Shown: one piece after another, positions 1 to 64,000 of the stretch
Numbering within the stretch: position 1 is the first letter of the stretch
Layout: every line of letters starts with the position of its first letter
IMG/VR virus record: IMGVR_UViG_3300028844_006574
Location: 1 to 64,000 of that record
Source of the DNA: a virus
DNA length: 64,000 nt
Direction: 5' to 3' (one strand)
Program-made: the position numbers and the translations under genes
Notes under the pieces: generated by a model
What the model was told of the DNA's origin: nothing
The model's input: only the letters and a program-made list of their open reading frames with translations
Databases searched by the model: none

Positions 1-1
1 A

Positions 2-664
2 TTTTTAGATCGTATCATAGAGAACAAACAACAAGGTAAATTCATCATCAGTATCGATAGTCTAGGTAATCTTGCTAGTAAAAAAGAGATGGAAGATATT
101 GAAAAGGATAAAAGTGCTGTTGATATGGGTACACGCGCCAAAGGACTCAAAAGCATGATGAGAACCTTGACGTTCAAAGCAGCTGAAGCCAACACAACAA
201 TTTTGTTCAGTAATCATACATATGACGACCCAGCTGCTATGTTTCCATCACTAGTGAAAAACCAAGCCGGTGGTAAAGGCCCGGTGTATCTAGCCAGTGT
301 GTTGGTACAATTAGCCAAACGAGACGAAAGAAACGATAAAAACAACGAGTCTGATCAAATGATAGCTGAAGCTAAAAATTACAGTGGTACCACTCTACGG
401 GCACTCACAGTGAAAAACCGCTTTGTACCACCTTTCTTAGAAGCTGAGATGTATTTAAATTTCAAAACTGGCCTAGACAAATATTCTGGTCTGTTGAATG
501 TCGCTGTGAATCATGGAGCTATTGTTCAAACAGGTAGCACATATCAATTACCTGACGGTACAAAACTAGGATATTACAAGCAGTGGAGAGATAAAGAAGA
601 AATATGGGAAAAGGTTTTACCAGTAATCGAAGAAAAATTAAAAGAAGATTATCAATACAATTAA
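2..664 (+). CDS. uvsX: UvsX recombinase (RecA-like), 5'-truncated by the window edge
   Basis: The reading frame is open from base 2, so the N-terminal half, including Walker A, lies outside the window. The visible part holds the Walker B strand (FIISIDSLGNL), then a RecA-type core with SNHTYDD, KNQAGGKGPVYLAS and a C-terminal LDKYSGLLNVAV segment. These match T4 UvsX (SLGNLASKKE, INHTYE, GGGTGPMYSAD, DPYSGLLDMA), recalled from memory. UvsX polymerises on single-stranded DNA and drives strand invasion in recombination-dependent replication, working with gp32, which is also in this window. The stop codon overlaps the stop of the convergent downstream gene by four bases (TTAA). The identification is secure; the start cannot be seen. 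Confidence 0.93.
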   Translation, partial: FLDRIIENKQQGKFIISIDSLGNLASKKEMEDIEKDKSAVDMGTRAKGLKSMMRTLTFKAAEANTTILFSNHTYDDPAAMFPSLVKNQAGGKGPVYLASVLVQLAKRDERNDKNNESDQMIAEAKNYSGTTLRALTVKNRFVPPFLEAEMYLNFKTGLDKYSGLLNVAVNHGAIVQTGSTYQLPDGTKLGYYKQWRDKEEIWEKVLPVIEEKLKEDYQYN

Positions 665-2166
665 GAGATCTTCCTATTGACCCATCCCGGGCGATTGAGT
701 ATTGCTTCAGACTCTTCTAGGTTAGCAGGAAATGAAACCCTCCCAGATGGCCCGCGGCTCAGACCCGAAAGTCCGGAACCACCCTTCCAACCACCGGTCT
801 GCATCGATTGAGCCATTCGTTTTGCTGCATTTATAGAATCTAGTTGCTGTGGAGTATATAAATTATCTGGTATAGGTACACCATTGACTGACGTGGGTAT
901 ACCTGCTTTGGTATTAAAATTAATCTTACTAGGGTCCACGTCTAACCCCATCCTACCAGCAAAATCTCTAGCTTGAGAGGATTGAGCTCTATATGTATCC
1001 ATCCTTCCCTCTAAGCGATCGAATTTATTCGCCAATGGGGACTTTGCTTTTTCCGCATCTCCTAGCGCTTGACCAGTATCAGCATTTGCACCATCAGCAC
1101 CACCGGTACCATCAGTACCATCAGCACCATCAGCACCAGGTGCCGATGCATCTCCCGGGCTCATCAATTTGTTGGCAATATTACCAACCATCTGTGAACC
1201 GGTGGTTATGGCACCTGTAGTCATCCCAGCGCTATGGGCAGCCGCACCAGCTTGTTTCAAAGCTTCCATTGGCTCAACGCCTTGTTTTCTTAGCTGGAAA
1301 TACTTGGGTACACCAGCCATACCTCCGCCAATTGCATAACCACTAGCAGCAGTACCGAGTACAGATATAAAAGCAGTACCCATGGCCATACTAGCCGCGC
1401 CAAATATTCCCATGGCTATAGCTTTGCTCATGTTTGGATTCTCCTTGACCCAGTTGACAATCTTACCAATCATGCCAGGTTCTTTGTTTCCATCTCCGGG
1501 TTGCGGTGGTGGTGGGTCTTTCAAAGTTGTTTGTTCTGGTGGTTGTTCCGGAGCAATGGATTGAGATGGTGGCGGGTCCTTCAAAGTGGTTTGCTCTGGT
1601 TCTGTTGGCTGCTCACCACTCACTCCTTGTTGAAAACCTTGTTTGACGTCTGACCAGGCATTTTTCACTCCCCGGACACCTTTACCAACACCCTTGGCTA
1701 TGTTACCCAACAAACCCTCGTTATGTAAATACAATATATGCTCTCTCAGCAACTCTTTATATGCGTCGTTACTCTCGTTTACCGGTGCACTGGTTATTTG
1801 CTGCTCCACTTGATCACCACCTTGTTGAGAAATCACTTGGTCTAGAGCACCTTGACCGTCTTGAGCAGCACTAGCTATTTGTACCAACGAATCCGGGTCG
1901 TTTTGTTTCAACCAATCAACAGCTTTTTGTATGATAGGTTGTAAAACTCTGCTATTGACAGTCGCACCAATGTTTTTTACAGCTCCACCGACTTTACCGG
2001 CCACGTTTTTCACAGTGTCCATCAAGCCTTCTTCAATTAATATTTGTTCTATTAAATGGTGTGTGTACTGTTCTTGTAAAAATGTCTCATACACTAATCG
2101 TTTATTACGCTGAGTTTCAGCCCTTCGATGAAAATTCTCCCATATTAGATGATTGTCTTTATTCAT
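661..2166 (-). CDS. Unknown protein, paralogue A of a tandem pair; possible internal virion protein
   Basis: 501 residues. It shares with the next minus-strand gene an N-terminal block (about residues 1-175) containing HLIWE-F, LIEQILIEEGLMDTVKNVAGKVGG and HILYLHNEGLLGNIAKG, and a Gly/Ala-rich hydrophobic block (about 240-320) with NPNMSKAIAMG and GVEPMEALKQAGA. Between them is a Pro/Gln linker with a repeated TTLKDPPP motif; the C-terminal third is Gly/Asp/Ala-rich. I do not recognise the family. IEE followed by Gly near residue 46 resembles the T4 gp21 prohead-protease cleavage pattern ([L/I]-x-E|A/G), so an internal head protein is possible but unproven. The coding sequence lies 17 bp downstream of its paralogue, probably in one transcript. 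Confidence 0.8.
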   Translation of the reverse strand: MNKDNHLIWENFHRRAETQRNKRLVYETFLQEQYTHHLIEQILIEEGLMDTVKNVAGKVGGAVKNIGATVNSRVLQPIIQKAVDWLKQNDPDSLVQIASAAQDGQGALDQVISQQGGDQVEQQITSAPVNESNDAYKELLREHILYLHNEGLLGNIAKGVGKGVRGVKNAWSDVKQGFQQGVSGEQPTEPEQTTLKDPPPSQSIAPEQPPEQTTLKDPPPPQPGDGNKEPGMIGKIVNWVKENPNMSKAIAMGIFGAASMAMGTAFISVLGTAASGYAIGGGMAGVPKYFQLRKQGVEPMEALKQAGAAAHSAGMTTGAITTGSQMVGNIANKLMSPGDASAPGADGADGTDGTGGADGANADTGQALGDAEKAKSPLANKFDRLEGRMDTYRAQSSQARDFAGRMGLDVDPSKINFNTKAGIPTSVNGVPIPDNLYTPQQLDSINAAKRMAQSMQTGGWKGGSGLSGLSRGPSGRVSFPANLEESEAILNRPGWVNRKIS

Positions 2167-2183
2167 TTGATATAATTTTAAAA

Positions 2184-3434
2184 TTAAATGATTTTTTTAT
2201 TCACCCAACCAGGTCTAGGTAGTATTGACTCTTCAAAATCATCAATCATTGAATCAACACCACTTCTCATTCCACCTACAGTGCCATATCGAACCGTACC
2301 ATCGGGGTTACGTACTACGTTGTTTACATAAGTTGAGTCGGTAGAAGATCCCGGCTGAACTGGTTGTTCTGCCCCGGCGGTCGGTTCAGCACCAGCACCG
2401 CCACCTCCACCCATCAATTTACCTGCAACATTCCCGGCCAGACCAGCACCAGTCGCTAGTGTAGCTCCTGACATACCACTGTCATGAGCGGTTGCACCGG
2501 CCTGTTTCAATGCTTCCATTGGCTCAACACCTTGTTTACGAAGCTCTAAATATTTAGGTACACCCTTCATACCACCGGCAATAGCATAACCTGCTGCAGC
2601 TTGTGTAAGAACTGTGGCGAAAGCTGCTCCTAGTCCCACGCTGGCCGCTCCCATGATACCCATGGCTATAGCTTTGCTCATGTTAGGATTCTCTTTGACC
2701 CATCCCATGATTTTGCTCAACACACCTTGTTTATCACCACCTGGTGCTGGTTGTCCATCCAGTGCAGGTTTATTTGCTACAGGTGATTCACCTGGTGCTG
2801 GTTGTCCATCCAGTGCAGGTTTATTTGCTACAGGTGATTCACCTGGTGCTGGTTGTTCACCACTCACACCCTGTTGGTAACCTTGTTTAATATCCTGCAC
2901 ACCACTCTTAATGGCCCCCGGGAGTTGTTTAGCTTTGTTAACTAACTTACCAGCACCCTTGGCTATGTTACCCAACAAACCCTCGTTATGTAAATACAAT
3001 ATATGCTCACGTAACATCTCTTTGTATTGAGCATCAAAGTCTTCGTTGATCGGAGCATTGACTATTTGCTGCTCCACTTGATCACCACCTTGTTGAGAAA
3101 TCACTTGGTCTAGAGCACCTTGACCATCCGATGCCGCGCTAGCCACTTGTACCAACGCATCCGGGTCGTTTTGTTTCAACCAATCAACAGCTTTTTGTAC
3201 GATGGGTTGAATCATTTTAGAATTGACTGTCGCGCCAATGTTTTTTATAGCCCCACCGACTTTACCGGCCACGTTTTTCACAGTGTCCATCAAGCCTTCT
3301 TCAATTAATATTTGTTCGATCAAATAACTAGTGTACTGTTCTTGAATTAAAGATTCATTGTAAATTCTTTTTTGCTTTTGAATACTAGCTCGGTGTTCAA
3401 ATTGCTCCCATATTAAATGTGTATCATTATTCAT
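2184..3434 (-). CDS. Unknown protein, paralogue B of a tandem pair
   Basis: 416 residues. The N-terminus (about 1-175) is nearly identical in pattern to paralogue A, including HLIWEQF, ILIEEGLMDTVKNVAGK and LHNEGLLGNIAKG. The hydrophobic Gly/Ala block (about 245-325; NPNMSKAIAMGIMGAAS) is also shared, so the pair arose by duplication. The linker holds a 17-residue tandem repeat beginning QPAPGESPVANK. The C-terminus (ILPRPGWVNKKI) matches the end of paralogue A (ILNRPGWVNRKI), so both ends are conserved while the middle diverges. A late-promoter-like ACTAAATA lies 8 nt upstream on the minus strand. Function unknown; a virion-associated role is inferred only from the promoter type and composition. 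Confidence 0.8.
   Translation of the reverse strand: MNNDTHLIWEQFEHRASIQKQKRIYNESLIQEQYTSYLIEQILIEEGLMDTVKNVAGKVGGAIKNIGATVNSKMIQPIVQKAVDWLKQNDPDALVQVASAASDGQGALDQVISQQGGDQVEQQIVNAPINEDFDAQYKEMLREHILYLHNEGLLGNIAKGAGKLVNKAKQLPGAIKSGVQDIKQGYQQGVSGEQPAPGESPVANKPALDGQPAPGESPVANKPALDGQPAPGGDKQGVLSKIMGWVKENPNMSKAIAMGIMGAASVGLGAAFATVLTQAAAGYAIAGGMKGVPKYLELRKQGVEPMEALKQAGATAHDSGMSGATLATGAGLAGNVAGKLMGGGGGAGAEPTAGAEQPVQPGSSTDSTYVNNVVRNPDGTVRYGTVGGMRSGVDSMIDDFEESILPRPGWVNKKII
2741..2856. repeat. 51-bp tandem repeat inside paralogue B
   Basis: Two complete 51-bp units begin at 2741 and 2792 (each starts ctggtgctggttgt), followed by a 14-base partial third unit at 2843. The period is a multiple of three and encodes the 17-residue QPAPGESPVANKPALDG unit on the minus strand, so copy-number change would keep the frame. 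Confidence 0.95.
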
Positions 3435-3436
3435 GC

Positions 3437-3465
3437 TTGAATTATTTAGTCAAGTAGTATACAAT
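3437..3465 (+). promoter_or_regulatory. Sigma70-like promoter of queC, leaderless architecture
   Basis: TTGAAT (3437-3442), 17-nt spacer, TACAAT (3460-3465). The ATG of queC begins 7 nt after the last base of the -10 box, where transcription would be expected to start. It overlaps the late promoter of the divergent gene. Confidence 0.65.
3443..3450 (-). promoter_or_regulatory. Late-promoter-like box ACTAAATA
   Basis: On the minus strand, ACTAAATA ends 8 nt before the ATG of paralogue B (3434). It is one base-substituted form of the xATAAATA box seen before many late genes in this window. Confidence 0.5.
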
Positions 3466-3471
3466 TAACAT

Positions 3472-4182
3472 ATGAGAAAATGTGTTATTCCCGTGAGCGG
3501 TGGTTTAGATTCAAGTACTATACTGTATTATGTAAAGAAACAACGCCCGGAGTTCGAAGAAATTCATACACTCACGTTTGATTATGGTCAGAGACACAAA
3601 CGTGAGATCGACAGTGCAACAGACATAATACTGGGCCAGGTGGCTAGCCATCGTGTGACAAATGTACAGTTCATAAAAGAACTGTTCTCGACAAGCTCAC
3701 TAACGAATGATGATATAGATGTGGCTAAAACAGCTGATGTGTTAGGTGACCCACAAACTGTCAATTATGTACCCAACAGAAACATGATATTGTTGAGTAT
3801 CTGCACCGGTTATGCAGAGAGTATCGGAGCAGACACTGTATTCCATGGATCTGCGCAAGTGGATAGTGAAGCTGGTTACTGGGATGGTACACCCGAATTT
3901 TTAAAATGTTTAAACAACTTGAACGAACTGAACAGAAGAGACCGCGTCACAGTTGAGGCACCATTAATAGACAAATCAAAACAACAGATTATCAAAATGG
4001 GTCTAGAATGCGGTCTAGATTTTAGTAAAACATGGACTTGTTACGAGGGCGGTGAAGAGGCGTGTGGCAAATGCACTGCGTGCAGCAGCCGCATAAAGGG
4101 TTTTATTGACAATAAAAAACAAGACCCAGTCCCATACTCGATATACATACCCTGGGAACAATTTGGGTGTGACAAAATATAA
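3472..4182 (+). CDS. queC: QueC, 7-cyano-7-deazaguanine (preQ0) synthase
   Basis: 236 residues, usual length for QueC. The PP-loop ATP-pyrophosphatase motif SGGLDSS is at residues 9-15, followed by TFDYGQRHKRE and YVPNRNM, and the zinc site is formed by C190, C198, C201 and C204 (CYEGGEEACGKCTAC). QueC converts 7-carboxy-7-deazaguanine to preQ0 using ATP and ammonia. In phages preQ0 or its derivatives can replace guanine in DNA to evade restriction; a role in host tRNA is the alternative. The stop codon shares a base with the ATG of the next gene (TAATG), a class II amidotransferase, so the two are probably translationally coupled. No QueD, QueE, FolE or DpdA/TGT is in this window; they may lie elsewhere in the phage or in the host. 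Confidence 0.95.
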   Translation: MRKCVIPVSGGLDSSTILYYVKKQRPEFEEIHTLTFDYGQRHKREIDSATDIILGQVASHRVTNVQFIKELFSTSSLTNDDIDVAKTADVLGDPQTVNYVPNRNMILLSICTGYAESIGADTVFHGSAQVDSEAGYWDGTPEFLKCLNNLNELNRRDRVTVEAPLIDKSKQQIIKMGLECGLDFSKTWTCYEGGEEACGKCTACSSRIKGFIDNKKQDPVPYSIYIPWEQFGCDKI

Positions 4183-4865
4183 TGTGCGGTATATACGGAT
4201 CAACTAGTTACTCAGGATTCAAACAATTGCACGAGTTGAACGTGACTCGTGGCAATTTCGCCACCGGTCATCTCTTTGTGACTAACACCGGTGATTATGA
4301 GATAGAAAGATTCTCCGGTGAAAACAATTACGATGAATATCCAACCATGGAACAGGTGGGTCATTACAACATGTACATGGGTCACACCCAATCTCCAACT
4401 GGTTCAGTGAGAGATTTTCGATTCGATACATCACACCCGTTTGAAACTCGTAACTGGGTTGTGGCTCACAATGGTGTGTTGAACAATCACCAATCTCTAG
4501 CAGACGAATTCATAAAAAATTACAAATGTGAGGTTGACTCTATGATAATCCCAGAATTTATGGAGCATTTGATCCGAAACAAACCAATCAAAGACAATAT
4601 TGAATTGATGGACAATGTTGTCAAATCAGTATTAAATAGATTATCCGGAACTTACGCACTGTTTATATACAACAAAATTAACAACTTGATATATATAGCT
4701 CGTTCCGGAAGCACATTGTTTTACAACCCGGAAGATTTTGAATTCTCATCCGTAAAAACCGATCAAACCGTCCCGGTACCAGAAGGTATCTTATACAGAT
4801 ACAACGGTAGAAAATTTATTGAAATTTCACAATTGCAAATCAATTCATCATTTATTATATTTTAA
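4182..4865 (+). CDS. Class II glutamine amidotransferase domain protein, partner of QueC
   Basis: 227 residues with an N-terminal MCGIYG: Cys2 becomes the N-terminal nucleophile after Met removal. VAHNGVLNNHQ (near residues 87-97) supplies the Asn-Gly of the oxyanion site, and LSGTYALF and ARSGS follow the glutaminase fold of GlmS/PurF/AsnB. It is a free-standing glutaminase, without a synthetase or sugar-isomerase domain. The one-base overlap with queC mirrors the archaeal/phage Gat-QueC fusion, in which a class II amidotransferase and a QueC-like domain convert preQ0 to an archaeosine-type amidine. That assignment is inferred from context; a general amidotransferase or glucosamine-related role cannot be excluded. 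Confidence 0.85.
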   Translation: MCGIYGSTSYSGFKQLHELNVTRGNFATGHLFVTNTGDYEIERFSGENNYDEYPTMEQVGHYNMYMGHTQSPTGSVRDFRFDTSHPFETRNWVVAHNGVLNNHQSLADEFIKNYKCEVDSMIIPEFMEHLIRNKPIKDNIELMDNVVKSVLNRLSGTYALFIYNKINNLIYIARSGSTLFYNPEDFEFSSVKTDQTVPVPEGILYRYNGRKFIEISQLQINSSFIIF

Positions 4866-4867
4866 CT

Positions 4868-5569
4868 ATGAGCAACACAAAAATTGAACTCAAACCATTG
4901 CTGATTGTTTCAGCTACAAAACAAAAAGAAGAAAAAGAAACGAGATTAGGTGCGTGTAAGAATGCACTAAATAACCAAGCTAATTTTAGATTCATTAAAG
5001 AAAATGAAAAAGGTTTACCCAAAGTATACAATGATTTTTTCACTAAAAAGATAGAAAAGAAACACGATATTGTAATTTTTTGTCATGATGATCTGTACAT
5101 AGATGATTCAAAAATACGAGGTAAATTGTACAAGTCAATGTTTGTAGATGGTTATGATATTGTCGGACTAGCAGGAGCCAGTACATGTAACATATCAGAA
5201 GACAAACCAACACTATGGCACCTCATGAGCGACCGTCAAACATGGAGTGGTACTGTGTTTCATCCGTACGGAAACAACACTAATCAAGTGATGTCAACAA
5301 CATACGGACCCACCCCACAGAGATGTTTAGTACTGGATGGCTTGTTCTTAGCAGTGAACATCAAACGAGCCAGGGAAACCGGATGGCGATTCAACGAAAC
5401 ATTTAATTTTCATCATTATGACATAGCCGCATGTTTAGACGCGAATGTAAAGCAGATGAAAATGGGGACCTGCATGATACATGCTGTACATGACTCACCT
5501 GGTTTATCATCTCTTGAAGACCCTGGGTGGAAAGCTAGCTCTGATAAATTTTTAGAATTATACGGATAA
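4868..5569 (+). CDS. Glycosyltransferase-like protein, StrF/Glyco_tranf_2_5 type
   Basis: 233 residues. The core VIFCHDDLYI (near residues 69-78) supplies the acidic DD motif of a GT-A fold, followed by DIVGLAGAS, then VLDGLFLAVN, FHHYDIAACLDA and a C-terminal HAVHDSPGL segment. This HDD...GVAG...DG.f order resembles the small glycosyltransferase-2-like family related to streptomycin-biosynthesis StrF. The probable role is sugar transfer from a nucleotide sugar to an unknown acceptor. It starts 2 nt after the amidotransferase and ends 1 nt before the helicase, so it belongs to the early block; this makes a DNA-base or tRNA acceptor as conceivable as a virion acceptor. Confidence 0.75.
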   Translation: MSNTKIELKPLLIVSATKQKEEKETRLGACKNALNNQANFRFIKENEKGLPKVYNDFFTKKIEKKHDIVIFCHDDLYIDDSKIRGKLYKSMFVDGYDIVGLAGASTCNISEDKPTLWHLMSDRQTWSGTVFHPYGNNTNQVMSTTYGPTPQRCLVLDGLFLAVNIKRARETGWRFNETFNFHHYDIAACLDANVKQMKMGTCMIHAVHDSPGLSSLEDPGWKASSDKFLELYG

Positions 5570-5570
5570 A

Positions 5571-6893
5571 ATGATTGGTATAGACGATCAATTGTTTGAG
5601 CACGTGCTCATACACAACTGCATGTCAGATGATAGATACCTGGCTAGTATAATTGATTATTTAAAACCGGAGCACTTGAAGGACTCTAATATAAAACAAA
5701 CTTATACTTTGTTGTCAGAGTTTTATATAGAGCATGGAGAACTACCCACATCTACAGAAATAAAAACAAGATGTGATACAGATGAGCTCAAAACAGCAGT
5801 AAGAAATGTTGTAAGTTATATAAAAAACTTAGACAAAGACTACAACAAAGATGAGTTATACAAAAATACAGAACAATTCATAAAGGAACGTGCTGTATAT
5901 ACAACATTACTAGACGTGGTTGATCAAGGATCTTCCGGTGAGTTGGAACCTAGTGAACTTTTAACTAAATTCGAAACAGCATGTAACATAAACCTGAATG
6001 TTGATGTTGGTATCAAGTATCTAGATGATGTAGACTTACATGTTGACGACATGTTGAGAGAAGAAAAATACATGAAAACCGGTTGGGATTGGTTAGATAA
6101 AAAATTAAACGGAGGTTTTTTGCAAAATGGCCGCGCATTGTATGTACTAGCCGGTGAAACAAATGTAGGTAAGAGTATATTTTTAGGTAACATAGCTACA
6201 AACTTGTGTAAGCAGAACAAAAAGGTCTTGCTAGTATCATTAGAAATGTCTGAAATGTTATATGCAAAGCGTCTCAGCTCAAACATCGCGCAAGTACCTA
6301 TCAATGAAGCTCATTTAAGTACAGATTTTCTCAAAGAAAGTGTCAAAAGTTTCAAAACAAAGCACTCTGACGCTCAATTAGTCGTTAAAGAGTTTCCACC
6401 TAGTACTGTAACACCACAACAATTGACTGCGTATATTAAAAAATTAACGCAGACGGTTATGAAACCAGACGCTATTGTGTTGGATTATATCAATCTACTC
6501 AAAGGACCCACCGGTAGTAGTAGTTACGAGCAAATAAAGAAGATAACAGAGCAAGTGAGAGCCATATCATACAAGTTTGAATGTCCGATCATAACAGCAA
6601 CACAGCTCAACCGTTCCGGGTATAATGAGACAGACCCAGGGTTAGAATCTGTGGGTGAGAGTTATGGTATGGGTGCAACAGCAGACTGTGTTGTGAGTAT
6701 CTGGCAACGTGAAGAAGACGCGGAATTGAACGTTATAAACATGGGCATGATGAAAAACCGGTTTGGACCAAACTTTGGCACTTGCGCGATGAACATAGAT
6801 TACAGTACATTAACCGTGACTGAACAAGAGAATGTGAATGAAACAGAACAGATGAGTGAAACCATAGGGTCACTATCTATATTGAGTGATTGA
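5571..6893 (+). CDS. 41: Replicative DNA helicase, gp41/DnaB-like
   Basis: 440 residues, close to T4 gp41. The N-terminal half is the helical primase-interaction domain. The RecA-like core begins near residue 170 (TGWDWLDKKLNGGF), with Walker A GETNVGKS near 197-204, LVSLEMSE, Walker B AIVLDYINLL near 298-307, and TATQLNRSGYNE. gp41 is a hexameric 5'-3' helicase that unwinds the lagging-strand template and recruits the primase encoded at 13404. The C-terminus is acidic and Glu-rich. No separate promoter is visible, so it is probably cotranscribed with queC. Confidence 0.95.
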   Translation: MIGIDDQLFEHVLIHNCMSDDRYLASIIDYLKPEHLKDSNIKQTYTLLSEFYIEHGELPTSTEIKTRCDTDELKTAVRNVVSYIKNLDKDYNKDELYKNTEQFIKERAVYTTLLDVVDQGSSGELEPSELLTKFETACNINLNVDVGIKYLDDVDLHVDDMLREEKYMKTGWDWLDKKLNGGFLQNGRALYVLAGETNVGKSIFLGNIATNLCKQNKKVLLVSLEMSEMLYAKRLSSNIAQVPINEAHLSTDFLKESVKSFKTKHSDAQLVVKEFPPSTVTPQQLTAYIKKLTQTVMKPDAIVLDYINLLKGPTGSSSYEQIKKITEQVRAISYKFECPIITATQLNRSGYNETDPGLESVGESYGMGATADCVVSIWQREEDAELNVINMGMMKNRFGPNFGTCAMNIDYSTLTVTEQENVNETEQMSETIGSLSILSD

Positions 6894-6922
6894 TTTACAG
6901 AAAATAATTACATAAATACTAG
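6894..6922 (+). promoter_or_regulatory. Weak sigma70-like promoter of the DHH gene
   Basis: TTTACA (6894-6899), 17-nt spacer, TACTAG (6917-6922), then 5 nt to the ATG at 6928. It has the same geometry as the stronger promoters of gp32 and primase but poorer boxes. Confidence 0.4.
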
Positions 6923-6927
6923 CTAAC

Positions 6928-7821
6928 ATGAAAAATATAGTGTTTACAGATGCAGACCTAGACGGTAGCATGAGCTATCTATTACTAAAATGGGCACTCA
7001 AAAGCACATTACCATACAAAGTAACAACAGTCACCAAATTTCATGACGATTTCACTGCATGGAAAAGAAAAAACAAAACCGAAGATTATAACAAGATCAT
7101 AATTTTAGACTTAGATGTTTCACAGTCACAAGAATTGATCGATTTACCTAACGTTGTTATTGTAGATCATCACAAAACACACGTACCAAACCGAGAAAAA
7201 TATAAACATGCCAAAGCTATTGTACAGGAGTACCCTAGTTGTGCTAAATTGTTGTACAAAATATATAAACATAAGCTTGACGATGTTATAGATAATAATC
7301 AAAAGAAACTGTTATTACTCGTAGATGACTATGATAGTTGGACACACAAATACCCACAGAGTAAGAAACTAAACTATCTGTTCTGGAACTATCAAGGAGA
7401 TCGTTTAGAAAAATTTCTCAAAGATTTTCAATTCGGTTTCAAAAGCTTCAACGACCAGCAAACTAAAACTATAGATTTCTATGAACGTAAGCTCGAAAAA
7501 ACAGTGAACAATCTAGCTTATCACCAAGCACTTGTAGCTATACAAGGTAAAAAACGTAAATGTATAAGTACTTTCGCTAGTACATTGATTAGTGATATAG
7601 GTAACTACTTGGTTGATGAGATGAGCGCCGATATAGGGTTCGTGATCAACCCCGAGACAAACAGAGTGAGTGTAAGAAAAAATAAAGAATGTACAGTAGA
7701 TGTAGGAAAACTAGCTCAAGTGTTGTTGGATGGAGGAGGCCATGAAGCTGCGTCTGGTGGTGTATGTACAGAAAAATTTTTAGAGCTGAGTAAATTATTC
7801 AAACCTATACATCATGTATAA
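6928..7821 (+). CDS. DHH-family phosphoesterase (RecJ/NrnA-like)
   Basis: 297 residues. Motif I TDADLDG is at residues 6-12, IILDLDVS follows, motif III VDHHKTH lies near 79-85, and the C-terminal DHHA1 signature DGGGHEAASGG lies near 271-281. The family hydrolyses short oligonucleotides, single-stranded DNA or cyclic-dinucleotide products with Mn2+. Here it may recycle nucleotides or process replication intermediates, because it sits between helicase and gp32. A cyclic-dinucleotide or oligonucleotide signalling-degradation (counter-defence) role is possible, but substrate cannot be read from the motifs. The next gene overlaps its end by 8 nt. Confidence 0.88.
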   Translation: MKNIVFTDADLDGSMSYLLLKWALKSTLPYKVTTVTKFHDDFTAWKRKNKTEDYNKIIILDLDVSQSQELIDLPNVVIVDHHKTHVPNREKYKHAKAIVQEYPSCAKLLYKIYKHKLDDVIDNNQKKLLLLVDDYDSWTHKYPQSKKLNYLFWNYQGDRLEKFLKDFQFGFKSFNDQQTKTIDFYERKLEKTVNNLAYHQALVAIQGKKRKCISTFASTLISDIGNYLVDEMSADIGFVINPETNRVSVRKNKECTVDVGKLAQVLLDGGGHEAASGGVCTEKFLELSKLFKPIHHV

Positions 7822-8101
7822 TTATGAAGAAAATCCAATCGAGTCTTTATATAGAGAAGACCTTGAACACACGTTTTATAGTTTCTGTAGCTTGATCGCT
7901 ATGAGTAAAAACAAAAAAATGAACATAGCTAGTATATTTATAGAAGTGTTACAAGATAAAAATTTACTTGACATTTATAAGGAACTATGTGATCATAATA
8001 CGAAATATGAAGCTGTCAGAAGCTTCTTAACAATTGAACCGAGTTTACAAAAGAGCAAATACATTAAAAGATACATAAACAAAAACCTTGAAACTACCTA
8101 A
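7814..8101 (+). CDS. Small unknown protein upstream of gp32
   Basis: 95 residues, mostly predicted helix, Lys/Glu-rich, with no recognisable motif. It starts inside the end of the DHH gene, and the gp32 promoter -35 box lies within its last codons. In T4 the helicase loader gp59 and the late coactivator gp33 lie near gene 32, but this protein is too short for gp59 and lacks the C-terminal clamp-binding end of gp33. I therefore leave it unassigned. Confidence 0.7.
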   Translation: MYNYEENPIESLYREDLEHTFYSFCSLIAMSKNKKMNIASIFIEVLQDKNLLDIYKELCDHNTKYEAVRSFLTIEPSLQKSKYIKRYINKNLETT

Positions 8102-8116
8102 AAAATATATTATAAT
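8088..8116 (+). promoter_or_regulatory. Strong sigma70-like promoter of gene 32, leaderless architecture
   Basis: TTGAAA (8088-8093), exactly 17 nt, perfect TATAAT (8111-8116), then 6 nt to the ATG at 8123. The expected transcription start coincides with the start codon, so the mRNA would have no leader or Shine-Dalgarno sequence. Confidence 0.8.
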
Positions 8117-8122
8117 TAAATC

Positions 8123-9001
8123 ATGAGCGCATTCACCACAAGTATGTTTGATTCGATTAAAGAATCATTATCAAAAGCCCCTACATCTGGATTCAAAGAT
8201 GTACTTAAATTCAAACCTGGAACCAGTTGTGAGTTGAGATTATTACCCAATGTAAAAAAACCAGCTGAAACATTTTATCATTACTATACCTACGGTTGGG
8301 AAAGCTTTGCGACCGGACAATATATAAATGTCGTGTCACCACAGACTGTAGGTGAACGATGCCCAGTGAGTGAAGCACGTTACAAAATGAGACAAGGTTC
8401 CGGTGAAGAACAAGAAAAGTCTAGCAAAGTGATGAGACGAGAACAATGGTTAGTAAACACTTATGTTATCAATCATTCAGAAGAGTCTGAAAACAATGAC
8501 TCTGTAAAAATATTACGATACGGTAAACAACTTCACAAGATAATAACAGATGCTATTGAAGGTGAAGATGCTGATCAGTTCGGTGCTCGAGTGTTTGATC
8601 TTTCAGAAAACGGAAGCAGCTTCCGTGTCAGATGTGATAAACAAGGTGATTTTCCTACCTATGTCGCTAGTAAATTCTTAATTCCGGCTGCGGTGCCAGG
8701 TCTTAACGAGAGTGATGTGAGTAAAATATATGATCAAGCCATCACACTCAACGATGTATTTCCAGTAAAATCATATGATGAATTACAAGAAGTTGTGAAT
8801 GAACACTTGTATTGTCAGACTACTACTAGCGTTGTTGTGGATAACGTACTGGAAAGTCCATCAAGTGACCCGGATCTAAATGAGGATATTCCGATGGATT
8901 TTGACGCTCCATCCGCTAAAAAAGAGACTAAAAAAGAGGTCAAGAAAGAAGCTGATATTGATATCCCAGACGATCTATTAGAAGGTCTAGAAGATTTATA
9001 A
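8123..9001 (+). CDS. 32: Single-stranded DNA-binding protein, gp32-like
   Basis: 292 residues (T4: 301). The N-terminus (MSAFTTSMFDSIKESLSK) is the self-association arm. The OB-fold core contains TYGWES, CPVSEARY and KILRYGKQLHKII. After Pro/Ser-rich and Lys-rich stretches it ends in an acidic tail (DIDIPDDLLEGLEDL), the typical gp32 docking site for replication partners. It coats single-stranded DNA and coordinates UvsX, primase and helicase. The T4 zinc site (CPxC plus Cys and His) appears degraded: only one Cys is present at the equivalent CPVSEAR position. It has its own strong promoter, as expected for a highly expressed protein. The stop overlaps the next ATG by one base (TAATG). Confidence 0.9.
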   Translation: MSAFTTSMFDSIKESLSKAPTSGFKDVLKFKPGTSCELRLLPNVKKPAETFYHYYTYGWESFATGQYINVVSPQTVGERCPVSEARYKMRQGSGEEQEKSSKVMRREQWLVNTYVINHSEESENNDSVKILRYGKQLHKIITDAIEGEDADQFGARVFDLSENGSSFRVRCDKQGDFPTYVASKFLIPAAVPGLNESDVSKIYDQAITLNDVFPVKSYDELQEVVNEHLYCQTTTSVVVDNVLESPSSDPDLNEDIPMDFDAPSAKKETKKEVKKEADIDIPDDLLEGLEDL

Positions 9002-9615
9002 TGGCTGAAGAAGTTCAAAAAATACAAGCGGAACAACCTAAACTACATGAACCCCCACCACCTGGTACCGGTTCATCAGTTGATGGTCAGCAATACACAC
9101 CCGCTAGGCAAGATTTGCGACCACAGGACGTGGGTTTGATTGAAAACTTCATTGGTGGTATATACGGAGAAGCTAAGCAAATAGAAAACAACAACATTGG
9201 TGACAATAAATTCACTAAGGCTGTAAAAATGGATGCAGCTAAAGAAATAGTAAATGTTAGAAATATCGCTCGTGGTACGCAACCTCCACCACCGCAACCG
9301 GTACCACAACAACCCCCACCCGTACTGCCAGTTCAACAACCCATGCAACAAGCAATACAAGGTCATGTACCTACAAACACAAGCGATTCACTAATTCTCA
9401 AGCATGAAATTGACCAACTAAAAGACCAAGTAAAAGATATCAAGAGAGTTTATGATGAATTTGTAAAATTGAAGACCGTAAAAGGTAAATGGGTTATTAA
9501 ACATGATTCAAAAACACAAAGCGCACCTACAATCTCAAAAACATGGAACACACTTACTAAATTGTTGAAAAACAAAACAAAATCCATTACAATTGAGTAT
9601 GTAGAAGATGAGTAA
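9001..9615 (+). CDS. Unknown Pro-rich coiled-coil protein between gp32 and the clamp
   Basis: 204 residues. The N-terminus is Pro/Gln-rich, a helical segment follows (DVGLIENFIGGIYGEAKQ), then a second Pro/Gln stretch (near 98-120: PPPPQPVPQQPPP). Next comes a predicted coiled coil (HEIDQLKDQVKDIKRVYDEF) and a basic C-terminus. It starts within the gp32 stop codon and overlaps the clamp gene start by 8 nt, so it is translationally coupled to both. Position and linker architecture suggest a replisome adaptor, but this is inference; no family is recognised. Confidence 0.75.
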   Translation: MAEEVQKIQAEQPKLHEPPPPGTGSSVDGQQYTPARQDLRPQDVGLIENFIGGIYGEAKQIENNNIGDNKFTKAVKMDAAKEIVNVRNIARGTQPPPPQPVPQQPPPVLPVQQPMQQAIQGHVPTNTSDSLILKHEIDQLKDQVKDIKRVYDEFVKLKTVKGKWVIKHDSKTQSAPTISKTWNTLTKLLKNKTKSITIEYVEDE

Positions 9616-10339
9616 CAAATTAAAAATACAAAAAGGTACAAGTTTTACTAACAACTTCCTAAACACTATAGGTAAGGTTGTTGAAGACTGTATCGTAAAC
9701 ATAACACCTAATCAATTGAATTCATTAGGTTCAACATCTGACGGTACATTAATACAATATGTTAGATTTAAAAATGAAAATGAGTTTGAAAAAACATTAA
9801 ACGTCCCGGATGTAAAACGTTTACATAAGATAATCAGTTGTATTAGTTCAGAGAGTTTTGAAATACAAACTGAAGAAAATTGTTTATCCTATAAATCACC
9901 GGAAACCAGGTTCAAATTCTATTTGTTAGATGATGGTATATTGAGCCCACCACCTATAAGTGTTGACAAGATAAAAAGCTTGGAATATGACTCTGAATTC
10001 ACGTTATCACATAGTAAATTACTAGAATTAGTCAAAGGAAGTACATTTTCTAATGAATCTGAAAAACTATACATATATACATCTGAAGGTTATATATATG
10101 GGGAATTAACAGACAGAGAGAAACCTAACATGGATAGTTTTTGTATCAGACTGACAGACGAACCACAAGATAATACATTTCAACCTCTAGCATTCAATTT
10201 CGAAAACATAAGAATCATTAGCAGTACTAGGTGCGAACAAATTAAATTTAGAGTTAACACTCAAATGAGCGTGATCCGAGTTGATATTGCCCTAGAAGAC
10301 TGCTATATAACATATATAGTATCAGCACTAATAAAATAA
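9608..10339 (+). CDS. 45: Probable sliding clamp, gp45-like
   Basis: 243 residues (T4 gp45: 228). The sequence is diverged, but the order of strands fits a two-domain PCNA-like clamp: DGTLIQYVRF, DVKRLHKIISCI, EENCLSYKSPE.RFKFYLLDDG, a DKIKSLEYDSEFTLSHSKLLEL linker-like segment, and a terminal DCYITYIVSALIK strand resembling the gp45 end (ANYVVAL). gp45 tethers polymerase and also activates late transcription with gp33/gp55. Position directly after gp32 and before the primase cluster supports the call; a structure comparison would settle it. Confidence 0.7.
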   Translation: MSNKLKIQKGTSFTNNFLNTIGKVVEDCIVNITPNQLNSLGSTSDGTLIQYVRFKNENEFEKTLNVPDVKRLHKIISCISSESFEIQTEENCLSYKSPETRFKFYLLDDGILSPPPISVDKIKSLEYDSEFTLSHSKLLELVKGSTFSNESEKLYIYTSEGYIYGELTDREKPNMDSFCIRLTDEPQDNTFQPLAFNFENIRIISSTRCEQIKFRVNTQMSVIRVDIALEDCYITYIVSALIK

Positions 10340-10740
10340 TGGTCGCAACAAAAAACAATATATACACCCCTAGTTATTTCATGAAACGTATGAAAGATAA
10401 TGGTTATGGAATTTGGAAAATTTTTGACAAATATGGTCCACATGACAGTAGATATTGGACCATGTTGGTAGACCCGGGTGGTTACTCCGTTTGGGTAACC
10501 TGTTACTTGAATCGAGAAGAGCTGAAAGATGTATGTTTTGAAATAAATGATGGAGGGGTGAGGATACCTAGAAATTTTATAATAAAGACTGCAAGTGTAC
10601 AAACCTTTATAAACAATTTGTTACAGTTTGGTATTGAAAATAGTGAGACCTTTGATTCTTCGCTCATAGACATAAATAAGTACAATGACAGAGGACAAGC
10701 CAACCCCGCCCAAGAGGTCTTACAAGAAAAAACGAGTTAA
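10339..10740 (+). CDS. Unknown 133-residue protein downstream of the clamp
   Basis: The ATG overlaps the clamp stop by one base (TAATG). The N-terminal part is aromatic-rich (YFMKRMKDNGYGIWKIF, RYWTMLVDPGGYSVWVTCYL) and looks like a compact alpha/beta domain; the last 30 residues are polar and probably flexible. It does not resemble T4 RegA or gp62, the genes that accompany gp45 in T4. The overlap with the next gene is long (56 nt), so one of the two starts may be further downstream. Function unknown. Confidence 0.7.
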   Translation: MVATKNNIYTPSYFMKRMKDNGYGIWKIFDKYGPHDSRYWTMLVDPGGYSVWVTCYLNREELKDVCFEINDGGVRIPRNFIIKTASVQTFINNLLQFGIENSETFDSSLIDINKYNDRGQANPAQEVLQEKTS

Positions 10741-11044
10741 GAAACCTCAAGAGCCTACCTTGTCTGAAGAACTAGATCCGTTGTTTGAAGATGCACTGAC
10801 AAAATTTCTCAAGACACACGCTGGTAAAAAAAATAAATCACTAAAAAATATAAAATCATTGGAGCATCTACTCTCGCAATTCCTTAACAGTTTTATATTG
10901 ATAGGGTATGCACAGGACACTAGAGAGTTTGTGAGTTTGGTCAATGCACGTGATGAACAGTCGGCCGACTCCTTGAGCGCTGCTCTAAACAAATTTATAT
11001 TAAACAACGTAAACAACGGACCTAAATACCCACCAATGTTATAA
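10685..11044 (+). CDS. Small unknown protein with a basic N-terminal tail
   Basis: 119 residues. The first 20 are Pro/Lys/Arg-rich (PPKRSYKKKRVKKPQ), suggesting nucleic-acid contact or disorder; the rest is helical (LSEELDPLFEDALTKFLK, LEHLLSQFLNSFILIGYAQ). It overlaps the preceding gene by 56 nt, so a TTG start near 10760, giving only the helical part, is an alternative. No family recognised. It ends shortly before the promoter of the sugar-reductase gene. Confidence 0.6.
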   Translation: MTEDKPTPPKRSYKKKRVKKPQEPTLSEELDPLFEDALTKFLKTHAGKKNKSLKNIKSLEHLLSQFLNSFILIGYAQDTREFVSLVNARDEQSADSLSAALNKFILNNVNNGPKYPPML

Positions 11045-11050
11045 TACTAG

Positions 11051-11079
11051 TTGAAAATCTTCTAGTAGTATAATACTAT
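11051..11079 (+). promoter_or_regulatory. Sigma70-like promoter of the RmlD-like gene
   Basis: TTGAAA (11051-11056), 17-nt spacer, TACTAT (11074-11079), then 5 nt to the ATG at 11085. It has the same near-leaderless geometry as the gp32 promoter. Confidence 0.65.
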
Positions 11080-11084
11080 TACAT

Positions 11085-12038
11085 ATGGGTAAATTTAATA
11101 CAAACGTAGCGGTGTTCGGCACCGGTTTTGTTGGTACCGCATTACAAAAATTAAAGAAATTACATAACGTTGTTACATTTAATAAAAAGGAACATGAATA
11201 TCATGAACCTGATAAACTATTAAAATTATTAAATGATATTCGATGGAAACCGGATATTGTAATCAATGCATGTGGTTACACAGGTAGACCAAACGTAGAT
11301 GCATGTGAAGACGATAAAGCAAAATGCTGGGAACTGAATGTCAACTTACCTGTCACAATGGCTACTATGTGTAAAGCCCTTGATATCCCCTACATACACA
11401 TAAGTAGCGGGTGTATATACACGGGTTATGATAAAGAGTATAATGAACGAGACGAACCTAATTTTGGCCTAGTGTCTGAAGAGAGTAGCTGGTATAGTAA
11501 AACAAAACATGCAGCTGAAATCGCATTGAATAAAACCGATGCTCATATACTACGCATCCGGATGCCGTTTTGTGATCAAAATCATGAAAGAAACTTCCTA
11601 AACAAGGTACTTAAATACGATCAATTGATCGATTTCCCTAATTCCATGACCAGAATCGAAGACCTAGTCGTGTTTATTGACAAATTTATCACAAAAATTA
11701 AAAATGAATACAACACACTACCATGGAACCGATCAGTCAAACCGGGTATATATAATGTATGTAACCCGGGAGCTGTATCCATCAAGAACTGTGTCAAACT
11801 TTTTAAGAAAAACGGTATTGCTAACAGTAACTGGTCGTTTGTTGATATAAAACAGCTCGATTTGAAAGCCAATCGGTCAAACTGTGTGTTGAATTGCCAA
11901 AAAATTAAAAACCTAGACCTGGAACTACCACCTGTTGAAGAAAGTTTAGCTCAAAGTGTACAAAATCTTTGTAAATCACTATTATTCAAAACCGGTTTAC
12001 AAAGCCCTCAAGGTGGTCTCGAATGGCAGATAAAATAA
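11085..12038 (+). CDS. RmlD-like NAD(P)-dependent sugar epimerase/reductase (extended SDR)
   Basis: 317 residues. The Rossmann nucleotide-binding motif GTGFVG is at residues 12-17, NACGYTGRPNVDACE corresponds to the RmlD NAxAYTxVDxAE segment, ISSGCIYTG follows, and the catalytic Tyr-x3-Lys is YSKTK near residue 136. The family reduces or epimerises 4-keto-6-deoxy nucleotide sugars (dTDP-rhamnose type). In the phage this would supply an activated sugar to the glycosyltransferases in this window. TFNKKEHEY after the Rossmann motif may contribute cofactor specificity. It has its own promoter, and the next gene overlaps by 16 nt. Confidence 0.85.
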   Translation: MGKFNTNVAVFGTGFVGTALQKLKKLHNVVTFNKKEHEYHEPDKLLKLLNDIRWKPDIVINACGYTGRPNVDACEDDKAKCWELNVNLPVTMATMCKALDIPYIHISSGCIYTGYDKEYNERDEPNFGLVSEESSWYSKTKHAAEIALNKTDAHILRIRMPFCDQNHERNFLNKVLKYDQLIDFPNSMTRIEDLVVFIDKFITKIKNEYNTLPWNRSVKPGIYNVCNPGAVSIKNCVKLFKKNGIANSNWSFVDIKQLDLKANRSNCVLNCQKIKNLDLELPPVEESLAQSVQNLCKSLLFKTGLQSPQGGLEWQIK

Positions 12039-12286
12039 ATATCCAACCTGGTCAATTGTACGCTGTAACAACAGGTACGTACAAAGGATCCAACATGGTT
12101 GTTATAGACAGTGATAAGGAACATGTCAATTTTTTAGATCTACCAGACATGGTACCTAGAAACATACCGTATCTTGATGTACAAGAGGGGATCACAAACC
12201 AAATTATAGAGTTGCTAGAAACACTACCACAAGATATAATGAATACATGTGTAAAACAATATGAAAAAAACATTAGTAATAGATAG
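12023..12286 (+). CDS. Small unknown protein, possible SH3/KOW-like fold
   Basis: 87 residues. The start PGQLYAVTTGTYKGSNMVVIDSD has the alternating strand pattern and conserved-looking Gly of a small beta barrel (KOW/SH3 type), followed by a helix (NQIIELLETLPQDIMNTCVKQ). It overlaps the sugar-reductase gene by 16 nt and the exonuclease gene by 26 nt, a compact arrangement usual in this block. Function unknown; the beta-barrel suggestion is by eye only. Confidence 0.6.
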   Translation: MADKINIQPGQLYAVTTGTYKGSNMVVIDSDKEHVNFLDLPDMVPRNIPYLDVQEGITNQIIELLETLPQDIMNTCVKQYEKNISNR

Positions 12287-13169
12287 TAACAATTTGTTGT
12301 ATAGAATATTCTACATGAACCGCGCCAGGGGTACAGACGTGAATATGTTAAATGTATTTTTGACCTGTGTCAAATCTTATGCCAACTTGACAGGGGGTGT
12401 AGATAATATAATCGCTGTTTGGGACAGTAGATTGTGTAGAGGACAACCAAATTTTAGGCGTGTAGCCAAAGAAGCAGATTATAAAGGTAATAGAGACAAA
12501 ACCGGATTAGAAGAAGCACATGTATTGGATGAGCAGATACAGTCCGCAATTGAATGCTTAGGGGGTTTGAACATGTTTCCGTACCGAATGGAAGCAGATG
12601 ATGTAATAGCTTGGTTAACACACAATGTAACCGATCAAGAATTTACTATTGTCACAGTTGACAAAGACATGTATCAATTGATCAATGAAAATGTTTGTGT
12701 ATATACCCCTATCAAAAAAATGATGGTGAATAAAAACAATTTCGCGCAAGCCGCTGGTGTGAATCAAGATCAATTCTTGCAATACAAAGCGCTTGTAGGT
12801 GACAAATCTGACAACATACCTGGTATACCACGTGTAGGTCATAAAACAGCGCACAAAATACTCAAAACCGGTATAGAACAAACATTAACACCGGAACATC
12901 TAGAGATATACAAGAAAAACATTGAATTGATGGACCTATCATACGGTTACACAGTACATGAAGGAGAAACTGACAGTTATCAAGAACAGTACTCTAAAAT
13001 AACCGAATGTAAAGCAGATAAATCCAAGCTCAAACAAATACTTATACATAATGCAGTGTATAACATAGCAAACAATATAGATAATTGGTTTGAACTATTT
13101 GAATCTGGTGGAAATAATGTTCCAAACGTTGTAAACCTGATTAAATCATTAAATATTTCTAACACATGA
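12261..13169 (+). CDS. rnh: RNase H / 5'-3' exonuclease of the FEN family
   Basis: 302 residues (T4 RNase H: 305). Metal-binding acidic motifs are in family order: VIDSNNLLYR (D8), EADDVIAW (near 113-120), TVDKDMYQL (near 133-141), and the helix-hairpin-helix segment VGDKSDNIPGIPRVGHKTA (near 176-194). It removes RNA primers and adjacent DNA from Okazaki fragments, working with gp32 and the clamp. All catalytic acidic clusters expected for the family appear present. It overlaps the genes on both sides (26 nt and 4 nt). Confidence 0.93.
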   Translation: MKKTLVIDSNNLLYRIFYMNRARGTDVNMLNVFLTCVKSYANLTGGVDNIIAVWDSRLCRGQPNFRRVAKEADYKGNRDKTGLEEAHVLDEQIQSAIECLGGLNMFPYRMEADDVIAWLTHNVTDQEFTIVTVDKDMYQLINENVCVYTPIKKMMVNKNNFAQAAGVNQDQFLQYKALVGDKSDNIPGIPRVGHKTAHKILKTGIEQTLTPEHLEIYKKNIELMDLSYGYTVHEGETDSYQEQYSKITECKADKSKLKQILIHNAVYNIANNIDNWFELFESGGNNVPNVVNLIKSLNISNT

Positions 13170-13363
13170 ACAAAAAAGTACAGTATAATGATAAAGTAGA
13201 ACCTAGAATTATAAATTCACCCTATGATGGTACACCCGTAAAACCTAAGCTGATAACAAAACAGATGAACGGTATGCAAATAACAGAAGCACATTGGTAC
13301 TGCCCCACCACCGGAAAGTTTATAAGAAAAGGCACTGTCGAAATCAAAGAAATAAAAAAATAA
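13166..13363 (+). CDS. Small basic unknown protein
   Basis: 65 residues, Lys-rich, with a strand-rich pattern (AHWYCPTTGKFIRKGTVEIKEIKK). Its ATG overlaps the stop of the exonuclease by four bases (ATGA). It has a single cysteine, so it is not a zinc ribbon. It ends just before the primase promoter. Function unknown. Confidence 0.65.
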   Translation: MNKKVQYNDKVEPRIINSPYDGTPVKPKLITKQMNGMQITEAHWYCPTTGKFIRKGTVEIKEIKK

Positions 13364-13368
13364 CATCA

Positions 13369-13397
13369 TTGAAATGTAATATAAGGTATCTTATAAT
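13369..13397 (+). promoter_or_regulatory. Strong sigma70-like promoter of primase, leaderless architecture
   Basis: TTGAAA (13369-13374), 17-nt spacer, perfect TATAAT (13392-13397), then 6 nt to the ATG at 13404. Box sequence and all spacings are identical to the gene 32 promoter. Confidence 0.8.
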
Positions 13398-13403
13398 ATA
13401 ATC

Positions 13404-14447
13404 ATGGTTATATTACCTGATCAGTATGTTATAGAAAAGTTTTGTCAATATGGTGGTTACCCCAAGTATAACAAACGTGCAAATGCATGGATGGCTGGTT
13501 GTCCTATATGTAGAGAAGGAACTAGTTGGGGTAAAAAACGTAGATTATACTACAAATTAGATAAAAATTATATTTTCTGCTTCAATTGCGGGTGGAAAAG
13601 TAATTCGTTGAATTATATAAAACATGTCACCGGCATGACGTTCAGTGAAATCACCGCCGAATCTGGTGAATACACTACCGATAATGTTATTGAACAATTA
13701 GAACAAGACAAACCAACAAGACATTTAGAAACTCCACCGTTACCGGACGATTCTATCAATTTGTTTGAGCAAAACCAAATTAGATACTGGTTGACCACCG
13801 GAACACCGGCCGAGAAAAAAGTTGTTTCAGACACGGTGTCACTTTTGAAACGTAGAAACCTGTACAACGCTATCAACAAACCAAAAACTTTGTGGCTGAG
13901 CCTGACAGATTACGTACATAAGAATAGAATAACAATACCATTCTACAATACTGACAACAAGATCGTCTTCTATCAAACAAGATCAGTTTACGCAAAGGAT
14001 AACCCTAAATATCTGAGCAAAGCGGGTGGTGGTAAAACCATATTCAATATAAATCAAGTAGACCCAAATTTAAACAGTGTGTTTTTGTTTGAAGGCCCGA
14101 TAGATAGCTGCTTTGTAAAAAATGGTCTGGCTGTTGCAGGTATAACAAATGGGCCCGGTGAAGATCTAACCAATTTACAAACCAAACAACTAGAAGATCT
14201 ACGCCTGTATCAAAAAATATGGGTACTAGACTCTCAATGGTTGGATAAAACTAGTCTAGACAAGACTAGACTGTTAGTGGATCAGGGACATACAGTGTTC
14301 ATTTGGCCGGAAAATTTAGGTAAACAGTACAAAGACTTGAACGACCTGTGCATAGATATAGACAAACCCGGGATCGGTTACAAATTTATAGAAAAAAATA
14401 GTTTCACCGGGTTAAAAGCGAAGCTATTACTCAAAAATATAAATTAG
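13404..14447 (+). CDS. 61: DNA primase, gp61-like
   Basis: 347 residues (T4 gp61: 342). The N-terminal zinc-binding domain has C33, C36, C59 and C62 (CPIC and CFNCGW). The central TOPRIM core contains FLFEGPIDSCFV near residues 225-236, followed by VAGITNGPGE and the acidic KIWVLDSQWLD strand. Primase makes RNA primers for lagging-strand synthesis in complex with the gp41 helicase. It has its own strong promoter. The stop codon overlaps the stop of the convergent gene by four bases (TTAG). Confidence 0.93.
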   Translation: MVILPDQYVIEKFCQYGGYPKYNKRANAWMAGCPICREGTSWGKKRRLYYKLDKNYIFCFNCGWKSNSLNYIKHVTGMTFSEITAESGEYTTDNVIEQLEQDKPTRHLETPPLPDDSINLFEQNQIRYWLTTGTPAEKKVVSDTVSLLKRRNLYNAINKPKTLWLSLTDYVHKNRITIPFYNTDNKIVFYQTRSVYAKDNPKYLSKAGGGKTIFNINQVDPNLNSVFLFEGPIDSCFVKNGLAVAGITNGPGEDLTNLQTKQLEDLRLYQKIWVLDSQWLDKTSLDKTRLLVDQGHTVFIWPENLGKQYKDLNDLCIDIDKPGIGYKFIEKNSFTGLKAKLLLKNIN

Positions 14448-14881
14448 TCGTTTGATATTAAATAGCTTTTTAAACTTTCAGATAAACTTCTAAGATCTTG
14501 TGCGATCCTCCCAATCTTTTTAGTTTCACTACGAGCTATATCATCAAAAATTGTGTCACATGGCGCGTTGTTGATCTGAGAGTTGAGAGATTCACCATCT
14601 AAACCGTTCAAATAATTGATAAAGTCTTCTATTTTAACAACCCAACCTTCGATCTGCCCGGCAAACTGAACATTCTGTTGTTTTTTCAGCTCATCCGCTG
14701 GATTACCTCCACCAACGCTCGGATCTACACCCGCCGGAGCTACATCTGGGCCAGGTTCAACATCCAACATAGCTGGATCTGTTCCCCCATCTAGTTCACC
14801 TGCTGCTGCTTCTGCATCTGAAACAGGCGCTTCATCAGCTTCTTGTAAAATTTTGAAAAATCGCTCAGTAAATGTCTTCAT
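14444..14881 (-). CDS. Acidic unknown protein, possible processed internal head protein
   Basis: 145 residues. The first 15 (MKTFTERFFKILQEA) form an amphipathic helix ending in L-Q-E|A, which fits the T4 prohead-protease consensus ([L/I]-x-E|A). This resembles the removable propeptides of T4 internal proteins. It is followed by an acidic Ala/Gly/Pro-rich linker (about 18-66) and a C-terminal helical domain (GWVVKIEDFINYLNGL, RIAQDLRSLSESLKSYL). A late-promoter box lies 9 nt upstream. The internal-protein idea is inference; no family is recognised. Confidence 0.7.
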   Translation of the reverse strand: MKTFTERFFKILQEADEAPVSDAEAAAGELDGGTDPAMLDVEPGPDVAPAGVDPSVGGGNPADELKKQQNVQFAGQIEGWVVKIEDFINYLNGLDGESLNSQINNAPCDTIFDDIARSETKKIGRIAQDLRSLSESLKSYLISND

Positions 14882-14890
14882 ATTGATAAT

Positions 14891-14898
14891 TATTTATG
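14891..14898 (-). promoter_or_regulatory. Late-promoter-like CATAAATA
   Basis: Minus-strand CATAAATA ends 9 nt before the ATG at 14881. It forms a back-to-back pair with the plus-strand TATAAATA at 14905. Confidence 0.6.
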
Positions 14899-14904
14899 TC
14901 GCGC

Positions 14905-14912
14905 TATAAATA
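14905..14912 (+). promoter_or_regulatory. Late promoter TATAAATA
   Basis: Perfect T4-type late box, 7 nt before the ATG at 14920, back to back with the minus-strand box at 14891. Confidence 0.7.
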
Positions 14913-14919
14913 ATATAAG

Positions 14920-15318
14920 ATGGAACCACAAGAAAAAAATAATCAAGAGCCGGAAGACCTAGTATTTGAAGATTTAGTCAATTATGGTAACGACTATACG
15001 TACGGAGCTACTAGTGCCGGTCGTAATGCAGGTGCAAATAAATTAACAGTGTTAGATTTGTTAAGAATGAATGCAGATGATAACAGTGATGCCCCAAACA
15101 TACTACCGCACCAGATGAGCACATTTGTAGACAATCTAGGTGATATATATATCAAGCTTGTTGAAGTACAGCAGATGGTTTCACAAGCATACAAATCTAG
15201 TATAACAAAAGACACAAAAAAAATTAAAAAAGGTCTGATTAAAATCAATAAAAATTTACAAAATCAAAAAAAATTAATCAAAGACTGTGGTAAATTAATA
15301 GATAAGTTGAGTCATTAA
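14920..15318 (+). CDS. Unknown late protein with C-terminal coiled coil
   Basis: 132 residues. An acidic N-terminus (EPEDLVFEDLVNYGNDYTYG) is followed by LTVLDLLRMNADD and a long Lys-rich predicted coiled coil from about residue 66 to the end (DIYIKLVEVQQMVSQAY, KKIKKGLIKINKNLQNQKKLIKD). It is preceded by a perfect TATAAATA, so it is probably late. Function unknown. Confidence 0.7.
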   Translation: MEPQEKNNQEPEDLVFEDLVNYGNDYTYGATSAGRNAGANKLTVLDLLRMNADDNSDAPNILPHQMSTFVDNLGDIYIKLVEVQQMVSQAYKSSITKDTKKIKKGLIKINKNLQNQKKLIKDCGKLIDKLSH

Positions 15319-15326
15319 TATTTTAT

Positions 15327-15334
15327 CATAAATA
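15327..15334 (+). promoter_or_regulatory. Late promoter CATAAATA
   Basis: The box ends 5 nt before the GTG start at 15340. The constant spacing supports choosing GTG over the out-of-frame ATGs just upstream. Confidence 0.65.
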
Positions 15335-15339
15335 ATGAT

Positions 15340-15792
15340 GTGTTTGAAGTATTTAAATCATTATTAATTGTAACAACCATTTCTGCTGGTATAGCTGGTG
15401 TAGGTTATACCACGCTCGGAGCTGATTTTATAGGTATATTTGTAATATCTATAGTGATACAACTTGCATTAGGTTGGTTTGTAAGATCATACAATGAATC
15501 ATCAGAACGTAGATTACTACTTGAACAACAATCAAAACTAATCACACAAATAGACCAAGAAGCTAATGAAGCCCCATGCGCATACTGCGGAACAGTTAAC
15601 TTAATACCAATCCTCCCCGGATCAAATAATGACTTTGATTGTATAGAGTGCGAAAAACCGAACAGTGTGTATGTAAACATAACTGTAGCTCAAAAAACAG
15701 TACCAATAGACGCGCAACCATACGAAATAACAAATTTTAACGAGAATTTACAATCTGCGAAAGATAAAGTATTATCTAATGAGCCATCTTGA
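15340..15792 (+). CDS. Membrane-anchored zinc-ribbon protein, unknown function
   Basis: 150 residues from a GTG start. Two hydrophobic segments (about residues 7-25, LLIVTTISAGIAGVGY, and 29-47, FIGIFVISIVIQLALGWFV) form a probable helical hairpin. A charged region (SSERRLLLEQQSKL) and a four-cysteine ribbon (CAYC near 84-87; CIEC near 104-107) follow. The first segment could instead act as a signal anchor. This architecture could place a small zinc domain on the inner face of the host membrane. A role in superinfection immunity or lysis timing is speculation. It overlaps the next gene by 14 nt. Confidence 0.7.
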   Translation: MFEVFKSLLIVTTISAGIAGVGYTTLGADFIGIFVISIVIQLALGWFVRSYNESSERRLLLEQQSKLITQIDQEANEAPCAYCGTVNLIPILPGSNNDFDCIECEKPNSVYVNITVAQKTVPIDAQPYEITNFNENLQSAKDKVLSNEPS

Positions 15793-16189
15793 AGACCGGA
15801 CAACAATCATCCCATCTAGCAAGTTCAATCCACATAAGGACGTGGTAGAAGAGTTAGATATTAATGATATTGAAAATAATAACGATAAGTTCTGGGAGCA
15901 GCAAAGTGTAAATTTACATAAATGTTATAAACAAGGACAAGCCTACGCTAATAATAGTAATAAAAAAACATCTATAGACTTATTACAAGACATGTTCAAG
16001 CTGCTCAAACAACAGTACAAGAATTGTTCAGAAAATGAACAACATTTTGAAAATATATTTAATCAACTGAATAGTAACTTACAGTTAGTAGAAGATTTAG
16101 GTAACACTGTTGACAAAAACTGTATATTATCTATAATACAAGGATATACCTTAGGGTGTTTGAAGCGATATGAAAAACAACAAGACTGA
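15779..16189 (+). CDS. Unknown helical protein
   Basis: 136 residues, Asn/Lys/Gln-rich, with a largely helical C-terminal half (IDLLQDMFKLLKQQYK, FENIFNQLNSNLQLVEDLG). It overlaps both neighbours (14 nt and 20 nt), consistent with one late transcript from the promoter at 15327. No motif or family recognised. Confidence 0.65.
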   Translation: MSHLEDRTTIIPSSKFNPHKDVVEELDINDIENNNDKFWEQQSVNLHKCYKQGQAYANNSNKKTSIDLLQDMFKLLKQQYKNCSENEQHFENIFNQLNSNLQLVEDLGNTVDKNCILSIIQGYTLGCLKRYEKQQD

Positions 16190-16445
16190 TTTAAATTTTA
16201 AAAATAAACGCGGTGAAGATATATCGATGTCTGAAGATGAAGTAGCTAGATGGTGTTGCTTGGTTGAGGCAGTAGATATAATTGACAAAAAAGGTGAACA
16301 AATAGGGGTAGATCTCACAAAAAATAATTGGGTAAAACCAATAGCCATACAAAAATACATAGACGAACGGTACGACACAATGGTAGAAGAGATAGAACAC
16401 GAGAAGCAAAACTTACCAGTGACCATATCATGCCAACATACATAG
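16170..16445 (+). CDS. Small unknown protein
   Basis: 91 residues, acidic to neutral, with a central DEVARWCCLVEAVDIIDKKG helix and VKPIAIQKYIDERYDTMVEEIE. The start lies within the preceding gene (20-nt overlap), and the last 16 nt overlap the start I prefer for the next gene. Function unknown. Confidence 0.6.
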   Translation: MKNNKTDLNFKNKRGEDISMSEDEVARWCCLVEAVDIIDKKGEQIGVDLTKNNWVKPIAIQKYIDERYDTMVEEIEHEKQNLPVTISCQHT

Positions 16446-16882
16446 TAGGTACAATTATCTCCACCAAAAACTCGGACCGCCCGGCGTTTGACCCATTAGC
16501 ACCATCAGCAGCCATGCAACCGCAGCAAAGACCACGCGCTAGTTGGTTACCAGTGGATGTAGAATGGATTTTGGGACGTATCAGCCAAACACCCGGTGAA
16601 AAAACCTATGATTACATGTTTTATGCCGCGGGTAATCCTCAACGAACACACACGACAACATTTGAGACAATGGTTCAAGCAGATGAAGCGATCGCTCGTT
16701 TGAGAAATGAAAAACTAACCGCGCCTATGACAGAAGAAGATCGTCAAAAAGTTGATGCTGATAAAAAGTTTGACCAAGTATCAGATAAATTAGCTCAACG
16801 TGAAGGTTTGAACAGAAGACAAGCTGCAGACCCTAGGAGAGGTGGTCGCCCTGGAAACATGGGGCGTAAATTCGGTCGTTAA
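16430..16882 (+). CDS. Unknown basic-tailed protein
   Basis: 150 residues using the ATG at 16430 (MPTYIVGTII). The frame is open further upstream to an ATG at 16328, but that would overlap the preceding gene by more than 100 nt and add a low-complexity Arg/His stretch. There is an N-terminal beta segment, a Pro/Gln linker (PSAAMQPQQRPR), a compact middle (WLPVDVEWILGRISQTPGEKTYDYMFYA) and a Gly/Arg-rich basic end (RRGGRPGNMGRKFGR), possibly DNA- or protein-binding. The stop overlaps the convergent neck gene by four bases (TTAA). Confidence 0.65.
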   Translation: MPTYIVGTIISTKNSDRPAFDPLAPSAAMQPQQRPRASWLPVDVEWILGRISQTPGEKTYDYMFYAAGNPQRTHTTTFETMVQADEAIARLRNEKLTAPMTEEDRQKVDADKKFDQVSDKLAQREGLNRRQAADPRRGGRPGNMGRKFGR

Positions 16883-17685
16883 TAATAATCTCCATATACA
16901 GCGTCACCACCGCCGTAGTCACCATAATCAAAAATTTCTTTTGGTCTAATAGTTGACCATGTATCCGCATTTTGCATGTACGGGTCATAGATGGAATCCT
17001 CATCAACCATACGCTGACCACCTTCTGGCTCCACATTTTGCTCGAAACTATAATCATGTCGCTTACCTTTGAGCATCCAGATGTAATGACCTAACAATGG
17101 GTTCATCTTAGCTTGTATATCCTGGTCGATACGTTGCGTGACTTCATATACATTACCTTTTCTTGGATAAACACGGTCATTACCGTACTCTTCCAAACGA
17201 AATATATCACCAGCATTGGGTTCTATACCACTTGTGTCGGTCCATGGGTTACCGGTACCACCCATCGCCTCATAGAATGTTTCTATATGTATAAATATAG
17301 TGATATCATCATCACTTTGTAAACCAAATTGTTGAAGTGTCAATGAATTTTCGTTCAATTCCATGTAAACAACAAGATCTATAGGTGCACCAAACGTTTG
17401 AGTGCTAGACTCACCGTACAACGGGTCGTAATCTGATAAATCTGTACTAGCACGTTGATATTTGATACCTGTACCAAACTGACATATCTGTTCTTTGTAC
17501 CAGCCGCTGTACAACTGGCGTTCACCCGCGTTACTATCTTTGTCTAGATAGCGAACACAACCGTCTTCATACTTGAACAAATTGTTCAACCCCTCTGGGA
17601 CACCCTGAGTCAAGCCCTGGTTACAAGGTCGTTCGATATTGAACGGTGTACCGCAAAACTTGGAATTATGTGGCCCGGGATTCAT
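16879..17685 (-). CDS. 14: Probable neck protein, gp14-like
   Basis: 268 residues (T4 gp14: 256). The middle and C-terminal halves fit the gp14 pattern: FIHIETFYEAMG, PNAGDIFRLEEYGNDRVYPRKGNVYEVTQ, then MNPLLGHYIWMLKGKRHDYSFEQNVEPE. In T4 the comparable stretch is a GDLIYFP...LFEI strand pair followed by an acidic segment. gp14 joins head to tail with gp13 after DNA packaging. It is separated from the gp13-like gene by over 44 kb. It overlaps the upstream small gene by four bases (ATGA). Similarity is by pattern only, so confidence is moderate. Confidence 0.6.
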   Translation of the reverse strand: MNPGPHNSKFCGTPFNIERPCNQGLTQGVPEGLNNLFKYEDGCVRYLDKDSNAGERQLYSGWYKEQICQFGTGIKYQRASTDLSDYDPLYGESSTQTFGAPIDLVVYMELNENSLTLQQFGLQSDDDITIFIHIETFYEAMGGTGNPWTDTSGIEPNAGDIFRLEEYGNDRVYPRKGNVYEVTQRIDQDIQAKMNPLLGHYIWMLKGKRHDYSFEQNVEPEGGQRMVDEDSIYDPYMQNADTWSTIRPKEIFDYGDYGGGDAVYGDYY

Positions 17686-18029
17686 TTTTCAGCTACAAAA
17701 TTGTTTATAGTCTCGTCCCAGTATATCTTGATACCAGTTTTACCTAAAAATTTAGGGTTTGTTTTGGATAGATTACGAAGATCGTATTTAGGTATCATGT
17801 ATTTCAAGTCAGCTGCTGTGACAATCTCTTTACCATTGGGTTTGTCCCTCAATTTCTCGATTTTTGAGTTCAATGTAGGGTCCACCTTGTCTCGGTCTGG
17901 AACCAAGTTCTGACTACCCTGTCTCCATGGAGTCGCACCCATTCTAGCCGATTGTTGGCGAGTGGTGGTCTTCCCAACAACTTGTTTAGCTGTGTTGAAA
18001 TAGGTTTCAAACAATCTATCGAACTTCAC
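17682..18029 (-). CDS. Small unknown protein between the neck and terminase genes
   Basis: 115 residues from a GTG start at 18029 (begins MKFDRLFETYFNTAKQ). The longer TTG start at 18050 would lie upstream of the late promoter; GTG sits exactly 5 nt after a perfect minus-strand TATAAATA. The protein is basic, with a helical N-terminus, TTRQQSARMGATPWRQGSQN in the middle and KYMIPKYDLRNLSK followed by a beta-rich end. Position beside gp17 first suggests small terminase, but a better gp16 candidate is at 37947. Function unknown. Confidence 0.65.
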   Translation of the reverse strand: MKFDRLFETYFNTAKQVVGKTTTRQQSARMGATPWRQGSQNLVPDRDKVDPTLNSKIEKLRDKPNGKEIVTAADLKYMIPKYDLRNLSKTNPKFLGKTGIKIYWDETINNFVAEK

Positions 18030-18034
18030 ATCAT

Positions 18035-18042
18035 TATTTATA
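18035..18042 (-). promoter_or_regulatory. Late promoter TATAAATA
   Basis: Perfect late box on the minus strand, overlapping the last codons of gp17, 5 nt before the GTG at 18029. Confidence 0.7.
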
Positions 18043-18046
18043 CAAA

Positions 18047-19732
18047 TCAATTGAGTCTGGACCAGCCTTGCTGCTCTAAATCAGCAATTTCTGACTCGAT
18101 ATAAGATGCTTCACCGAAAAGCATGGGATTAGCATCCACCATCTCTCCAGATTTTTGATTCGTGTACATGCTCAATGGATTTATAAACTCTTTGATACCA
18201 TAATCCAATTCTCTAAGCTTCAATGGCCGCTCATTATCATCATATTGCTCAATCTCAAAGTATTGTTCAACGACCGAGTTTTCCAACACAATCAACCCCC
18301 AAATAAAACTCATCACCCGGTCATCAAAATAATTACCTTCCCTAGCTTTCCAGGTACCATTGGGATATCTAACAAAATTCTTCAATTCATGAACAAGAGC
18401 TTTGTCAAATATAGTAACACTCTTGAGTTGAGTCAGCCAATATCTCATGTTAACCACACCTTTAAATTTTGTATTGGTATGAGCAACTACACCCAGCCGT
18501 TCAGCTGTTCTACCCTTGATTGTTGGTGAGAAGCTCACAATGTTTCGATATCCAAACTCATTTGCTAAATTATCTACCACTTGTGCCCCACAATTGTTAC
18601 GCTCTATGGCAGCTAGCGGGCTACCCCAATGTTGTAATATTTCATACACCTTTTTAGTAAATAAATAAGGGCTTATTGTATTATCGTGATAAACAGCCAC
18701 TTGTTTGATGTTACTCAAATGTGTTATATCTAATATTTGTAAACAACTAGCGTCTAGATTCACACCCTCACTAACATCAACTCCCGCTACATATATATTG
18801 TCTGGATTAGGTTCTTCCCATAACAAATATTTTCCATCATCAAACACAAATTGTGGGTCATGGCACGTGTTTTTCATGGTTTCATACAATTCATCATCAA
18901 TTGTACTCTCACCGGTCTGTAAAAATTGACAACCAAACTCTTGATCAAACGCTTCTTGACTACCCATGTTGCGTATCTGCTCTTGTTTCCACTCCTCGTC
19001 TCTCCCCGGGACCTCCCACCAGTCTATTCTACCGGATTCCCATCCATTGCTTTTGTTTATAGCTCCAGTGTACAGTTTATGAAACAAATTTTCTGTACCA
19101 TTGGGCGTGCTACTGATGAAAATCTTACTCTTTTTAAAACTACTAATGATTGGATACACACTTTTCCAAAACTCTTCTACTAGATTGTTGTCAATAAACG
19201 CGAGCTCGTCCAGTATCAACACGTTACAACTTTGACCACGAGCAGCAGTACCAGTGGTGGTGCTGATACCTATTGTTGTACCATTTCCTAATGTCATGCT
19301 GGTTTTTCCATACTCGGTCACACCTGGCTTCAACCAGTTGGGTAACTCTTCATAAGCCATTCTGATACGTTTGAATATTTCGATAGCGGTACCTTCTTTA
19401 TTGGCCACTACCAGTATGCGTTGATCGTCATTGAAACACGCGTTCCACAACGCATAAACTGTCATCAGAGTGGTTTTACCCACCTGTCTACTTGCTAATA
19501 GTATGTAGAACCTATTATCTCTCATCTGCCGTATCACTTTTCGCTGGTAGTTGTGTAATTTGATAGGATGTCTACCTTTTTCGCTTATGATGTAGAAAAA
19601 ATTCTCCGCGAAATGTAAAATGTTCTTCTTACTCTTGCGTAAATCCGCCAACATCTGTGGCGTCCACTCGAACTCTGCATCTGGAGTTGGTAAGTTTTGA
19701 TTACCTAGGTAAAACTGTGATTTTTTATTCAA
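18047..19732 (-). CDS. 17: Terminase large subunit, gp17-like
   Basis: 561 residues from a TTG start at 19732 (T4 gp17: 610). The frame extends to an ATG at 19867, but that would run through the divergent gene's start and both promoters. TTG lies 8 nt after a TATAAATA and leaves a 39-bp divergent gap like others here. ATPase: LLASRQVGKTT (Walker A near 74), NVLILDELAFID (Walker B near 168-179), SSTPNGTENL coupling motif. Nuclease: VAGVDVSEGVNLD (near 313), IERNNCGAQV and FDDRVMSFIWGL acidic residues. It packages DNA into proheads with gp16 at the portal. It is unusual here in being on the minus strand, away from gp16 and gp20. Confidence 0.93.
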   Translation of the reverse strand: MNKKSQFYLGNQNLPTPDAEFEWTPQMLADLRKSKKNILHFAENFFYIISEKGRHPIKLHNYQRKVIRQMRDNRFYILLASRQVGKTTLMTVYALWNACFNDDQRILVVANKEGTAIEIFKRIRMAYEELPNWLKPGVTEYGKTSMTLGNGTTIGISTTTGTAARGQSCNVLILDELAFIDNNLVEEFWKSVYPIISSFKKSKIFISSTPNGTENLFHKLYTGAINKSNGWESGRIDWWEVPGRDEEWKQEQIRNMGSQEAFDQEFGCQFLQTGESTIDDELYETMKNTCHDPQFVFDDGKYLLWEEPNPDNIYVAGVDVSEGVNLDASCLQILDITHLSNIKQVAVYHDNTISPYLFTKKVYEILQHWGSPLAAIERNNCGAQVVDNLANEFGYRNIVSFSPTIKGRTAERLGVVAHTNTKFKGVVNMRYWLTQLKSVTIFDKALVHELKNFVRYPNGTWKAREGNYFDDRVMSFIWGLIVLENSVVEQYFEIEQYDDNERPLKLRELDYGIKEFINPLSMYTNQKSGEMVDANPMLFGEASYIESEIADLEQQGWSRLN

Positions 19733-19740
19733 TGTACATG

Positions 19741-19748
19741 TATTTATA
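19741..19748 (-). promoter_or_regulatory. Late promoter TATAAATA of gp17
   Basis: Perfect minus-strand box 8 nt before the chosen TTG start at 19732, back to back with CATAAATA at 19759. Confidence 0.65.
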
Positions 19749-19758
19749 CCACTATCAG

Positions 19759-19766
19759 CATAAATA
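19759..19766 (+). promoter_or_regulatory. Late promoter CATAAATA
   Basis: Ends 5 nt before the ATG at 19772. Confidence 0.65.
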
Positions 19767-19771
19767 ACGGT

Positions 19772-20614
19772 ATGACACGTGTAAACACTTTGAATGAAAT
19801 AGCGGACATCTACTTTGCCGGTAAGAAAATAGTAGAAGAGAAAGCAGACAACGTTGTAGGTAAGCAAGCTGCAGGCCAGGAGTTAGAAGATGAGAAAAAG
19901 GCATCTAAAAAACCTGCCAAAGGAACTGGACCAGAGGCTGCTGATAATTATGATAAAAAAGTCAATGAAGCTGGTGGTACCGGAGCTCGTGATGAAAAAA
20001 ATCAATACTCCGCCGGGAAAACTTCAAACGAGAGTATAAATAATCAAGATATGAGCAAGAAAAAAAGCATTTTTGATAAACTTTATGAAGAAGTTCTCGG
20101 AGGAGACGATGATGAACTCGAGATGGGCGCCGGTTTTGACGCATTCGGAGGAGACGACGAAGGTGGTGAAGACGATGAATTTGGATCTGATGAAGTGACT
20201 CTCAGTCTACCAAGAGACTTAGCTGAGAAATTACATGAAGTACTCATGGACCAGCTCGACGGTGGAGAAGATGACATAGAAGACATCGAAGACACAGAAG
20301 ATATGGAAGAACTTGACGAGTATAGTTCAGACGAAGAAGACGAAGATGAAGAGGTGATGCAAGAAGCACCAGAACATCAAGAGCTCGGAGATGCTGGACC
20401 CGGAGGTTCTGATACAGACAAAGGAAGTTTAAAAGGTAAAAACAACAAAGTAGGTGGCAAAACCGGAGTCACAATGAAAGGTCATGGTCAAGGTAAACTC
20501 AAAGGAGGAAAATCCGAACCATCACCACTTGGTGACAAAGTAGGTACATTGACCGGAAAAGACAACAAAGTCGGTGGTCGTATAACTGGTAAAGACCAAG
20601 ACGCATTTGCTTAA
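19772..20614 (+). CDS. Highly acidic scaffold-like late protein
   Basis: 280 residues. An N-terminal helical part (TRVNTLNEIADIYFAGKKIVEE) is followed by a Lys/Glu/Gly spacer and IFDKLYEEVLGG. A very acidic segment follows (about residues 108-205, with runs of Asp/Glu), broken by EVTLSLPRDLAEKLHEVLMDQL. The Gly/Lys-rich tail repeats GKxNKVGGKT and GKDNKVGGRI. The charge pattern is typical of scaffold or core proteins of phage heads, but no gp22/gp68 motif is recognised. It is followed by one of the two clear intrinsic terminators in the window, so it is a single-gene late unit, probably abundant. Confidence 0.75.
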   Translation: MTRVNTLNEIADIYFAGKKIVEEKADNVVGKQAAGQELEDEKKASKKPAKGTGPEAADNYDKKVNEAGGTGARDEKNQYSAGKTSNESINNQDMSKKKSIFDKLYEEVLGGDDDELEMGAGFDAFGGDDEGGEDDEFGSDEVTLSLPRDLAEKLHEVLMDQLDGGEDDIEDIEDTEDMEELDEYSSDEEDEDEEVMQEAPEHQELGDAGPGGSDTDKGSLKGKNNKVGGKTGVTMKGHGQGKLKGGKSEPSPLGDKVGTLTGKDNKVGGRITGKDQDAFA

Positions 20615-20641
20615 AATTTAACTCAAATCAAATCACAATAG

Positions 20642-20664
20642 AACCGCTCTAGGGCGGTTTTTTT
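20642..20664 (+). terminator. Intrinsic terminator
   Basis: AACCGC (20642-20647), 6-nt loop, GCGGTT (20654-20659), and a run of seven T including the stem end. It follows the acidic protein by 27 nt. Confidence 0.9.
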
Positions 20665-20686
20665 GTGGATATATAATAATATATGA

Positions 20687-20694
20687 TATAAATG
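20687..20694 (+). promoter_or_regulatory. Late-promoter-like TATAAATG
   Basis: One mismatch to the late box, 5 nt before the GTG start at 20700; supports that start. Confidence 0.5.
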
Positions 20695-20699
20695 TTGGT

Positions 20700-21608
20700 G
20701 TGAATATAAAGGAGTATTACGCTACTGATCTACATGACTATCAGATATCTCCTAAACTCCTAGAGCATAGCAAAGATGCTAACATCCCTATAGCGGTTGT
20801 AGGTAACGGGGGTAGTTTGTCCGAACTGACAAACAGACAAATCGATAAATTAAACACATGTCGTATGTTTAGATGTAACTGGGCATTTGATGATCCGAGT
20901 AAATTGAAAAAACAATACGCAATATACTTTGCTCAGGCATTCAATGGATCCGGAGAAAACGATTTTACCGAGACTGTGACCACCGCGTCTCATCAAGGCC
21001 GGTTCGAGTGGTACAAATTTCAGAAAACAATAGTGTATGATTATAGTCTGTTCAGCTCAGTAGTGAACAACGAAGGCATGCCGGTCTGGCCGACCACCGG
21101 TATACAGATGTTATTAACCGCGGCGTTTCTTATCCCCTCTCCGGAGATACATATAGCAGGTTTAGACATGTACACTTACAAACGAAAAAAATCAGTGATG
21201 TCAAAACAAGAATCGCTTGAGTATTTGAAAAAACATGGAAAAAAATTCGGTAGGAGCCCCACTGGTAGCATAGGCATCGGTCTAGCTAAAGAAAACTTGA
21301 CATATATACACCCAAAAAAATGGGTAGAAACTATTCTAAAAATTAAAGCAACATATCATTATGTAGAATTAGATATATTGTTATTGTTCAAAATATTTTC
21401 ACATTGCATGTACCATAAAAAACCGGTACATATATATAACAGTGATACACTGAGCAATATATATAACATAACTAAAGATAATAAAGACGTTATACACGGG
21501 TATTTTTTACAAGACAAAGACAAGTTCGATTCATACGAGGCTATATACAAAGTGTATAACATGTGGAGATTGATAAACAAAACCATGGACCAGGTGCTGC
21601 CAGATTAA
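20700..21608 (+). CDS. Sialyltransferase-like glycosyltransferase (GT42/CstII type)
   Basis: 302 residues from a GTG start. The nucleotide-binding VVGNGGSL (near 33-40), MFRCNWAF (near 56-63) and AIYFAQAF correspond in order to GNGPSL, FRCNQF and the AVFY strand of Campylobacter CstII-type alpha-2,3-sialyltransferases. PTTGIQMLLTAAFLIPSPEIHIAGLDMYTY matches their TSG...I.LSGIDFY segment. The C-terminal third looks unrelated. It probably transfers a CMP-linked nine-carbon or similar sugar. It lies between a head-type and a tail-type late gene and has its own late-like promoter, so the product would be made late; the acceptor may be a virion protein or host surface glycan. No CMP-sugar synthesis gene is in the window. 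Confidence 0.72.
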   Translation: MNIKEYYATDLHDYQISPKLLEHSKDANIPIAVVGNGGSLSELTNRQIDKLNTCRMFRCNWAFDDPSKLKKQYAIYFAQAFNGSGENDFTETVTTASHQGRFEWYKFQKTIVYDYSLFSSVVNNEGMPVWPTTGIQMLLTAAFLIPSPEIHIAGLDMYTYKRKKSVMSKQESLEYLKKHGKKFGRSPTGSIGIGLAKENLTYIHPKKWVETILKIKATYHYVELDILLLFKIFSHCMYHKKPVHIYNSDTLSNIYNITKDNKDVIHGYFLQDKDKFDSYEAIYKVYNMWRLINKTMDQVLPD

Positions 21609-21611
21609 ATA
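21604..21611 (+). promoter_or_regulatory. Late-promoter-like ATTAAATA
   Basis: Ends 5 nt before the ATG at 21617, overlapping the stop codon of the GT42-like gene. Confidence 0.5.
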
Positions 21612-21616
21612 ATCAT

Positions 21617-22192
21617 ATGGCAGAGTTGAAAAAAGAAGTAAGACAATCATATTTAAACAAGGCCCGGACTGATAAATTCCGTATTGCAGTACCGTTACCA
21701 CCAGTACTACGTAACAAAGACACTCGACTTGTACGTTCTGCGGAGTATGTTGACAAAGACAGTATCAACTTCAGTATATTTGCAATAAACATTCCCACCA
21801 TCGCGGTTGAACCAGTCGATTTAAAGTTCGGTGGTCAAACCCCGCGTATTAGCAGCATGGCTAGAACTGCTTTTGATCCCGTGGATGTAAAATTTGTGGT
21901 AGATAACATGTATGCTAATTACTGGCTGTTATATACATGGTTGAATCTGTTACACGATGAAGAGACCGGTCACATGGTCAAAGCAAAAGGTTCAAGTCAA
22001 CCGATAGATCAGTGGACAACCAACATAAAAGTAACAGGTATTGATGAGTATAATGAAAATGTGATTGAATATACATTTACTAATTGTGTCCCACAGGAGC
22101 TTGGCGCTATTTCATATAATTATCAAGAAACAAATGAGATAGAGAGCAGCTTTAAATTTAGATTTCACCAATTAAAAGTTAAAATTGTGTGA
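21617..22192 (+). CDS. Tail-tube-like structural protein
   Basis: 191 residues using ATG 21617 (MAELKKEVRQSYLNKA). An upstream in-frame ATG at 21563 lies inside the preceding gene and before the promoter. The pattern NIPTIAVEPVDLKFGGQTPR, FVVDNMYANYWLLYTWLNLLHD, WTTNIKVTG and VIEYTFTNCVPQELG follows the beta-rich gp19-type tube fold, where an insert precedes a W...L helix and a late F.nc.P strand. It lies directly upstream of the sheath gene. It could be a tube-related completion or initiator protein; the family is not certain. Confidence 0.6.
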   Translation: MAELKKEVRQSYLNKARTDKFRIAVPLPPVLRNKDTRLVRSAEYVDKDSINFSIFAINIPTIAVEPVDLKFGGQTPRISSMARTAFDPVDVKFVVDNMYANYWLLYTWLNLLHDEETGHMVKAKGSSQPIDQWTTNIKVTGIDEYNENVIEYTFTNCVPQELGAISYNYQETNEIESSFKFRFHQLKVKIV

Positions 22193-22219
22193 AATTCAGA
22201 AAAAATTGGTTTAGAGTTG

Positions 22220-22227
22220 ACTAAATA
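22220..22227 (+). promoter_or_regulatory. Late-promoter-like ACTAAATA of the sheath gene
   Basis: Lies 20 nt before the sheath ATG, leaving room for a ribosome binding site, unlike most other late boxes here. Confidence 0.55.
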
Positions 22228-22230
22228 CTT

Positions 22231-22238
22231 AGGAAGGA
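22231..22238 (+). promoter_or_regulatory. Strong Shine-Dalgarno site of the sheath gene
   Basis: AGGAAGGA ends 9 nt before the ATG at 22248. It is one of only two strong sites of this kind that I noticed. Confidence 0.8.
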
Positions 22239-22247
22239 AAATTTATT

Positions 22248-24941
22248 ATGGCAAGAACAATTCAATCCCCTGGTGTAGAAATTAATGAGATCGATCTTAG
22301 CTCACGCACATCGTTCCCAATCGGTACAAATATCCTTATTCAAGGATTCTCCTCAAACGGACCAACCGATGAAACTTTGATCGTTAGCACTTTCTCAGAA
22401 TTCGAGACAATATATGGTACCCCCACAAACGCAGCTGAAAGGTATTTTTACCACACAGTAAAATCGACTTTTAACAGTCCTGCTAATGTGTTGGTCAATC
22501 GCTTACCTTACGGTAATCAAAAAGGTGAAGGTTTCACCGACGAGCTATTCAGTGCTCTTTGCTTACCTGTTAGCGGTGACGATCATTGGGCCAATCCATT
22601 GTCCGGAAGCTTTTTAACAGACAAAAGCGCCCTCACAGGTGCGGACCAACAAGCATCCGCCGGTGATGGTGACGGTTACAATGCAGACGGTACAGCTTCT
22701 AACAAGTTAGGTAGCATCTCTGACAGTACAAAATTAATGTTTGGTACACCGGTTCGTATGGATTTGTTACCAGAGGAGTACCAAGCGGTCAAAAATGGAG
22801 AAATTTCATTTGAAGAAAATTGCTTAGTACCACTGAAGGATTCAGACGGTACAGTCGATTACAGTGACCCAATCTTCGACAATGTAGGTGCTGAACAACA
22901 AAACGCATGTAAGTTTGATGATCTACCAGCATATTATAGTGCTGATGTACCTGGTATCGACATTGACAATTATGACGTTAACGGAAAACGTAAGCTTCGT
23001 GCTTTCGTTAACCGTGCCAAGTATGCTGGAATGTTCATCGTGAACAAAGCTCAAACAACTATTAACACATATTTTGAAGGCTATTATTTAGCGTTTGGAG
23101 ATAACATGCAGTTCGCTATCAACGACGGTACAGACAATGAAACCAACTTTTTTGATGCTATTGAAGGTTGTAAAACATTCGGTATTCAAGGAACATACTT
23201 CGATGTACCAGTTGTACGCCAAAACTTCAAAACAACAGCTCATACAGTGACTGGTGCTGGAGGAAGCATGAGTGAAGTGTTTGAAAACACACCAAACTAT
23301 GATATTGCTAATCCTGAGAATCGTGACGTTATCGGTCTTGGAGTTTTCAAGCTCAAGAAAAGTATTTACGCGACAGACACAACCATGTTGGACTTCGGTC
23401 TTGAAGAAGGACACATTGGTAGTATGGACGCTTACAAGCAAACAGCTAATATTACTGGCGGTAAGCCCAAGAGCTTCTACATTGAAACAGTCGATGCTAA
23501 CAGCTCTGTCCTCACAATCTTCGCTAACAAGTTTATATCGGAAAACACCGGTACATTCTTGACAGACACAGAGAACCCATTGGTCCCCAACACCACTATT
23601 TACTTTCACCCTGAAGCTCAAAAGTATGCTTGGGCCACCGGAAGTTATCAAGAAGAAGTTCCTGCCAGCTCTAAAAAGAGCATCGGTAGTGTGAATGCCA
23701 AGATTCAACGTAATTTCGACAAATTGTCCAACCTTGATGAATGGGACATTGACATCACATGTGATGCCGGTCTTACATCCATCTCTACATATGTTAAATA
23801 TATACAAGAGAAGACAAAATATAAAGCTCTAGAAAATTGGTTAGATGCTAACGGTTATAGTTCTTATGATGATGCGATCGCAGATCTAGGTGTACCTAGT
23901 CTCAAAGCAGCTATTGATTCTGGTGCAGCCGCAGTTTCTAGCCTTGCAGATAGTTATCCAGATAACAGAGACATCATTGTTGCATATGATGATGATGCAG
24001 TGATGGACACATCTGGTTTATTCTCCAACACAATCGGAGACAGCACAGGAGCTGCAGCTGATTGGGTAGGTTTACAAGGAGGAAAGACCTGGACTGGTCA
24101 AGAGGTGATCAACAACTGGAAATCTTGTGTAGATTCATTGGTAATTTTTGCTCAAGACCGTAGAAAAGATCACATCACATTGATTGACCCGTTACGTCAC
24201 ATCTTTGTACAAGGTAGAAACGGAGTTGCTTCCAAGGACACAACCAAAAACTTCAGTCAACACATCTTTTACCCAATGAAACATTTGATGGGCGTGGTGA
24301 ACACAAACTACGCTGCAACATATGGTACCTGGGTGAAGCAATACGATGCATCTCAAGACAAAAACTTCTGGGCTCCGCCTAGTGGTGTTGTTGCAGCATC
24401 ATTTGCTACAAATGACTCAGTATATCAACCATGGTTTGCCCCAGCAGGTTTCACCAGAGGCTTGATAACAAATGCGTTAGAAATTGCACTACGACCTAAT
24501 CAAAAGCAACGTGATCAGTTCTACAAAATTGGAGTCAATCCAATCGCGTGGTTCCCAGGTGACGGGTATGTGATATTTGGTCAGAAAACACTGCAAGCCA
24601 AACCTAGTGCGTTCGACAGAATCAATGTACGTCGTATGTTCCTCTACTTGGAAAAAGCAGTTCGTAAGACAGTCAAGTACTTCGTATTTGAACCCAACAC
24701 ATTCGCGACACGTCAGAACATAATCGCGGTTCTCACACCCATATTCCAACGGGTCAAGAGCACGCAAGGTTGTTATGACTACTTGATCGTTTGTGACGAC
24801 AGAAACAACCCACCAGCTGTTATTGATAACAACGAGATGGTGATTGATATATACATCAAACCAGTAAGGTTTGCCGAGTTCATCTTGGTTAACTTTTACG
24901 CAACCAGAACAGATCAAAACTTTGGAGAATTGATCGGGTAA
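22248..24941 (+). CDS. 18: Tail sheath protein, gp18-like
   Basis: 897 residues (T4 gp18: 659), so it carries a large insertion, probably an outward domain in the middle (about residues 100-600). The N-terminus RTIQSPGVEINEIDLS and the C-terminal block are the conserved sheath core: HITLIDPLRHIFVQGRNG, NFWAPPSGVVAA, AGFTRGLITNALEIALRPNQKQRDQFY, GVNPIAWFPGDGYVIFGQKTL and INVRRMFLYLEKAVRK. Sheath subunits surround the tube and contract at infection. Codon use looks more regular than in neighbours and the gene has a strong Shine-Dalgarno site, fitting high expression. Confidence 0.95.
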   Translation: MARTIQSPGVEINEIDLSSRTSFPIGTNILIQGFSSNGPTDETLIVSTFSEFETIYGTPTNAAERYFYHTVKSTFNSPANVLVNRLPYGNQKGEGFTDELFSALCLPVSGDDHWANPLSGSFLTDKSALTGADQQASAGDGDGYNADGTASNKLGSISDSTKLMFGTPVRMDLLPEEYQAVKNGEISFEENCLVPLKDSDGTVDYSDPIFDNVGAEQQNACKFDDLPAYYSADVPGIDIDNYDVNGKRKLRAFVNRAKYAGMFIVNKAQTTINTYFEGYYLAFGDNMQFAINDGTDNETNFFDAIEGCKTFGIQGTYFDVPVVRQNFKTTAHTVTGAGGSMSEVFENTPNYDIANPENRDVIGLGVFKLKKSIYATDTTMLDFGLEEGHIGSMDAYKQTANITGGKPKSFYIETVDANSSVLTIFANKFISENTGTFLTDTENPLVPNTTIYFHPEAQKYAWATGSYQEEVPASSKKSIGSVNAKIQRNFDKLSNLDEWDIDITCDAGLTSISTYVKYIQEKTKYKALENWLDANGYSSYDDAIADLGVPSLKAAIDSGAAAVSSLADSYPDNRDIIVAYDDDAVMDTSGLFSNTIGDSTGAAADWVGLQGGKTWTGQEVINNWKSCVDSLVIFAQDRRKDHITLIDPLRHIFVQGRNGVASKDTTKNFSQHIFYPMKHLMGVVNTNYAATYGTWVKQYDASQDKNFWAPPSGVVAASFATNDSVYQPWFAPAGFTRGLITNALEIALRPNQKQRDQFYKIGVNPIAWFPGDGYVIFGQKTLQAKPSAFDRINVRRMFLYLEKAVRKTVKYFVFEPNTFATRQNIIAVLTPIFQRVKSTQGCYDYLIVCDDRNNPPAVIDNNEMVIDIYIKPVRFAEFILVNFYATRTDQNFGELIG

Positions 24942-24952
24942 GGAGACTAGAG

Positions 24953-24960
24953 ACTAAATA
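24953..24960 (+). promoter_or_regulatory. Late-promoter-like ACTAAATA of the tube gene
   Basis: The same variant as before the sheath gene, 19 nt before the ATG at 24980. Confidence 0.55.
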
Positions 24961-24965
24961 ATTTT

Positions 24966-24970
24966 AGGAG
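24966..24970 (+). promoter_or_regulatory. Strong Shine-Dalgarno site of the tube gene
   Basis: AGGAG ends 9 nt before the ATG at 24980. Confidence 0.8.
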
Positions 24971-24979
24971 ATAACAGAT

Positions 24980-25642
24980 ATGGCAGATATAACAGAATAT
25001 GATATTGAACACTTTTACGACAATCTAATTGTCCGGGAAGTAGCTAGACAACACCAATTCCGTGTTACTAGTATCAACACAGGGTTTGGTCAGGACGTAC
25101 CAGCAGGTATTAATGACGTAGAAAACAAGTTGTTGGTAGAGAGTACCACACTTCCCGCAAGAAGCGTGACCAACGTACCGGTCAACTTCCACGGGGTGGA
25201 TTTCAACTTACCAGGTAACGCTAAGTACCCTGGAAGTGATGCATGGAACGTGACGTTTAGATTAGACCAACAGTTGAACATCCGTCGGATATTCGAAGAC
25301 TGGAACACAGCAGTGTTTGACGACCGTACCACCGCAGGTAGTATCGTTCGTAGTAATGACGCTTACATGGTGATCAGTTTGTTCGACCAGATGGGTGCTT
25401 CTCACGCACAATACGTGCTATGGGGTATATATCCTACAGAAGTAGGTTCCCTCGAGTACAACGTTGGCTCAGACGGAGAGATTGTCACATGTCAGGTGAC
25501 CCTTGCGTACCATTATTGGAGCCGTCAAGGACCTACAGCATTCAACAACCGCGCTATTGTTGCCGATCCATCACTTGGTGGTGGAGTACAAAACTCGGCC
25601 AGCACATACGGTGGTAGTGCTAATGCAGAAACCGGACTGTAA
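24980..25642 (+). CDS. 19: Tail tube protein, gp19-like
   Basis: 220 residues (T4 gp19: 163). The fold signature is clear: VNFHGVDFNLPGNAKYPGSDAWNVTFRLDQQLNIRRIFEDWN, then MVISLFDQMG, YVLWGIYPTEVGSLEYNVGSDGEIVTCQVTLAYHYW. The Gly/Ser/Ala-rich C-terminus (about the last 35 residues) is extra. Hexameric rings of this protein form the DNA-conducting tube inside the sheath. It directly follows the sheath gene, as in T4, and is followed by an intrinsic terminator. Confidence 0.85.
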   Translation: MADITEYDIEHFYDNLIVREVARQHQFRVTSINTGFGQDVPAGINDVENKLLVESTTLPARSVTNVPVNFHGVDFNLPGNAKYPGSDAWNVTFRLDQQLNIRRIFEDWNTAVFDDRTTAGSIVRSNDAYMVISLFDQMGASHAQYVLWGIYPTEVGSLEYNVGSDGEIVTCQVTLAYHYWSRQGPTAFNNRAIVADPSLGGGVQNSASTYGGSANAETGL

Positions 25643-25666
25643 TAGTCGTATCAATATTCTCAATAA

Positions 25667-25696
25667 AAAGACCGCTCCTAGGAGCGGTCTTTTTTT
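25667..25696 (+). terminator. Strong intrinsic terminator
   Basis: Twelve-base palindromic arms (25667-25678 and 25681-25692, core ACCGCTCC/GGAGCGGT) followed by T residues to 25696. It ends the tail-tube transcript. Confidence 0.93.
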
Positions 25697-25718
25697 GTTT
25701 ACATAACTAAACATGTGG

Positions 25719-25726
25719 AATAAATA
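25719..25726 (+). promoter_or_regulatory. Late promoter AATAAATA
   Basis: Ends 5 nt before the GTG start at 25732; the constant spacing supports GTG. Confidence 0.6.
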
Positions 25727-25731
25727 ATTAT

Positions 25732-26571
25732 GTGACGGATCATATCAAATTCCCCCTGAGCTACAGTTCTGACACCAGTGAAGGAGCAAAAAGGTTCAAC
25801 TTGTTTGAAGAGTTGTTGTTACACAACTGGCCAACCGTACTGGCCAACCCCACAATGTGGTACATCACGTTTAGTCATATACCTAAACCTATAAGGAAGT
25901 TAGACAGGGACAATATATTGAACAAAGAAGGACCTAACACATATGATCAGTTACTTTCAAATCAAAAAAACTTGATCACATCCATGACCAACTCAATTGG
26001 ATGTATGTTAGCACACAGCGTGGAGTTACCCACAATACAAGTCCAAGCCGGGAGAGAACAAACACGAATGGGTGGTTATTACTCTGGATTAGTCAGCGAT
26101 ACTGTAACAGATGAAAACACAATCCGTATGGAGTTCAGAGAAACACACAGCTCCATATCAGAATTTATATTTAGACCATGGATAGAAGCAGTAGCTAAAA
26201 ATGGATTGATCGCTAGACCTCCCGGAGATCCAAGAAATGTCAAGTGTCATATAAGAATGTTCCAGATGGGTAAGGTGGGTCCAGGTACAGACCCCGTGGT
26301 ACGTAAAGTGTGGACATTTTATGATTGTGTACCTATAGACCTCTCAACACAACGGTATGCGCATGATGGTACATGGAGCGCACAAGACATGTTTTTTAAT
26401 ACCAATTGGATATACAGCAAATACAACATACAAGACATCAAATTCGAAAACATGAGTGAATTGTACAAAACACACATCGAAAGTCCGCTGAGCCGCCCGG
26501 ACTCTAGTCAGCGTACCAGTGGTAGAGTTGGTGAAAATGACGCACCTGTTGCTAAAATAACAGCCATATAG
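25732..26571 (+). CDS. Tail-tube-like baseplate/tube-junction protein (gp54/gp19-like)
   Basis: 279 residues from a GTG start; the nearby ATG is out of frame and followed at once by a stop. The tube-type core is visible: SVELPTIQVQAGREQTRMGGYY, ENTIRMEFRETHSSISEFIFRPWIEAV, KVWTFYDCVPIDLSTQRYAHDG. Here a strand-helix-W pattern is followed by a 'C.P' strand, as in gp19 and the longer tube initiator gp54 (T4: 320 residues). Position just after the tube terminator and before the hub genes favours a tube-baseplate junction role. This is pattern-based and not certain. Confidence 0.65.
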   Translation: MTDHIKFPLSYSSDTSEGAKRFNLFEELLLHNWPTVLANPTMWYITFSHIPKPIRKLDRDNILNKEGPNTYDQLLSNQKNLITSMTNSIGCMLAHSVELPTIQVQAGREQTRMGGYYSGLVSDTVTDENTIRMEFRETHSSISEFIFRPWIEAVAKNGLIARPPGDPRNVKCHIRMFQMGKVGPGTDPVVRKVWTFYDCVPIDLSTQRYAHDGTWSAQDMFFNTNWIYSKYNIQDIKFENMSELYKTHIESPLSRPDSSQRTSGRVGENDAPVAKITAI

Positions 26572-26577
26572 TAAATA
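26570..26577 (+). promoter_or_regulatory. Late-promoter-like AGTAAATA
   Basis: Ends 5 nt before the ATG at 26583, overlapping the upstream stop codon. Confidence 0.45.
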
Positions 26578-26582
26578 GTTTG

Positions 26583-27479
26583 ATGGAATGGACGCTCACA
26601 GCTCCTATAATATCACATGAGAAGAACTATCGCTTCGCTCCGTTAACCAACAGACATCATGAAGTGATCATAAAATACTGCACCGGTAAGGACGATGCTG
26701 GTTTAGTGATGTTCATGCAAGACATGTTACAAGAACTGTCTCTAGACAAATCTGTAAAATATGATGAAATTCCAGCTATTGACCAGCTGTTTTTATTGCT
26801 CCGACTCAGATCCATATGCATAGGAACCCGAATCGATATTTTGGTTGATGGAAAAAATGAAGAAGGTGAAACAGTTCCAGTGAAACACCGTGTGTCATTG
26901 ATTGACATACAAAAAAGTATCAATAAGGAATACATACAACCAATCGAACTGATAGATGATACAAACAGTATAAAAACTGTGTTACATTATCCTACTGTGT
27001 GGCAACCTCAAGACGAGACAGATTGGATTAGATCTGTAACAATTGACGATACACACGTAGATTTTGACACTTTAGAAAAGGACAACAAGCACAAGTTACT
27101 AGAGAACATGTACCGTGATTATCGTACCATGATAGATAAAAATATACACAAATTAGAACAGAGTATAGATAAAATGATATTTGTACGTATACCTAGTGAG
27201 AATCCTGGAGAAAATGACCCTAACATCACCATAAATCACGACCAATTTTACCATATAATCAGAGTGTTATACTCAGACACCTTGAACAATTTTGCAGAAC
27301 TCATGTATGTTTTTGTAAAGGTTATGAACTTTTCACTCTCCGACGCGATGAAACTAACACCAAGTGACACTCAATTATATTATCAAATGTTTGTGAAAGA
27401 GCAAAATGAGAAAGAGAAAGCGGCTAGAGCTGCTCAACAAGCAGCTAGGAGCAATTCTAGAACCGTGGGTAGCAGGTAA
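26583..27479 (+). CDS. Baseplate hub assembly protein, gp26-like
   Basis: 298 residues from ATG 26583 (MEWTLTAPI). The N-terminal domain RFAPLTNRHHEVIIKYC, DMLQEL, EIPAIDQLFLLLRLRSICIGTRID resembles the T4 baseplate protein family (gp26), which has a 'plt..e...ll' start followed by 'L...D...LL..LR..S.G'. The C-terminal part is helical and ends in an Ala/Arg/Ser tail. In T4, gp26 works with gp28, gp29 and gp27 in hub assembly; here it precedes the tape measure. Assignment is by pattern and context. Confidence 0.6.
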   Translation: MEWTLTAPIISHEKNYRFAPLTNRHHEVIIKYCTGKDDAGLVMFMQDMLQELSLDKSVKYDEIPAIDQLFLLLRLRSICIGTRIDILVDGKNEEGETVPVKHRVSLIDIQKSINKEYIQPIELIDDTNSIKTVLHYPTVWQPQDETDWIRSVTIDDTHVDFDTLEKDNKHKLLENMYRDYRTMIDKNIHKLEQSIDKMIFVRIPSENPGENDPNITINHDQFYHIIRVLYSDTLNNFAELMYVFVKVMNFSLSDAMKLTPSDTQLYYQMFVKEQNEKEKAARAAQQAARSNSRTVGSR

Positions 27480-27503
27480 ACAGTGGCTAAACAACAACCG
27501 AGA

Positions 27504-27511
27504 CATAAGTA
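27504..27511 (+). promoter_or_regulatory. Late-promoter-like CATAAGTA
   Basis: One mismatch to CATAAATA, 6 nt before the ATG at 27518. Confidence 0.45.
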
Positions 27512-27517
27512 TTTTAT

Positions 27518-28330
27518 ATGAGCGAAGACCAGCAGTTTGATCAGTTGTTAGAAACGTTGAAGCAAAAAAATGCTACACGTACACTAAACATATGGATACC
27601 ATCACTAAAGAAAGGAGTACCTTTCAAACATCTCACTCTTGAACAACAAAAAACATTGATCAAGAGCTCTGTAAGAGAAAATTTACTCAAGTTAGATTTT
27701 AGCAGGAATATTTACAATATATTAAAAGATAATAATACAGACAACACTGTTAACATAGATAAACTTACTATTGTAGATCTAATCAGCATAGGTTTAGCGT
27801 ACCGGTCCGCTGATATAAGCAATGAATATGGTTTCTATGTGGGTGATGATTTTTTCCCGGTAGATTTAGACAAGATATGTGAACGTGCCAGAACAACCGA
27901 TTATAAAAACATGTTCCAACCAGACACTATAATTGCTGATGGTTATCATGTAACGGTTCAAATACCCACTATCAAAGTGGATAAACAGATGAACGATCAT
28001 TTATTTAAAAAATACCAAGATGTACCAGATGACCCAGAGTTGTTAAGAGATGTACTGGCTGATGTGTATATACATGAAGCCGCAAAATATATAACTAATA
28101 TTGATATAGTGGAACCCGGTGACAACCCGGATGTTGAACCGTTACAAATAGATTTGACAAACACCACAGCTGAGCAACGGTTGGATGTAATAAACCAGAT
28201 ACCACTAACCGTGTTGAACCGTTTAGTAGATGTGTCTGATAAGGTACAAGAGATTGAATCTTTGCTACTAGATGTAGATCTAAACGGGGAAACAGCCACT
28301 ATACAACTAAACTCAGCCTTCTTCACATAA
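27518..28330 (+). CDS. Second gp26-like hub/tail assembly protein
   Basis: 270 residues. IWIPSLKKGVPFKHLTLEQQKTLIKSSVRENLLKLDF, LTIVDLISIGLAYRSADIS and NEYGFYVGDDFFPVDL repeat the same domain logic as the preceding protein (peptide start, 'f..Lt..qqK.L', 'L...D...i.l..R...i'), so the two may be distant paralogues. The C-terminus (LTVLNRLVDVSDKVQEIE) is helical. It sits directly upstream of the giant tape measure, where T4-like and other tailed phages place tape-measure or hub chaperones. Function inferred. Confidence 0.6.
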   Translation: MSEDQQFDQLLETLKQKNATRTLNIWIPSLKKGVPFKHLTLEQQKTLIKSSVRENLLKLDFSRNIYNILKDNNTDNTVNIDKLTIVDLISIGLAYRSADISNEYGFYVGDDFFPVDLDKICERARTTDYKNMFQPDTIIADGYHVTVQIPTIKVDKQMNDHLFKKYQDVPDDPELLRDVLADVYIHEAAKYITNIDIVEPGDNPDVEPLQIDLTNTTAEQRLDVINQIPLTVLNRLVDVSDKVQEIESLLLDVDLNGETATIQLNSAFFT

Positions 28331-28341
28331 TAGATTCTAGG

Positions 28342-28349
28342 CATAAATA
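28342..28349 (+). promoter_or_regulatory. Late promoter CATAAATA
   Basis: Lies 12 nt before the ATG of the tape-measure gene at 28362. Confidence 0.6.
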
Positions 28350-28361
28350 TTAATAGAGTTT

Positions 28362-31300
28362 ATGCCAGAACAAGAAACACAGACAGAACCGGTATTACCA
28401 GATTTCTCCCTGCTCAGAAAACCCCTAGCTGATCTATCTACATCTATACAAGGATTAGCTTCTACAATTGAAGGTGTTAAAAAAGCATTGTCCGGAATCA
28501 AAAATATTGAACCTAGCAAGATCAAAGAAGGTATTGATAACAAAATAACTCAACAACCATCAAATATATCCGGTAATGTACAACAAATCACTCCACCCTC
28601 TCAAAACAATACTTACATTAATGAATCAACATCTAATAATGTAAATACAACTAATGAACCATCTGCTCCCCCACCACCTCAACCAATAGTTCCAGATGAT
28701 GTTGTACAAGAAGTGATGTCCTCCGACCCGGTACAACCCGAGACGACGAACATTACTGAAAACAACAATCAAACAACAAACAACAATACACAGACATATC
28801 AGTCTACAAACAACAACGCTCAAAATCCATGGACCACGTTGTATAAAAACAACGAGCAAACCACAAACAACAACGAGCAACCCGCAAACAACACCCCGAA
28901 AAAATCATTGATATCTAATATCTTGAGTGGTGTCAAGAATAGTTATGAAAACATACAATACCGCCGGGAGAACATGGGAGAAACGTTTTTACAATCAACT
29001 CTACATGAAGCTAAAGACCGAGCTGTACAAGCAAAGGACGGTACGGTCTCCGGCTTTAAAAAAGCTAAAGATGTAACTATTGAATCTAAAAATAGTTTCA
29101 CACAAGGATTAAAAGCCGGTAATACCGGAGAAGGTGCCCCGAACGATTCGCTAGCTGCTAGAACTGGCCGAGAGCTAGGCGATGCGTGGAAAGAACAGAG
29201 AGACATGGACACACCGCTGTCACGTGCTGTTGATGCGTTCAAAGCCTTGAAGCAAGGAAACTTTAAAGATGCAATAGGTAAAGCTGCTAGCTCTTTTGGA
29301 GGTTATGTAATGGCCAAAGAGAACCGAGAAGAGAATGAAAAGTATCAACGAGATTTTGGTGTTGAAGGTTATACCCCTGCTAAAACTCTCAAACTCAATG
29401 AAATGGCAGAGGATCAAGCCAAAGAGAGGCAGGAACTAGTCGACCAAATTCGCAAAGAAAAAAACAGTGTAATAAAAACACAGACAATTGAAGAACTCAA
29501 ACAATTTGACAAAGAGTATGGTGAAAAAATGGGGGTTAGTTCTTCACAAGAACAAACAACAAACAACAATAACACGCCAACCTCAGATGATAACAATTCA
29601 AAAATTTCAGAAAATATATCAACAGAGAATGTTGAACGAATCAAAGAAGCAACTGACCCTCAATTTCCAAAACCAAACAGCCCGCATGCCTCCGAGTATA
29701 TTGAGACCGCTGGTGAGAACATAAACAAAGGAGTAGATCAATTAAAACAAAAAAGTGAACAATTTGCTGAAAATATAAAATCTCTCCAACCTGTAGACAA
29801 CAGTCAATCTAACATAGTTAACTTTCCAACACAACAAAACACACAACAAACTACAAACACAACAACACCAGCAGCACCAGCTGCTAACAGCACAACCGCA
29901 TCTGGTGAAAGTCAACGACAAGCTAAAGAATATGGTCCAGAAAAGGTTGAAATAGTCAACTTCAAAGAACTAGCCGAAGAGATTAGCGAGCTGATGGCCG
30001 GTAAGCTTGGAGACAAGATGAAAGGTGGGGTAATGTCTGGTGGTGGTTCTAGTGACGATGGTGACGATGGTGGTGGACTGCTAGACATGTTAGGGTTTGG
30101 GGCCAGTGCCGGTCTAGGAGGCGGCAGCGGTAAGGACAAAAACAAGAACAAGAACAAGACCAAGACCAAGGGACCTAAAGGTAAAAAACCTGGTCTGTTT
30201 AAACGAATCGGTTCAACAGTAGGTAAATTCATACCCAAAGGTAAAAATCTACTCAAAATTGGCGGAGTGGCTGCTGCAGCTGTAGGTACAAAACTTGGAT
30301 ATGACAAACTAACTCAGCCAGACACTCCAGATAAACCTAAAAAACCAGAAAAACCTGCTAAAACAACTTCAAAACAGGTGAAACCAGCACCTAAACCAGG
30401 AAGTCCGGTTACAGATGCAGTAAAGACAACACCTAAACCAGACACACCAAAAACAACCACAAAAGCACCACCAAAACCCAAGCCAAAACCAAAACCCAAG
30501 CCAAAACCAAAAGCTGGGTTCTTCAGTAGCATGTGGAGCAAGACTAAAAAACTCGCTAGTAAAATACCTGGAGCAGATACTGTCAAGAGTGTTGCCGGAG
30601 GAATTACTAGCGCAGTGAAGGACCCTATAGGGACTGCAAAAAAGGCTGTGAAGGGTGTTGTATCAACTGGTAAAAAAGCAATTTCTGCAGTCAAATCAGG
30701 AGTAGGAACCGCGGTAAAGTATGCAACCAATCCGAAACTAGCATTGAAAACATTGAAAGAAGCTGTAAAAACAAATGCTAAAACAGCTGTTAAACAGATG
30801 ATCAAAGTACCAATCATAAGTGCCCCGTTAGAGGCTCTTTTTGCTGGTTTTGAAATCAATGATATTTTAAGTAATCAAGAGCTGTCACCAGCAGATAAAA
30901 AGAAGCAAACCGGTAGAGTTGTAGGTAACTCTATTGGTGGGTTGATGGGTGGTGCCTTAGCTGCGGTAGTACCAACACTACTTACAGGTGGAGCAGCCGG
31001 TTTAGCTGCACCTATACTATACATGGGTGGAGATTATCTAGGTCGTATAGGTGCTGATGTGTTGATGAACAGTGTACCTGATATTGAAGAAATATTAGGT
31101 GAGACAACTGGTAATGTATTTGGATTGGACTATGGAGACGAAGAGCAACCTACTACCGGTGAGCTAACTCCTGAAGACAAAAAAGAATTAGAAGGTCAAG
31201 TCAAGCCTGTTGATACCAAAGATGTACAAGCAGCACCAAAAGACAGTGAATCACCTGTCAAAGATGCAGTGAGTAGCATAACACCACCGGCAGTACCAGA

Positions 31301-33596
31301 TAACAAAGTAACCGTTACACCAGAAGAAGTGGAATCTGCTGGTACAAACACACCAATCATGCAAGGTGTACCAGTTGCCGCCGGAGCTGCCGCGCTTGCT
31401 ACCGCAGCCACTACTAAAAATACAAGCAAAACCTCTGGAGCTAAAATAACACCTGCTTCAGAATACAAAACCACCGGTAAAACACCAGTCAACAAACCTA
31501 AAACTGTAGCTGGTAAAGTAGCAGCCGCCGGTGCACTTGCTACTGGAGGAGTTTTAGCAGCATCTGCAATGTCGGATGACACCCCACCAGCTAAAAAACT
31601 TCAAGCTGGTGCTCAAGCTACTGATACCGGAAAAACAACACCACCTCCACCAGCAGCACCTGCTAAAAAACTGCAAACCGGTGCCCAAGCTGCAGAAACC
31701 GGGGAAGTGACCGCAACTACAGCAACTACAGCTCCTTCACCAGCACCAATCCCTGCTAATGGTGTAACACCTGTAGCTAAAGACTTTACACACACAGGTA
31801 AACAAGCAATAGGGACTGACAGTTCTTCACCCGTACCAGCCAACCAATCTACTATAGGTCATAGCGAAGAAGGCCCAATGTATGTAAAACAGGTTCAAGA
31901 TGATGATGGAGATGACCCAGATCACCCAGATGAAGAAGAAGAACAACCTGAAATTTCAGATATACAACCAGATACTGGATCACAGGCGAAGGTACCTGGT
32001 ATCATGTCCAAAGTGGCTGACTCTGCAGCTGCAGTTTACCCAGATTCCATGGTAGGTAGAGCTGTTGAAGGTGGAAAAACTCTACTAGGCAAAGCAAAAC
32101 AAGCAAAAGACAAAGCCATGGCCACCGAAACTGGTCAAAAAGCCAAAGCAATCGGTACCAAAGCTTTAGATAAGACCAAACAAGTAGGAGCAACTGCAAT
32201 CGAAGGTGGTAAAACATTGGTAGGTAAAGCCATGGCTAGTGAAACTGGTCAAAAAGCCAAAGCAATCGGTGCAAAAGCATTAGACAAAGGAAAATATTTT
32301 GCCAGCCAAGCCGGTAGTATAGGTTCCGGATTGATAGACAAACTACCAGGTGCAGCAACATCTATGAAGTTGAAAGCTTCACAAGCCACAAAAGGTATCA
32401 AAGATAAAATTTCATCCCCCGGTCTAGGAAAACCAATCAAACCAGCCAAGCCTAAAAGTTTCTTGGGTAAACTCGCGAGTGGAGCAAAAAGTTTGGTCAC
32501 AGAACACCCATTGGTTAAACTATTCCGGAAAAAGGAAGAGTCTCCTAGCGGTAAGTCAGTAAAACCAGCGGAATCACAAGGCTTTTTGAGCAAAATAAAA
32601 TCTGGTGTCAAAGGCATGTTCAACAAAACAAAAGAATCCGGAGGAAAATTCAAAGAAGGGATCAAAAAAGCAGAACCGGGTGTAAAGGCAAAAGCTGCTC
32701 TTGAGAAGACCAAACAACTCGGCGCAACAGCAGTTCAAGGCGGGAAAACATTGTTAGGTAAAACAAAACAAAAAATTACCGAAGCTTCGAACAGCGAAAC
32801 TGGTCAAAAAGCCAAAGCGGTTGGTACCAAAGCGTTAGACAAAGGAAAGTACTTTGCTAGTCAAGCAGCCTCCATGGGTATGAGTTTAGCTGGAAAAGCC
32901 AAACAAAAAGCCGCGGAAAAAATCCCGGGTATGTTGACATCTGGTAAAGCTGCAGCAGCTAAAGCTGCTGGTAGCGTTGCCGCCACTGCGCGGTCATTAC
33001 CAGGTGTGATGAAGAGCAAGTCACAAGCTCTGAAACAAACAATTGACACTAAAGCTAAAGAACCGAATAGCTTGCTCGGTGGAGCAGCCAAGTTTGCCAA
33101 AGCCGCTGGTGAAAAGACTGTGAGTATTAGTAAAAAAGTCGGTGCAAAAGCTGTCGCGGGCGGAAAAAACTTGGTGGATAAAGCCAAACAATCTAAAGAC
33201 AGGGTAGTATCTGCAACTACAGGGGAGAGCTCAGATGGGGATACACCTAAAAACAGACTCTCTGGTATGATGGGTGCAGCTAAGGATAAATCCAAAGACC
33301 TTTTAAAAAATGCAATACCAGTGTCTCAAAAGATGGGTTCAAAAGCACTGGCGGGTGCAGCGATAATGGGTCAACGTTCCAAACAATTTATTGAAAAATT
33401 AGGCGAAAAGGAAATAGAAAAAGAAAAACAAGAGAAGGAACAAGCAGCTGGCGGTGGTACATCCATAATAAGCAACAGTAGTAGCAGCAGCAATAGTACC
33501 ACAATCAATCGATTCGATACAGATGTTGTGAGCAAATGGAGAAGCCAGTATGTTGATGACCAACACCGCCCGGGTCACTATTCGATGTACAGCTGA
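28362..33596 (+). CDS. Presumed tail tape-measure protein (very long, low complexity)
   Basis: 1744 residues, the largest gene in the window. There is an N-terminal helix (LADLSTSIQGLASTIEGVKKAL), then Asn/Gln/Thr-rich disorder (about 80-190), a helical region, a Lys/Pro stretch (near 705-725), and a hydrophobic Gly/Ala block (near 860-915, SIGGLMGGALAAVVPTLL, APILYMGGDYLG). Ala/Thr/Pro-rich linkers and many Lys/Ala amphipathic repeats built on ETGQKAKAIGTKALDK follow. The C-terminus SSSNSTTINRFDTDVVSKWR is more conserved in look. Position between gp26-like and gp48-like genes is where a tape measure (T4 gp29, 590 residues) belongs. Homology to gp29 is not visible, so the call rests on size, composition and context. 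Confidence 0.65.
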   Translation: MPEQETQTEPVLPDFSLLRKPLADLSTSIQGLASTIEGVKKALSGIKNIEPSKIKEGIDNKITQQPSNISGNVQQITPPSQNNTYINESTSNNVNTTNEPSAPPPPQPIVPDDVVQEVMSSDPVQPETTNITENNNQTTNNNTQTYQSTNNNAQNPWTTLYKNNEQTTNNNEQPANNTPKKSLISNILSGVKNSYENIQYRRENMGETFLQSTLHEAKDRAVQAKDGTVSGFKKAKDVTIESKNSFTQGLKAGNTGEGAPNDSLAARTGRELGDAWKEQRDMDTPLSRAVDAFKALKQGNFKDAIGKAASSFGGYVMAKENREENEKYQRDFGVEGYTPAKTLKLNEMAEDQAKERQELVDQIRKEKNSVIKTQTIEELKQFDKEYGEKMGVSSSQEQTTNNNNTPTSDDNNSKISENISTENVERIKEATDPQFPKPNSPHASEYIETAGENINKGVDQLKQKSEQFAENIKSLQPVDNSQSNIVNFPTQQNTQQTTNTTTPAAPAANSTTASGESQRQAKEYGPEKVEIVNFKELAEEISELMAGKLGDKMKGGVMSGGGSSDDGDDGGGLLDMLGFGASAGLGGGSGKDKNKNKNKTKTKGPKGKKPGLFKRIGSTVGKFIPKGKNLLKIGGVAAAAVGTKLGYDKLTQPDTPDKPKKPEKPAKTTSKQVKPAPKPGSPVTDAVKTTPKPDTPKTTTKAPPKPKPKPKPKPKPKAGFFSSMWSKTKKLASKIPGADTVKSVAGGITSAVKDPIGTAKKAVKGVVSTGKKAISAVKSGVGTAVKYATNPKLALKTLKEAVKTNAKTAVKQMIKVPIISAPLEALFAGFEINDILSNQELSPADKKKQTGRVVGNSIGGLMGGALAAVVPTLLTGGAAGLAAPILYMGGDYLGRIGADVLMNSVPDIEEILGETTGNVFGLDYGDEEQPTTGELTPEDKKELEGQVKPVDTKDVQAAPKDSESPVKDAVSSITPPAVPDNKVTVTPEEVESAGTNTPIMQGVPVAAGAAALATAATTKNTSKTSGAKITPASEYKTTGKTPVNKPKTVAGKVAAAGALATGGVLAASAMSDDTPPAKKLQAGAQATDTGKTTPPPPAAPAKKLQTGAQAAETGEVTATTATTAPSPAPIPANGVTPVAKDFTHTGKQAIGTDSSSPVPANQSTIGHSEEGPMYVKQVQDDDGDDPDHPDEEEEQPEISDIQPDTGSQAKVPGIMSKVADSAAAVYPDSMVGRAVEGGKTLLGKAKQAKDKAMATETGQKAKAIGTKALDKTKQVGATAIEGGKTLVGKAMASETGQKAKAIGAKALDKGKYFASQAGSIGSGLIDKLPGAATSMKLKASQATKGIKDKISSPGLGKPIKPAKPKSFLGKLASGAKSLVTEHPLVKLFRKKEESPSGKSVKPAESQGFLSKIKSGVKGMFNKTKESGGKFKEGIKKAEPGVKAKAALEKTKQLGATAVQGGKTLLGKTKQKITEASNSETGQKAKAVGTKALDKGKYFASQAASMGMSLAGKAKQKAAEKIPGMLTSGKAAAAKAAGSVAATARSLPGVMKSKSQALKQTIDTKAKEPNSLLGGAAKFAKAAGEKTVSISKKVGAKAVAGGKNLVDKAKQSKDRVVSATTGESSDGDTPKNRLSGMMGAAKDKSKDLLKNAIPVSQKMGSKALAGAAIMGQRSKQFIEKLGEKEIEKEKQEKEQAAGGGTSIISNSSSSSNSTTINRFDTDVVSKWRSQYVDDQHRPGHYSMYS
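32127..32850 (+). repeat. Diverged repeats within the tape-measure gene
   Basis: The segment gaaactggtcaaaaagccaa occurs at 32127, 32241 and 32796, each encoding ETGQKAKA followed by I/VGxKALDK. The first two copies are 114 nt (38 codons) apart. KYFASQA follows the second and third copies. Confidence 0.85.
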
Positions 33597-33617
33597 TCTG
33601 GTAAACTAGTTTTGCTG

Positions 33618-33625
33618 ATTAAATA
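33618..33625 (+). promoter_or_regulatory. Late-promoter-like ATTAAATA
   Basis: Ends 5 nt before the ATG at 33631. Confidence 0.5.
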
Positions 33626-33630
33626 ATTAC

Positions 33631-34788
33631 ATGCCAATACCGGAAAAAAGATTCATATGGTCGTTTGACAGTCAAGGTTCAAACGGTCAAGAAGCACCTC
33701 AACTGATGGGAACGTTCGGTACCGGTTCAAGCTTGTTCCAGTTTGGTGTTGAAGGTGTTGGTCGCGCTATTGAACCTGATATAGCCAATTATACATATGT
33801 AAATATTAGCAAAGATTTTGATTGGACATTAAATGATGAACGAGAGGAGGTACCACGTATAATACTTAAGGAGATGACACCTAGTTCAAGTTCGCTACTA
33901 ACCAGATCTACATATTACCTGAGCCAGTTTGAAGATATTGACTTCGGTTTGATCAACAACGAACCTCTAGACTCATACACCGGGTTGTATGTCACAGATG
34001 ATACCGGATTTATATATGATATACCGCAACTCGGTGGTAGTTACATGATGACCGGTAGTAACTCTTATGGAGCCGATAGCGGTGGTCTAGGTAAAACACT
34101 CAAAGGAATAGCCGGCGTAGCTGGGGATTTTGCACCTGGTAAACTAGGTAAAGGTATAAACGCTGCTGTAAAAGGTGGCGGAGCTGCCATTGGTTTAGCC
34201 GGGCTCGCTGGAGACCTTGCCGGTGGTGTCCGTGAAGCTTTTGGTGGTGGCGCTGGTTATTATACTGAACAACCTCAATTTTACCAACATGGTCAAGGAG
34301 CTCGCAATTACGATATCAAGTTTCCATTGTTTAACACTGGCGATTATGAAAGCATGATTAGAAATTTTCAAGTAGCGTACATGCTGGTGTACCAAAATTT
34401 ACCCAACAGAAATAGTAAACAAACCATCCGTCCTCCATGCATGTATGAAATCACAGTACCCGGTATTTCGTACACCCCATTTGCATATATGAGCAAAGTG
34501 AACGTTGATTTCATAGGCGCTAGACGTGAGATGACAATCGCGTTACCCTTTGATGACCCAGACAATTACCGGAACATAAGAGTCACCGTTCCGGAGGCAT
34601 ATGAAATAACATTAAGTGTACAAGAACTAGTTGCCCATACTAAAAACTTTATGTTTCATAACGTGAGTAGAAAAATCAGCACCGGTGTCGCTAGTGTAGA
34701 CCAAGGGTTATCTGAAGAAGTGGATTCTGACAATGTTCTAGTCGAAGGTGTGAGTGATTTTATAAGCTGGTTGAACCCGTTTGATTAA
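33631..34788 (+). CDS. Baseplate tail-tube cap-like protein (gp48-like)
   Basis: 385 residues (T4 gp48: 364). The N-terminal half has beta segments; the centre (about 150-205) is a Gly/Ala-rich hydrophobic stretch (LKGIAGVAGDFAPGKLGKGINAAVKGGG). The second half holds YDIKFPLFNTGDYESMIRNFQVAYMLVYQNLPNR, PPCMYEITVPGISYTPFAYMSKVNVDF and PEAYEITLSVQELVA, a strand order typical of gp48-type tube-baseplate connectors (pattern 'PP..Y...VPG....P.a....v...G.rr'). It lies immediately before gp53 and the hub gene. The assignment is moderately supported. Confidence 0.62.
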   Translation: MPIPEKRFIWSFDSQGSNGQEAPQLMGTFGTGSSLFQFGVEGVGRAIEPDIANYTYVNISKDFDWTLNDEREEVPRIILKEMTPSSSSLLTRSTYYLSQFEDIDFGLINNEPLDSYTGLYVTDDTGFIYDIPQLGGSYMMTGSNSYGADSGGLGKTLKGIAGVAGDFAPGKLGKGINAAVKGGGAAIGLAGLAGDLAGGVREAFGGGAGYYTEQPQFYQHGQGARNYDIKFPLFNTGDYESMIRNFQVAYMLVYQNLPNRNSKQTIRPPCMYEITVPGISYTPFAYMSKVNVDFIGARREMTIALPFDDPDNYRNIRVTVPEAYEITLSVQELVAHTKNFMFHNVSRKISTGVASVDQGLSEEVDSDNVLVEGVSDFISWLNPFD

Positions 34789-34793
34789 AAATT

Positions 34794-35177
34794 ATGGACA
34801 CCTTAGGTTTATTTCAAAACGACATAGATGATCTGGAACAGCTAGGACCAGCCCGGTATGAGAACATATTCAAAATGTATGCTAAAGGTGAAAAGTATAT
34901 ATACAACATACTGAGAAGAGTGGATATAGATTTGAATTCGGCAGACCCGTCAACTTTTGCCGAAGCCCCTCTAAAGATTGAATCACCATGGACAAATATA
35001 AGCTACTTTGTGTACGGTACGGTAGATTTATGGTGGTTGATATATATTTGTAATAAAGATATTTTTAAAGATCCTTTACAATTAGTACCAGGAGGTACAA
35101 AACTAAGAGTCATAAAAACAAGTAAACTTCAATCAATATTGAACGAGATTGCAAATGATCTCAAACCTAGGGTATGA
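34794..35177 (+). CDS. 53: Baseplate wedge protein, gp53-like
   Basis: 127 residues (T4 gp53: 196; the family core is shorter). YENIFKMYAKGEKYIYNILRRV is followed by WTNISYFVYGTVDLWWLIYICNKDIFKDPLQLVPGGTKLRVIK. This is a LysM-like ending typical of gp53 homologues, where WTxIS..YGT.DLWWLI precedes a N-P-L.L.PG.xL strand. It helps lock wedges around the hub. It overlaps the hub gene by 4 nt (ATGA). Confidence 0.85.
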   Translation: MDTLGLFQNDIDDLEQLGPARYENIFKMYAKGEKYIYNILRRVDIDLNSADPSTFAEAPLKIESPWTNISYFVYGTVDLWWLIYICNKDIFKDPLQLVPGGTKLRVIKTSKLQSILNEIANDLKPRV

Positions 35178-36853
35178 TCAATATACCGTTATTCGGCTCT
35201 GATAAAGAGTTAAACACGTTTGTAGATGACTATTCGAAGAAAAATTCTATAACTATAGATAATAGAGATTTTTTCTTCGCTGTTGCTATAGACAATGGGA
35301 AAGAACGTAAACTTTTCACTAAAAGTGGTATAGAAGATCTAGTTATAGAAGATGATTTGTTTGAATGGTATACTAAAGGTTACATACGCCTGAGAAATGA
35401 CGAAGATGATATGGAGCGTAGTTTAGGCCCGGATAAAATATTATCCATGCTCCGATTGTCTAAAACATACAAAATGAGAGGTGACGGTAGAGACATAATT
35501 TCTGTTAATATAACACCGAACTTACAAACACTACGTACATGGATCGCCCGGGTTGCTGGTATAGAGCAAAAACCAGATGAAGACATATTCAAATATTCTA
35601 ATGACTTTTCAGTATATGATGTGAAAACAGAATATGAAGGTCGTCAGCAATACAAAGTTTTATATTTCTGGGATTTGAGATATCAACTATTGTTAGAAAG
35701 AAATGTACATTATAGTACCGCTTTAGTCAAAAAAAAGCAAGAGAAACAATTTGAGAAGAAAATCCGAGTAGTAAACAACAAAGACCGGGAAGTACTGACA
35801 GGGGAAGCGATACAAGAATTCATTAAACAGGCATTAGAAGACCAAAACCCGGAATTTGAAGATGAATTATGGGACAAAGGAGGAGCAAAAATTTTCTACT
35901 CTAGCCCTGCACAATACAAAGGATTGAACGACCTAGACTATCTCATGACCTCTCATGTGAGTGATGATGAAGGTGATAATGATTTCAGTATATTGAAATA
36001 CGATACTTATTTGAAGAAATGGACATTAATGTCCATTTCTAAATACTTTAGTAAAGCATTAGATGGTGAGGAAGCCGGTGAGTATCAGTTTGACAAATTT
36101 CAAATTAGCCAACATGCTGGGCCACTAGGTTTTTTAGGTCCACTAGCATCGTTTCTAACATCAAACAAAGCACCTAATTTGAAACTAGGTGATTTGAACA
36201 GCAAAGTCAAATCAATAAAAGTACCCATACCTAAAATAGGTCAAACGCAACGAAAAAACATGATCCCAGGGGAATCGATGGAACTAGAACCTGATAGCTG
36301 GAGATTTGAAGATTTTGCTGGTATAGACAATCAATCTTTACTCACGACATATGCTGTGCATAGTTATAACACAAATACACACGAATTTAATATAGATGTT
36401 TTTGACAATGAAATAAGGACAGTGTCTGAAAAATTTCAAGAACAGTATTTAGATGGTAAATTTATAGGCGACCCGGACCCTGCACTCAACTTTCAATTGA
36501 CCAAAGGAAAAAAAGAGCAAAAAGTGTTGAATAATCTGTTCACTCTGGATCAAGACGAAAAATCCCGGGCTATAAAAGGTCGGAACCAGTTATTTAAAAA
36601 TTTAATTTTCCTGAACAATGCTGTGTCTTTAAATGTAAAAGGTGATACACATAGAAGAACCGGTAGATTTTTTAGTTTAGACCGGAAAGACCCGTATTTT
36701 CCGAACGAGTTTGACGATAAAATACTAGGGCAATATTTCATAGTGAATGTTAAACACATCATCAGTAAAGAAACGTATAGTAACGAGATGTTAGGAGTCA
36801 AACCATATCGGTACAAAGCACCAGCATTTGAAACAGACAAGGTACACGAGTAA
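35174..36853 (+). CDS. Baseplate hub protein, gp27-like
   Basis: 559 residues (T4 gp27: 391). The N-terminal FFFAVAIDNGKERKLFTKSGIEDLVIEDDLFEWYTKGYIRLRN is a first hub barrel. The C-terminal LNVKGDTHRRTGRFFSLDR, DKILGQYFIVNVKHIISKETYSNEMLGVKPYRYK is the 'G.p.lr.G..v.l....... l.G.y.v..v.H......Y...l' pattern common to gp27/gpD-type hub proteins. The middle has an insert with a Lys/Glu-rich segment and GPLGFLGPLASFLTS. Two barrels of this family connect tube and spike; no gp5-like lysozyme spike gene is in the window. It abuts the next gene with TAATG. Confidence 0.7.
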   Translation: MINIPLFGSDKELNTFVDDYSKKNSITIDNRDFFFAVAIDNGKERKLFTKSGIEDLVIEDDLFEWYTKGYIRLRNDEDDMERSLGPDKILSMLRLSKTYKMRGDGRDIISVNITPNLQTLRTWIARVAGIEQKPDEDIFKYSNDFSVYDVKTEYEGRQQYKVLYFWDLRYQLLLERNVHYSTALVKKKQEKQFEKKIRVVNNKDREVLTGEAIQEFIKQALEDQNPEFEDELWDKGGAKIFYSSPAQYKGLNDLDYLMTSHVSDDEGDNDFSILKYDTYLKKWTLMSISKYFSKALDGEEAGEYQFDKFQISQHAGPLGFLGPLASFLTSNKAPNLKLGDLNSKVKSIKVPIPKIGQTQRKNMIPGESMELEPDSWRFEDFAGIDNQSLLTTYAVHSYNTNTHEFNIDVFDNEIRTVSEKFQEQYLDGKFIGDPDPALNFQLTKGKKEQKVLNNLFTLDQDEKSRAIKGRNQLFKNLIFLNNAVSLNVKGDTHRRTGRFFSLDRKDPYFPNEFDDKILGQYFIVNVKHIISKETYSNEMLGVKPYRYKAPAFETDKVHE

Positions 36854-37950
36854 TGGCTGAACAGACAATAGATCCGGAATTGACAGAAGTAAATCTTACA
36901 AACACCACAGATTTTCTCAAAGCATTCACTGATTATAACGAGCATGTGAACAAGTTCGCTAAAGAGATTGCAGTCGCTAATGTGTATCAACATACAGATG
37001 TCACCGTTGACCCGATCACAGACAAAGCTCAATTATTTTTTGAATTAGCTACAAACTCATTATCAATAAAGGACGATATTAGAGGTAGTAAAGACAAAAA
37101 AGGAAAACCGCAATCTCCAGTGAAAGCATCTTCCACTGGGTTGAACAAAGACATTGATGGTTTTGATGATGAGTTTTTAGCATATTGGCTAGAAAAATAC
37201 AGATTGTTGCACCCGGTGATACAACAAGAATGTGAAAAGTTGATAGGCGCTGGTGGTGGAGAGTATTTCAAAGATGTTAGCGAGAGTATCGGGTGCTTGA
37301 CTGAAACAGACTTTATCGATGACGACAGGGTATTACCATACTTTGATGTGAGTGTCAAACAATACGACCCTCCAATGGTATACAACAGTAAATTACATAA
37401 CAAATTGAGCACAAACACCCAGCTCATAAACTTAAAATTTAGTAAACTGGTCAATGCTAATAGCAGAATGAACCTCAAAAACATAATAAATGGACCAAAC
37501 AGTCACAAGCTTGAAAAGGATAGCAGTCTAGATGCACACGGTAACAATCTTATAACTGATTTTGAACATAGAAACAGGATGGGTAAAATTGTCACAGAAC
37601 TAGTAACAACTTTACAAAAACAATACAAAGATTTGTGGAGATTTGTTGATTGGTTACAGACTAGAGAACCGGAAAGTTCATACAAGTTTAAAAAGGTTAA
37701 ATTAGACGTAGAAGATATAAAAATAAACGTCGATATACTCAAAAACAAACTCTATAAAACCAAAAAGGAAATGACCAACAACTGTGTATTGAGTGTAGAT
37801 TGTGAAGATATACTCACCCGGACCAAACGAAAAACAAAAGAGAAAGCCGAAGATGCTGAAATCGCTGCTAAACGATTGACTGCTGATAAAAAACAAGGTG
37901 TACTGGCTAGACTAGCCCTGGCCGCGAAAGAAGCGGTCGGATTGGCTTAA
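36853..37950 (+). CDS. Unknown late protein downstream of the hub
   Basis: 365 residues. The N-terminal helical half (TDFLKAFTDYNEHVNKFAKEIAVANVY, DEFLAYWLEKYRLLHPVIQQECEKL) is followed by an Asn-rich middle and a Lys-rich helical C-terminus (KGQ/KTKEKAEDAEIAAKRLTADKK pattern). The start overlaps the gp27-like stop by one base, so it is probably produced with the hub. No family recognised; a baseplate assembly factor is a guess. Its stop overlaps that of gp16 by four bases. Confidence 0.65.
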   Translation: MAEQTIDPELTEVNLTNTTDFLKAFTDYNEHVNKFAKEIAVANVYQHTDVTVDPITDKAQLFFELATNSLSIKDDIRGSKDKKGKPQSPVKASSTGLNKDIDGFDDEFLAYWLEKYRLLHPVIQQECEKLIGAGGGEYFKDVSESIGCLTETDFIDDDRVLPYFDVSVKQYDPPMVYNSKLHNKLSTNTQLINLKFSKLVNANSRMNLKNIINGPNSHKLEKDSSLDAHGNNLITDFEHRNRMGKIVTELVTTLQKQYKDLWRFVDWLQTREPESSYKFKKVKLDVEDIKINVDILKNKLYKTKKEMTNNCVLSVDCEDILTRTKRKTKEKAEDAEIAAKRLTADKKQGVLARLALAAKEAVGLA

Positions 37951-38447
37951 TTATCCGTTTGTTCTACATCAGAAACTTCAGCTTCTACAACTACACTATC
38001 CTCTAACATTTTTTTGAAAATCTCTTCTCTCGTACCCACAAGTTTCATCATGTTGTTATCAGTGTTGATCTCTTTCTTAGCTTCTATATCCATTTGTTTT
38101 ATCCGGACCTGTGTATCTACACGTTGATTACTAGTATGTAGTTTGGTTAAGTTATCAATCGCAGTACTTGTAGCTTTCAATAACTCTGCAAAGCTACCTA
38201 TATCTTCTGCATTAGGGGCAGCTGCAACATACTGTTTCATAATCTGTAAGACATCAACACTATCTTTAATAAGAATACCCTGATTGTCTAAAATAAATTG
38301 TTCTAATTGATCTTTGTTGAGATTAACCTTTTCAGCCACTTCGACTAACTCACTAGTTTGGGCAGACCCACCCTGTAGTTGTTCGATTAAATCTTGAACA
38401 TTGTCAAAAGGGTCTTGTTCTTGTGAATCAACCTCGGTCATAATCAT
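37947..38447 (-). CDS. 16: Terminase small subunit, gp16-like
   Basis: 166 residues (T4 gp16: 164). The oligomerisation core APNAEDIGSFAELLKATSTAIDNLTKLH aligns by eye with T4 NADSPRHMEVFATLMGQM...ILKLH, and the end DNNMMKLVGTREEIFKKMLED aligns with NATVFMGSPTELMDEI. gp16 recognises DNA and regulates the gp17 motor. It is 18 kb away from gp17 although both are on the minus strand; in T4 they are adjacent. A second ATG two codons in (MTEVDSQ) may be the true start. It overlaps the cupin gene by 20 nt. Confidence 0.75.
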   Translation of the reverse strand: MIMTEVDSQEQDPFDNVQDLIEQLQGGSAQTSELVEVAEKVNLNKDQLEQFILDNQGILIKDSVDVLQIMKQYVAAAPNAEDIGSFAELLKATSTAIDNLTKLHTSNQRVDTQVRIKQMDIEAKKEINTDNNMMKLVGTREEIFKKMLEDSVVVEAEVSDVEQTDN

Positions 38448-38781
38448 CCTGTACTCTCACAATATCATCTTCACCGAAATAAGTACCGGTCTGTACCTCG
38501 ATCAATATCATCATTTCATCATCACCAGGATTGGCCATTCGATGCTTCGCACCTAGAGGTATCAATACAGTTTCTCCAGGTTTGTAATCCTCAGTCACAT
38601 CATCCAATGTGATTCTAGCAACACCACTCACCACCGTCCACGCCTCTTGCCGTTTATGGTGATATTGATAACTCAAACGCTGCCCAGGCTTTACATATAT
38701 ACGCTTAACTTTACAATACTCGGCATCCAAAAGAATTTCGTAGTTACCCCAAGGTCTTACAGATTCATCATCAACTTTCAT
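38428..38781 (-). CDS. Cupin, mannose-6-phosphate isomerase type II-like
   Basis: 117 residues. The segment RPWGNYEILLDAEYCKVKRIYVKPGQRLSYQYHHKRQEAWTVVSGVARITLDDV contains the PMI signature PGxxLSxQxHHxRxExWxVVxG, with metal ligands in HH and E, followed by PGETVLIPLGAKHRMANPG with the third His. It interconverts mannose- and fructose-6-phosphate or, as a single-domain cupin, related sugar phosphates. It would feed GDP-mannose/fucose-type donors to the phage glycosyltransferases. A late-type TGTAAATA lies 5 nt upstream. Confidence 0.88.
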   Translation of the reverse strand: MKVDDESVRPWGNYEILLDAEYCKVKRIYVKPGQRLSYQYHHKRQEAWTVVSGVARITLDDVTEDYKPGETVLIPLGAKHRMANPGDDEMMILIEVQTGTYFGEDDIVRVQDDYDRG

Positions 38782-38786
38782 GTTAT

Positions 38787-38794
38787 TATTTACA
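38787..38794 (-). promoter_or_regulatory. Late-promoter-like TGTAAATA
   Basis: Minus strand, 5 nt before the ATG at 38781. Confidence 0.45.
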
Positions 38795-38801
38795 CCCAGC
38801 C

Positions 38802-38830
38802 TTGAAATATCTCAACAAATATAATATAAT
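38802..38830 (+). promoter_or_regulatory. Sigma70-like promoter of the small ORF/dUTPase/gp44 block
   Basis: TTGAAA (38802-38807), 17-nt spacer, perfect TATAAT (38825-38830), then 5 nt to the ATG at 38836. Confidence 0.78.
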
Positions 38831-38835
38831 AAGGT

Positions 38836-38985
38836 ATGATCAACATAACAGTAAACGGGGTAGATTATAAATTACCAATAGAAAAGTTGTCAATACTACT
38901 AACATGGTTGCAGAGCAACGGGGCAGTAAAGGTGCTAGAATCATCAAACCCAGATGCACAAGGACGTACTTTGATAAATGAATAA
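38836..38985 (+). CDS. Small 49-residue protein ahead of dUTPase
   Basis: 49 residues beginning MINITVNGVDYKLPIEKLS, with a beta hairpin followed by LSILLTWLQSNGAVKVLE, and ending NPDAQGRTLINE. It starts 5 nt after a strong sigma70-like promoter and overlaps the dUTPase start by 8 nt, so it is very likely translated. Function unknown; the hairpin-plus-helix layout looks like a compact folded mini-domain. Confidence 0.65.
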   Translation: MINITVNGVDYKLPIEKLSILLTWLQSNGAVKVLESSNPDAQGRTLINE

Positions 38986-39661
38986 CCCAGTATTAAAATT
39001 TAAAAAAACACATGATGCCGCGGTGCTCCCCAAGGCAAACAGCGATAAACCGTACTTCGGTGACACGGGATACGATTTGACCGCTGTCGAAAGCGCTTGG
39101 ATACCTCCTGGAACAAGTAGAGTTGTTGAGGTGGGGTTGACACTAGCAGATATCACACCAGGGTACTGGTTCAGGATTGAACCTAGAAGCGGTCTCGGTT
39201 TCAAAAACAGTATTCAACCACATCTAGGTGTGATTGATAATGGTTACCGTGGTGACCTGGGCGTGAAGTTGTACAATTTTCATGAAACTAAAGATTTACA
39301 GGTCAAAGCTGGTGATAAAATCGCTCAAATTGTTGTATATCCACTGATACAACCAGAATGTGAGTGGTCTGATCAAGTGACTGAAACAGATCGAGGTGAC
39401 AAAGGATTCGGATCATCTGATAAAAATCTAGGATTACCACCATTGCGTGAAAGAATTCGAGATACTTCAAAACTATCAACGGACATGCAAGATATAAAAG
39501 AAAAGGTGTTGAGAGTCAAATCAACCGATGATTGGTGGTCATATGCTGATACATACACTAAAGAAAAGTTGGACTCTGGTGAATATATACGTAATCCAAT
39601 GAAAATGGATGAAGGAGACCCGGATTTTATTAAAAACCCGGATTATGAGCAAGAGAAGTAA
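38978..39661 (+). CDS. dut: dUTPase with a C-terminal extension
   Basis: 227 residues. All five trimeric dUTPase motifs are present in order: GDTGYDL (near 28), EPRSGLG (near 68), GVIDNGYRGD with catalytic Asp and stacking Tyr (near 84), GDKIAQIVV (near 112) and RGDKGFGSS (near 138). It hydrolyses dUTP to dUMP, keeping uracil out of phage DNA and feeding dTMP synthesis. About 80 residues follow motif 5, whereas most dUTPases end there; the tail (RIRDTSKLSTDMQDIKEKV, DDWWSYADTYTKEKLDSGEYI) is unassigned and may be a fused small domain. Confidence 0.93.
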   Translation: MNNPVLKFKKTHDAAVLPKANSDKPYFGDTGYDLTAVESAWIPPGTSRVVEVGLTLADITPGYWFRIEPRSGLGFKNSIQPHLGVIDNGYRGDLGVKLYNFHETKDLQVKAGDKIAQIVVYPLIQPECEWSDQVTETDRGDKGFGSSDKNLGLPPLRERIRDTSKLSTDMQDIKEKVLRVKSTDDWWSYADTYTKEKLDSGEYIRNPMKMDEGDPDFIKNPDYEQEK

Positions 39662-39794
39662 AAAACCTACAATTAAAAAAATAAGAGGTGGGTGGATGTT
39701 TTACAACCATGATACGCTATTGATCAGTAATAGTAAATCGGATAAAGAGTATATGATATATAAAGTCAAAAAAATAAAAAATGAACAAATTTGA
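39645..39794 (+). CDS. Small basic unknown protein
   Basis: 49 residues from ATG 39645 (MSKRSKKPTIKKIRGGW), Lys-rich with a strand-rich centre (GGWMFYNHDTLLISN). It overlaps dUTPase by 17 nt and gp44 by 14 nt. An upstream ATG at 39609 would extend the overlap without adding a plausible domain. Function unknown. Confidence 0.55.
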   Translation: MSKRSKKPTIKKIRGGWMFYNHDTLLISNSKSDKEYMIYKVKKIKNEQI

Positions 39795-40710
39795 TAGCCT
39801 GTGGGTAGAGAAGTATCGCCCCGGTACTCTTGATGAAATGATCTTGACCGAATCAACAAGATCAGCATTTGATAAGTTCAAACAACAACAAGAGATACCC
39901 AACATACTGTTCATAGGCAACGCCGGTATCGGAAAAACAAGCCTGGCTAAAGTGATTGTTAAAGATATTCTTGAAGAAACACAATATTTGTACATCAACG
40001 CTAGTGATGAAAATGGAATTGACACGATCAGATTAGCAGTAACCAACTTCGCTAAAACCAGATCATTAGGTAGTTCATTGAAAGTGGTGATTCTAGACGA
40101 GGTTGACGGACTGACAATTGATGCTCAACGTGCTTTGCGTAACACAATGGAAGAATACAGTGGTAACACACGGTTCATACTCACCGCTAACTACAAACAT
40201 CGGGTGATCCAACCATTACAGTCAAGGTCACAGTCATTTGACTTGACACCACCTATTAAAGGCTGTGTGAATCGTGTGGTACAGATACTCAAACAAGAGA
40301 ATATCAAAGTTTCCGACGATCAGAAACAACTCATCTCGCAGTTGATAAAGACTTTCTATCCAGATCTCAGAAAAACGATCAACGAACTACAAAAGTGCTG
40401 TATTAACGGTGAATTGAAGATCTCATCATACGAAAAACATGATGATTTCATCAAACAAATTTTTGAGACGTTGAAACAAGACAGTTTACAAGTGAGAAAG
40501 CTTGTGATCCAGCATGAACAACTGTTCAACAACGATTATGCTAGTTTACTCAAGCAGATGTTCGATTATATAGTGGACACCCTACCATCCAACCCGAAAA
40601 CTAAAAAATATTTGTTGGTTATATCGGAGCATCTGTATAGATCCGCGTTTGTGTTGGACCAAGAGATAAATTTTTACAGCTGCTGCATATCTCTAGAGTC
40701 GATAGAATAA
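39781..40710 (+). CDS. 44: Clamp loader large subunit, gp44-like
   Basis: 309 residues (T4 gp44: 319). AAA+ motifs: WVEKYRPGTLDEMI (N-terminal RFC box), Walker A GNAGIGKT (near 46-53), Walker B VVILDEVDG (near 102-110), sensor 1 FILTANYK, and the SRSQSFDL arginine-finger region (RFC SRC-like). It loads the gp45 clamp at primer ends using ATP, normally with gp62; no gp62 candidate is seen in this window. It is in one unit with dUTPase. Confidence 0.93.
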   Translation: MNKFDSLWVEKYRPGTLDEMILTESTRSAFDKFKQQQEIPNILFIGNAGIGKTSLAKVIVKDILEETQYLYINASDENGIDTIRLAVTNFAKTRSLGSSLKVVILDEVDGLTIDAQRALRNTMEEYSGNTRFILTANYKHRVIQPLQSRSQSFDLTPPIKGCVNRVVQILKQENIKVSDDQKQLISQLIKTFYPDLRKTINELQKCCINGELKISSYEKHDDFIKQIFETLKQDSLQVRKLVIQHEQLFNNDYASLLKQMFDYIVDTLPSNPKTKKYLLVISEHLYRSAFVLDQEINFYSCCISLESIE

Positions 40711-40782
40711 ATACTTACATGAGAGTAGTTATAGTAAGTAGATAACGATTTTATTGGATTGTATCTACATAAAGATGGTGAC

Positions 40783-40905
40783 ATGCAACACATGCAACGA
40801 GAGTGGTACTGGATTATCGCGTTGTTTTTGTTTTTTTTAGAACGAGAAGCAGTGGTAGATATCATGGTGATGATACTCACCATTGTGTTGAAAGCTCTAG
40901 ATTAG
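40783..40905 (+). CDS. Putative 40-residue membrane peptide
   Basis: Starts MQHMQREWYW; hydrophobic segments IIALFLFFL (11-19) and VDIMVMILTIVLKAL flank a short REAVV turn, giving a probable one- or two-pass membrane peptide. It fills most of the gap between gp44 and the convergent gene, and its stop overlaps that gene's stop by exactly four bases (TTAG), as at every other convergent junction here. No clear ribosome site is visible. A small regulatory or lysis-related membrane peptide is possible, but function is unknown. Confidence 0.45.
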   Translation: MQHMQREWYWIIALFLFFLEREAVVDIMVMILTIVLKALD

Positions 40906-41156
40906 TCTTTCTTGAGCTGATCAGCAGTTTTTTTCAACCGTCTTCCGGTTTTATCATCTTTGTAGACTACTAGTCTACCGGGCATGTTTTCACCACCTTT
41001 ACCATCATCAACTTTAGGTAGTTTTTCAATATCTTCAACATCACCCTCTGAACCTACATGTTCACAGTCAGGGTTTACATTTTTAACATGATCCCCTTTG
41101 TGAAGATCTCTTGCCATCACTTCAGAAACGTATTGTCTGAATGTGATTAGTTTCAT
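40902..41156 (-). CDS. Small unknown protein, N-terminus like an internal-protein leader
   Basis: 84 residues. MKLITFRQYVSEV resembles short amphipathic leaders of T4 internal proteins, followed by a charged region (GDHVKNVNPDCEH, GSEGDVEDIEKLP) and a basic end (GRLVVYKDDKTGRRLKKTADQLKK). The GDxVKNV...GxVxxIEKLP...LVVY pattern could be a small KOW/SH3-like barrel. It directly abuts the upstream gene (0 nt), so the two are cotranscribed. Function unknown. Confidence 0.65.
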   Translation of the reverse strand: MKLITFRQYVSEVMARDLHKGDHVKNVNPDCEHVGSEGDVEDIEKLPKVDDGKGGENMPGRLVVYKDDKTGRRLKKTADQLKKD

Positions 41157-41756
41157 TTAACCTCTTGGCATGTAGTTTGTGGTGTAGTTACCACCACTCG
41201 CACCTGCTGTATTTTTTACCGGTAACGAGTGATCAGTATCCTTCAATTTACCTCTACCATCATCTGCCTTGAGTGTTTGATTCTCCGGACTGTCAGCAAC
41301 TTCATCATCATTCAACGGCTTGACCGGTTCTGGCTTGATAGTGACGCGTTCAGGACCTCTCCAACTATCGGGTATAGGAGCAGTTGCTCGATCACCGGTT
41401 GTTGCTAATACTTCGCACAAATTAGCCGGTAATTCAATTTTAGAATTAGGGCATTGGAACCCCGGAGCTAATTCTCTTGCGATAACAGCGCTAATGTTGT
41501 CATGGTCTCCGGTGACACCGTCAACAAACAAATTCAAATCACCATCATGTAACTCTTTAACAATTTGTTGTATCTCTGGAGGTTGACCCTTGAACCATTC
41601 ACTTGATATAATCTTTTCTACAAACTTGACCCTATCACCTGGCTGCAAACCCCCGGTACGCTCTCTATTATGAGGTATTCTAAACTGTGTAGATTCATCA
41701 ACTACCTCAAATCTCTTCATTTCTCTTTCAAACGATTCATTAAATTTGTTACTCAT
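41157..41756 (-). CDS. Unknown late protein
   Basis: 199 residues. MSNKFNESFEREMKRFEVVDE is helical; RTGGLQPGDRVKFVEKIISSEWFKGQPPEIQQIVKEL and LNLFVDGVTGDHDN form a compact part with a barrel-like GDRVKFV. The C-terminal 70 residues are polar, Asp/Pro/Gly-rich and probably disordered. AATAAATA lies 8 nt upstream on the minus strand. The order GDRVKFV here and GDHVKNV in the next gene hints at related small domains. Function unknown. Confidence 0.65.
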   Translation of the reverse strand: MSNKFNESFEREMKRFEVVDESTQFRIPHNRERTGGLQPGDRVKFVEKIISSEWFKGQPPEIQQIVKELHDGDLNLFVDGVTGDHDNISAVIARELAPGFQCPNSKIELPANLCEVLATTGDRATAPIPDSWRGPERVTIKPEPVKPLNDDEVADSPENQTLKADDGRGKLKDTDHSLPVKNTAGASGGNYTTNYMPRG

Positions 41757-41764
41757 GGTAGAAT

Positions 41765-41772
41765 TATTTATT
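41765..41772 (-). promoter_or_regulatory. Late promoter AATAAATA
   Basis: Minus strand, 8 nt before the ATG at 41756. Confidence 0.55.
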
Positions 41773-41822
41773 CCAACACGCTAGATTTAAACCTATCAAC
41801 TTGTTGTTAATCAAGTTTCTTA

Positions 41823-41830
41823 AATAAATA
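41823..41830 (+). promoter_or_regulatory. Late promoter AATAAATA of the gp25-gp6 unit
   Basis: Ends 5 nt before the ATG at 41836. Confidence 0.6.
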
Positions 41831-41835
41831 ATCAT

Positions 41836-42336
41836 ATGGCCATAAAAATACGTTCACTGGAACCAAAAAAAGGAACCGGTACTCTAACACAAGGAGACAG
41901 TACATACAGAGACTTGGCTCTGGATTTTTCTATGGAATCCATTGGATCGTCCAAAAAACTCTTTGCGAGCAATGTACAGAAAGATTTAAACACTAATACC
42001 GATTTTACCGCTATTGACAATAGTATATCTAATATATTCAACACTGCACCTGGTCAAAAAATATTGAATCCTGCATTCGGGGCCGATTTGAAACGGTACT
42101 TGTTCCAACCGGTTTCAGAACCAACAGCTAAAATATTAGGTGAGGTGATACTCAACGCATTACAATTGTACGAACCAAGGGTCAAAGTTAAAAACATAGA
42201 TATAAAAGCCTTCCCGGACGATAACATGTACAAGATTGACATTTATTGTGATATAAAATCTCTGGCTGATAAACAATACAAATTCACCGGTTCACTATCA
42301 CAACGGGGTATGGTGAGCACTTCGGTATCCTACTAA
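41836..42336 (+). CDS. 25: Baseplate wedge protein, gp25-like
   Basis: 166 residues (T4 gp25: 132). The GPW/gp25 domain is clear: AIDNSISNIFNTAPGQKILNPAFGADLKRYLFQP, ILGEVILNALQLYEPRVKVKNIDI. The first 40 residues are an extension. gp25 initiates sheath assembly and bridges to gp6 and gp53. It is 2 nt upstream of gp6, a conserved pairing that supports the call. Confidence 0.93.
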   Translation: MAIKIRSLEPKKGTGTLTQGDSTYRDLALDFSMESIGSSKKLFASNVQKDLNTNTDFTAIDNSISNIFNTAPGQKILNPAFGADLKRYLFQPVSEPTAKILGEVILNALQLYEPRVKVKNIDIKAFPDDNMYKIDIYCDIKSLADKQYKFTGSLSQRGMVSTSVSY

Positions 42337-42338
42337 TA

Positions 42339-44276
42339 ATGAGCACATACAGAACAAACAACGACCAATTAGAATTTTCGTTACCCAAGAGTGGGTATGC
42401 AGCATTTGACGCTGCTAGTCTCAAAAACTTAATTATAGAACGTCTCAACAGCAACGAGGTGTTCACTGATCAAAACTATGAAGGTAGTAACATAAATGCT
42501 TTTATTGATATAATAAGCTATGCCTACCATGTACTGTTGTTTTATCTTAACGATACTAGTAATGAGGCCATGTTTTCAGAATCACAAATATATGAAAATA
42601 TAAACCGTATTGTAAAAAGTATAGATTACAAACCTGTTGGTACCCAGTCACCAGTTTTAACAATAAATGTTGTAGCATCTGATCAGTTAATAGCTGGTAC
42701 CTACACGATACCTAGGTATACATATATTGACGTCGGCGGCTTCAGGTACAGTTTTAATAGGGATATAACATTTGTTAAAACAACTAATGACGAACAGGAT
42801 CTAATACAAATCTCCGGAAACACGTTATTATATCAAGGAAGTTACAAGGAGTATCCAACCTATACTGCCACTGGAGAACCTAACGAGACTATCACATTAG
42901 TACCCGGAGAAGGTGTAAATGTCGACCATTTCAATATCGATGTATATGTACAAGAAGGTGGTAACAACGGACAGTATCATAAATATGACACTACAACATC
43001 ATTGTTGTTCGAGAGACCCACCTCTAGGAAAGTAGAAATCCGATTGAATGAAAACAAACGCTATGAAATAAAGTTCGGTAACGGTGTAAACGGTAGACAA
43101 ATACAATCTGGAGATCAAATATATATCTATTACTTATCAACAGACGGTATCGCTGGAGAAATCAGCGAAAATGACGCATACCGGAAATCGATGAGTATGT
43201 ATCAGTCTGTGCAGTTTGAAACACTGAAACAAAGTAATAACATAAAAGGAGATGGTGTTGTATACCTAGTCCAGTCTGAAGCTGACCAGGTGCTAGTCTC
43301 TAACCCGGAACCAAGTTCCAAATATTATGAAGGAGAAACAGTTGAAGATATACGTAAAAATTCTCCACAAACATTTTCATCACAATACAGACTGGTGAGC
43401 TTGACTGATTTTGAAAACTATATAAGAACAAATTTTAGTAACTTCATATCTGATGTCAAAGCTGTAAACAACGATACATATTTAGACACACATATAAAAT
43501 ACTATTATGACTTAGGTTTAAAATCACCTAGTTTAGAGAGTCGCGTGTTGTACAATCAAGTGCAGTTTAGCTCAAGCTGCAATTTCAACAATGTGTACAT
43601 GTATTGTGTACCAAGACTGGAAAAAACTACTACTGTAACAAAGAGAAACAATTATTTAACATCCGCGCAAAAAGAAATCATGATTGATAGGATTTCACAA
43701 ATAAAAACTGTTACATCCGAACCAATAATTATGGACCCTGTATATGTAGGTGTAACAGTAGGTCTCAAAGGACAGGACGAAGTAATTAATATAGAGAGTC
43801 TAAACAATACACAGATCCTAATAGTACAAGATGATAATAGTAGAGCAAACAGTAATGATATAATACAAAAAGTTATAGCTATATTTAAAAATTATTTCAC
43901 CGGGTCAGCCGCTAAAATAGGTATGGTCATAGATTTAACAACAATCAGTAACAGTATATTAACAATACAAGGGGTTTCAACGTTTTACACATACCGACCA
44001 GATTTGAGCAACACATATATAGAAGGTATGTCACTAGTAATACGTAACCCTGTATATGAAGCAGATATAAAACAGACTACACAAAATTTTGCATTACCAT
44101 TATTCAAGTTTCCATTTTTTGAGAATATAGATAGTCTCGGTAACAGTATTAGAGTAGCTAGAACAAGTGAGGTAACTAATATATTAGCCTCCGGTGGTGG
44201 CGTAACGACTATTGTAGAACAGTCTAGTATTTCTACTTCCGGATCTGATACAACCACCGGCAATTCTAGTTATTAA
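42339..44276 (+). CDS. 6: Baseplate wedge protein, gp6-like
   Basis: 645 residues (T4 gp6: 660). LEFSLPKSGYAAFDAASLKNLIIERLNSN, YEGSNINAFIDIISYAYHVLLFYLND and NEAMFSESQIYENINRIVKSIDYKPVG are the N-terminal signature of gp6/gpJ proteins. A beta-rich middle with RYEIKFGNGVNGRQI follows, then SSQYRLVSLTDFENYIRTNFSNFISDVKAVN and a C-terminal alpha/beta domain. gp6 dimers form the inner baseplate ring that switches at contraction. It is directly preceded by gp25 and followed within 2 nt by the next baseplate gene. Confidence 0.93.
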   Translation: MSTYRTNNDQLEFSLPKSGYAAFDAASLKNLIIERLNSNEVFTDQNYEGSNINAFIDIISYAYHVLLFYLNDTSNEAMFSESQIYENINRIVKSIDYKPVGTQSPVLTINVVASDQLIAGTYTIPRYTYIDVGGFRYSFNRDITFVKTTNDEQDLIQISGNTLLYQGSYKEYPTYTATGEPNETITLVPGEGVNVDHFNIDVYVQEGGNNGQYHKYDTTTSLLFERPTSRKVEIRLNENKRYEIKFGNGVNGRQIQSGDQIYIYYLSTDGIAGEISENDAYRKSMSMYQSVQFETLKQSNNIKGDGVVYLVQSEADQVLVSNPEPSSKYYEGETVEDIRKNSPQTFSSQYRLVSLTDFENYIRTNFSNFISDVKAVNNDTYLDTHIKYYYDLGLKSPSLESRVLYNQVQFSSSCNFNNVYMYCVPRLEKTTTVTKRNNYLTSAQKEIMIDRISQIKTVTSEPIIMDPVYVGVTVGLKGQDEVINIESLNNTQILIVQDDNSRANSNDIIQKVIAIFKNYFTGSAAKIGMVIDLTTISNSILTIQGVSTFYTYRPDLSNTYIEGMSLVIRNPVYEADIKQTTQNFALPLFKFPFFENIDSLGNSIRVARTSEVTNILASGGGVTTIVEQSSISTSGSDTTTGNSSY

Positions 44277-44278
44277 TA

Positions 44279-47200
44279 ATGAGTTCAACTACAGACTTAC
44301 AATTTACTGTTTTAGCAGCAGAACAGATATATACAAACGAGTTAACCCCTGTTACTGCAGTCCCATGGCCTGATAGGTATACAAACACAACACTACCGTA
44401 CGCTACAGTAAATTTTTCAGAAGAAAATATGATATGGGATTTTGGAGACGGTACTACTTATACAGGTGTATCTGCAGTGCATATATACAATTGGCCAGGT
44501 GAATATACAATTAAATTGACTATAATTGATGAGTTCGGAGAAACAGTTATATCCACATACGAAGAAACAATAATAGTAAAAGATTTTATATTAACACAGT
44601 TAGGTTTTCGAGAACTATTAGATGTTATCGACATCCCTTCCGGTAGATTGGTTAGCCCTATAACCGTGGATTTTGCTCTTAGTTGGCAAAATTACGCGCA
44701 GAAACCAAGAACCGCACCGCAATGTACTGACGGTAAACAACATCTTATGAACAAAGGTACCGAACCTGGTTACTGGATGTGTGGAGAATCTCATCCCGGT
44801 CATGAGACAGCTCAACAACCAGAGGTCACCGAGTTCCCAATTTACACTTTTAATCTATTTGCTAGTGGAGCGGAAGCACAGCCATTAGATGTCATAAAAT
44901 ACAACAACAATAAATATAGCCATTTAGAACTAGATTGGTCATTTCATAGCGCAACACCGTCATTATCGGCCCAACCTGTTACAGAAATATTAGCCACTAG
45001 AACCGATTTCGTAACTGGTTCAAGTGGAGATGTAAACACATATGATTTGCTATATTATAAACCAGTAGATAGTAACAAGTATATACAAACCAGTGCATCA
45101 GACCCACAGGGTGTTTTTGTAGGATTATCAGGTAACGTATCGTTTTTCTATAGAGATGACGTAACAAAGTGTGTCAATTCTCGTAATGAACCGGTGTTAA
45201 TAACAGTTGAGCTTGATCAAAAAAAAATATATGATCAATTGAGTGTTGACAAGAGAAATTTGTCAATGTACAAATATACCAACACTAAACCGCTCATAAT
45301 AAACAATATAAAACCACGTGTTAATGAAGCAATACAGCTAGGAGTAACCTCTATTGGGTTGTCAGAGTTTGAAATAAGTAAAAACAAGTGGGACAGTTCA
45401 ATTATAAATTTTACCATTACTATACAAGATGCGTTTAATTTTAATATACTCGATTCTAAAACACTAAGTGGTGATAGCCCGTTATCTGGTTCAGATGTAC
45501 AGTTAGAATTGTTGGATAGTACTACAATGAAACCTATCACTAGCAGGAATTACGTATTTGAACAAATCACATCAGAACTAGGCCATCTACGAGGTCAACT
45601 CAAATTCAAAGGTAATATAAACGATGTGTTGATTAAAGCAACAACAACATATGACCAAACGAGTGGGTACAAAACTGATGCGATCGCTCCATGGCTGAAC
45701 TCATACCGACCCGAATTCGTAGGAACCGGTACAATATCAAACCCAGAGATATCAGAACAAGGAGGTTTATACAGGTATTACTATACAGATGTTATACAGT
45801 ATAATGGTGATCAATTGACTAACAACTTTACAAATATATTGACCGGGGCTTATTTAGACGTAGATACAAATGGTGTTATATCCGATGTCATTATAGTAAA
45901 CCCCGGTGAAAATTTAACGCAACCGCCGCGTATAACTGTTGAAGATGTCACCGGTAATGGAGCAGAACTAGTACCACGTTTTAATATTGATGGTGGTATT
46001 GTGTCTGATGTTATTGTTATACAAGGTGGTCGAGGATACTCATTGACACCTACATTATTCTTCACATTAGGGGACGCAAACGCTACAGTACCCAACGCTA
46101 CGGCAGTAGTAGATTATAATCATAGAGTGGAACTCATCGCGGTTCAGCCGGCGGAACCAGGTGTAATACAACCAAAAACATGGGGGTTAGAATATGGAGA
46201 ACCTGGTAATGATGAAAAACCTCCCAGGATAGTAGAAGCAACAACAAGACAGGGACTCACTAGAAGCCGTGCGTTATCAGCAATGACCACATTCCCCGGT
46301 ACTCCACGTGATATAAAACTAGACAACAACGGGAGTATATATATTGCTACAGAAAACAAAATAGTACAAATAGACCCTAACGACTTAGAGCTGACAAATA
46401 TATATGATGACAACGGTGGTGGGGTTGGTAATTTTAACTATGTACCAAACCCATCTAAAAATTTAATATTAGAGGTAGACTTAGTGAATGTATATATAGC
46501 CAATGAAACATTAATAACTAAAATAAACAAAGTTAATAATAGCGAAGTAGGAAATACTCAAAATCAAATAACATATGATATTCAACATATATTGTTACAT
46601 TTTAATGATAAACTATACTGTTTGACTAATGAACCTGGTCTTGTCGTAGTTGATAAAACAACCATGATCGTACAAGATAGTATAACGCTACCGTCTGGTA
46701 GTTACAGTGACCTAACAACAACAGTAGATGGTAAAATATACACAGTCAAGGATGCTAGATATCTATTATGTGTAGATGTTACAGACTTGTATGTAAGAGA
46801 GGTATACGATTTCGGTCCTACCGCCTCTATACAAACTATATGTGGGGATTCCAGAGGAACAATATGGTTACCTGACAACACCTCACGTAAACTATGGGCG
46901 ATAGATGTTGTTAATGTACAAACATACAATGTGAATAGCATCCCCGGTGTGTATGAATATGGTAGCTTGAACCATAGTGTTTACCCTACACCAGGAGACG
47001 GTATAACCACTGGTCACGTTCTAAGAGCCAAAGGTGACTGGACCGGATTTCATTGGTTACAAAAATTTGGTATCATAAGACCTGGAGATAGAACTTTAAT
47101 AGGTTACAGTTCAGTCTTCAATATAAACAATAAATCTGGTACATATAACATAAGCAAAATAAATGAAGATCATGATCAATCCGCTACAATAAAAAGTTAC

Positions 47201-48091
47201 GCAACTCAACCATGGATGTCTGACCAGCACAATTTGTGGGATGAAGCGGTCAAAAGCGTAGTTGGTGATGGTGATTCTGAACCAACCGGACTGGGCAAGC
47301 AAGTTTACGAGAGAATCGCTAATTTTACAAATAATAACACGGACATAGACGAATGTACAATAGACAATATACATAACCATGCATTACTATATGATGTAGA
47401 TATACAGTATTATAATTTAAACTACCCACCCACTCTCAAAAGATTGTTAGATTTATGTAGTATAAAACATAGCCGGTTATTCGGTACTGTAGATTACGCT
47501 ACTGAAAACTACGATATGTATACAGATTACACCATCCCGGATACTCGTGAAAATCTAGGTCGGGAAATGGACATACATACAGCAACCATAACACCGGGGC
47601 AGAAAATCGTTGCATATGAAAGGTTCTCTAAAATCTATACACCAATAACAGTTACAAAACCCACCTCTGGTAACCTAGATCAGTACAACAATTTAGTAGA
47701 TGTTAATATTGACAACAACCTGTATAAAGAAGGTGAACCATTTCCACTATCTGCATATAATGTGTTCTGGCAATGGGACCTTGTAGCCCCGGTGACGGTC
47801 AAAGGAGTTAATATAACAGATTATTATGCATTCTATACATTTAACGAGTCAACTGAATTAAATTTCGTTGAAGGTGTTATTGATTGGGACAACCCGAAAA
47901 CATTTTTAACACCTACTTTAAGTTCATTTGATACATGGCAACAAGACAAAGGTATTTTAGATAATATTTTAGAACATCAGCTCAGAGTCGGTCTAGACCT
48001 GTTCAGTGAGACAGTAACTGGGGATATAGATGATGATGGATTAAACAATTATTATGAAACAACCACCGGTTCCACCGTTTCAGCAAATTAA
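44279..48091 (+). CDS. Giant baseplate/adhesion protein with PKD and beta-propeller-like regions (gp7 position)
   Basis: 1270 residues. A PKD-like domain (about 45-105: WDFGDGTTYTGVSAVHIYNWPGEYTIKLTI) is followed by beta-rich regions, VNPGENLTQPPRITVEDV and GGRGYSLTPTLFF repeats. A propeller-like section (about 670-900) has PRDIKLDNNGSIYIATENKIVQID and LTTTVDGKIYTVKD blades. It ends GDIDDDGLNNYYE, a Ca-binding thrombospondin-3/dockerin-like loop. Position right after gp6 corresponds to T4 gp7, but homology to gp7 is not seen. It is probably part of the outer baseplate, binding sugars or host surface proteins. Confidence 0.75.
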   Translation: MSSTTDLQFTVLAAEQIYTNELTPVTAVPWPDRYTNTTLPYATVNFSEENMIWDFGDGTTYTGVSAVHIYNWPGEYTIKLTIIDEFGETVISTYEETIIVKDFILTQLGFRELLDVIDIPSGRLVSPITVDFALSWQNYAQKPRTAPQCTDGKQHLMNKGTEPGYWMCGESHPGHETAQQPEVTEFPIYTFNLFASGAEAQPLDVIKYNNNKYSHLELDWSFHSATPSLSAQPVTEILATRTDFVTGSSGDVNTYDLLYYKPVDSNKYIQTSASDPQGVFVGLSGNVSFFYRDDVTKCVNSRNEPVLITVELDQKKIYDQLSVDKRNLSMYKYTNTKPLIINNIKPRVNEAIQLGVTSIGLSEFEISKNKWDSSIINFTITIQDAFNFNILDSKTLSGDSPLSGSDVQLELLDSTTMKPITSRNYVFEQITSELGHLRGQLKFKGNINDVLIKATTTYDQTSGYKTDAIAPWLNSYRPEFVGTGTISNPEISEQGGLYRYYYTDVIQYNGDQLTNNFTNILTGAYLDVDTNGVISDVIIVNPGENLTQPPRITVEDVTGNGAELVPRFNIDGGIVSDVIVIQGGRGYSLTPTLFFTLGDANATVPNATAVVDYNHRVELIAVQPAEPGVIQPKTWGLEYGEPGNDEKPPRIVEATTRQGLTRSRALSAMTTFPGTPRDIKLDNNGSIYIATENKIVQIDPNDLELTNIYDDNGGGVGNFNYVPNPSKNLILEVDLVNVYIANETLITKINKVNNSEVGNTQNQITYDIQHILLHFNDKLYCLTNEPGLVVVDKTTMIVQDSITLPSGSYSDLTTTVDGKIYTVKDARYLLCVDVTDLYVREVYDFGPTASIQTICGDSRGTIWLPDNTSRKLWAIDVVNVQTYNVNSIPGVYEYGSLNHSVYPTPGDGITTGHVLRAKGDWTGFHWLQKFGIIRPGDRTLIGYSSVFNINNKSGTYNISKINEDHDQSATIKSYATQPWMSDQHNLWDEAVKSVVGDGDSEPTGLGKQVYERIANFTNNNTDIDECTIDNIHNHALLYDVDIQYYNLNYPPTLKRLLDLCSIKHSRLFGTVDYATENYDMYTDYTIPDTRENLGREMDIHTATITPGQKIVAYERFSKIYTPITVTKPTSGNLDQYNNLVDVNIDNNLYKEGEPFPLSAYNVFWQWDLVAPVTVKGVNITDYYAFYTFNESTELNFVEGVIDWDNPKTFLTPTLSSFDTWQQDKGILDNILEHQLRVGLDLFSETVTGDIDDDGLNNYYETTTGSTVSAN

Positions 48092-48114
48092 TAATTGAAC
48101 CTCAATTATTAACC

Positions 48115-48122
48115 TATAAATA
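48115..48122 (+). promoter_or_regulatory. Late promoter TATAAATA
   Basis: Perfect box, 4 nt before the ATG of the glycosyltransferase at 48127. Confidence 0.65.
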
Positions 48123-48126
48123 TAAA

Positions 48127-48885
48127 ATGCACAGTGTTACTGTAGTAGTACCTATATTTAAACCGTGTAGTTTCCGGTCGCGTAATATAACCTTTTTGTT
48201 AAATGAGCTAAATAAACTACAAGTAAAAGTAATTGTTGTAGAACAAACACTAAACGATATTGCAAATAACAGGTTTGAAAAACTACCTAATGTAAACCAA
48301 GTCAATTTTGAAAAAAATACAAAACATTTTCACAAAACATATATATGTAATAAAATTATTGAACATATTGAAACAGAATATGTATGGTTTATCGACAGCG
48401 ATTTTTACATGGATTTCAATACGATTCTTATAAATCGAGAATTTTCAAAGTTTGATTTCTTCAAACCGTTTGATACATGTAAAGACTTAAACGAATTTCA
48501 GACTCAACAGCTGGTTACAACTAAACATATAAATGAAAACATGCTCAGAACAAATATGTCATCAGACCGGTTTATTAAATATTTTGGCGCGTTGAGTTAC
48601 ATATGTAAAGTGGATAGTTTTAAAACCTCCGGGCAGTTGGATGAAAAATATATAGGCTGGGGTTATGAAGATTTGGATTTATTTTTAAATATATACAAGC
48701 AAAACTATAGTATAGGTGTAGCTCACGGTGTAAATGCTGTACACATGTGGCACCCTCCTGTGACAAATAAAGCTAAACATATGTTGATAAATAAAAAATA
48801 TTTTGAAAATAAAGGTTACACTATTGACAGAGTTAAACAAGCTCACCGGGAATTGTTTGAAAGTAAAACCGTAATTGACTATTAA
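48127..48885 (+). CDS. GT2-type glycosyltransferase among baseplate genes
   Basis: 252 residues. The VTVVVPIFKPC start and VIVVEQT are GT-A strands; YVWFIDSDFYMDF (near 83-95) contains the DxD motif, and YIGWGYEDLDLFLNIYKQN (near 175-194) is the galactosyltransferase-type GWG.ED.D acceptor motif with WHPP following. It is probably a galactosyl- or GalNAc-type transferase. It lies between two giant virion proteins and carries its own TATAAATA, so it is expressed late. That favours a virion-protein or lipopolysaccharide acceptor over DNA. Confidence 0.85.
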   Translation: MHSVTVVVPIFKPCSFRSRNITFLLNELNKLQVKVIVVEQTLNDIANNRFEKLPNVNQVNFEKNTKHFHKTYICNKIIEHIETEYVWFIDSDFYMDFNTILINREFSKFDFFKPFDTCKDLNEFQTQQLVTTKHINENMLRTNMSSDRFIKYFGALSYICKVDSFKTSGQLDEKYIGWGYEDLDLFLNIYKQNYSIGVAHGVNAVHMWHPPVTNKAKHMLINKKYFENKGYTIDRVKQAHRELFESKTVIDY

Positions 48886-48888
48886 ATA
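48881..48888 (+). promoter_or_regulatory. Late-promoter-like ATTAAATA
   Basis: Overlaps the end of the glycosyltransferase gene and lies 9 nt before the ATG at 48898. Confidence 0.45.
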
Positions 48889-48897
48889 CTAATATAC

Positions 48898-51800
48898 ATG
48901 TCAATCAACAGCACCAGATACTATTCGAGTGATGATACAACACTATCTGCTACAACCACTAAACCACTAACATATGTTGAATGGTTACAGTATGAAACAT
49001 CATTTGATAGGGCATCCGCATTTGAGCAGTACACAAGGTATCTATCTGAATGGTACAATAAGAGAGATGTAAACAACCAAGTCACAGATGTACAGTATAT
49101 AAGAAATATATACACTGAGTTATTGAAACAAATTTCCATAGAGTTTACCACACCTGATGAAAAGCGTTTTTTATCTAATATAGATTTTGAAAATAAAAAC
49201 GACTTGGATGTTGCTTTACCTTTTTTCGCTAGAAAGTTAAAGCAAATCGCGATATATTATTCAAATCAAAGAGAAGAAATTAAATTTTCCGGTGTCAAAG
49301 CCAATTTGAAAGGTAGTGATTATGGAATCAATCAAGTTGTTTATAAACAAGTGGCCGAGATCATAAAATATGACCCTGACATTCAATCTCAATTGGCTGA
49401 TATGGGACTATCACAGCAAGACGTACTAACGAATTTGAGAGTTGAAGTACAAGAATTGTATGACACGGAACAAAACTATTATAATATACCATATGAATCT
49501 GATGCGAGTAGTTACACCGGTACCGGTTCAAATAGATATAATTACTTCAACATGTCGTTAATTCCTCAAAGAGAGAGAATGTTTTTATCTGATACATTTA
49601 CCGAGACTGTGAAGGAATTGATAGAACAAGTACCGGTAATCATGTTTTCGGGTATCGAAAGCGTAACCCAATCAGACTCGAAGGAAATGAGAGATATAGA
49701 GAATAGATCATATGCCATATCTGATATTATAACCGGAACGGAATTAGATAGATTAAATGATAAACAATTTTCAAATTATTTGTCAACGGGTCAGTTAAAT
49801 ATAGAATATGAACAACTCGCTTTTAAAAAATACTGCGGTACCGACTATTATTATTTGAGCACCGGTGATACACTGTCCCAAGTAGTATCTTCCAAATTAT
49901 TTGCGGCTGATAACCCACATAAAGAAATATTAAATAAATTTTACCCAACTATATTAACCACAAACGGTGAAGGGTTGTATAAGCAAGAATATATTGGAGG
50001 TTATTTTAACTCAAACAATGTGGGTATTTTAACATACACTACTTTAGATTTTGAGTATAAATTCAAACCAACTGAAACAAACAAAACATACTTTTTTCCA
50101 GACCCATCCACTGGCTCAACCGGGTTCTTTGGAGCTGATAGACCGTTTGAAACAGTAGTAGAGTATTATGAAAATGTGAATTGGCAAAAAAACGCAATAA
50201 CAACACATTATAATTTTGGTTTACAAAAACAGTACAAAAACCTCATCAGATTTACCCCGTATCAATCAAAATCTGACACGTATATGACACAAACCGGTGT
50301 CAATAGAAGTACAGATGAATTTGACTTTTGGGAACAAAAAAGTGACAATGTCTGGAAAAACCCGGACATATACCCACTTGGAGAAAATTACACACAACCA
50401 ATAGACACACGATACGGTCAGTTGCTAGGAGGAGACAAGGTATTATATAAATGGAAATCTGATATATATGGTAATGAATATACTTTAATTAAAACAAAGG
50501 TTGAACCAGTTGAACAACCACCTATCAACAAAAATTCAACTCTATATCAGACCGAGTTAAAAACCATACCGGAAGAGCACTTAAAACCCGCTAGTAGACA
50601 TAAAAATAATATAGTACCCAAGCACCACAAAAAGAAAACTCTGACAGAACAACAATCGATCGCCGGTGAATTGTATATTAGGAACAATACATATACCGGT
50701 ATATTAACCTTAAATTCACCTCTGGTAAAACCTTTATACGAAAAATATACCGTACAGGGTAAGGTAACATATAGAGACTCGGAAATAACATTAACCGATA
50801 TATCTTCAGAAATAACTAACGAGTTGCTAGATATTGATGTGATTTATGATACGATAGTCTTTGAAACTCGTAATTACTTAGTATTTGAAAGAATATCCTA
50901 CGATTATGATACCGGGAAAATAAGCACCGGTCATAATAATTTTTCGTTTTTGAAAAAAGACTATCATCAGAACCGGTATGAAAAAACAAGTAATTGGTGG
51001 TATGACAAATCTCAACAAAGTCTAATGGTGGTAAAAACTACCGTCCACCCGGAACTATCTGCAACTACAGACAAGATGATTTACCCGGAAATATATGACT
51101 ACAACATGAATTCCGGTGTTTTGAGACGTACGTACCCGGATCAAGACTTAACAGATGATCAGATTATATATGAAACATCTGTATATTCTCTGTCAAGTAT
51201 AAATAAATTCAATATAATAGACATAGATCGAGTAAAATCACCTAGAATAACATACAACAAAGATTCGGAAAGATATACAATGACTCAACTAGGTTATGAT
51301 ATCGCGGATAATATATTTCTATTAAAAAACGACTTTTTAATGTATGATAACACGGTACAGGCAGTCAAACCAAGTATCTACAAAAACAATTATATAATAT
51401 ATACACTGAACCCGGCTAATGATAGCATACAGAGAACATTTATGTATGAAACAAACCCTAGTCTGACATATCTATCAATGAGTGAGTTTACATACATGCA
51501 CGACGATGTTAGAAACTTGTTGTTCATGGGATGTCTGGAGAACCGAACTACTGAAAACCCAGACCCTCAACCCAATAGCAGTTGTGTGTTTATACACGGT
51601 ACAGAACCACAAAACATGCAAACAAACAGAGACATGGTGATGTGTTTTGACTTCATGACATGTGGGTTTATAGACGGTGACACGACTGCAAAACCAAACG
51701 GGTTGAGTGTAGTGTTTTTCCAAGCACGTGTTAAGGATTTAAATTTAAAAAATGCTGCAGCTTCAGAACCGGAATATGAACTACTCGATGATGGTGGGTT

Positions 51801-52629
51801 AGGGCCTGCATTTACATATTTAGATGATGTAACCCGTGGTACAAACACTCAAAGTGCTTTATCCGGTTTAGACACTGGACATGCATGTGTAGCTTTAGAC
51901 GTTGTTGGTAATGTAGGTGGTAATACAAAAACACCAAACAACATAACCGTATTCGCGCAGTACGATACAGTGAATAGATTTGAAGAAACAACGAATGTTG
52001 ATTCAAGCAAGTATAACTTTTGGTCAGACATATCAGAATATACCGACTACACAGATTTACCATTTGTCAGGTGTAAAGTAGTGTTGACCGATTTAGGTAA
52101 GAGAATTAAAGTATATTTGAAACATCCTCATGAACCAGAGTTTGAATTGGTATCAGATGTGTCACTGCTCCCGGCTGCAGATGCTAGTAAAGTTTTTTAC
52201 AACGACAAAATATACAAATGTTTAACAGACCATACATCATCAGTAACTATCAATATAGAGGATGACACACGAGTAAGCTACAACGGTACAATATACAGAT
52301 GCACAAGAGACCACACAGCTTCTGTAACAGAAACACCTGATAGTACCCCATTTTATTGGAAAGCAGACAAGCAATGGCCATATACATTAAATGCAACCCC
52401 ATGGACCTCCGGGACAAATTATAAATCTAGTAACTGGATCATGATCCAAAGTTACGCACCTGCTCCCGGGGATTATGAAACATGGGATTCCGGAGGTAAC
52501 ACCTATTACAAGGAGTATCAAGCACCTGATCGATTGAAAATGGCATTAGCAAGTAATACATCAGAAGCTAACACTGGATTGACTGTGATCCGGAACATAA
52601 CGGTAACAGGAGCAGGTAACAACACATGA
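48898..52629 (+). CDS. Giant structural protein with C-terminal lectin-like domain
   Basis: 1243 residues. The N-terminal half (about 1-480) is helical and Tyr/Asn/Gln-rich (TYVEWLQYETSFDRASAF, YGINQVVYKQVAEIIKYDPDI, TDYYYLSTGDTLSQVVSS) and probably anchors to the baseplate. The C-terminal third (about 880-1080) has an L-type lectin/concanavalin-like strand order (SSCVFIHGTEPQN, MVMCFDFMTCGF, PNGLSVVFFQARV, HACVALDVVGNVG, RIKVYLKHP). Short Cys-containing repeats follow (KIYKCLTDHTSSVT, TIYRCTRDHTASVT). Probably a baseplate or fibre protein that binds glycans. Its stop overlaps the next gene by four bases. Confidence 0.75.
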   Translation: MSINSTRYYSSDDTTLSATTTKPLTYVEWLQYETSFDRASAFEQYTRYLSEWYNKRDVNNQVTDVQYIRNIYTELLKQISIEFTTPDEKRFLSNIDFENKNDLDVALPFFARKLKQIAIYYSNQREEIKFSGVKANLKGSDYGINQVVYKQVAEIIKYDPDIQSQLADMGLSQQDVLTNLRVEVQELYDTEQNYYNIPYESDASSYTGTGSNRYNYFNMSLIPQRERMFLSDTFTETVKELIEQVPVIMFSGIESVTQSDSKEMRDIENRSYAISDIITGTELDRLNDKQFSNYLSTGQLNIEYEQLAFKKYCGTDYYYLSTGDTLSQVVSSKLFAADNPHKEILNKFYPTILTTNGEGLYKQEYIGGYFNSNNVGILTYTTLDFEYKFKPTETNKTYFFPDPSTGSTGFFGADRPFETVVEYYENVNWQKNAITTHYNFGLQKQYKNLIRFTPYQSKSDTYMTQTGVNRSTDEFDFWEQKSDNVWKNPDIYPLGENYTQPIDTRYGQLLGGDKVLYKWKSDIYGNEYTLIKTKVEPVEQPPINKNSTLYQTELKTIPEEHLKPASRHKNNIVPKHHKKKTLTEQQSIAGELYIRNNTYTGILTLNSPLVKPLYEKYTVQGKVTYRDSEITLTDISSEITNELLDIDVIYDTIVFETRNYLVFERISYDYDTGKISTGHNNFSFLKKDYHQNRYEKTSNWWYDKSQQSLMVVKTTVHPELSATTDKMIYPEIYDYNMNSGVLRRTYPDQDLTDDQIIYETSVYSLSSINKFNIIDIDRVKSPRITYNKDSERYTMTQLGYDIADNIFLLKNDFLMYDNTVQAVKPSIYKNNYIIYTLNPANDSIQRTFMYETNPSLTYLSMSEFTYMHDDVRNLLFMGCLENRTTENPDPQPNSSCVFIHGTEPQNMQTNRDMVMCFDFMTCGFIDGDTTAKPNGLSVVFFQARVKDLNLKNAAASEPEYELLDDGGLGPAFTYLDDVTRGTNTQSALSGLDTGHACVALDVVGNVGGNTKTPNNITVFAQYDTVNRFEETTNVDSSKYNFWSDISEYTDYTDLPFVRCKVVLTDLGKRIKVYLKHPHEPEFELVSDVSLLPAADASKVFYNDKIYKCLTDHTSSVTINIEDDTRVSYNGTIYRCTRDHTASVTETPDSTPFYWKADKQWPYTLNATPWTSGTNYKSSNWIMIQSYAPAPGDYETWDSGGNTYYKEYQAPDRLKMALASNTSEANTGLTVIRNITVTGAGNNT

Positions 52630-55109
52630 AGACACCTTTCAACATACCTAAAATAGAGTTTGATATCACACATGAAAATCAAACATCCACTGGTGAAACT
52701 ATCACACAGACATACGAACAAATCGTACTCAAAGGACCTCATGAAATACAGTTCAACATAAAATCCCAACCTGAGCTGATCAAGGTGGTATACAATCTTG
52801 ACTACACTCAACAGTGTGGTACTACAACACAACCAGCGAGTAGTGAAGTACGATATGAACCCGAATTTACTACTGGTAGTAACAATTTGTTAACAGATCC
52901 CGCTGATTCAATAATCACTGGTCGGTTCTTTCCAGATAAATACCAGTACGAAACAACTGTATTCCCAGGCTTAACAACTATAGATAAAGACCTTAACAAA
53001 GTCGTGCATCAGGTGAGTGTACGAGTTGCACAACCATCCGTACATGATTATGTCAATGATTTAGACATTGTGGATGTAAGAACATTTACAAATCTGTCCG
53101 GTAAACGAGGCAAGGCATTGCTATTACTAGAGGACCAAACAAACAATTTTATAGTCCCTATGACATTGTTTGGAGAGAGACAATACACCAGTACAATTGA
53201 GCTAGGAGACGCACTGTTTGGGCAGATAGTATTCAATATATGTGTATCTAGAGCACCGTACGATAATGTCAAACCTGACGGTACTGAAGTGGTAACAACT
53301 AGTGAGTCATTTTTAGCAGAAACAGTTTTTTACGGTCAGACCAGGTTTGGTACATATGAAGCTGAAGGTTTCCCCGCAGCTGTTCGTGACCAATTCACAA
53401 TAAACAACACAGGTAGTTATCCGCTCCGGGTTTTATCTGTTACTAACCCTAACACACCCTTTTATATGGATGGTATTCAACTAGAAGGTGTATACTCCCC
53501 GGTAGACAGTGGATGTTTAAATTCAAAATCTATTTATGTTTATTTCTCCCCACCTGACTTGATTGATTCAGCGCAATCACAAGGCCAAAATTTTTCTGTA
53601 ACATATCAGGATAGCATCATCATTGAAAATGACAGTGTGAACAACCCCGAGATCAAAATAGATTTAACAGGTACCGCCAAATCCGGGTACTTGGTTGTAG
53701 ATGGACCCGGTTTCACTAGTGATGACCCGGTTGAGTTTGACCCAACATTAGTTGGTGAAAAAACATTACAACCAATCACAATAAGCAACAACGGTAGCTG
53801 CCCGGTCAAGATATTCGATATTGAATATGATGACGATGCGGAAATCACTCCAGATGGAGTGTCATACCCATTTGTTTTGTTACCTCAAGAATCTAGAACA
53901 ATAAATGCGGCTTTCAGACCAACTGAAGCGCGTTACTTAGAAGATATAGCAGACGAAATCGCATACCCGGTACCATATGAAGCTGTGATACCTAAAACCG
54001 TCAACTGGACCATACGTAGCAACGCGTTCAATGACATAACTGTACCAGCCGCTTTGACCGGTCATGCATTCACTACTACAACTACCACAACTACTACTAC
54101 AACAACTACTACAACAACTACTACAACCACCACAACTACAACTACAACTACAACTCAAAGTACCACAACCACAACCACAACCACAACCACAACTACAACA
54201 TGTCCTGTTGAACCGGAAGTGGTGTTTTTGAAGTGGCAAGTGAATCCAGTGTATGTTGTGGAAGGAAAAACAACAAGCATCAGAATAATTAGGGACAGTC
54301 GTAGTACATACAAAGGAGCTCTGCTTGTGGATTACCATCCAGAGGGTGTTACTGACAGTGCACAACCCGGAGAAGATTATGATGAATCTGTGAACACTAG
54401 TGTGGCGTTCTTCCCTGAAAATGCCATGTCGACCGACATCATAATCGGTACATTGGCTGGTGGTGGTATCACGATAGACGGTGTAGAGTTACAGATTTCA
54501 GGTTTGGAAACAGCTGAATATTTCAACATGATGTTGACCAACATCAGAGCCACTCCACCAGAGGGTACCGAGGATGTGTTCCCGTACAGATGTGTACCTG
54601 GATATTTCGTAACCGATTCAGAACCAGAAGGTATACCGTCTGCAAGTGAACCAGTACCATACGTACCCAAGCCTGTGTTGATTCTAGACAAACCTGGTGA
54701 TGCCAGCGTGTCGTTCAAAGGGAGTTGTACATTGGAAGACGTGACCGCGTTGTTGAGATGTGTGGATGATGATGTTACACTGGAACTATTAGAAGTGGAT
54801 GCGCCAGGAGACGGTGCAACATTGTTGGAAGTGTTCAACAAATACACGGGTCAGCTGATCACCACAGTACCGGTGGCCAACTTACAAAACGGACCGGTGT
54901 ATATAGATGTAAAGGAACACCAAGATGAATTTGGTTATGTACAAATACTGTATGAAGCATGCGGTTGCTGTATAGAGAAGGTGTATTCATGCACTTGTTC
55001 AATAATAGATGTTGAAGGAGAGTTGGTATGTTGTAACATCGCAGGTGTTGATGGAGAGCTTGTATGTTGTGAGATAACACAGGTAGAAGGAGAACTTAGT
55101 TGCGGTTAA
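52626..55109 (+). CDS. Virion protein with poly-threonine linker, Calx-beta-like and Cys-rich repeat end
   Basis: 827 residues. The first part (1-480) has beta-sandwich repeats (FTINNTGSYPLRVLSV, PITISNNGSCPVKIFDI), like ASPM/SPD-2/Hydin or choice-of-anchor domains. Then T483-T510, Gln-Ser, T513-T525: 41 threonines in a 43-residue tract. A Calx-beta-like domain (VYVVEGKTTSIRIIRDS, AFFPENAMSTDIIIGTL) and further beta regions follow. The C-terminus has three tandem units EGELVCC / DGELVCC / EGELSCG. The Thr run is mucin-like and may be O-glycosylated. Probably a tail-fibre or adhesin component, translationally coupled to the upstream gene. Confidence 0.75.
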   Translation: MKTPFNIPKIEFDITHENQTSTGETITQTYEQIVLKGPHEIQFNIKSQPELIKVVYNLDYTQQCGTTTQPASSEVRYEPEFTTGSNNLLTDPADSIITGRFFPDKYQYETTVFPGLTTIDKDLNKVVHQVSVRVAQPSVHDYVNDLDIVDVRTFTNLSGKRGKALLLLEDQTNNFIVPMTLFGERQYTSTIELGDALFGQIVFNICVSRAPYDNVKPDGTEVVTTSESFLAETVFYGQTRFGTYEAEGFPAAVRDQFTINNTGSYPLRVLSVTNPNTPFYMDGIQLEGVYSPVDSGCLNSKSIYVYFSPPDLIDSAQSQGQNFSVTYQDSIIIENDSVNNPEIKIDLTGTAKSGYLVVDGPGFTSDDPVEFDPTLVGEKTLQPITISNNGSCPVKIFDIEYDDDAEITPDGVSYPFVLLPQESRTINAAFRPTEARYLEDIADEIAYPVPYEAVIPKTVNWTIRSNAFNDITVPAALTGHAFTTTTTTTTTTTTTTTTTTTTTTTTTTTTQSTTTTTTTTTTTTTCPVEPEVVFLKWQVNPVYVVEGKTTSIRIIRDSRSTYKGALLVDYHPEGVTDSAQPGEDYDESVNTSVAFFPENAMSTDIIIGTLAGGGITIDGVELQISGLETAEYFNMMLTNIRATPPEGTEDVFPYRCVPGYFVTDSEPEGIPSASEPVPYVPKPVLILDKPGDASVSFKGSCTLEDVTALLRCVDDDVTLELLEVDAPGDGATLLEVFNKYTGQLITTVPVANLQNGPVYIDVKEHQDEFGYVQILYEACGCCIEKVYSCTCSIIDVEGELVCCNIAGVDGELVCCEITQVEGELSCG
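54072..54200 (+). repeat. (ACN)n poly-threonine trinucleotide tract
   Basis: 28 consecutive ACN codons (54072-54155), then CAA AGT, then 13 ACN codons (54162-54200). Third positions are mixed A, C and T, with a late (ACCACA)n stretch, so the tract is not a pure microsatellite. Confidence 0.97.
55010..55106 (+). repeat. Tandem ~36-bp Cys-rich repeat at the 3' end of the poly-Thr gene
   Basis: Three units encode VEGELVCCNIAG, VDGELVCCEITQ and VEGELSCG, ending at the stop codon. The first two contain a Cys-Cys pair. Confidence 0.85.
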
Positions 55110-55142
55110 TCAATATGAACCGCTTTAAAACTGAAATTTGTG

Positions 55143-55150
55143 AATAAATA
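55143..55150 (+). promoter_or_regulatory. Late promoter AATAAATA
   Basis: Lies 14 nt before the ATG at 55165, one of the longer leaders. Confidence 0.55.
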
Positions 55151-55164
55151 ATCACTAGAGTGCT

Positions 55165-55911
55165 ATGTCCTGCGAAAACTGTAACATTATAATCCGAAAC
55201 GTTATCGGAACCCCGGCTTCGTATAAAATCCGGTGGACAAAACTAAATTCTTTAAACGAGGTTGTATATATTAACAATGGACCAATCACAGCTAATGATA
55301 TAAGAGAGACAAATCTGGAGATCTTCGCCGGCGGGCCCGGGCATCCGGATTACGGTCAGTATTGGGATGGTAACAACATAAACATCAGATTTGAAAACTT
55401 TTTTAACCCAGATTGTTACCTTGATGTAACATACAGCTGTGAACCAGCGACAACTACCACATTACCATCAGTTGATTGTTGTGACGGCATGGATTACGCG
55501 ATAAAAACAACAGGCTCCGGAGCCGATCAATCACCATTGGCTGGGTTATCAACAACAGGTTTTGCTCAGGGCACATATCAATATACGCAGACAGGTACAT
55601 TTACATACACAGTTGATATACAAGGTACAGGTAAGTTATGCTACGGTGGAATAAATCAGACGGCAACCCCTCGAGGCTCCGGGCTTGGTTGGTCATGTGT
55701 ATTGGTCAATGGTACTGGTCAAGAAGTAGAAGCTGATGGAACAACTTTAGTACAAGGCTTTGCCGGTCCGGTTGGTAGAATAACAATGATTAGGCCATGG
55801 TCAGATAATGTAAACGGTAACTATGTAACATACGTATCTCCAAGCGGTATATGTTTTAGAGGGCAACTCGACGAAAATGGACCATTTTTCGTAGAATTGA
55901 GAGAAGTGTAA
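55165..55911 (+). CDS. Unknown beta-rich virion-type protein with Thr linker
   Basis: 248 residues. An N-terminal domain (1-92) with paired cysteines (MSCENCNIII, YSCEP) is followed by an ATTTTLPS linker. The C-terminal beta-rich domain (about 105-248: TGTFTYTVDIQGTGKLCYGG, GLGWSCVLVNGTG) is jelly-roll-like. The layout resembles small fibre or decoration proteins. It shares a one-base stop/start overlap with the next gene. Family not recognised. Confidence 0.65.
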   Translation: MSCENCNIIIRNVIGTPASYKIRWTKLNSLNEVVYINNGPITANDIRETNLEIFAGGPGHPDYGQYWDGNNINIRFENFFNPDCYLDVTYSCEPATTTTLPSVDCCDGMDYAIKTTGSGADQSPLAGLSTTGFAQGTYQYTQTGTFTYTVDIQGTGKLCYGGINQTATPRGSGLGWSCVLVNGTGQEVEADGTTLVQGFAGPVGRITMIRPWSDNVNGNYVTYVSPSGICFRGQLDENGPFFVELREV

Positions 55912-56468
55912 TGAGATTGTTACAATTACAAGACGAGGTGCAATATTACGTAGGGTGGTACGGAGTGTGTAAAGAAGACGGTACCCCGGATGCTAGTGAT
56001 AGTGACGCGCCCTGTCAAAATATAGATTTAAATACAGGTAGATACGCAGACGGTACTTTATTACAATGGGACAATGGGAAGGGAAACTTCCGCGACCAGT
56101 TACAGTTTGTACAACAAGTTCGGGATGATGGTAAAGACTTTGGGTTGTATGATATGAAAGTTCTAGATGAGATCCGACAATTTTTTATGTTTAGATACGG
56201 TCTCAGCACTAGTGATGCAGCACAAGCTGTTGACCAAGCCATCCGGGAGGAGCTGAACACTCCTCCACCAACCGGGCCTTTAACAAATATTGTAAATTTT
56301 GCTGACCTTGTGTGCGGTAAAGCATATACTATTGTAGTTAAACCTGGTACTGGCGGAACTGGTGTTGGTTCTGTTACATGTCAAATAGACATACCGGAGT
56401 TTAGATACATGTATGTAGGTACAGCTGATTCCGGATTAAGATTAACTAACGAGTGTTGTTACAGTTAA
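55911..56468 (+). CDS. Unknown structural-region protein
   Basis: 185 residues. LQDEVQYYVGWYGVCKEDG and a Cys-containing loop (DAPCQNIDLNTGRYADGTLLQWDNGKGNF) are followed by a helical segment (DMKVLDEIRQFFMFRYGLSTSDAAQAVDQAIREEL). The C-terminal beta part ends NECCYS, a Cys-Cys pair recalling the CC repeats of the poly-Thr protein. The start overlaps the previous stop by one base. Function unknown. Confidence 0.65.
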   Translation: MRLLQLQDEVQYYVGWYGVCKEDGTPDASDSDAPCQNIDLNTGRYADGTLLQWDNGKGNFRDQLQFVQQVRDDGKDFGLYDMKVLDEIRQFFMFRYGLSTSDAAQAVDQAIREELNTPPPTGPLTNIVNFADLVCGKAYTIVVKPGTGGTGVGSVTCQIDIPEFRYMYVGTADSGLRLTNECCYS

Positions 56469-56510
56469 TATAACATTGCATATTAAGTAAAATAACCATA
56501 TATATAGTAT

Positions 56511-57626
56511 ATGAAGTTAACAATAGGCATGTCATGTTATGACGATTATGATGGTGTGTGGTTCACCATTCAGAGCATACTAATGTATCACTCTGAGTGT
56601 GTAGACGATATAAATTTTGTTGTTATTGATGGCAACCCGGAAAGCTCTCACGGTAAAGCTTGTGAGCAACTGATCAGCAAACTGAAAAACAAACACGGTA
56701 ACAACGGATTGTATGTGAAAAATGTTTCTTGGCCTGGTACAGCCAGTAGAGACTACATATTCCAGTATGCAAAGACACCATATGTGTTAGTTGTTGACAG
56801 TCATGTACAGATTGTACCAGGTGCGATCAAAAAATTAATAAAATATTATGATAAACAACCAGATTGTAAAAATTTGATACACGGACCATTGCTAGATGGC
56901 GCCGGTAACACATTTGCTACTGAGATGTCACCAGAATGGGATTACAACATGTATGGTAAATGGTTGGTAAACCCTGACCGGTTGAAATTAAACAAAGAGT
57001 ACGAGATTGAAATCATGGGCCTAGGCTTATTCAGTTGTGTCAAGTCTAACTGGTTAGGATTCAACAAAAAGTTCAGAGGTTTTGGTGGGGAAGAAGGGTA
57101 CATACACAAAAAATATAGAAAAGCCGGTCACAAATCTGTAGCGTTACCCTGGCTCAAATGGAATCATCGTTTCACCAGACCTAGAGGAGTACCTTACCAA
57201 AACGAATACATTGACCGGGTGAAAAACTATTTAATCGGCTGGAACGAGCTTGGTGAAGACACCACAGAAATAATAGACTACTACAGCACCAGCAACACAC
57301 AGCCTGGCCAGGAGCGAGAGGCTATAAACGAATCAGATCTGCTGGTGCTACAAGATAAACTGTCACAAACCAAATTAAACTCTGTAGCACCTGACGCTCT
57401 AGCAGAAGAACATCGTCAGTTACGTGCTCGAGTGATTGAGTTGGAGATGAAATTGATGGAACTAGCTTTCTCACCAGAGTCTAACAAAGTAAAAGAGATG
57501 AGTCTGTCGGAATACACACAACAAACCGAACGATCAACAAATGTATTAGAAAAACCACCAACTGACCCGGTAAAGGCGATAGAGGATTCATTCAAACAAA
57601 AATTAATCCAAGAACCACAGGGTTAA
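56511..57626 (+). CDS. GT2 glycosyltransferase with coiled-coil tail
   Basis: 371 residues. KLTIGMSCYDDYDGVWFTIQSIL is the GT2 nucleotide-sugar start, VLVVDSHVQIVPGAI (near 92-106) gives the D-S-H motif used by polypeptide GalNAc-transferases in place of DxD, and FRGFGGEEGYIHKKYRKAGH is the acceptor-side motif. The last 100 residues contain a predicted coiled coil (EEHRQLRARVIELEMKLMEL). The D-S-H resemblance makes a protein-O-glycosylation role attractive given the poly-Thr gene 1.4 kb upstream, but acceptor is unproven. Upstream, CATATATA (56497-56504) sits 6 nt before the ATG. Confidence 0.82.
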   Translation: MKLTIGMSCYDDYDGVWFTIQSILMYHSECVDDINFVVIDGNPESSHGKACEQLISKLKNKHGNNGLYVKNVSWPGTASRDYIFQYAKTPYVLVVDSHVQIVPGAIKKLIKYYDKQPDCKNLIHGPLLDGAGNTFATEMSPEWDYNMYGKWLVNPDRLKLNKEYEIEIMGLGLFSCVKSNWLGFNKKFRGFGGEEGYIHKKYRKAGHKSVALPWLKWNHRFTRPRGVPYQNEYIDRVKNYLIGWNELGEDTTEIIDYYSTSNTQPGQEREAINESDLLVLQDKLSQTKLNSVAPDALAEEHRQLRARVIELEMKLMELAFSPESNKVKEMSLSEYTQQTERSTNVLEKPPTDPVKAIEDSFKQKLIQEPQG

Positions 57627-57653
57627 AAACAATCCCCTATAAAAGAAAAATTG

Positions 57654-57661
57654 TATAAATA
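57654..57661 (+). promoter_or_regulatory. Late promoter TATAAATA
   Basis: Perfect box, 6 nt before the ATG at 57668. Confidence 0.7.
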
Positions 57662-57667
57662 TATACA

Positions 57668-60010
57668 ATGGCTCAGCAAAGATACATATACCCACCTTCA
57701 ACAATAGAAGGTGTTGAAGCAATATATGCCAACCCGGAAATTGGTGATGGGTTCACAACAACATCTCAGCTGATTGCTAATTATGACATATTGCTCGACC
57801 GTACAGTGATAGACAAGCTAGATTTACCTAAGAAGTGGGATGTTTTACATTTGAACCCCAACGAACTAGCAACAAGTGCCAGTATATTCAACATAATTAA
57901 CGGTTTTAACGAAAATTTCGCTTATTTAAACTCAAGAGCTATACTAATATCCAACATATTACCAGGAAACTACATGGGATTTTACACCCATAATGGTGAT
58001 TCCCCTGGTGCCCCAGTGTTCAAATCATCAGACACACCTGTACCTTTGACCGGGTACAATCTTGGTGGTACCATACAAATATCCACTAATGCTCCTTCAA
58101 TTTCTGGAACAATGAAAGGAGAACATTTGAATAGTTTGATCACCGGTACTTGGGTGAGAGATAACACATCTGTGGCTACAGAATATGCCGACTCAGGCCG
58201 CGAAAATTTTCACCTAGGCTTCCTAGGAAGCCAGCAAGCAATAACTGTAGTGAAAATGTCAAACACCCCTATTAATCAGTCTGCTCCTAAGTTCACCCCG
58301 GATGGAGAAATCTCTGGTTCTCAAGGCTGGGTCGTATTAGACAACTACAAATCTGCAGAACCATTCCCATCAGCAAACAACACCTTAATATTTAACAATA
58401 TACAAAAAATTAAATCTAGTGATAGTAAGAAATTGTATGTTTTTGATAGAGGGTTACCGCGACTAGGTGTCTCTAATGTGTCTAGTAGTAGTCAACGATC
58501 TGTGATATATCGATACGATGTATCCGGTTACTTAGCCTCTGATTCTCAAAACAGTATTAAGAATAACAAGTTAGTGCTTGAAAACATGCTCGGGGATGTT
58601 AACAACGCGACAAACACATCGGATATAATCAACCCTGTCGCATTCACTACAACTCCAGATGATCAATTGATTGTGTATGATGAACACGACTACACATTTA
58701 AAATATACGATAAAAACAACAACTTTTTATTTAAAAGAGCAAAACGGAACATCGTCTTCCGCGGAGCAACTGGAACCACCAAGAAATACACGGGTGTTTC
58801 TGACATACATTATGATAAATTTACTGATCAGATATATGTATTAACCCCCGGAGGTTTTTTGACGATATTAGACAATGACTATAAAACCGTTGCTACTCTC
58901 ATGATAAGCAAGGACACATCAAATCAGGGAACATCATTGACTCAATCAGATATGGATTTGAGATACTACAAGGTTGGGCAACCTGGTGACACCACGAAAG
59001 AAACATTCATATCTATAGAGTTTAGTCTCAATGAACCAAACATATATTACATACTGACTAACCGTCGGGTGATCAAACGTTTCAAATCTAGAGATTTTGA
59101 CATTGGAGTGTTCAGCTTGTTAGACCATAACATTGGTGTTTCTGCATCCGATCTCGAAGAACATAATATTGCATGTCGTGCCGCATTGAAATTTATGAGT
59201 GTTTCACAAGAAGTGGAAGTTGTCACACGTCAATTTCAAAACGACGAAGGAGAGTTAGTATATATTATTGACAAGGACCGGTCCTATACGTATGATCAAA
59301 TATATTTATATACTGATTTTGTTGATGTAGCCAACGATGGTACTACAATAGCCACGGACGAAGACTTAGGGGAAAAATATATATTATCTTTCAAGGAAAA
59401 GGTAAACACTCGATCGAATCTAAGTGATCAAAACTACTCTATATATGAATTGAGTAACACAACATCATTATCATTTAAAGAGTATAATAGCGATTTTGTA
59501 TACAACAAATTGATGGTGAAGCTTGTCAGTAACCATTTACAATTCATAGAAAAAATAAACTATAGATTAGCCGCGGACTACACCCCGCGTGGTCAATTGT
59601 TTTTCGCTGGGAGAAACTACCTAGATCAACAAGATTACAACAGTCTGATAATCACAGACACAGCGCAACGAAACATGTATGTAGGTATAAATGAATACTT
59701 TTCTTCCGCAGTGCTGAACAGGTGTTTTCAACAACTTTACACCATACAAAAAGACATCATGAAAATGTTAGAGACTAAACACTTGACAACATGGCCTCTT
59801 CCCAGTCTAGATGTACCTATTGAACCATATTTTCATACATATGGGACTGAATATAATGACATAGACGGAAAACCGTACACAGGGTTTTATTATGTCCGGG
59901 AACAGCCAACCGGTGACATATATGTACAAGGCCGTAATGAAGCAGATGGTACAACATTATTAGATGGAAGCCCTACAACAGACAGGTACTTGAATACAAT
60001 TGTAACTTGA
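57668..60010 (+). CDS. Large structural protein with beta-propeller-like repeats
   Basis: 780 residues. The N-terminus (QRYIYPPSTIEGVEAIYANP) is followed by a beta region. Repeated blades (about 235-430) contain KLYVFDRGLPRLGV, TTTPDDQLIVYDEHDYTFKIYDKNN and DIHYDKFTDQIYVLTPGGFLTILDN, like NHL/SMP-30 propellers. The C-terminal region is helical (LNRCFQQLYTIQKDIMKMLETK). Directly upstream of the portal gene, so virion-associated, perhaps a neck fibre or baseplate-peripheral protein. It shares the propeller logic with the 1270-residue protein at 44279. No T4 counterpart recognised. Confidence 0.68.
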   Translation: MAQQRYIYPPSTIEGVEAIYANPEIGDGFTTTSQLIANYDILLDRTVIDKLDLPKKWDVLHLNPNELATSASIFNIINGFNENFAYLNSRAILISNILPGNYMGFYTHNGDSPGAPVFKSSDTPVPLTGYNLGGTIQISTNAPSISGTMKGEHLNSLITGTWVRDNTSVATEYADSGRENFHLGFLGSQQAITVVKMSNTPINQSAPKFTPDGEISGSQGWVVLDNYKSAEPFPSANNTLIFNNIQKIKSSDSKKLYVFDRGLPRLGVSNVSSSSQRSVIYRYDVSGYLASDSQNSIKNNKLVLENMLGDVNNATNTSDIINPVAFTTTPDDQLIVYDEHDYTFKIYDKNNNFLFKRAKRNIVFRGATGTTKKYTGVSDIHYDKFTDQIYVLTPGGFLTILDNDYKTVATLMISKDTSNQGTSLTQSDMDLRYYKVGQPGDTTKETFISIEFSLNEPNIYYILTNRRVIKRFKSRDFDIGVFSLLDHNIGVSASDLEEHNIACRAALKFMSVSQEVEVVTRQFQNDEGELVYIIDKDRSYTYDQIYLYTDFVDVANDGTTIATDEDLGEKYILSFKEKVNTRSNLSDQNYSIYELSNTTSLSFKEYNSDFVYNKLMVKLVSNHLQFIEKINYRLAADYTPRGQLFFAGRNYLDQQDYNSLIITDTAQRNMYVGINEYFSSAVLNRCFQQLYTIQKDIMKMLETKHLTTWPLPSLDVPIEPYFHTYGTEYNDIDGKPYTGFYYVREQPTGDIYVQGRNEADGTTLLDGSPTTDRYLNTIVT

Positions 60011-60027
60011 TAACAACAACCTTTTAA

Positions 60028-60035
60028 CATAAATA
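60028..60035 (+). promoter_or_regulatory. Late promoter CATAAATA of the portal gene
   Basis: Ends 6 nt before the ATG at 60042. Confidence 0.65.
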
Positions 60036-60041
60036 TACACA

Positions 60042-61820
60042 ATGGCAACAGGTAACGACAGCACTTTCGGACGACAACTGATGTCGTATGTTCAATCCAA
60101 ACTACCATATACTTCAAATAATAATACTATTGAAAATGTGGATGAACTCAACCCTAAATACAAACACTTTTTCAAGACAGGTACCAGAAGAACTGAACTT
60201 ATCCAAAAACATGCTATTAGTACTGTCAAAGCTGGAGAGGATGTACCCATGGGTGGTTTCAACATCGACAAAAAATACCTGGATTACATGTATGCCAATA
60301 TTGATGTCGATAAGGGTAAAAGAATACGAGACTACAGGACCATGGGGGCTTATGCCGAAGTCGCTGACGCTCTAGACGAGATATGTGATGAATGTGTAGT
60401 AGAAGATGACAACGGTCAGATAATCAAAATCGAATATGATGATGCTAGGGATCTAAGCTCCAATGAAAAAGACTCTATCAATCACGAATTTGACAAGTTT
60501 ATAGAGCAGTTCGAATTGGAAGAAAAAGGCTGGGAGCATTTCAGAAACATATTAGTGGATGGTGAGATATTTTTTGAACATGTTATACATGAGGATTATA
60601 AAGATGCTGGTATATTAGGTATAATGAATGTTCCGACTGAGCTAATGGACCCGGTGTATGATAACATCCAAAATACAATAGTCAAAGGATTCATTCTTAA
60701 AAAGCCAGTGTTGAACCCTCAAACCGGTGGTTTAGACAAGTACGAGTTCATACCCTTGGATAAAAACCAAATGACTTATATCAACAGCGGTATCTGGAAC
60801 CAAGACAAATCATTAAGACTACCATTTGTAGAAAATTGTCGTAGAGCTTACAGGCAATTGTTGTTGATGGAAGACGCTATCATTATATATAGATTAGTAA
60901 GAGCCCCTGAACGGTTAGTATTCAATGTAGATGTTGGAAACATGCCCCCACCCAAGGCTGAAGCTTATTTACGTAAACTGATTCAAAACTATTGGTCTAG
61001 GAAAACACATGATGCGTCAAGCTCAGGTGATGGTAACACACAAACCTTCAACCCACAGTCGATGCTTGATAGTTTTTGGTTTGCTAAACGACAAGGTAGT
61101 GAAGGTACGCAGGTTAGTAACTTAGAAGGCGGTGCCAATCTAGGGGAACTAGATGACTTGCTATACTTCATGAAAAAATTGTACAAGTCACTCAAAGTGC
61201 CGGTGAATCGCTTGAACCCAGAATCCACTGTAGAAGACCCGAGTCAAGTGCTGCGAGAAGAACTCAAATTTGCTAGATTTGTCATCCGATTACAACAAAA
61301 TTTTGCCTCTGGGTTGAAAGACGGTTTCATAACCCATTTGAGAATGAGAGGTACCTGGAGCGATTTGGATTTGAAAGAGAAAGACTTCAGGTTCGTGTTC
61401 AACCCGCCTAGAAACTATCACGAACTACGTCAACAGCAGATATTTGAATTACAGTACAACAACTTCAGTCAAATGACTCAAAACGAAGGTGTTAGTAACA
61501 TATTTGCACAGAAAAAATACCTCAAATGGAGCGACAGTGAAGTGAAAGCCAATAGAGAATTTTTACGGAAAGATAAGGAAATTGCATGGGAGTTAGCTCA
61601 GATTGAAAGCGGAGGCCCTAACTGGAGAGAACAATTAGAAGCACAAGCAGCAGACCCTGCAGCTGGTGGTGACGCCCCGGGAGCAGCTCCAATGGACACC
61701 GGTGGAGGTTTAGGTGCACCCCCACCAGCATTCGGTGGCCCGGCGGAAACTGGTATGGAACCAGCAGCAGATGCACCAGTAGACATCGCTCCACCTGAGG
61801 ACACCCCGCCTGCGGCATAA
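60042..61820 (+). CDS. 20: Portal protein, gp20-like
   Basis: 592 residues (T4 gp20: 524). Conserved portal segments: FKTGTRRTELI, YMYANIDVDKGKRIRDYRTM, EVADALDEICDECVVED, WEHFRNILVDGEIFFEH, RAPERLVFNVDVGNMPPPKAEAYLRKLI, LDDLLYFMKKLYKSLKVPVNRL and LRMRGTWSDLD. A 60-residue Ala/Pro/Gly/Asp tail is extra. The dodecameric portal sits at one head vertex and docks gp17 for DNA packaging, then the neck proteins; a gp13-like neck gene follows 8 nt later. Confidence 0.95.
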   Translation: MATGNDSTFGRQLMSYVQSKLPYTSNNNTIENVDELNPKYKHFFKTGTRRTELIQKHAISTVKAGEDVPMGGFNIDKKYLDYMYANIDVDKGKRIRDYRTMGAYAEVADALDEICDECVVEDDNGQIIKIEYDDARDLSSNEKDSINHEFDKFIEQFELEEKGWEHFRNILVDGEIFFEHVIHEDYKDAGILGIMNVPTELMDPVYDNIQNTIVKGFILKKPVLNPQTGGLDKYEFIPLDKNQMTYINSGIWNQDKSLRLPFVENCRRAYRQLLLMEDAIIIYRLVRAPERLVFNVDVGNMPPPKAEAYLRKLIQNYWSRKTHDASSSGDGNTQTFNPQSMLDSFWFAKRQGSEGTQVSNLEGGANLGELDDLLYFMKKLYKSLKVPVNRLNPESTVEDPSQVLREELKFARFVIRLQQNFASGLKDGFITHLRMRGTWSDLDLKEKDFRFVFNPPRNYHELRQQQIFELQYNNFSQMTQNEGVSNIFAQKKYLKWSDSEVKANREFLRKDKEIAWELAQIESGGPNWREQLEAQAADPAAGGDAPGAAPMDTGGGLGAPPPAFGGPAETGMEPAADAPVDIAPPEDTPPAA

Positions 61821-61823
61821 ATA
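61816..61823 (+). promoter_or_regulatory. Late promoter CATAAATA
   Basis: Overlaps the portal stop codon and ends 5 nt before the ATG at 61829. Confidence 0.65.
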
Positions 61824-61828
61824 ACTAT

Positions 61829-63814
61829 ATGGCAGGAACTCTAGACTCATCATCATTCAACACATCATCTACATCATCAAACTATCAAACCGGTGCCGGT
61901 AGCGCGGCTTTAACAGGTGAAGATGTAAAACCACTTAGTTCATTTTATAGCACCGCTCTAAGCCCCAGGTGTGATAGTTACGAGACATTAGCCACTCGTA
62001 TAGCATATGCTATGGGTTATCCCATGACCAATGTCGAAGTGCACCCTAACGCAATTTTTGACAATATTAGTATAGCTTGTGAATTCTTCGCAAAATATGC
62101 CGGGTATACAGAAGAGTATTTGGTGTTCAATAGTGATTTGTATGAACCTGGCAAAGGAGTCCGGATGGATAAACTGTTCACAATAACACCGGACATGAGA
62201 CAGTGTTATGATACAACCAAGCGTAAATTGGCTACGACTTGCCCTCCGGAAGACCCAGTTACAGAAACAGAAACAGTAACAGGTTATAAAGTCACGTGTA
62301 CTGCGGTGGTCACCTCGACTGATGGACCCGCGCTGTCTAGTACAGAGATAATATGTACAGAAAATCCGGTAAACACAACACCTACAAACACAGACCCTTA
62401 CGCTGGAAATTTGGCAAGTATAATAGCTGCATCTTTTACCAATACAAACACTGGGTCTACTACATCAGACAACCAAATACAGGATACATCCACTACACAA
62501 GAATATGATTATGTCGGTGACTGGTCCGCTATATTGACAGCAGATATGATGAGACAGTCGTTGAGACAACGTATAGCTGACCTGATCGCGCAACAAGAAC
62601 CGGTATGCGAAACATTGACCACGGTTGTAACAGGTATGGACAACAGAATCGTTACAGGTACAACAACACTCACATCTTCTCAACCAGTTTATACAGGTGG
62701 TAGTTTAGCACCAATATTAACAGAATCTACAAAATACAGCTTTACATCATCAACAACCGGTACAACAGGTGTATCTGCAACCAGTACATACACCGGTCCG
62801 TTCACGGCAGAAGACGGTAATGTATATTCATTAGACCCTTATGATGTATACCCACCAGGACCAACACAGTTTCAGACAATAACATCTACTACCATAACTT
62901 CAGATGTATTGCAAGTACCATATGAATCGATCGAGTCGACAACAACATGCACACCTGTAACATCGTTGACAGATGAACAATTACAAGCACTAACAGGAAC
63001 TACAACTACTCCCCCTCCCCCGGTTGTAGACCTACCCACGATTGATTCAGACACAACCACCACGACAAAAACAACCACTGGTACTGTTACACTCGAAGGA
63101 GAGGATGGTACTGAAGTGACATGTATAACGTCGGTTAAAATTGAACCAACAACAGAAACAGGTACTCAAACAGTATGTGTAACGAGTAACACAACAGAAC
63201 AGGTACCAACCACCGCAGCAGAAGAAGAGGTATCTGAATGTTTGTACAACAAAATGTACGATTATGATGTAAATGATTATAGAAAAGTGATCGACATCTG
63301 GAGCTTCAATCAAGGTACACACACAGGTGTCAATACCTTATTCACTTTAGAGCAATCATTAGCACAACAAACATATTTCAGTTACTCCATGGGAAATTAT
63401 GGTTTTGACTTGGTTAGTTGGTACGCTGTAAAAGAGTGGTTAGAACTACGCGAAAAATTGCTAGTTACTAAACCATCTATACATTGGGATTTCCGAACAC
63501 AGTACATGCGGTTGATACCTGAACCTCGTAACAAATATTACGGAGTGATAGCGTGTTATGTAGAGTTACCTGTCAAAGACCTGGTCAAAGAGTTATGGGT
63601 GTACAAATACGCATTAGCTTTGACGAAATTACAAGTGGGTCGTACCAGAAGCAAATTTTCTAACGTACCACTCATTGGTGGTGGTACCGTCAATAGTAAT
63701 GGTGACGCTTTGCTGAGCGAAGGTAAAGAAGAAAAGGACGAACTAGAAAAACAAATGTACGAAGGAGCCCCCGGTCTTGGAGACGCTGCACCCCCAATGT
63801 TCTTTGTTGGATAA
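61829..63814 (+). CDS. 13: Neck protein, gp13-like, with a large Thr-rich insertion
   Basis: 661 residues, about twice T4 gp13 (309). The N-terminal RIAYAMGYPMTNVEVHPNAIFDNISIACEFFAKYAGYTEEYLVF matches gp13 RLG.P..NVEL...QI.D.I..AL...GEYH. The C-terminal end (DVNDYRKVIDIWSFNQGT, FDLVSWYAVKEWLEL, ELWVYKYALALTKLQVGRTRSKF, GGGTVNSNGDALLSEGKEE) matches the gp13 end. Residues about 130-475 are an insertion: Thr/Ser-rich runs (TTTTPPPP, DTTTTTKTTTGT), Cys residues and beta-like repeats, possibly glycosylated. gp13 with gp14 seals the portal and joins head to tail. Its stop overlaps the next ATG by one base. Confidence 0.82.
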   Translation: MAGTLDSSSFNTSSTSSNYQTGAGSAALTGEDVKPLSSFYSTALSPRCDSYETLATRIAYAMGYPMTNVEVHPNAIFDNISIACEFFAKYAGYTEEYLVFNSDLYEPGKGVRMDKLFTITPDMRQCYDTTKRKLATTCPPEDPVTETETVTGYKVTCTAVVTSTDGPALSSTEIICTENPVNTTPTNTDPYAGNLASIIAASFTNTNTGSTTSDNQIQDTSTTQEYDYVGDWSAILTADMMRQSLRQRIADLIAQQEPVCETLTTVVTGMDNRIVTGTTTLTSSQPVYTGGSLAPILTESTKYSFTSSTTGTTGVSATSTYTGPFTAEDGNVYSLDPYDVYPPGPTQFQTITSTTITSDVLQVPYESIESTTTCTPVTSLTDEQLQALTGTTTTPPPPVVDLPTIDSDTTTTTKTTTGTVTLEGEDGTEVTCITSVKIEPTTETGTQTVCVTSNTTEQVPTTAAEEEVSECLYNKMYDYDVNDYRKVIDIWSFNQGTHTGVNTLFTLEQSLAQQTYFSYSMGNYGFDLVSWYAVKEWLELREKLLVTKPSIHWDFRTQYMRLIPEPRNKYYGVIACYVELPVKDLVKELWVYKYALALTKLQVGRTRSKFSNVPLIGGGTVNSNGDALLSEGKEEKDELEKQMYEGAPGLGDAAPPMFFVG

Positions 63815-64000
63815 TGTTTCATAGAGACGAGAGGTTCAAACAAGGTATATACAAGCCTTTGAACAACAAGTATAAAGGTAAACGTTACCCTAAATACCGT
63901 AGCAGTTGGGAGTTGAAGTTCTTTCGGTGGTGTGATTCGAACCCTCATGTTGTCGAATGGAACAGTGAGAATGTTGTGATACCATATGCTATAGGTAAAA
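63814..64000 (+). CDS. 4: Head completion protein, gp4-like, truncated by the window end
   Basis: 62 residues visible, running off the window. MFHRDERFKQGIYKPLNNKYKG, then PKYRSSWELKFFRWCDSNP and VVEWNSENVVIPY, is the TnsA/endonuclease-like start of T4 gp4 (head completion, also called gp50/gp4). The protein acts at the packaged head before tail joining. The ATG overlaps the gp13-like stop (TAATG), consistent with joint expression of completion proteins. The C-terminal two-thirds is outside the window. Confidence 0.88.
   Translation, partial: MFHRDERFKQGIYKPLNNKYKGKRYPKYRSSWELKFFRWCDSNPHVVEWNSENVVIPYAIGK

Follow-up and report, generated by a model that had tools for sequence, protein, structure and literature searches.

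The analysed window covers positions 1-64000 of a virus record (G000) that is 91,375 bases long and comes from a T4-like environmental phage, and gene numbering is shared by the window and the record. Since the record opens inside a uvsX-like gene, it was taken as a fragment. The genes considered here lie partly in the window and partly beyond it in the same record:

3472..4182, plus strand: QueC (7-cyano-7-deazaguanine synthase), 236 aa; PF06508 E 3e-58, TIGR00364 above its cut-off
4182..4865, plus strand: Gat, a free-standing class II (Ntn) glutamine-amidotransferase-like protein, 227 aa; GATase_6/7, alignment, AlphaFold and Foldseek
4868..5569, plus strand: glycosyltransferase-like protein, 233 aa; weak PF13712 match below its cut-off, conserved neighbour
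5571..6893, plus strand: DnaB-like replicative helicase, given as context; PF03796 E 8e-30
71014-71820 (L005 8014-8820), plus strand, beyond the window: DpdA-like protein; 43-46% identity to the CP220 and immuto candidates
71829-72365 (L005 8829-9365), plus strand, beyond the window: formyltransferase; Formyl_trans_N domain
74074-74631 (L005 11074-11631), beyond the window: thymidylate-kinase-like gene, between DpdA and QueF
74615-75541 (L005 11615-12541), plus strand, beyond the window: two-domain QueF; QueF_N and QueF domains

The first-pass annotation had placed QueC and Gat in a replication operon with an overlap of a single base. Both observations were borne out, as the TAA stop codon of QueC and the ATG start codon of Gat share base 4182, and a DnaB helicase, an SSB-like protein, a 5'-3' exonuclease and a primase are encoded downstream of the pair. 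Between uvsX and QueC, the minus strand of the window carries two tandem genes (661-3434) that are about 65% identical over their common part. A NeuB-family gene and a cytidylyltransferase gene were observed at L006:5226-6068 and L006:6612-7286, suggesting nonulosonic acid synthesis by the phage.

The window QueC scored 184.7 bits against TIGR00364 (cut-off 150.3) and its alignment showed the complete canonical signature, consisting of the SGGxDS loop, YxQxHxxE, VPxRN and C(x)nCxxCxxC; the SGGLDSS sequence and the cysteines C190, C198, C201 and C204 claimed earlier are all present. The YPDC motif reads YWDG in this protein, with Tyr and Asp retained. Equivalents of residues Y35, R99, Y131 and Y189, which were found essential in E. 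coli QueC, are also retained, and the nitrogen donor of QueC is ammonia (PMC13329287). Only one of the four zinc cysteines is left in 17 of 58 Gat-paired QueCs and in the QueC of Flavobacterium phage immuto (L018:4608-5489), the other three being replaced by Asp, Ser/Thr and Ser. As the catalytic Tyr and Arg residues are kept in these proteins, the alignment suggests that some phages have zinc-free QueCs, while the window QueC retains all four cysteines.

The downstream protein had been described as a class II amidotransferase with Cys2 and an HNG motif, and this was confirmed by domain matches (GATase_6, 3e-8; GATase_7, 1e-6) and by alignment. Cys2, R23-G24, H96-N97-G98 and D119 are invariant in 59 of 59 aligned Gats, so that the class II signature of N-terminal Cys, RG, HNG, Asp and Ntn fold is complete. 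The AlphaFold model of Gat (pLDDT 87.7) matched the glutaminase domain of GlmS in Foldseek with an E value of 1e-12 and a TM of about 0.73, and EgtC was also among the matches. In GlmS, Arg73 contacts the glutamine carboxylate. The corresponding position is occupied by Gln (Gln70 in the window Gat) in 70 of 70 distinct environmental Gats, in the 59 aligned Gats and in all named copies, and glutamine may therefore not be the donor; the change could reflect a different mode of glutamine binding, an amide donor other than glutamine or a different reaction. Arg is retained at this position in the fused Gat of Enterobacteria phage 9g and in the PA11 amidotransferase. A PA11-like identity for Gat was rejected, since PA11-like amidotransferases keep the Arg and have an additional C-terminal region. 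The gene is under purifying selection (pN 0.27, pS 0.84, against L022) and evolves faster than its neighbours, with a median identity of 0.40 compared with 0.59 for QueC and 0.55 for DnaB.

All 13 QueC relatives in IMG/VR displayed QueC, Gat, the glycosyltransferase-like gene and DnaB in unchanged order. The viral scan returned no relatives with the Gat protein alone as the query and 453 with the Gat alignment as a profile, the best 80 of which were retained for locus comparison. The 91 viral Gat loci compared correspond to 70 distinct Gats, some contigs being present twice. QueC was located upstream of Gat on the same strand in 79 of the 91, with an insert of 0.4-2.8 kb between the two genes, often containing a minus-strand gene, in 31 of these 79 (about 40%). 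In some relatives, this gap is occupied by minus-strand genes whose starts resemble those of the 661-3434 genes. In 11 of the 12 loci without QueC, Gat lies no more than about 850 bases from the locus edge, whereas in L134 the 3 kb upstream of Gat carry no QueC. Gat homologues occur in 51 named phage records, and Gat directly follows QueC in all six named-phage clusters read; adjacent pairs were found in Schizotequatrovirus, pf16 and Vibrio 2.275.O. The pairing of QueC with Gat is not due to chance. The glycosyltransferase-like gene follows Gat in 90 of the 91 viral loci, often with tighter spacing than that between QueC and Gat, and the protein had no match in named phages.

Gat was found almost only in viruses. 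A narrow Gat motif, which missed the L167 pair (VHQQAPT), gave no match in the bacterial genomes scanned, and only one of 31 bacterial contigs with a related QueC, L167 (PBYV01000032.1), contained a Gat. L167 had been binned under an Acidimicrobiaceae bacterium. Its QueC-Gat pair is of the phage type, and it also gave FolE- and DpdA2-like matches, on account of which it may be a phage contig mis-binned in a metagenome.

The ancestry of the paired QueCs was assessed with a tree of 90 rows, in which the bacterial rows were chosen by similarity and archaeal Gat-QueC proteins were not included. All 59 Gat-paired QueCs formed one viral clade (support 97/96), whose sister group consisted of six Chloroflexota QueCs (support 97/96). 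The QueC portion of the 9g fusion protein fell outside the paired clade with strong support, but on a long branch and with archaeal fusions unsampled. Since the paired QueCs are one clade apart from the fused 9g protein, the pair seems to have been assembled independently, and the tree speaks against a recent split of a 9g-type fusion. The origin of Gat itself from such a split fusion was disfavoured by the tree position and by the Arg/Gln difference, within a sampling that excludes the archaeal fusions.

The proposal of the first-pass annotation that 7-deazaguanine chemistry operates on the phage DNA is well supported, as the record contains a DpdA relative (71014-71820). This candidate shares 43-44% identity with its CP220 counterpart and 46% with a protein of immuto that carries the annotation DNA guanine transglycosylase. 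We presume that it belongs to the DpdA3 subfamily. DpdA3 is the full-replacement class, and DpdN is a dPreQ1 formyltransferase; both DpdA3 and DpdN are reportedly treated by Cui et al. 2023. Neither a BLAST comparison of the candidate with nt-1 DpdA2 nor an hhalign profile comparison with DpdA1 and DpdA2 gave anything significant, and its AlphaFold model reached a pLDDT of 45. In CP220, dADG takes the place of all dG, a result cited in PMC8306585. The formyltransferase is a candidate DpdN on the basis of its Formyl_trans_N domain and its location within the DpdA/QueF cluster, and its match to PurN was weak (37 bits, cut-off 150). The QueF protein is of the bacterial type, with the QueF_N and QueF domains, the NADPH motif and the catalytic Cys and Asp all present; since it scored below the curated cut-off of TIGR03138, it was not called an equivalog. 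The block of DpdA, formyltransferase, kinase and QueF is shared by this record and four relatives, contig L037, G007 (230 kb) and G013 among them. In immuto and CP220, too, a thymidylate-kinase-like gene stands beside the respective DpdA candidate.

A search of the genome for FolE, QueD, QueE and DpdA had been proposed as a check, and only the DpdA relative was recovered, FolE, QueD and QueE not being found in the 91-kb record. All three are present in a 222-kb relative (G005), about 17-22 kb past uvsX and on the side of uvsX where the 91-kb record breaks off. The same relative carries a second, short QueF-domain ORF (G005:51192-51419, L171; 171 aa stop to stop), for which no counterpart was found in the 91-kb record.

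The bacterial-type QueF points to preQ1, and the formyltransferase beside DpdA suggests that preQ1 is formylated. Taken together with the FolE, QueD and QueE genes of the relative, the DpdA relative, the formyltransferase and QueF point to preQ1 in the phage DNA, probably in a formylated form, and a preQ1-type base, rather than archaeosine, is the probable modification. Phage 6E351A (record 6E35.1a), which carries the QueC-Gat pair and QueF, contains 15% dPreQ1 with a mass of 295 (PMC12028318); the calculated masses of dG+ and dADG are about 308 and 309. QueF was detected in five of the six named pair-bearing phages tested, and nt-1, which has the pair, gave no QueF match. According to PMC6884629, nt-1 DNA contains dPreQ0, dADG and dG+ at 0.11%, 0.035% and 0.02% of G, and its dG+ is credited to an ArcS homologue. 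The Gat beside nt-1 QueC (L007:9383-10707) goes unmentioned in the sections of that paper examined.

Several known systems resemble the locus in part. In Schizotequatrovirus (KVP40.0124/0125, nt-1 VPFG_00172/00173 and 6E35.1a), QueC is followed directly by a Gat homologue in which, as in the window Gat, Gln stands where GlmS has Arg73, and KVP40 and 6E35.1a carry QueF, as the record does. However, these Gats are only 23-26% identical to the window Gat, and the phages possess DpdA2 instead of a CP220/immuto-type DpdA, with no adjoining formyltransferase or glycosyltransferase gene. In Enterobacteria phage 9g, the same two activities belong to a 7-deazaguanine DNA modification pathway (PMC6884629), but they reside in a single protein that makes dG+, with Gat first, an Arg in the Gat and a QueC outside the paired clade, whereas here two ORFs occur with QueC first. 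Phage immuto has DpdA, the formyltransferase, the thymidylate-kinase-like gene and QueF ordered as in the record, in a block adjoining QueD, QueE and FolE, although its QueC is about 26-28% identical, has no adjoining Gat and, unlike the window QueC, lacks zinc cysteines. The archaeal split GMP synthetase also combines a QueC-superfamily PP-loop ATPase with a separate downstream glutaminase gene (PMC13329287), but that glutaminase is class I (PF00117), whereas Gat is a class II Ntn protein with a changed donor site.

The gene set, the synteny, the conserved catalytic residues and the common ancestry of the paired QueCs can all be read from the sequences. The best explanation as a whole, in which our confidence is evenly balanced, is that Gat feeds QueC within a preQ1-type phage DNA modification pathway. 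As QueC takes ammonia as donor, the most straightforward role for Gat would be that of a dedicated glutaminase-type partner. According to this explanation, the phage would make a 7-deazaguanine base and insert it into its own DNA. FolE, QueD and QueE, encoded by the missing part of the fragment or by the host, would lead to CDG, which QueC would convert into preQ0 with ammonia. We infer that Gat would serve as the glutaminase-type subunit of QueC, releasing the ammonia from an amide donor, for which glutamine is the likeliest candidate, and that the two would constitute a two-protein, glutamine-dependent preQ0 synthase. QueF would then reduce preQ0 to preQ1, the DpdA-like protein would exchange DNA guanine for the base, and formylation of preQ1 or dPreQ1 would probably fall to the neighbouring formyltransferase.

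This explanation is favoured by the intact QueC signature, the use of ammonia by QueC, the adjacency of QueC and Gat, the single clade of paired QueCs, the FolE, QueD and QueE genes of the 222-kb relative, the Gat residues kept under purifying selection, the DpdA-formyltransferase-kinase-QueF block and the dPreQ1 of 6E35.1a, which has both the pair and QueF. On the other side, Gat distances correlate with those of QueC at r = 0.75 and with those of DnaB at r = 0.84, so that QueC is not singled out; many phage QueCs lack an adjoining Gat, as in immuto and CP220; and the QueC-Gat inserts, the Gln at the GlmS Arg73 position and the missing profile link of the DpdA candidate to DpdA1/DpdA2 also count against it.

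Among the alternatives, we consider it improbable that QueC and Gat jointly produce G+, the archaeosine amidine, in the manner of the fused 9g Gat-QueC, with dG+ in the phage DNA. The 9g fusion together with DpdA gives dG+ in DNA and the pair-bearing nt-1 has trace dG+ (PMC6884629), but the presence of QueF in the record and in most of the named pair-bearing phages tested, the dPreQ1 of 6E35.1a, the separate ancestry of the paired QueCs and the Arg of the 9g Gat versus the Gln of the paired Gat all argue against this reading. Moreover, an efficient G+ synthase should make dG+ dominate in nt-1, although the same source credits this phage with an ArcS, and the level in this phage without a QueF match is only about 0.02% of G. 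The archaeosine detail of the first-pass annotation is thus weakly supported and probably wrong.

A role of Gat as an amidase or amide donor enzyme on another substrate, in a later step on the base or with the glycosyltransferase, appears unlikely, though it is the likeliest of the alternatives. The replacement of Arg by Gln at the donor site, seen without exception, and the near-constant glycosyltransferase-like neighbour, often closer to Gat than QueC, are in its favour, and EgtC, retrieved by Foldseek, is an Ntn hydrolase and not an ammonia supplier; however, KVP40, nt-1, pf16 and 2.275.O have Gat beside QueC without the glycosyltransferase. We likewise regard as doubtful that Gat is not a glutaminase and works with QueC as a new amide-donor enzyme or base amidase, yielding an undescribed 7-deazaguanine derivative. 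It is very unlikely that the genes serve host metabolism or tRNA, through queuosine supply or PurN-like purine formylation, instead of phage DNA. Although QueC and QueF are queuosine enzymes too and the formyltransferase is weakly PurN-like, the DpdA relative in the block shares homology with the candidate from CP220, a phage in which dG is completely replaced (PMC8306585), and DpdA and QueF stand on either side of the formyltransferase in the record, in its four relatives and in immuto.

The QueC-Gat pair is already present in databases in KVP40-like vibriophages, with Gat mostly labelled as a hypothetical protein. The Gat partner subunit of a two-protein QueC-Gat was not found described in the literature searched, where no report of a dedicated ammonia-delivering QueC subunit was found either. 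The pair conserved in hundreds of environmental phage contigs would represent a QueC with such a subunit, or otherwise a new amidase. Gat goes unnamed in the well-studied KVP40 and nt-1, and it may be relevant to the mixture of dPreQ0, dADG and dG+ in nt-1 DNA. The predicted preQ1-type base may replace much of the guanine in the phage DNA, which bears on the escape of the phage from restriction.

Follow-up and report, generated by a model that had tools for sequence, protein, structure and literature searches.

Promoters set against start codons suggest leaderless expression in an uncultured clade of T4-like phages

In the viral DNA studied here, the gp32 gene is preceded by a complete sigma70-type promoter that ends only six nucleotides before the ATG (TTGAAA-N17-TATAAT-N6-ATG, positions 8088..8125, + strand, ATG at 8123, score 12/12). 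The primase gene carries identical boxes and spacings (13369..13406, +, ATG at 13404, 12/12). The question raised by this arrangement is whether the mRNAs have a leader at all. An earlier note had named six promoters with this geometry in the window, which is bases 1-64000 of the 91,375-base record IMGVR_UViG_3300028844_006574, and had predicted leaderless mRNAs in early and middle infection. The remaining 27 kb of this incomplete 91-kb contig were analysed together with the window. The distance from the end of the promoter box to the start codon is given below as N5, N6 and so on.

The phage and its relatives

Several T4-like genes were recognisable in the 91-kb contig, including gp32, a DnaB-type helicase, primase, clamp, clamp loader, sheath, tube, baseplate, terminase and gp23. 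The T4-type virion and replication genes, gp17 among them, matched those of isolates by PHROG and tblastn at low identity. Late promoters of the TATAAATA type precede the late genes. Judged from its sequence, the contig is a T4-like phage in the broad sense, and belongs to an uncultured clade. A gp55-type late sigma homolog was found in a 222-kb relative, IMGVR_UViG_3300021964_009390 (E 2e-18), and none was found in the 91-kb contig, itself incomplete. A further set of 46 clade contigs, with gp23 65-88% identical to that of the 91-kb contig, was pooled for counting; these contigs are kin to one another, so the pooled counts are not independent. In a gp23 tree with T4, cyanophage, SAR11, OM43 and other references, the 91-kb contig, the 222-kb relative and 21 sampled contigs fell on one side of a branch with 100/100 support, the reference branches being very long. 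Their gp23 is about 35% identical to the Kyanoviridae references (the cyanophage/pelagiphage group), and the tree places the clade outside that group.

The host was also considered. No tRNA was found in the 91-kb contig. A scan of the phage NeuB against genome contigs gave only matches of about 50%, mostly to Chloroflexi and Actinobacteria, and was dropped as uninformative. Promoters of Bacteroidetes are of the TAnnTTTG type. Since the early promoters of the contig are plain TTGAAA/TATAAT, a Bacteroidetes host, which has been proposed for Far-T4 phages (PMC7198788, PMC13037479), was thought unlikely for this phage.

Promoter boxes at start codons

Direct reading and scoring reproduced the boxes, coordinates and spacings of all six sites in the earlier note. 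Five of them share the geometry: besides gp32 and primase, these are queC (TTGAAT-N17-TACAAT-N6-ATG, 3437..3474, +, ATG at 3472, 10/12), an RmlD-like gene (TTGAAA-N17-TACTAT-N5-ATG, 11051..11087, +, ATG at 11085, 10/12) and the ORF at 38836, upstream of the dUTPase gene (TTGAAA-N17-TATAAT-N5-ATG, 38802..38838, +), which like gp32 and primase is perfect at 12/12. The sixth, at the DHH gene (TTTACA at 6894, N17, TACTAG, N5), scored only 8/12, too weak to be claimed as a sigma70 promoter. A late-type box, CATAAATA at 6911-6918 (N9; 6911..6930, +), is the better candidate and replaces it.

To place these sites against background, the same simple home-made codon-usage gene caller was applied to every genome, and sigma70-like sites scoring at least 9/12 were counted by their distance to the called starts. 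In the 91-kb contig there were five at N6 and three at N5, whereas positions at 25-59 nt averaged 0.11 sites each. The 222-kb relative had 19 at N6 (0.31 per position), and the 46 pooled contigs had 26 at N6 and 14 at N5 (0.77 per position), so the placement is beyond chance in all three. Perfect TTGAAA-N15-19-TATAAT promoters are rare, with only five in all on the forward strand of the contig, and three of the five lie at N5-6. In the regions read, no sigma70-like site was found at N5-6 in T4, S-PM2, HTVC008M or RHph, and C48C1 had one at N6.

The dominant signal in both the 91-kb contig and the 222-kb relative comes from the late box of T4, NNTAAATA, with exactly 5 nt between its end and the start codon. 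TAAATA ended at N5 before 16 of 96 starts in the contig (background 0.067 per position at 30-299 nt) and before 33 of 289 in the relative (0.252 per position), while it preceded internal ATGs at N5 in 0 of 1764 and 2 of 4380 cases, respectively. Among 696 starts of the pooled contigs, 102 had the word at N5, 39 at N6 and 17 at N7.

Boxes at N5 on the + strand of the window are CATAAATA at 15327..15342 (gene 15340-15792, GTG start), 19759..19774 (gene 19772-20614) and 61816..61831 (neck-like gene 61829-63814), AATAAATA at 25719..25734 (gene 25732-26571, GTG start) and 41823..41838 (baseplate wedge gene 41836-42336), AGTAAATA at 26570..26585 (gene 26583-27479) and ATTAAATA at 33618..33633 (gene 33631-34788). 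The arrangements at 19772, 33631 and 41836 are the same in the 222-kb relative, which also has both the GTG and the box of gene 25732-26571. Those on the - strand are TATAAATA at 18035..18042 (gene 17682-18029, GTG start) and TGTAAATA at 38787..38794 (cupin gene 38428-38781). Close to this position lie TATAAATA at 48115..48122 (+, N4, gene 48127-48885) and 57654..57661 (+, N6, gene 57668-60010) and CATAAATA at 60028..60035 (+, N6, gene 60042-61820). Some late boxes stand at N7-N10, which would give leaders of 1-5 nt: TATAAATA at 14905..14912 (+, N7, gene 14920-15318), ACTAAATA at 3443..3450 (-, N8, gene 2184-3434), AATAAATA at 41765..41772 (-, N8, gene 41157-41756) and CATAAATA at 14891..14898 (-, N9, gene 14444-14881), the last with its N9 position conserved. 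By tallies that vary with the thresholds, the starts of the contig comprise 28 with late boxes at N4-10, nine with sigma70 sites at N5-8, four with one-mismatch late boxes, 39 coupled and 16 other.

The late genes thus show the start-codon geometry more often than the early ones. The proposal that leaderless translation is regulated and limited to early and middle infection was therefore abandoned; the geometry would reflect a general mode of the phage, not an early/middle switch.

Could TAAATA instead be an A/U-rich translational enhancer, with the true promoters upstream of the operons? Many of the boxes do occupy short intervals between genes of the same direction, and A/U-rich starts favour initiation without a Shine-Dalgarno (SD) sequence. 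However, TAAATA agrees with the late promoter of T4, and the 222-kb relative encodes gp55. The boxes stand mostly before virion genes, whereas the complete promoters at replication genes such as gp32 and primase are of the sigma70 type and have another offset. At gp18 and gp19 the late box is present too, about 20 nt from the start and with an SD after it. We consider an enhancer highly improbable, and the boxes are read as promoters below.

Reciprocal best matches between the 91-kb contig and the 222-kb relative gave 83 ortholog pairs. Many late boxes hold their position in these pairs in spite of diverged proteins and different flanking DNA. The pairs also bear on whether the start codons were mis-called, with true starts downstream and ordinary leaders on the transcripts. 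A few called starts do differ between orthologs, as for the 38836 ORF in the 222-kb relative, but there it is the N5-6 start that is conserved, and once it is aligned the relative keeps TTGAAA-N17-TATAAT-N6-ATG. In most ortholog pairs the alignment starts from the first residue of each protein, and the gp32 and primase matches in relatives likewise begin at residue 1. Mis-calling is hence the least probable of the alternatives considered here.

The sigma70-type promoters are conserved to varying degrees. In the 222-kb relative queC has TTGAAT-N17-TATAAT-N5-ATG, and no counterpart of the RmlD promoter was seen at the ortholog. Among primase orthologs, N5-6 is kept in L019-L023 and L027. For gp32 the box is at N6 in L008, L009, L015 and L017, at N14 in L012-L014, at about N18 in L016 and at about N39 in L010/L011. 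Some gp32 orthologs would thus have leaders, of 8 to about 33 nt, and no ortholog shows an evident SD; strict leaderlessness is therefore not conserved at this gene. The fixed distance of the earlier note holds for primase and fails for gp32; as read from these alignments, it is a strong tendency and not a rule for each gene.

Where transcription and translation would start

The -10 box of sigma70 promoters spans positions -12 to -7, and therefore N6 would be needed to put +1 on the start codon. In T4 the late box covers -13 to -6 relative to the start site (PMC1524935; also PMC2988020), and therefore N5 would do the same. The two peaks differ accordingly, at N5 for late and N6 for sigma70 boxes, each corresponding to +1 at the start codon. 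The base at -1 was a pyrimidine in 88, 94 and 90% of the late N5 starts (91-kb contig, 222-kb relative and pool, respectively) and in 100, 84 and 81% of the sigma70 N6 starts, compared to 52, 56 and 64% of the remaining starts. Such an excess is expected if the purine of the start codon is +1. An SD was found at 0/37, 2/88 and 7/242 of the promoter-abutted starts in the same three sets, and was commoner at the other starts (12/58, 26/201 and 65/454).

Start codons at N5 were 133 ATG and 18 GTG, with no TTG. GTG was enriched there in the contig (p 0.007) and the relative (p 0.005), and not significantly in the pool (p 0.2). The rule measured for leaderless starts in mycobacteria is ATG or GTG (PMC4633059), with which the N5 starts agree.

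A different reading of these data is that initiation is independent of the SD and uses short leaders, with +1 a few nucleotides upstream of the ATG and A/U-rich leaders of 1-10 nt. Promoters would then crowd the start codon as the host needs neither leader nor SD, and leaderless initiation itself would not be selected. Boxes at N7-N10, some of them conserved, as at 14444(-) with N9, fit this reading, and so do the gp32 orthologs at N14-N39. On the other hand, the two promoter types have single-position peaks at different offsets, exactly those expected for +1 at the start codon, and conserved SD leaders have been kept at gp18, gp19 and gp23. We regard short leaders as unlikely, though the most serious of the alternatives. 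Leaderless mRNAs, as first predicted from promoter geometry, are well supported and that case is now much strengthened: the N6 peak, the near-absence of SD, the pyrimidine at -1 and the conservation across diverged orthologs all support this reading.

The exceptions are the tail sheath, tail tube and capsid genes. The gp18 leader (22220..22250, +) has the late box ACTAAATA at N20 and the SD taggaagg at 22230-22237 before the start at 22248, and its last 29 nt before the ATG are identical in the 222-kb relative. In the gp19 leader (24953..24982, +) the late box GACTAAATA stands at N19, with the SD ttaggag at 24964-24970 and the start at 24980; box and SD are conserved in the relative. A late box 19-20 nt upstream is the ordinary T4 layout. 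The gp23 gene, outside the window at 66917 of the contig, has a leader with a strong SD, aaggag, and an SD-like leader was present upstream of gp23 in most clade members examined. All three leaders have strong SD sequences and are nearly identical in the 222-kb relative, and therefore initiation at an SD seems to be of use in the host still. In T4, gp23, gp18 and gp19 are among the most abundant virion proteins. The simplest reading may be that SD leaders were kept where output must be highest.

Taken together, we think it probable that promoters in these phages are fused to start codons, giving leaderless or near-leaderless expression genome-wide with SD leaders kept for gp23, gp18 and gp19. 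Host RNA polymerase with sigma70 would start early and middle transcripts 7 nt after TATAAT, and the late polymerase with a gp55-type sigma would start late transcripts 6 nt after NNTAAATA. At both promoter types +1 would fall on, or a few nucleotides from, the A or G of ATG/GTG, and most promoter-proximal genes would be translated from leaderless or near-leaderless mRNAs. Genes inside operons would be reached through overlapping or adjacent stop and start codons. For the capsid, sheath and tube, SD initiation would apply, apparently reserved for high output.

Comparison with known systems and implications

The clade shares its 8-bp late box with T4 late transcription (gp55/gp33/gp45; TATAAATA), and is T4-like too in the gp55 homolog of the 222-kb relative, the clamp gene of the 91-kb contig and the gp18/gp19 leader. 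The layout differs, since in the T4 region read the late boxes are mostly at N21-28 with an SD at 54% of genes, compared to N5 and 12% in the contig. The N5 peak was absent from the regions read of T4, S-PM2, S-SKS1, C48C1, Melnitz, phiM9 and pf16; in those of T4, S-PM2, S-SKS1, Melnitz, pf16 and phiM9, TAAATA lies mainly at N17-41. For S-PM2, S-SKS1, Mosig and Melnitz the boxes are mostly at N15-40, and Mosig has one gene at N5. Cyanophage and pelagiphage T4-like myoviruses also have the TAAATA late box upstream of late genes, while their gp23 is only distantly related. The SAR11 pelagiphage HTVC008M is mixed, with nine genes having an N5 late box and an SD at 48% of genes. HTVC008M encodes a bS21; as a possible ribosome modifier, bS21 was sought in the 91-kb contig and the 222-kb relative, and neither has one.

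Thermus phages phiYS40 and P23-45 have leaderless middle and late mRNAs. These are lytic phages with whole leaderless transcript classes, unrelated to T4 and with other promoters, whereas the clade has the leaderless geometry at both host sigma70 and T4-type late promoters and keeps SD for capsid, sheath and tube. In bacteria such as Actinobacteria and Deinococcus, leaderless genes carry a word resembling TATAAT some 10 nt ahead of the start (mycobacteria in PMC4633059). They resemble the phage genes in a -10 box abutting ATG or GTG, the lack of SD and the restriction to ATG/GTG. Those genes are chromosomal and use the host sigma, whereas the phage clade applies the layout to its own late promoter too. 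Far-T4 phages (PMC4360716) are, like the clade, uncultured aquatic T4-like phages. RM378, of the Far-T4 type, gave no significant gp23 match and no N5 peak in the 100 of 130 kb read, and searching the Far-T4 genome paper by term returned no mention of promoters or leaderless genes. Two apparent parallels were rejected: on inspection, the "phage specific promoters" that abut genes in pf16 resemble ribosome-binding sites, the TAAATA words of that phage being at N29-41, and the giant phage AR9 has leaders of 26-491 nt. In the open-licence literature, nothing relevant was found on leaderless T4-like or cyanophage genes.

Leaderless phage mRNAs are a known kind of phenomenon; what was unexpected is the split between leaderless and SD-led genes. 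Tentatively, this split may represent a two-tier initiation code in a large uncultured aquatic T4-like clade, with leaderless initiation as the default and SD leaders selected for a few of the highest-copy virion proteins. The default might span host-sigma and gp55 promoters, and the initiation class might conceivably set output. If so, the hosts, or ribosomes modified by the phage, would translate leaderless AUG/GUG mRNAs efficiently throughout infection.

T4 is a textbook model for leadered, SD-dependent phage translation, and this clade sets the same late-promoter -10 box against the start codon. Start sites are thereby predicted to the base for about 40 genes of one contig. The pattern offers a rule by which starts in metagenomic T4-like phages can be annotated, and points to hosts good at translating leaderless mRNA. 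When a phage needs a leader becomes a testable question, for which the cultured SAR11 phage HTVC008M, with its nine N5 genes, offers a ready case.

Overlap of the queC promoter and a divergent late box

The early, sigma70-type queC promoter and the T4-type late box of the divergent gene at 2184-3434 (- strand) overlap within positions 3435-3471 of the window: the -35 region, TTGAATTATTTAG, and the late box, CTAAATAATTCAA, are reverse complements. The divergent gene and its neighbor at 661-2166, also on the - strand, form a tandem paralogous pair with near-identical N-terminal regions, and a PHROG match was found for neither. The same overlap is kept in the 222-kb relative (L030, IMGVR_UViG_3300021964_009390), and therefore the early and late polymerases would use identical bases.

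Late boxes and leader words in related phages

In the SAR11 isolate phage HTVC008M, the TAAATA late box was found exactly 5 nt before the ATG at nine genes (for example at record positions 6280, 7562, 11972, 19456, 31132, 49760 and 75830), alongside an SD at half of its genes.

Upstream of the capsid gene gp23, most of the more distant members of the related clade (L058-L101) have a GGTCGA(C) word about 10-30 nt 5' of the SD.

Genes of the phage and its 222-kb relative

The cupin gene at 38428-38781 (- strand), of the mannose-6-phosphate isomerase C-terminal type, shares 87.5% identity with a gene of the relative that lies elsewhere, out of synteny, and looks mobile. A DUF444 gene and a SpoVR-like gene, side by side in the phage (L007, sequence of the same phage, 1966-4730), are also present in the relative. 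A tmRNA gene of the one-piece type lies at L030:12277-12660 in this relative (Rfam RF00023, 90 bits); its tag peptide is GDIQDAKRGVQEVLHGIFSEQPALLAA according to ARAGORN, and tRNA-Met and tRNA-Thr are encoded at sites apart from it.

QueC-like and QueF-like genes

The QueC-like gene is located at 3472-4182 of the window and a QueF-like gene at 10615-11541 of L006, a sequence of this phage. Their presence within a single phage suggests 7-deazaguanine metabolism.
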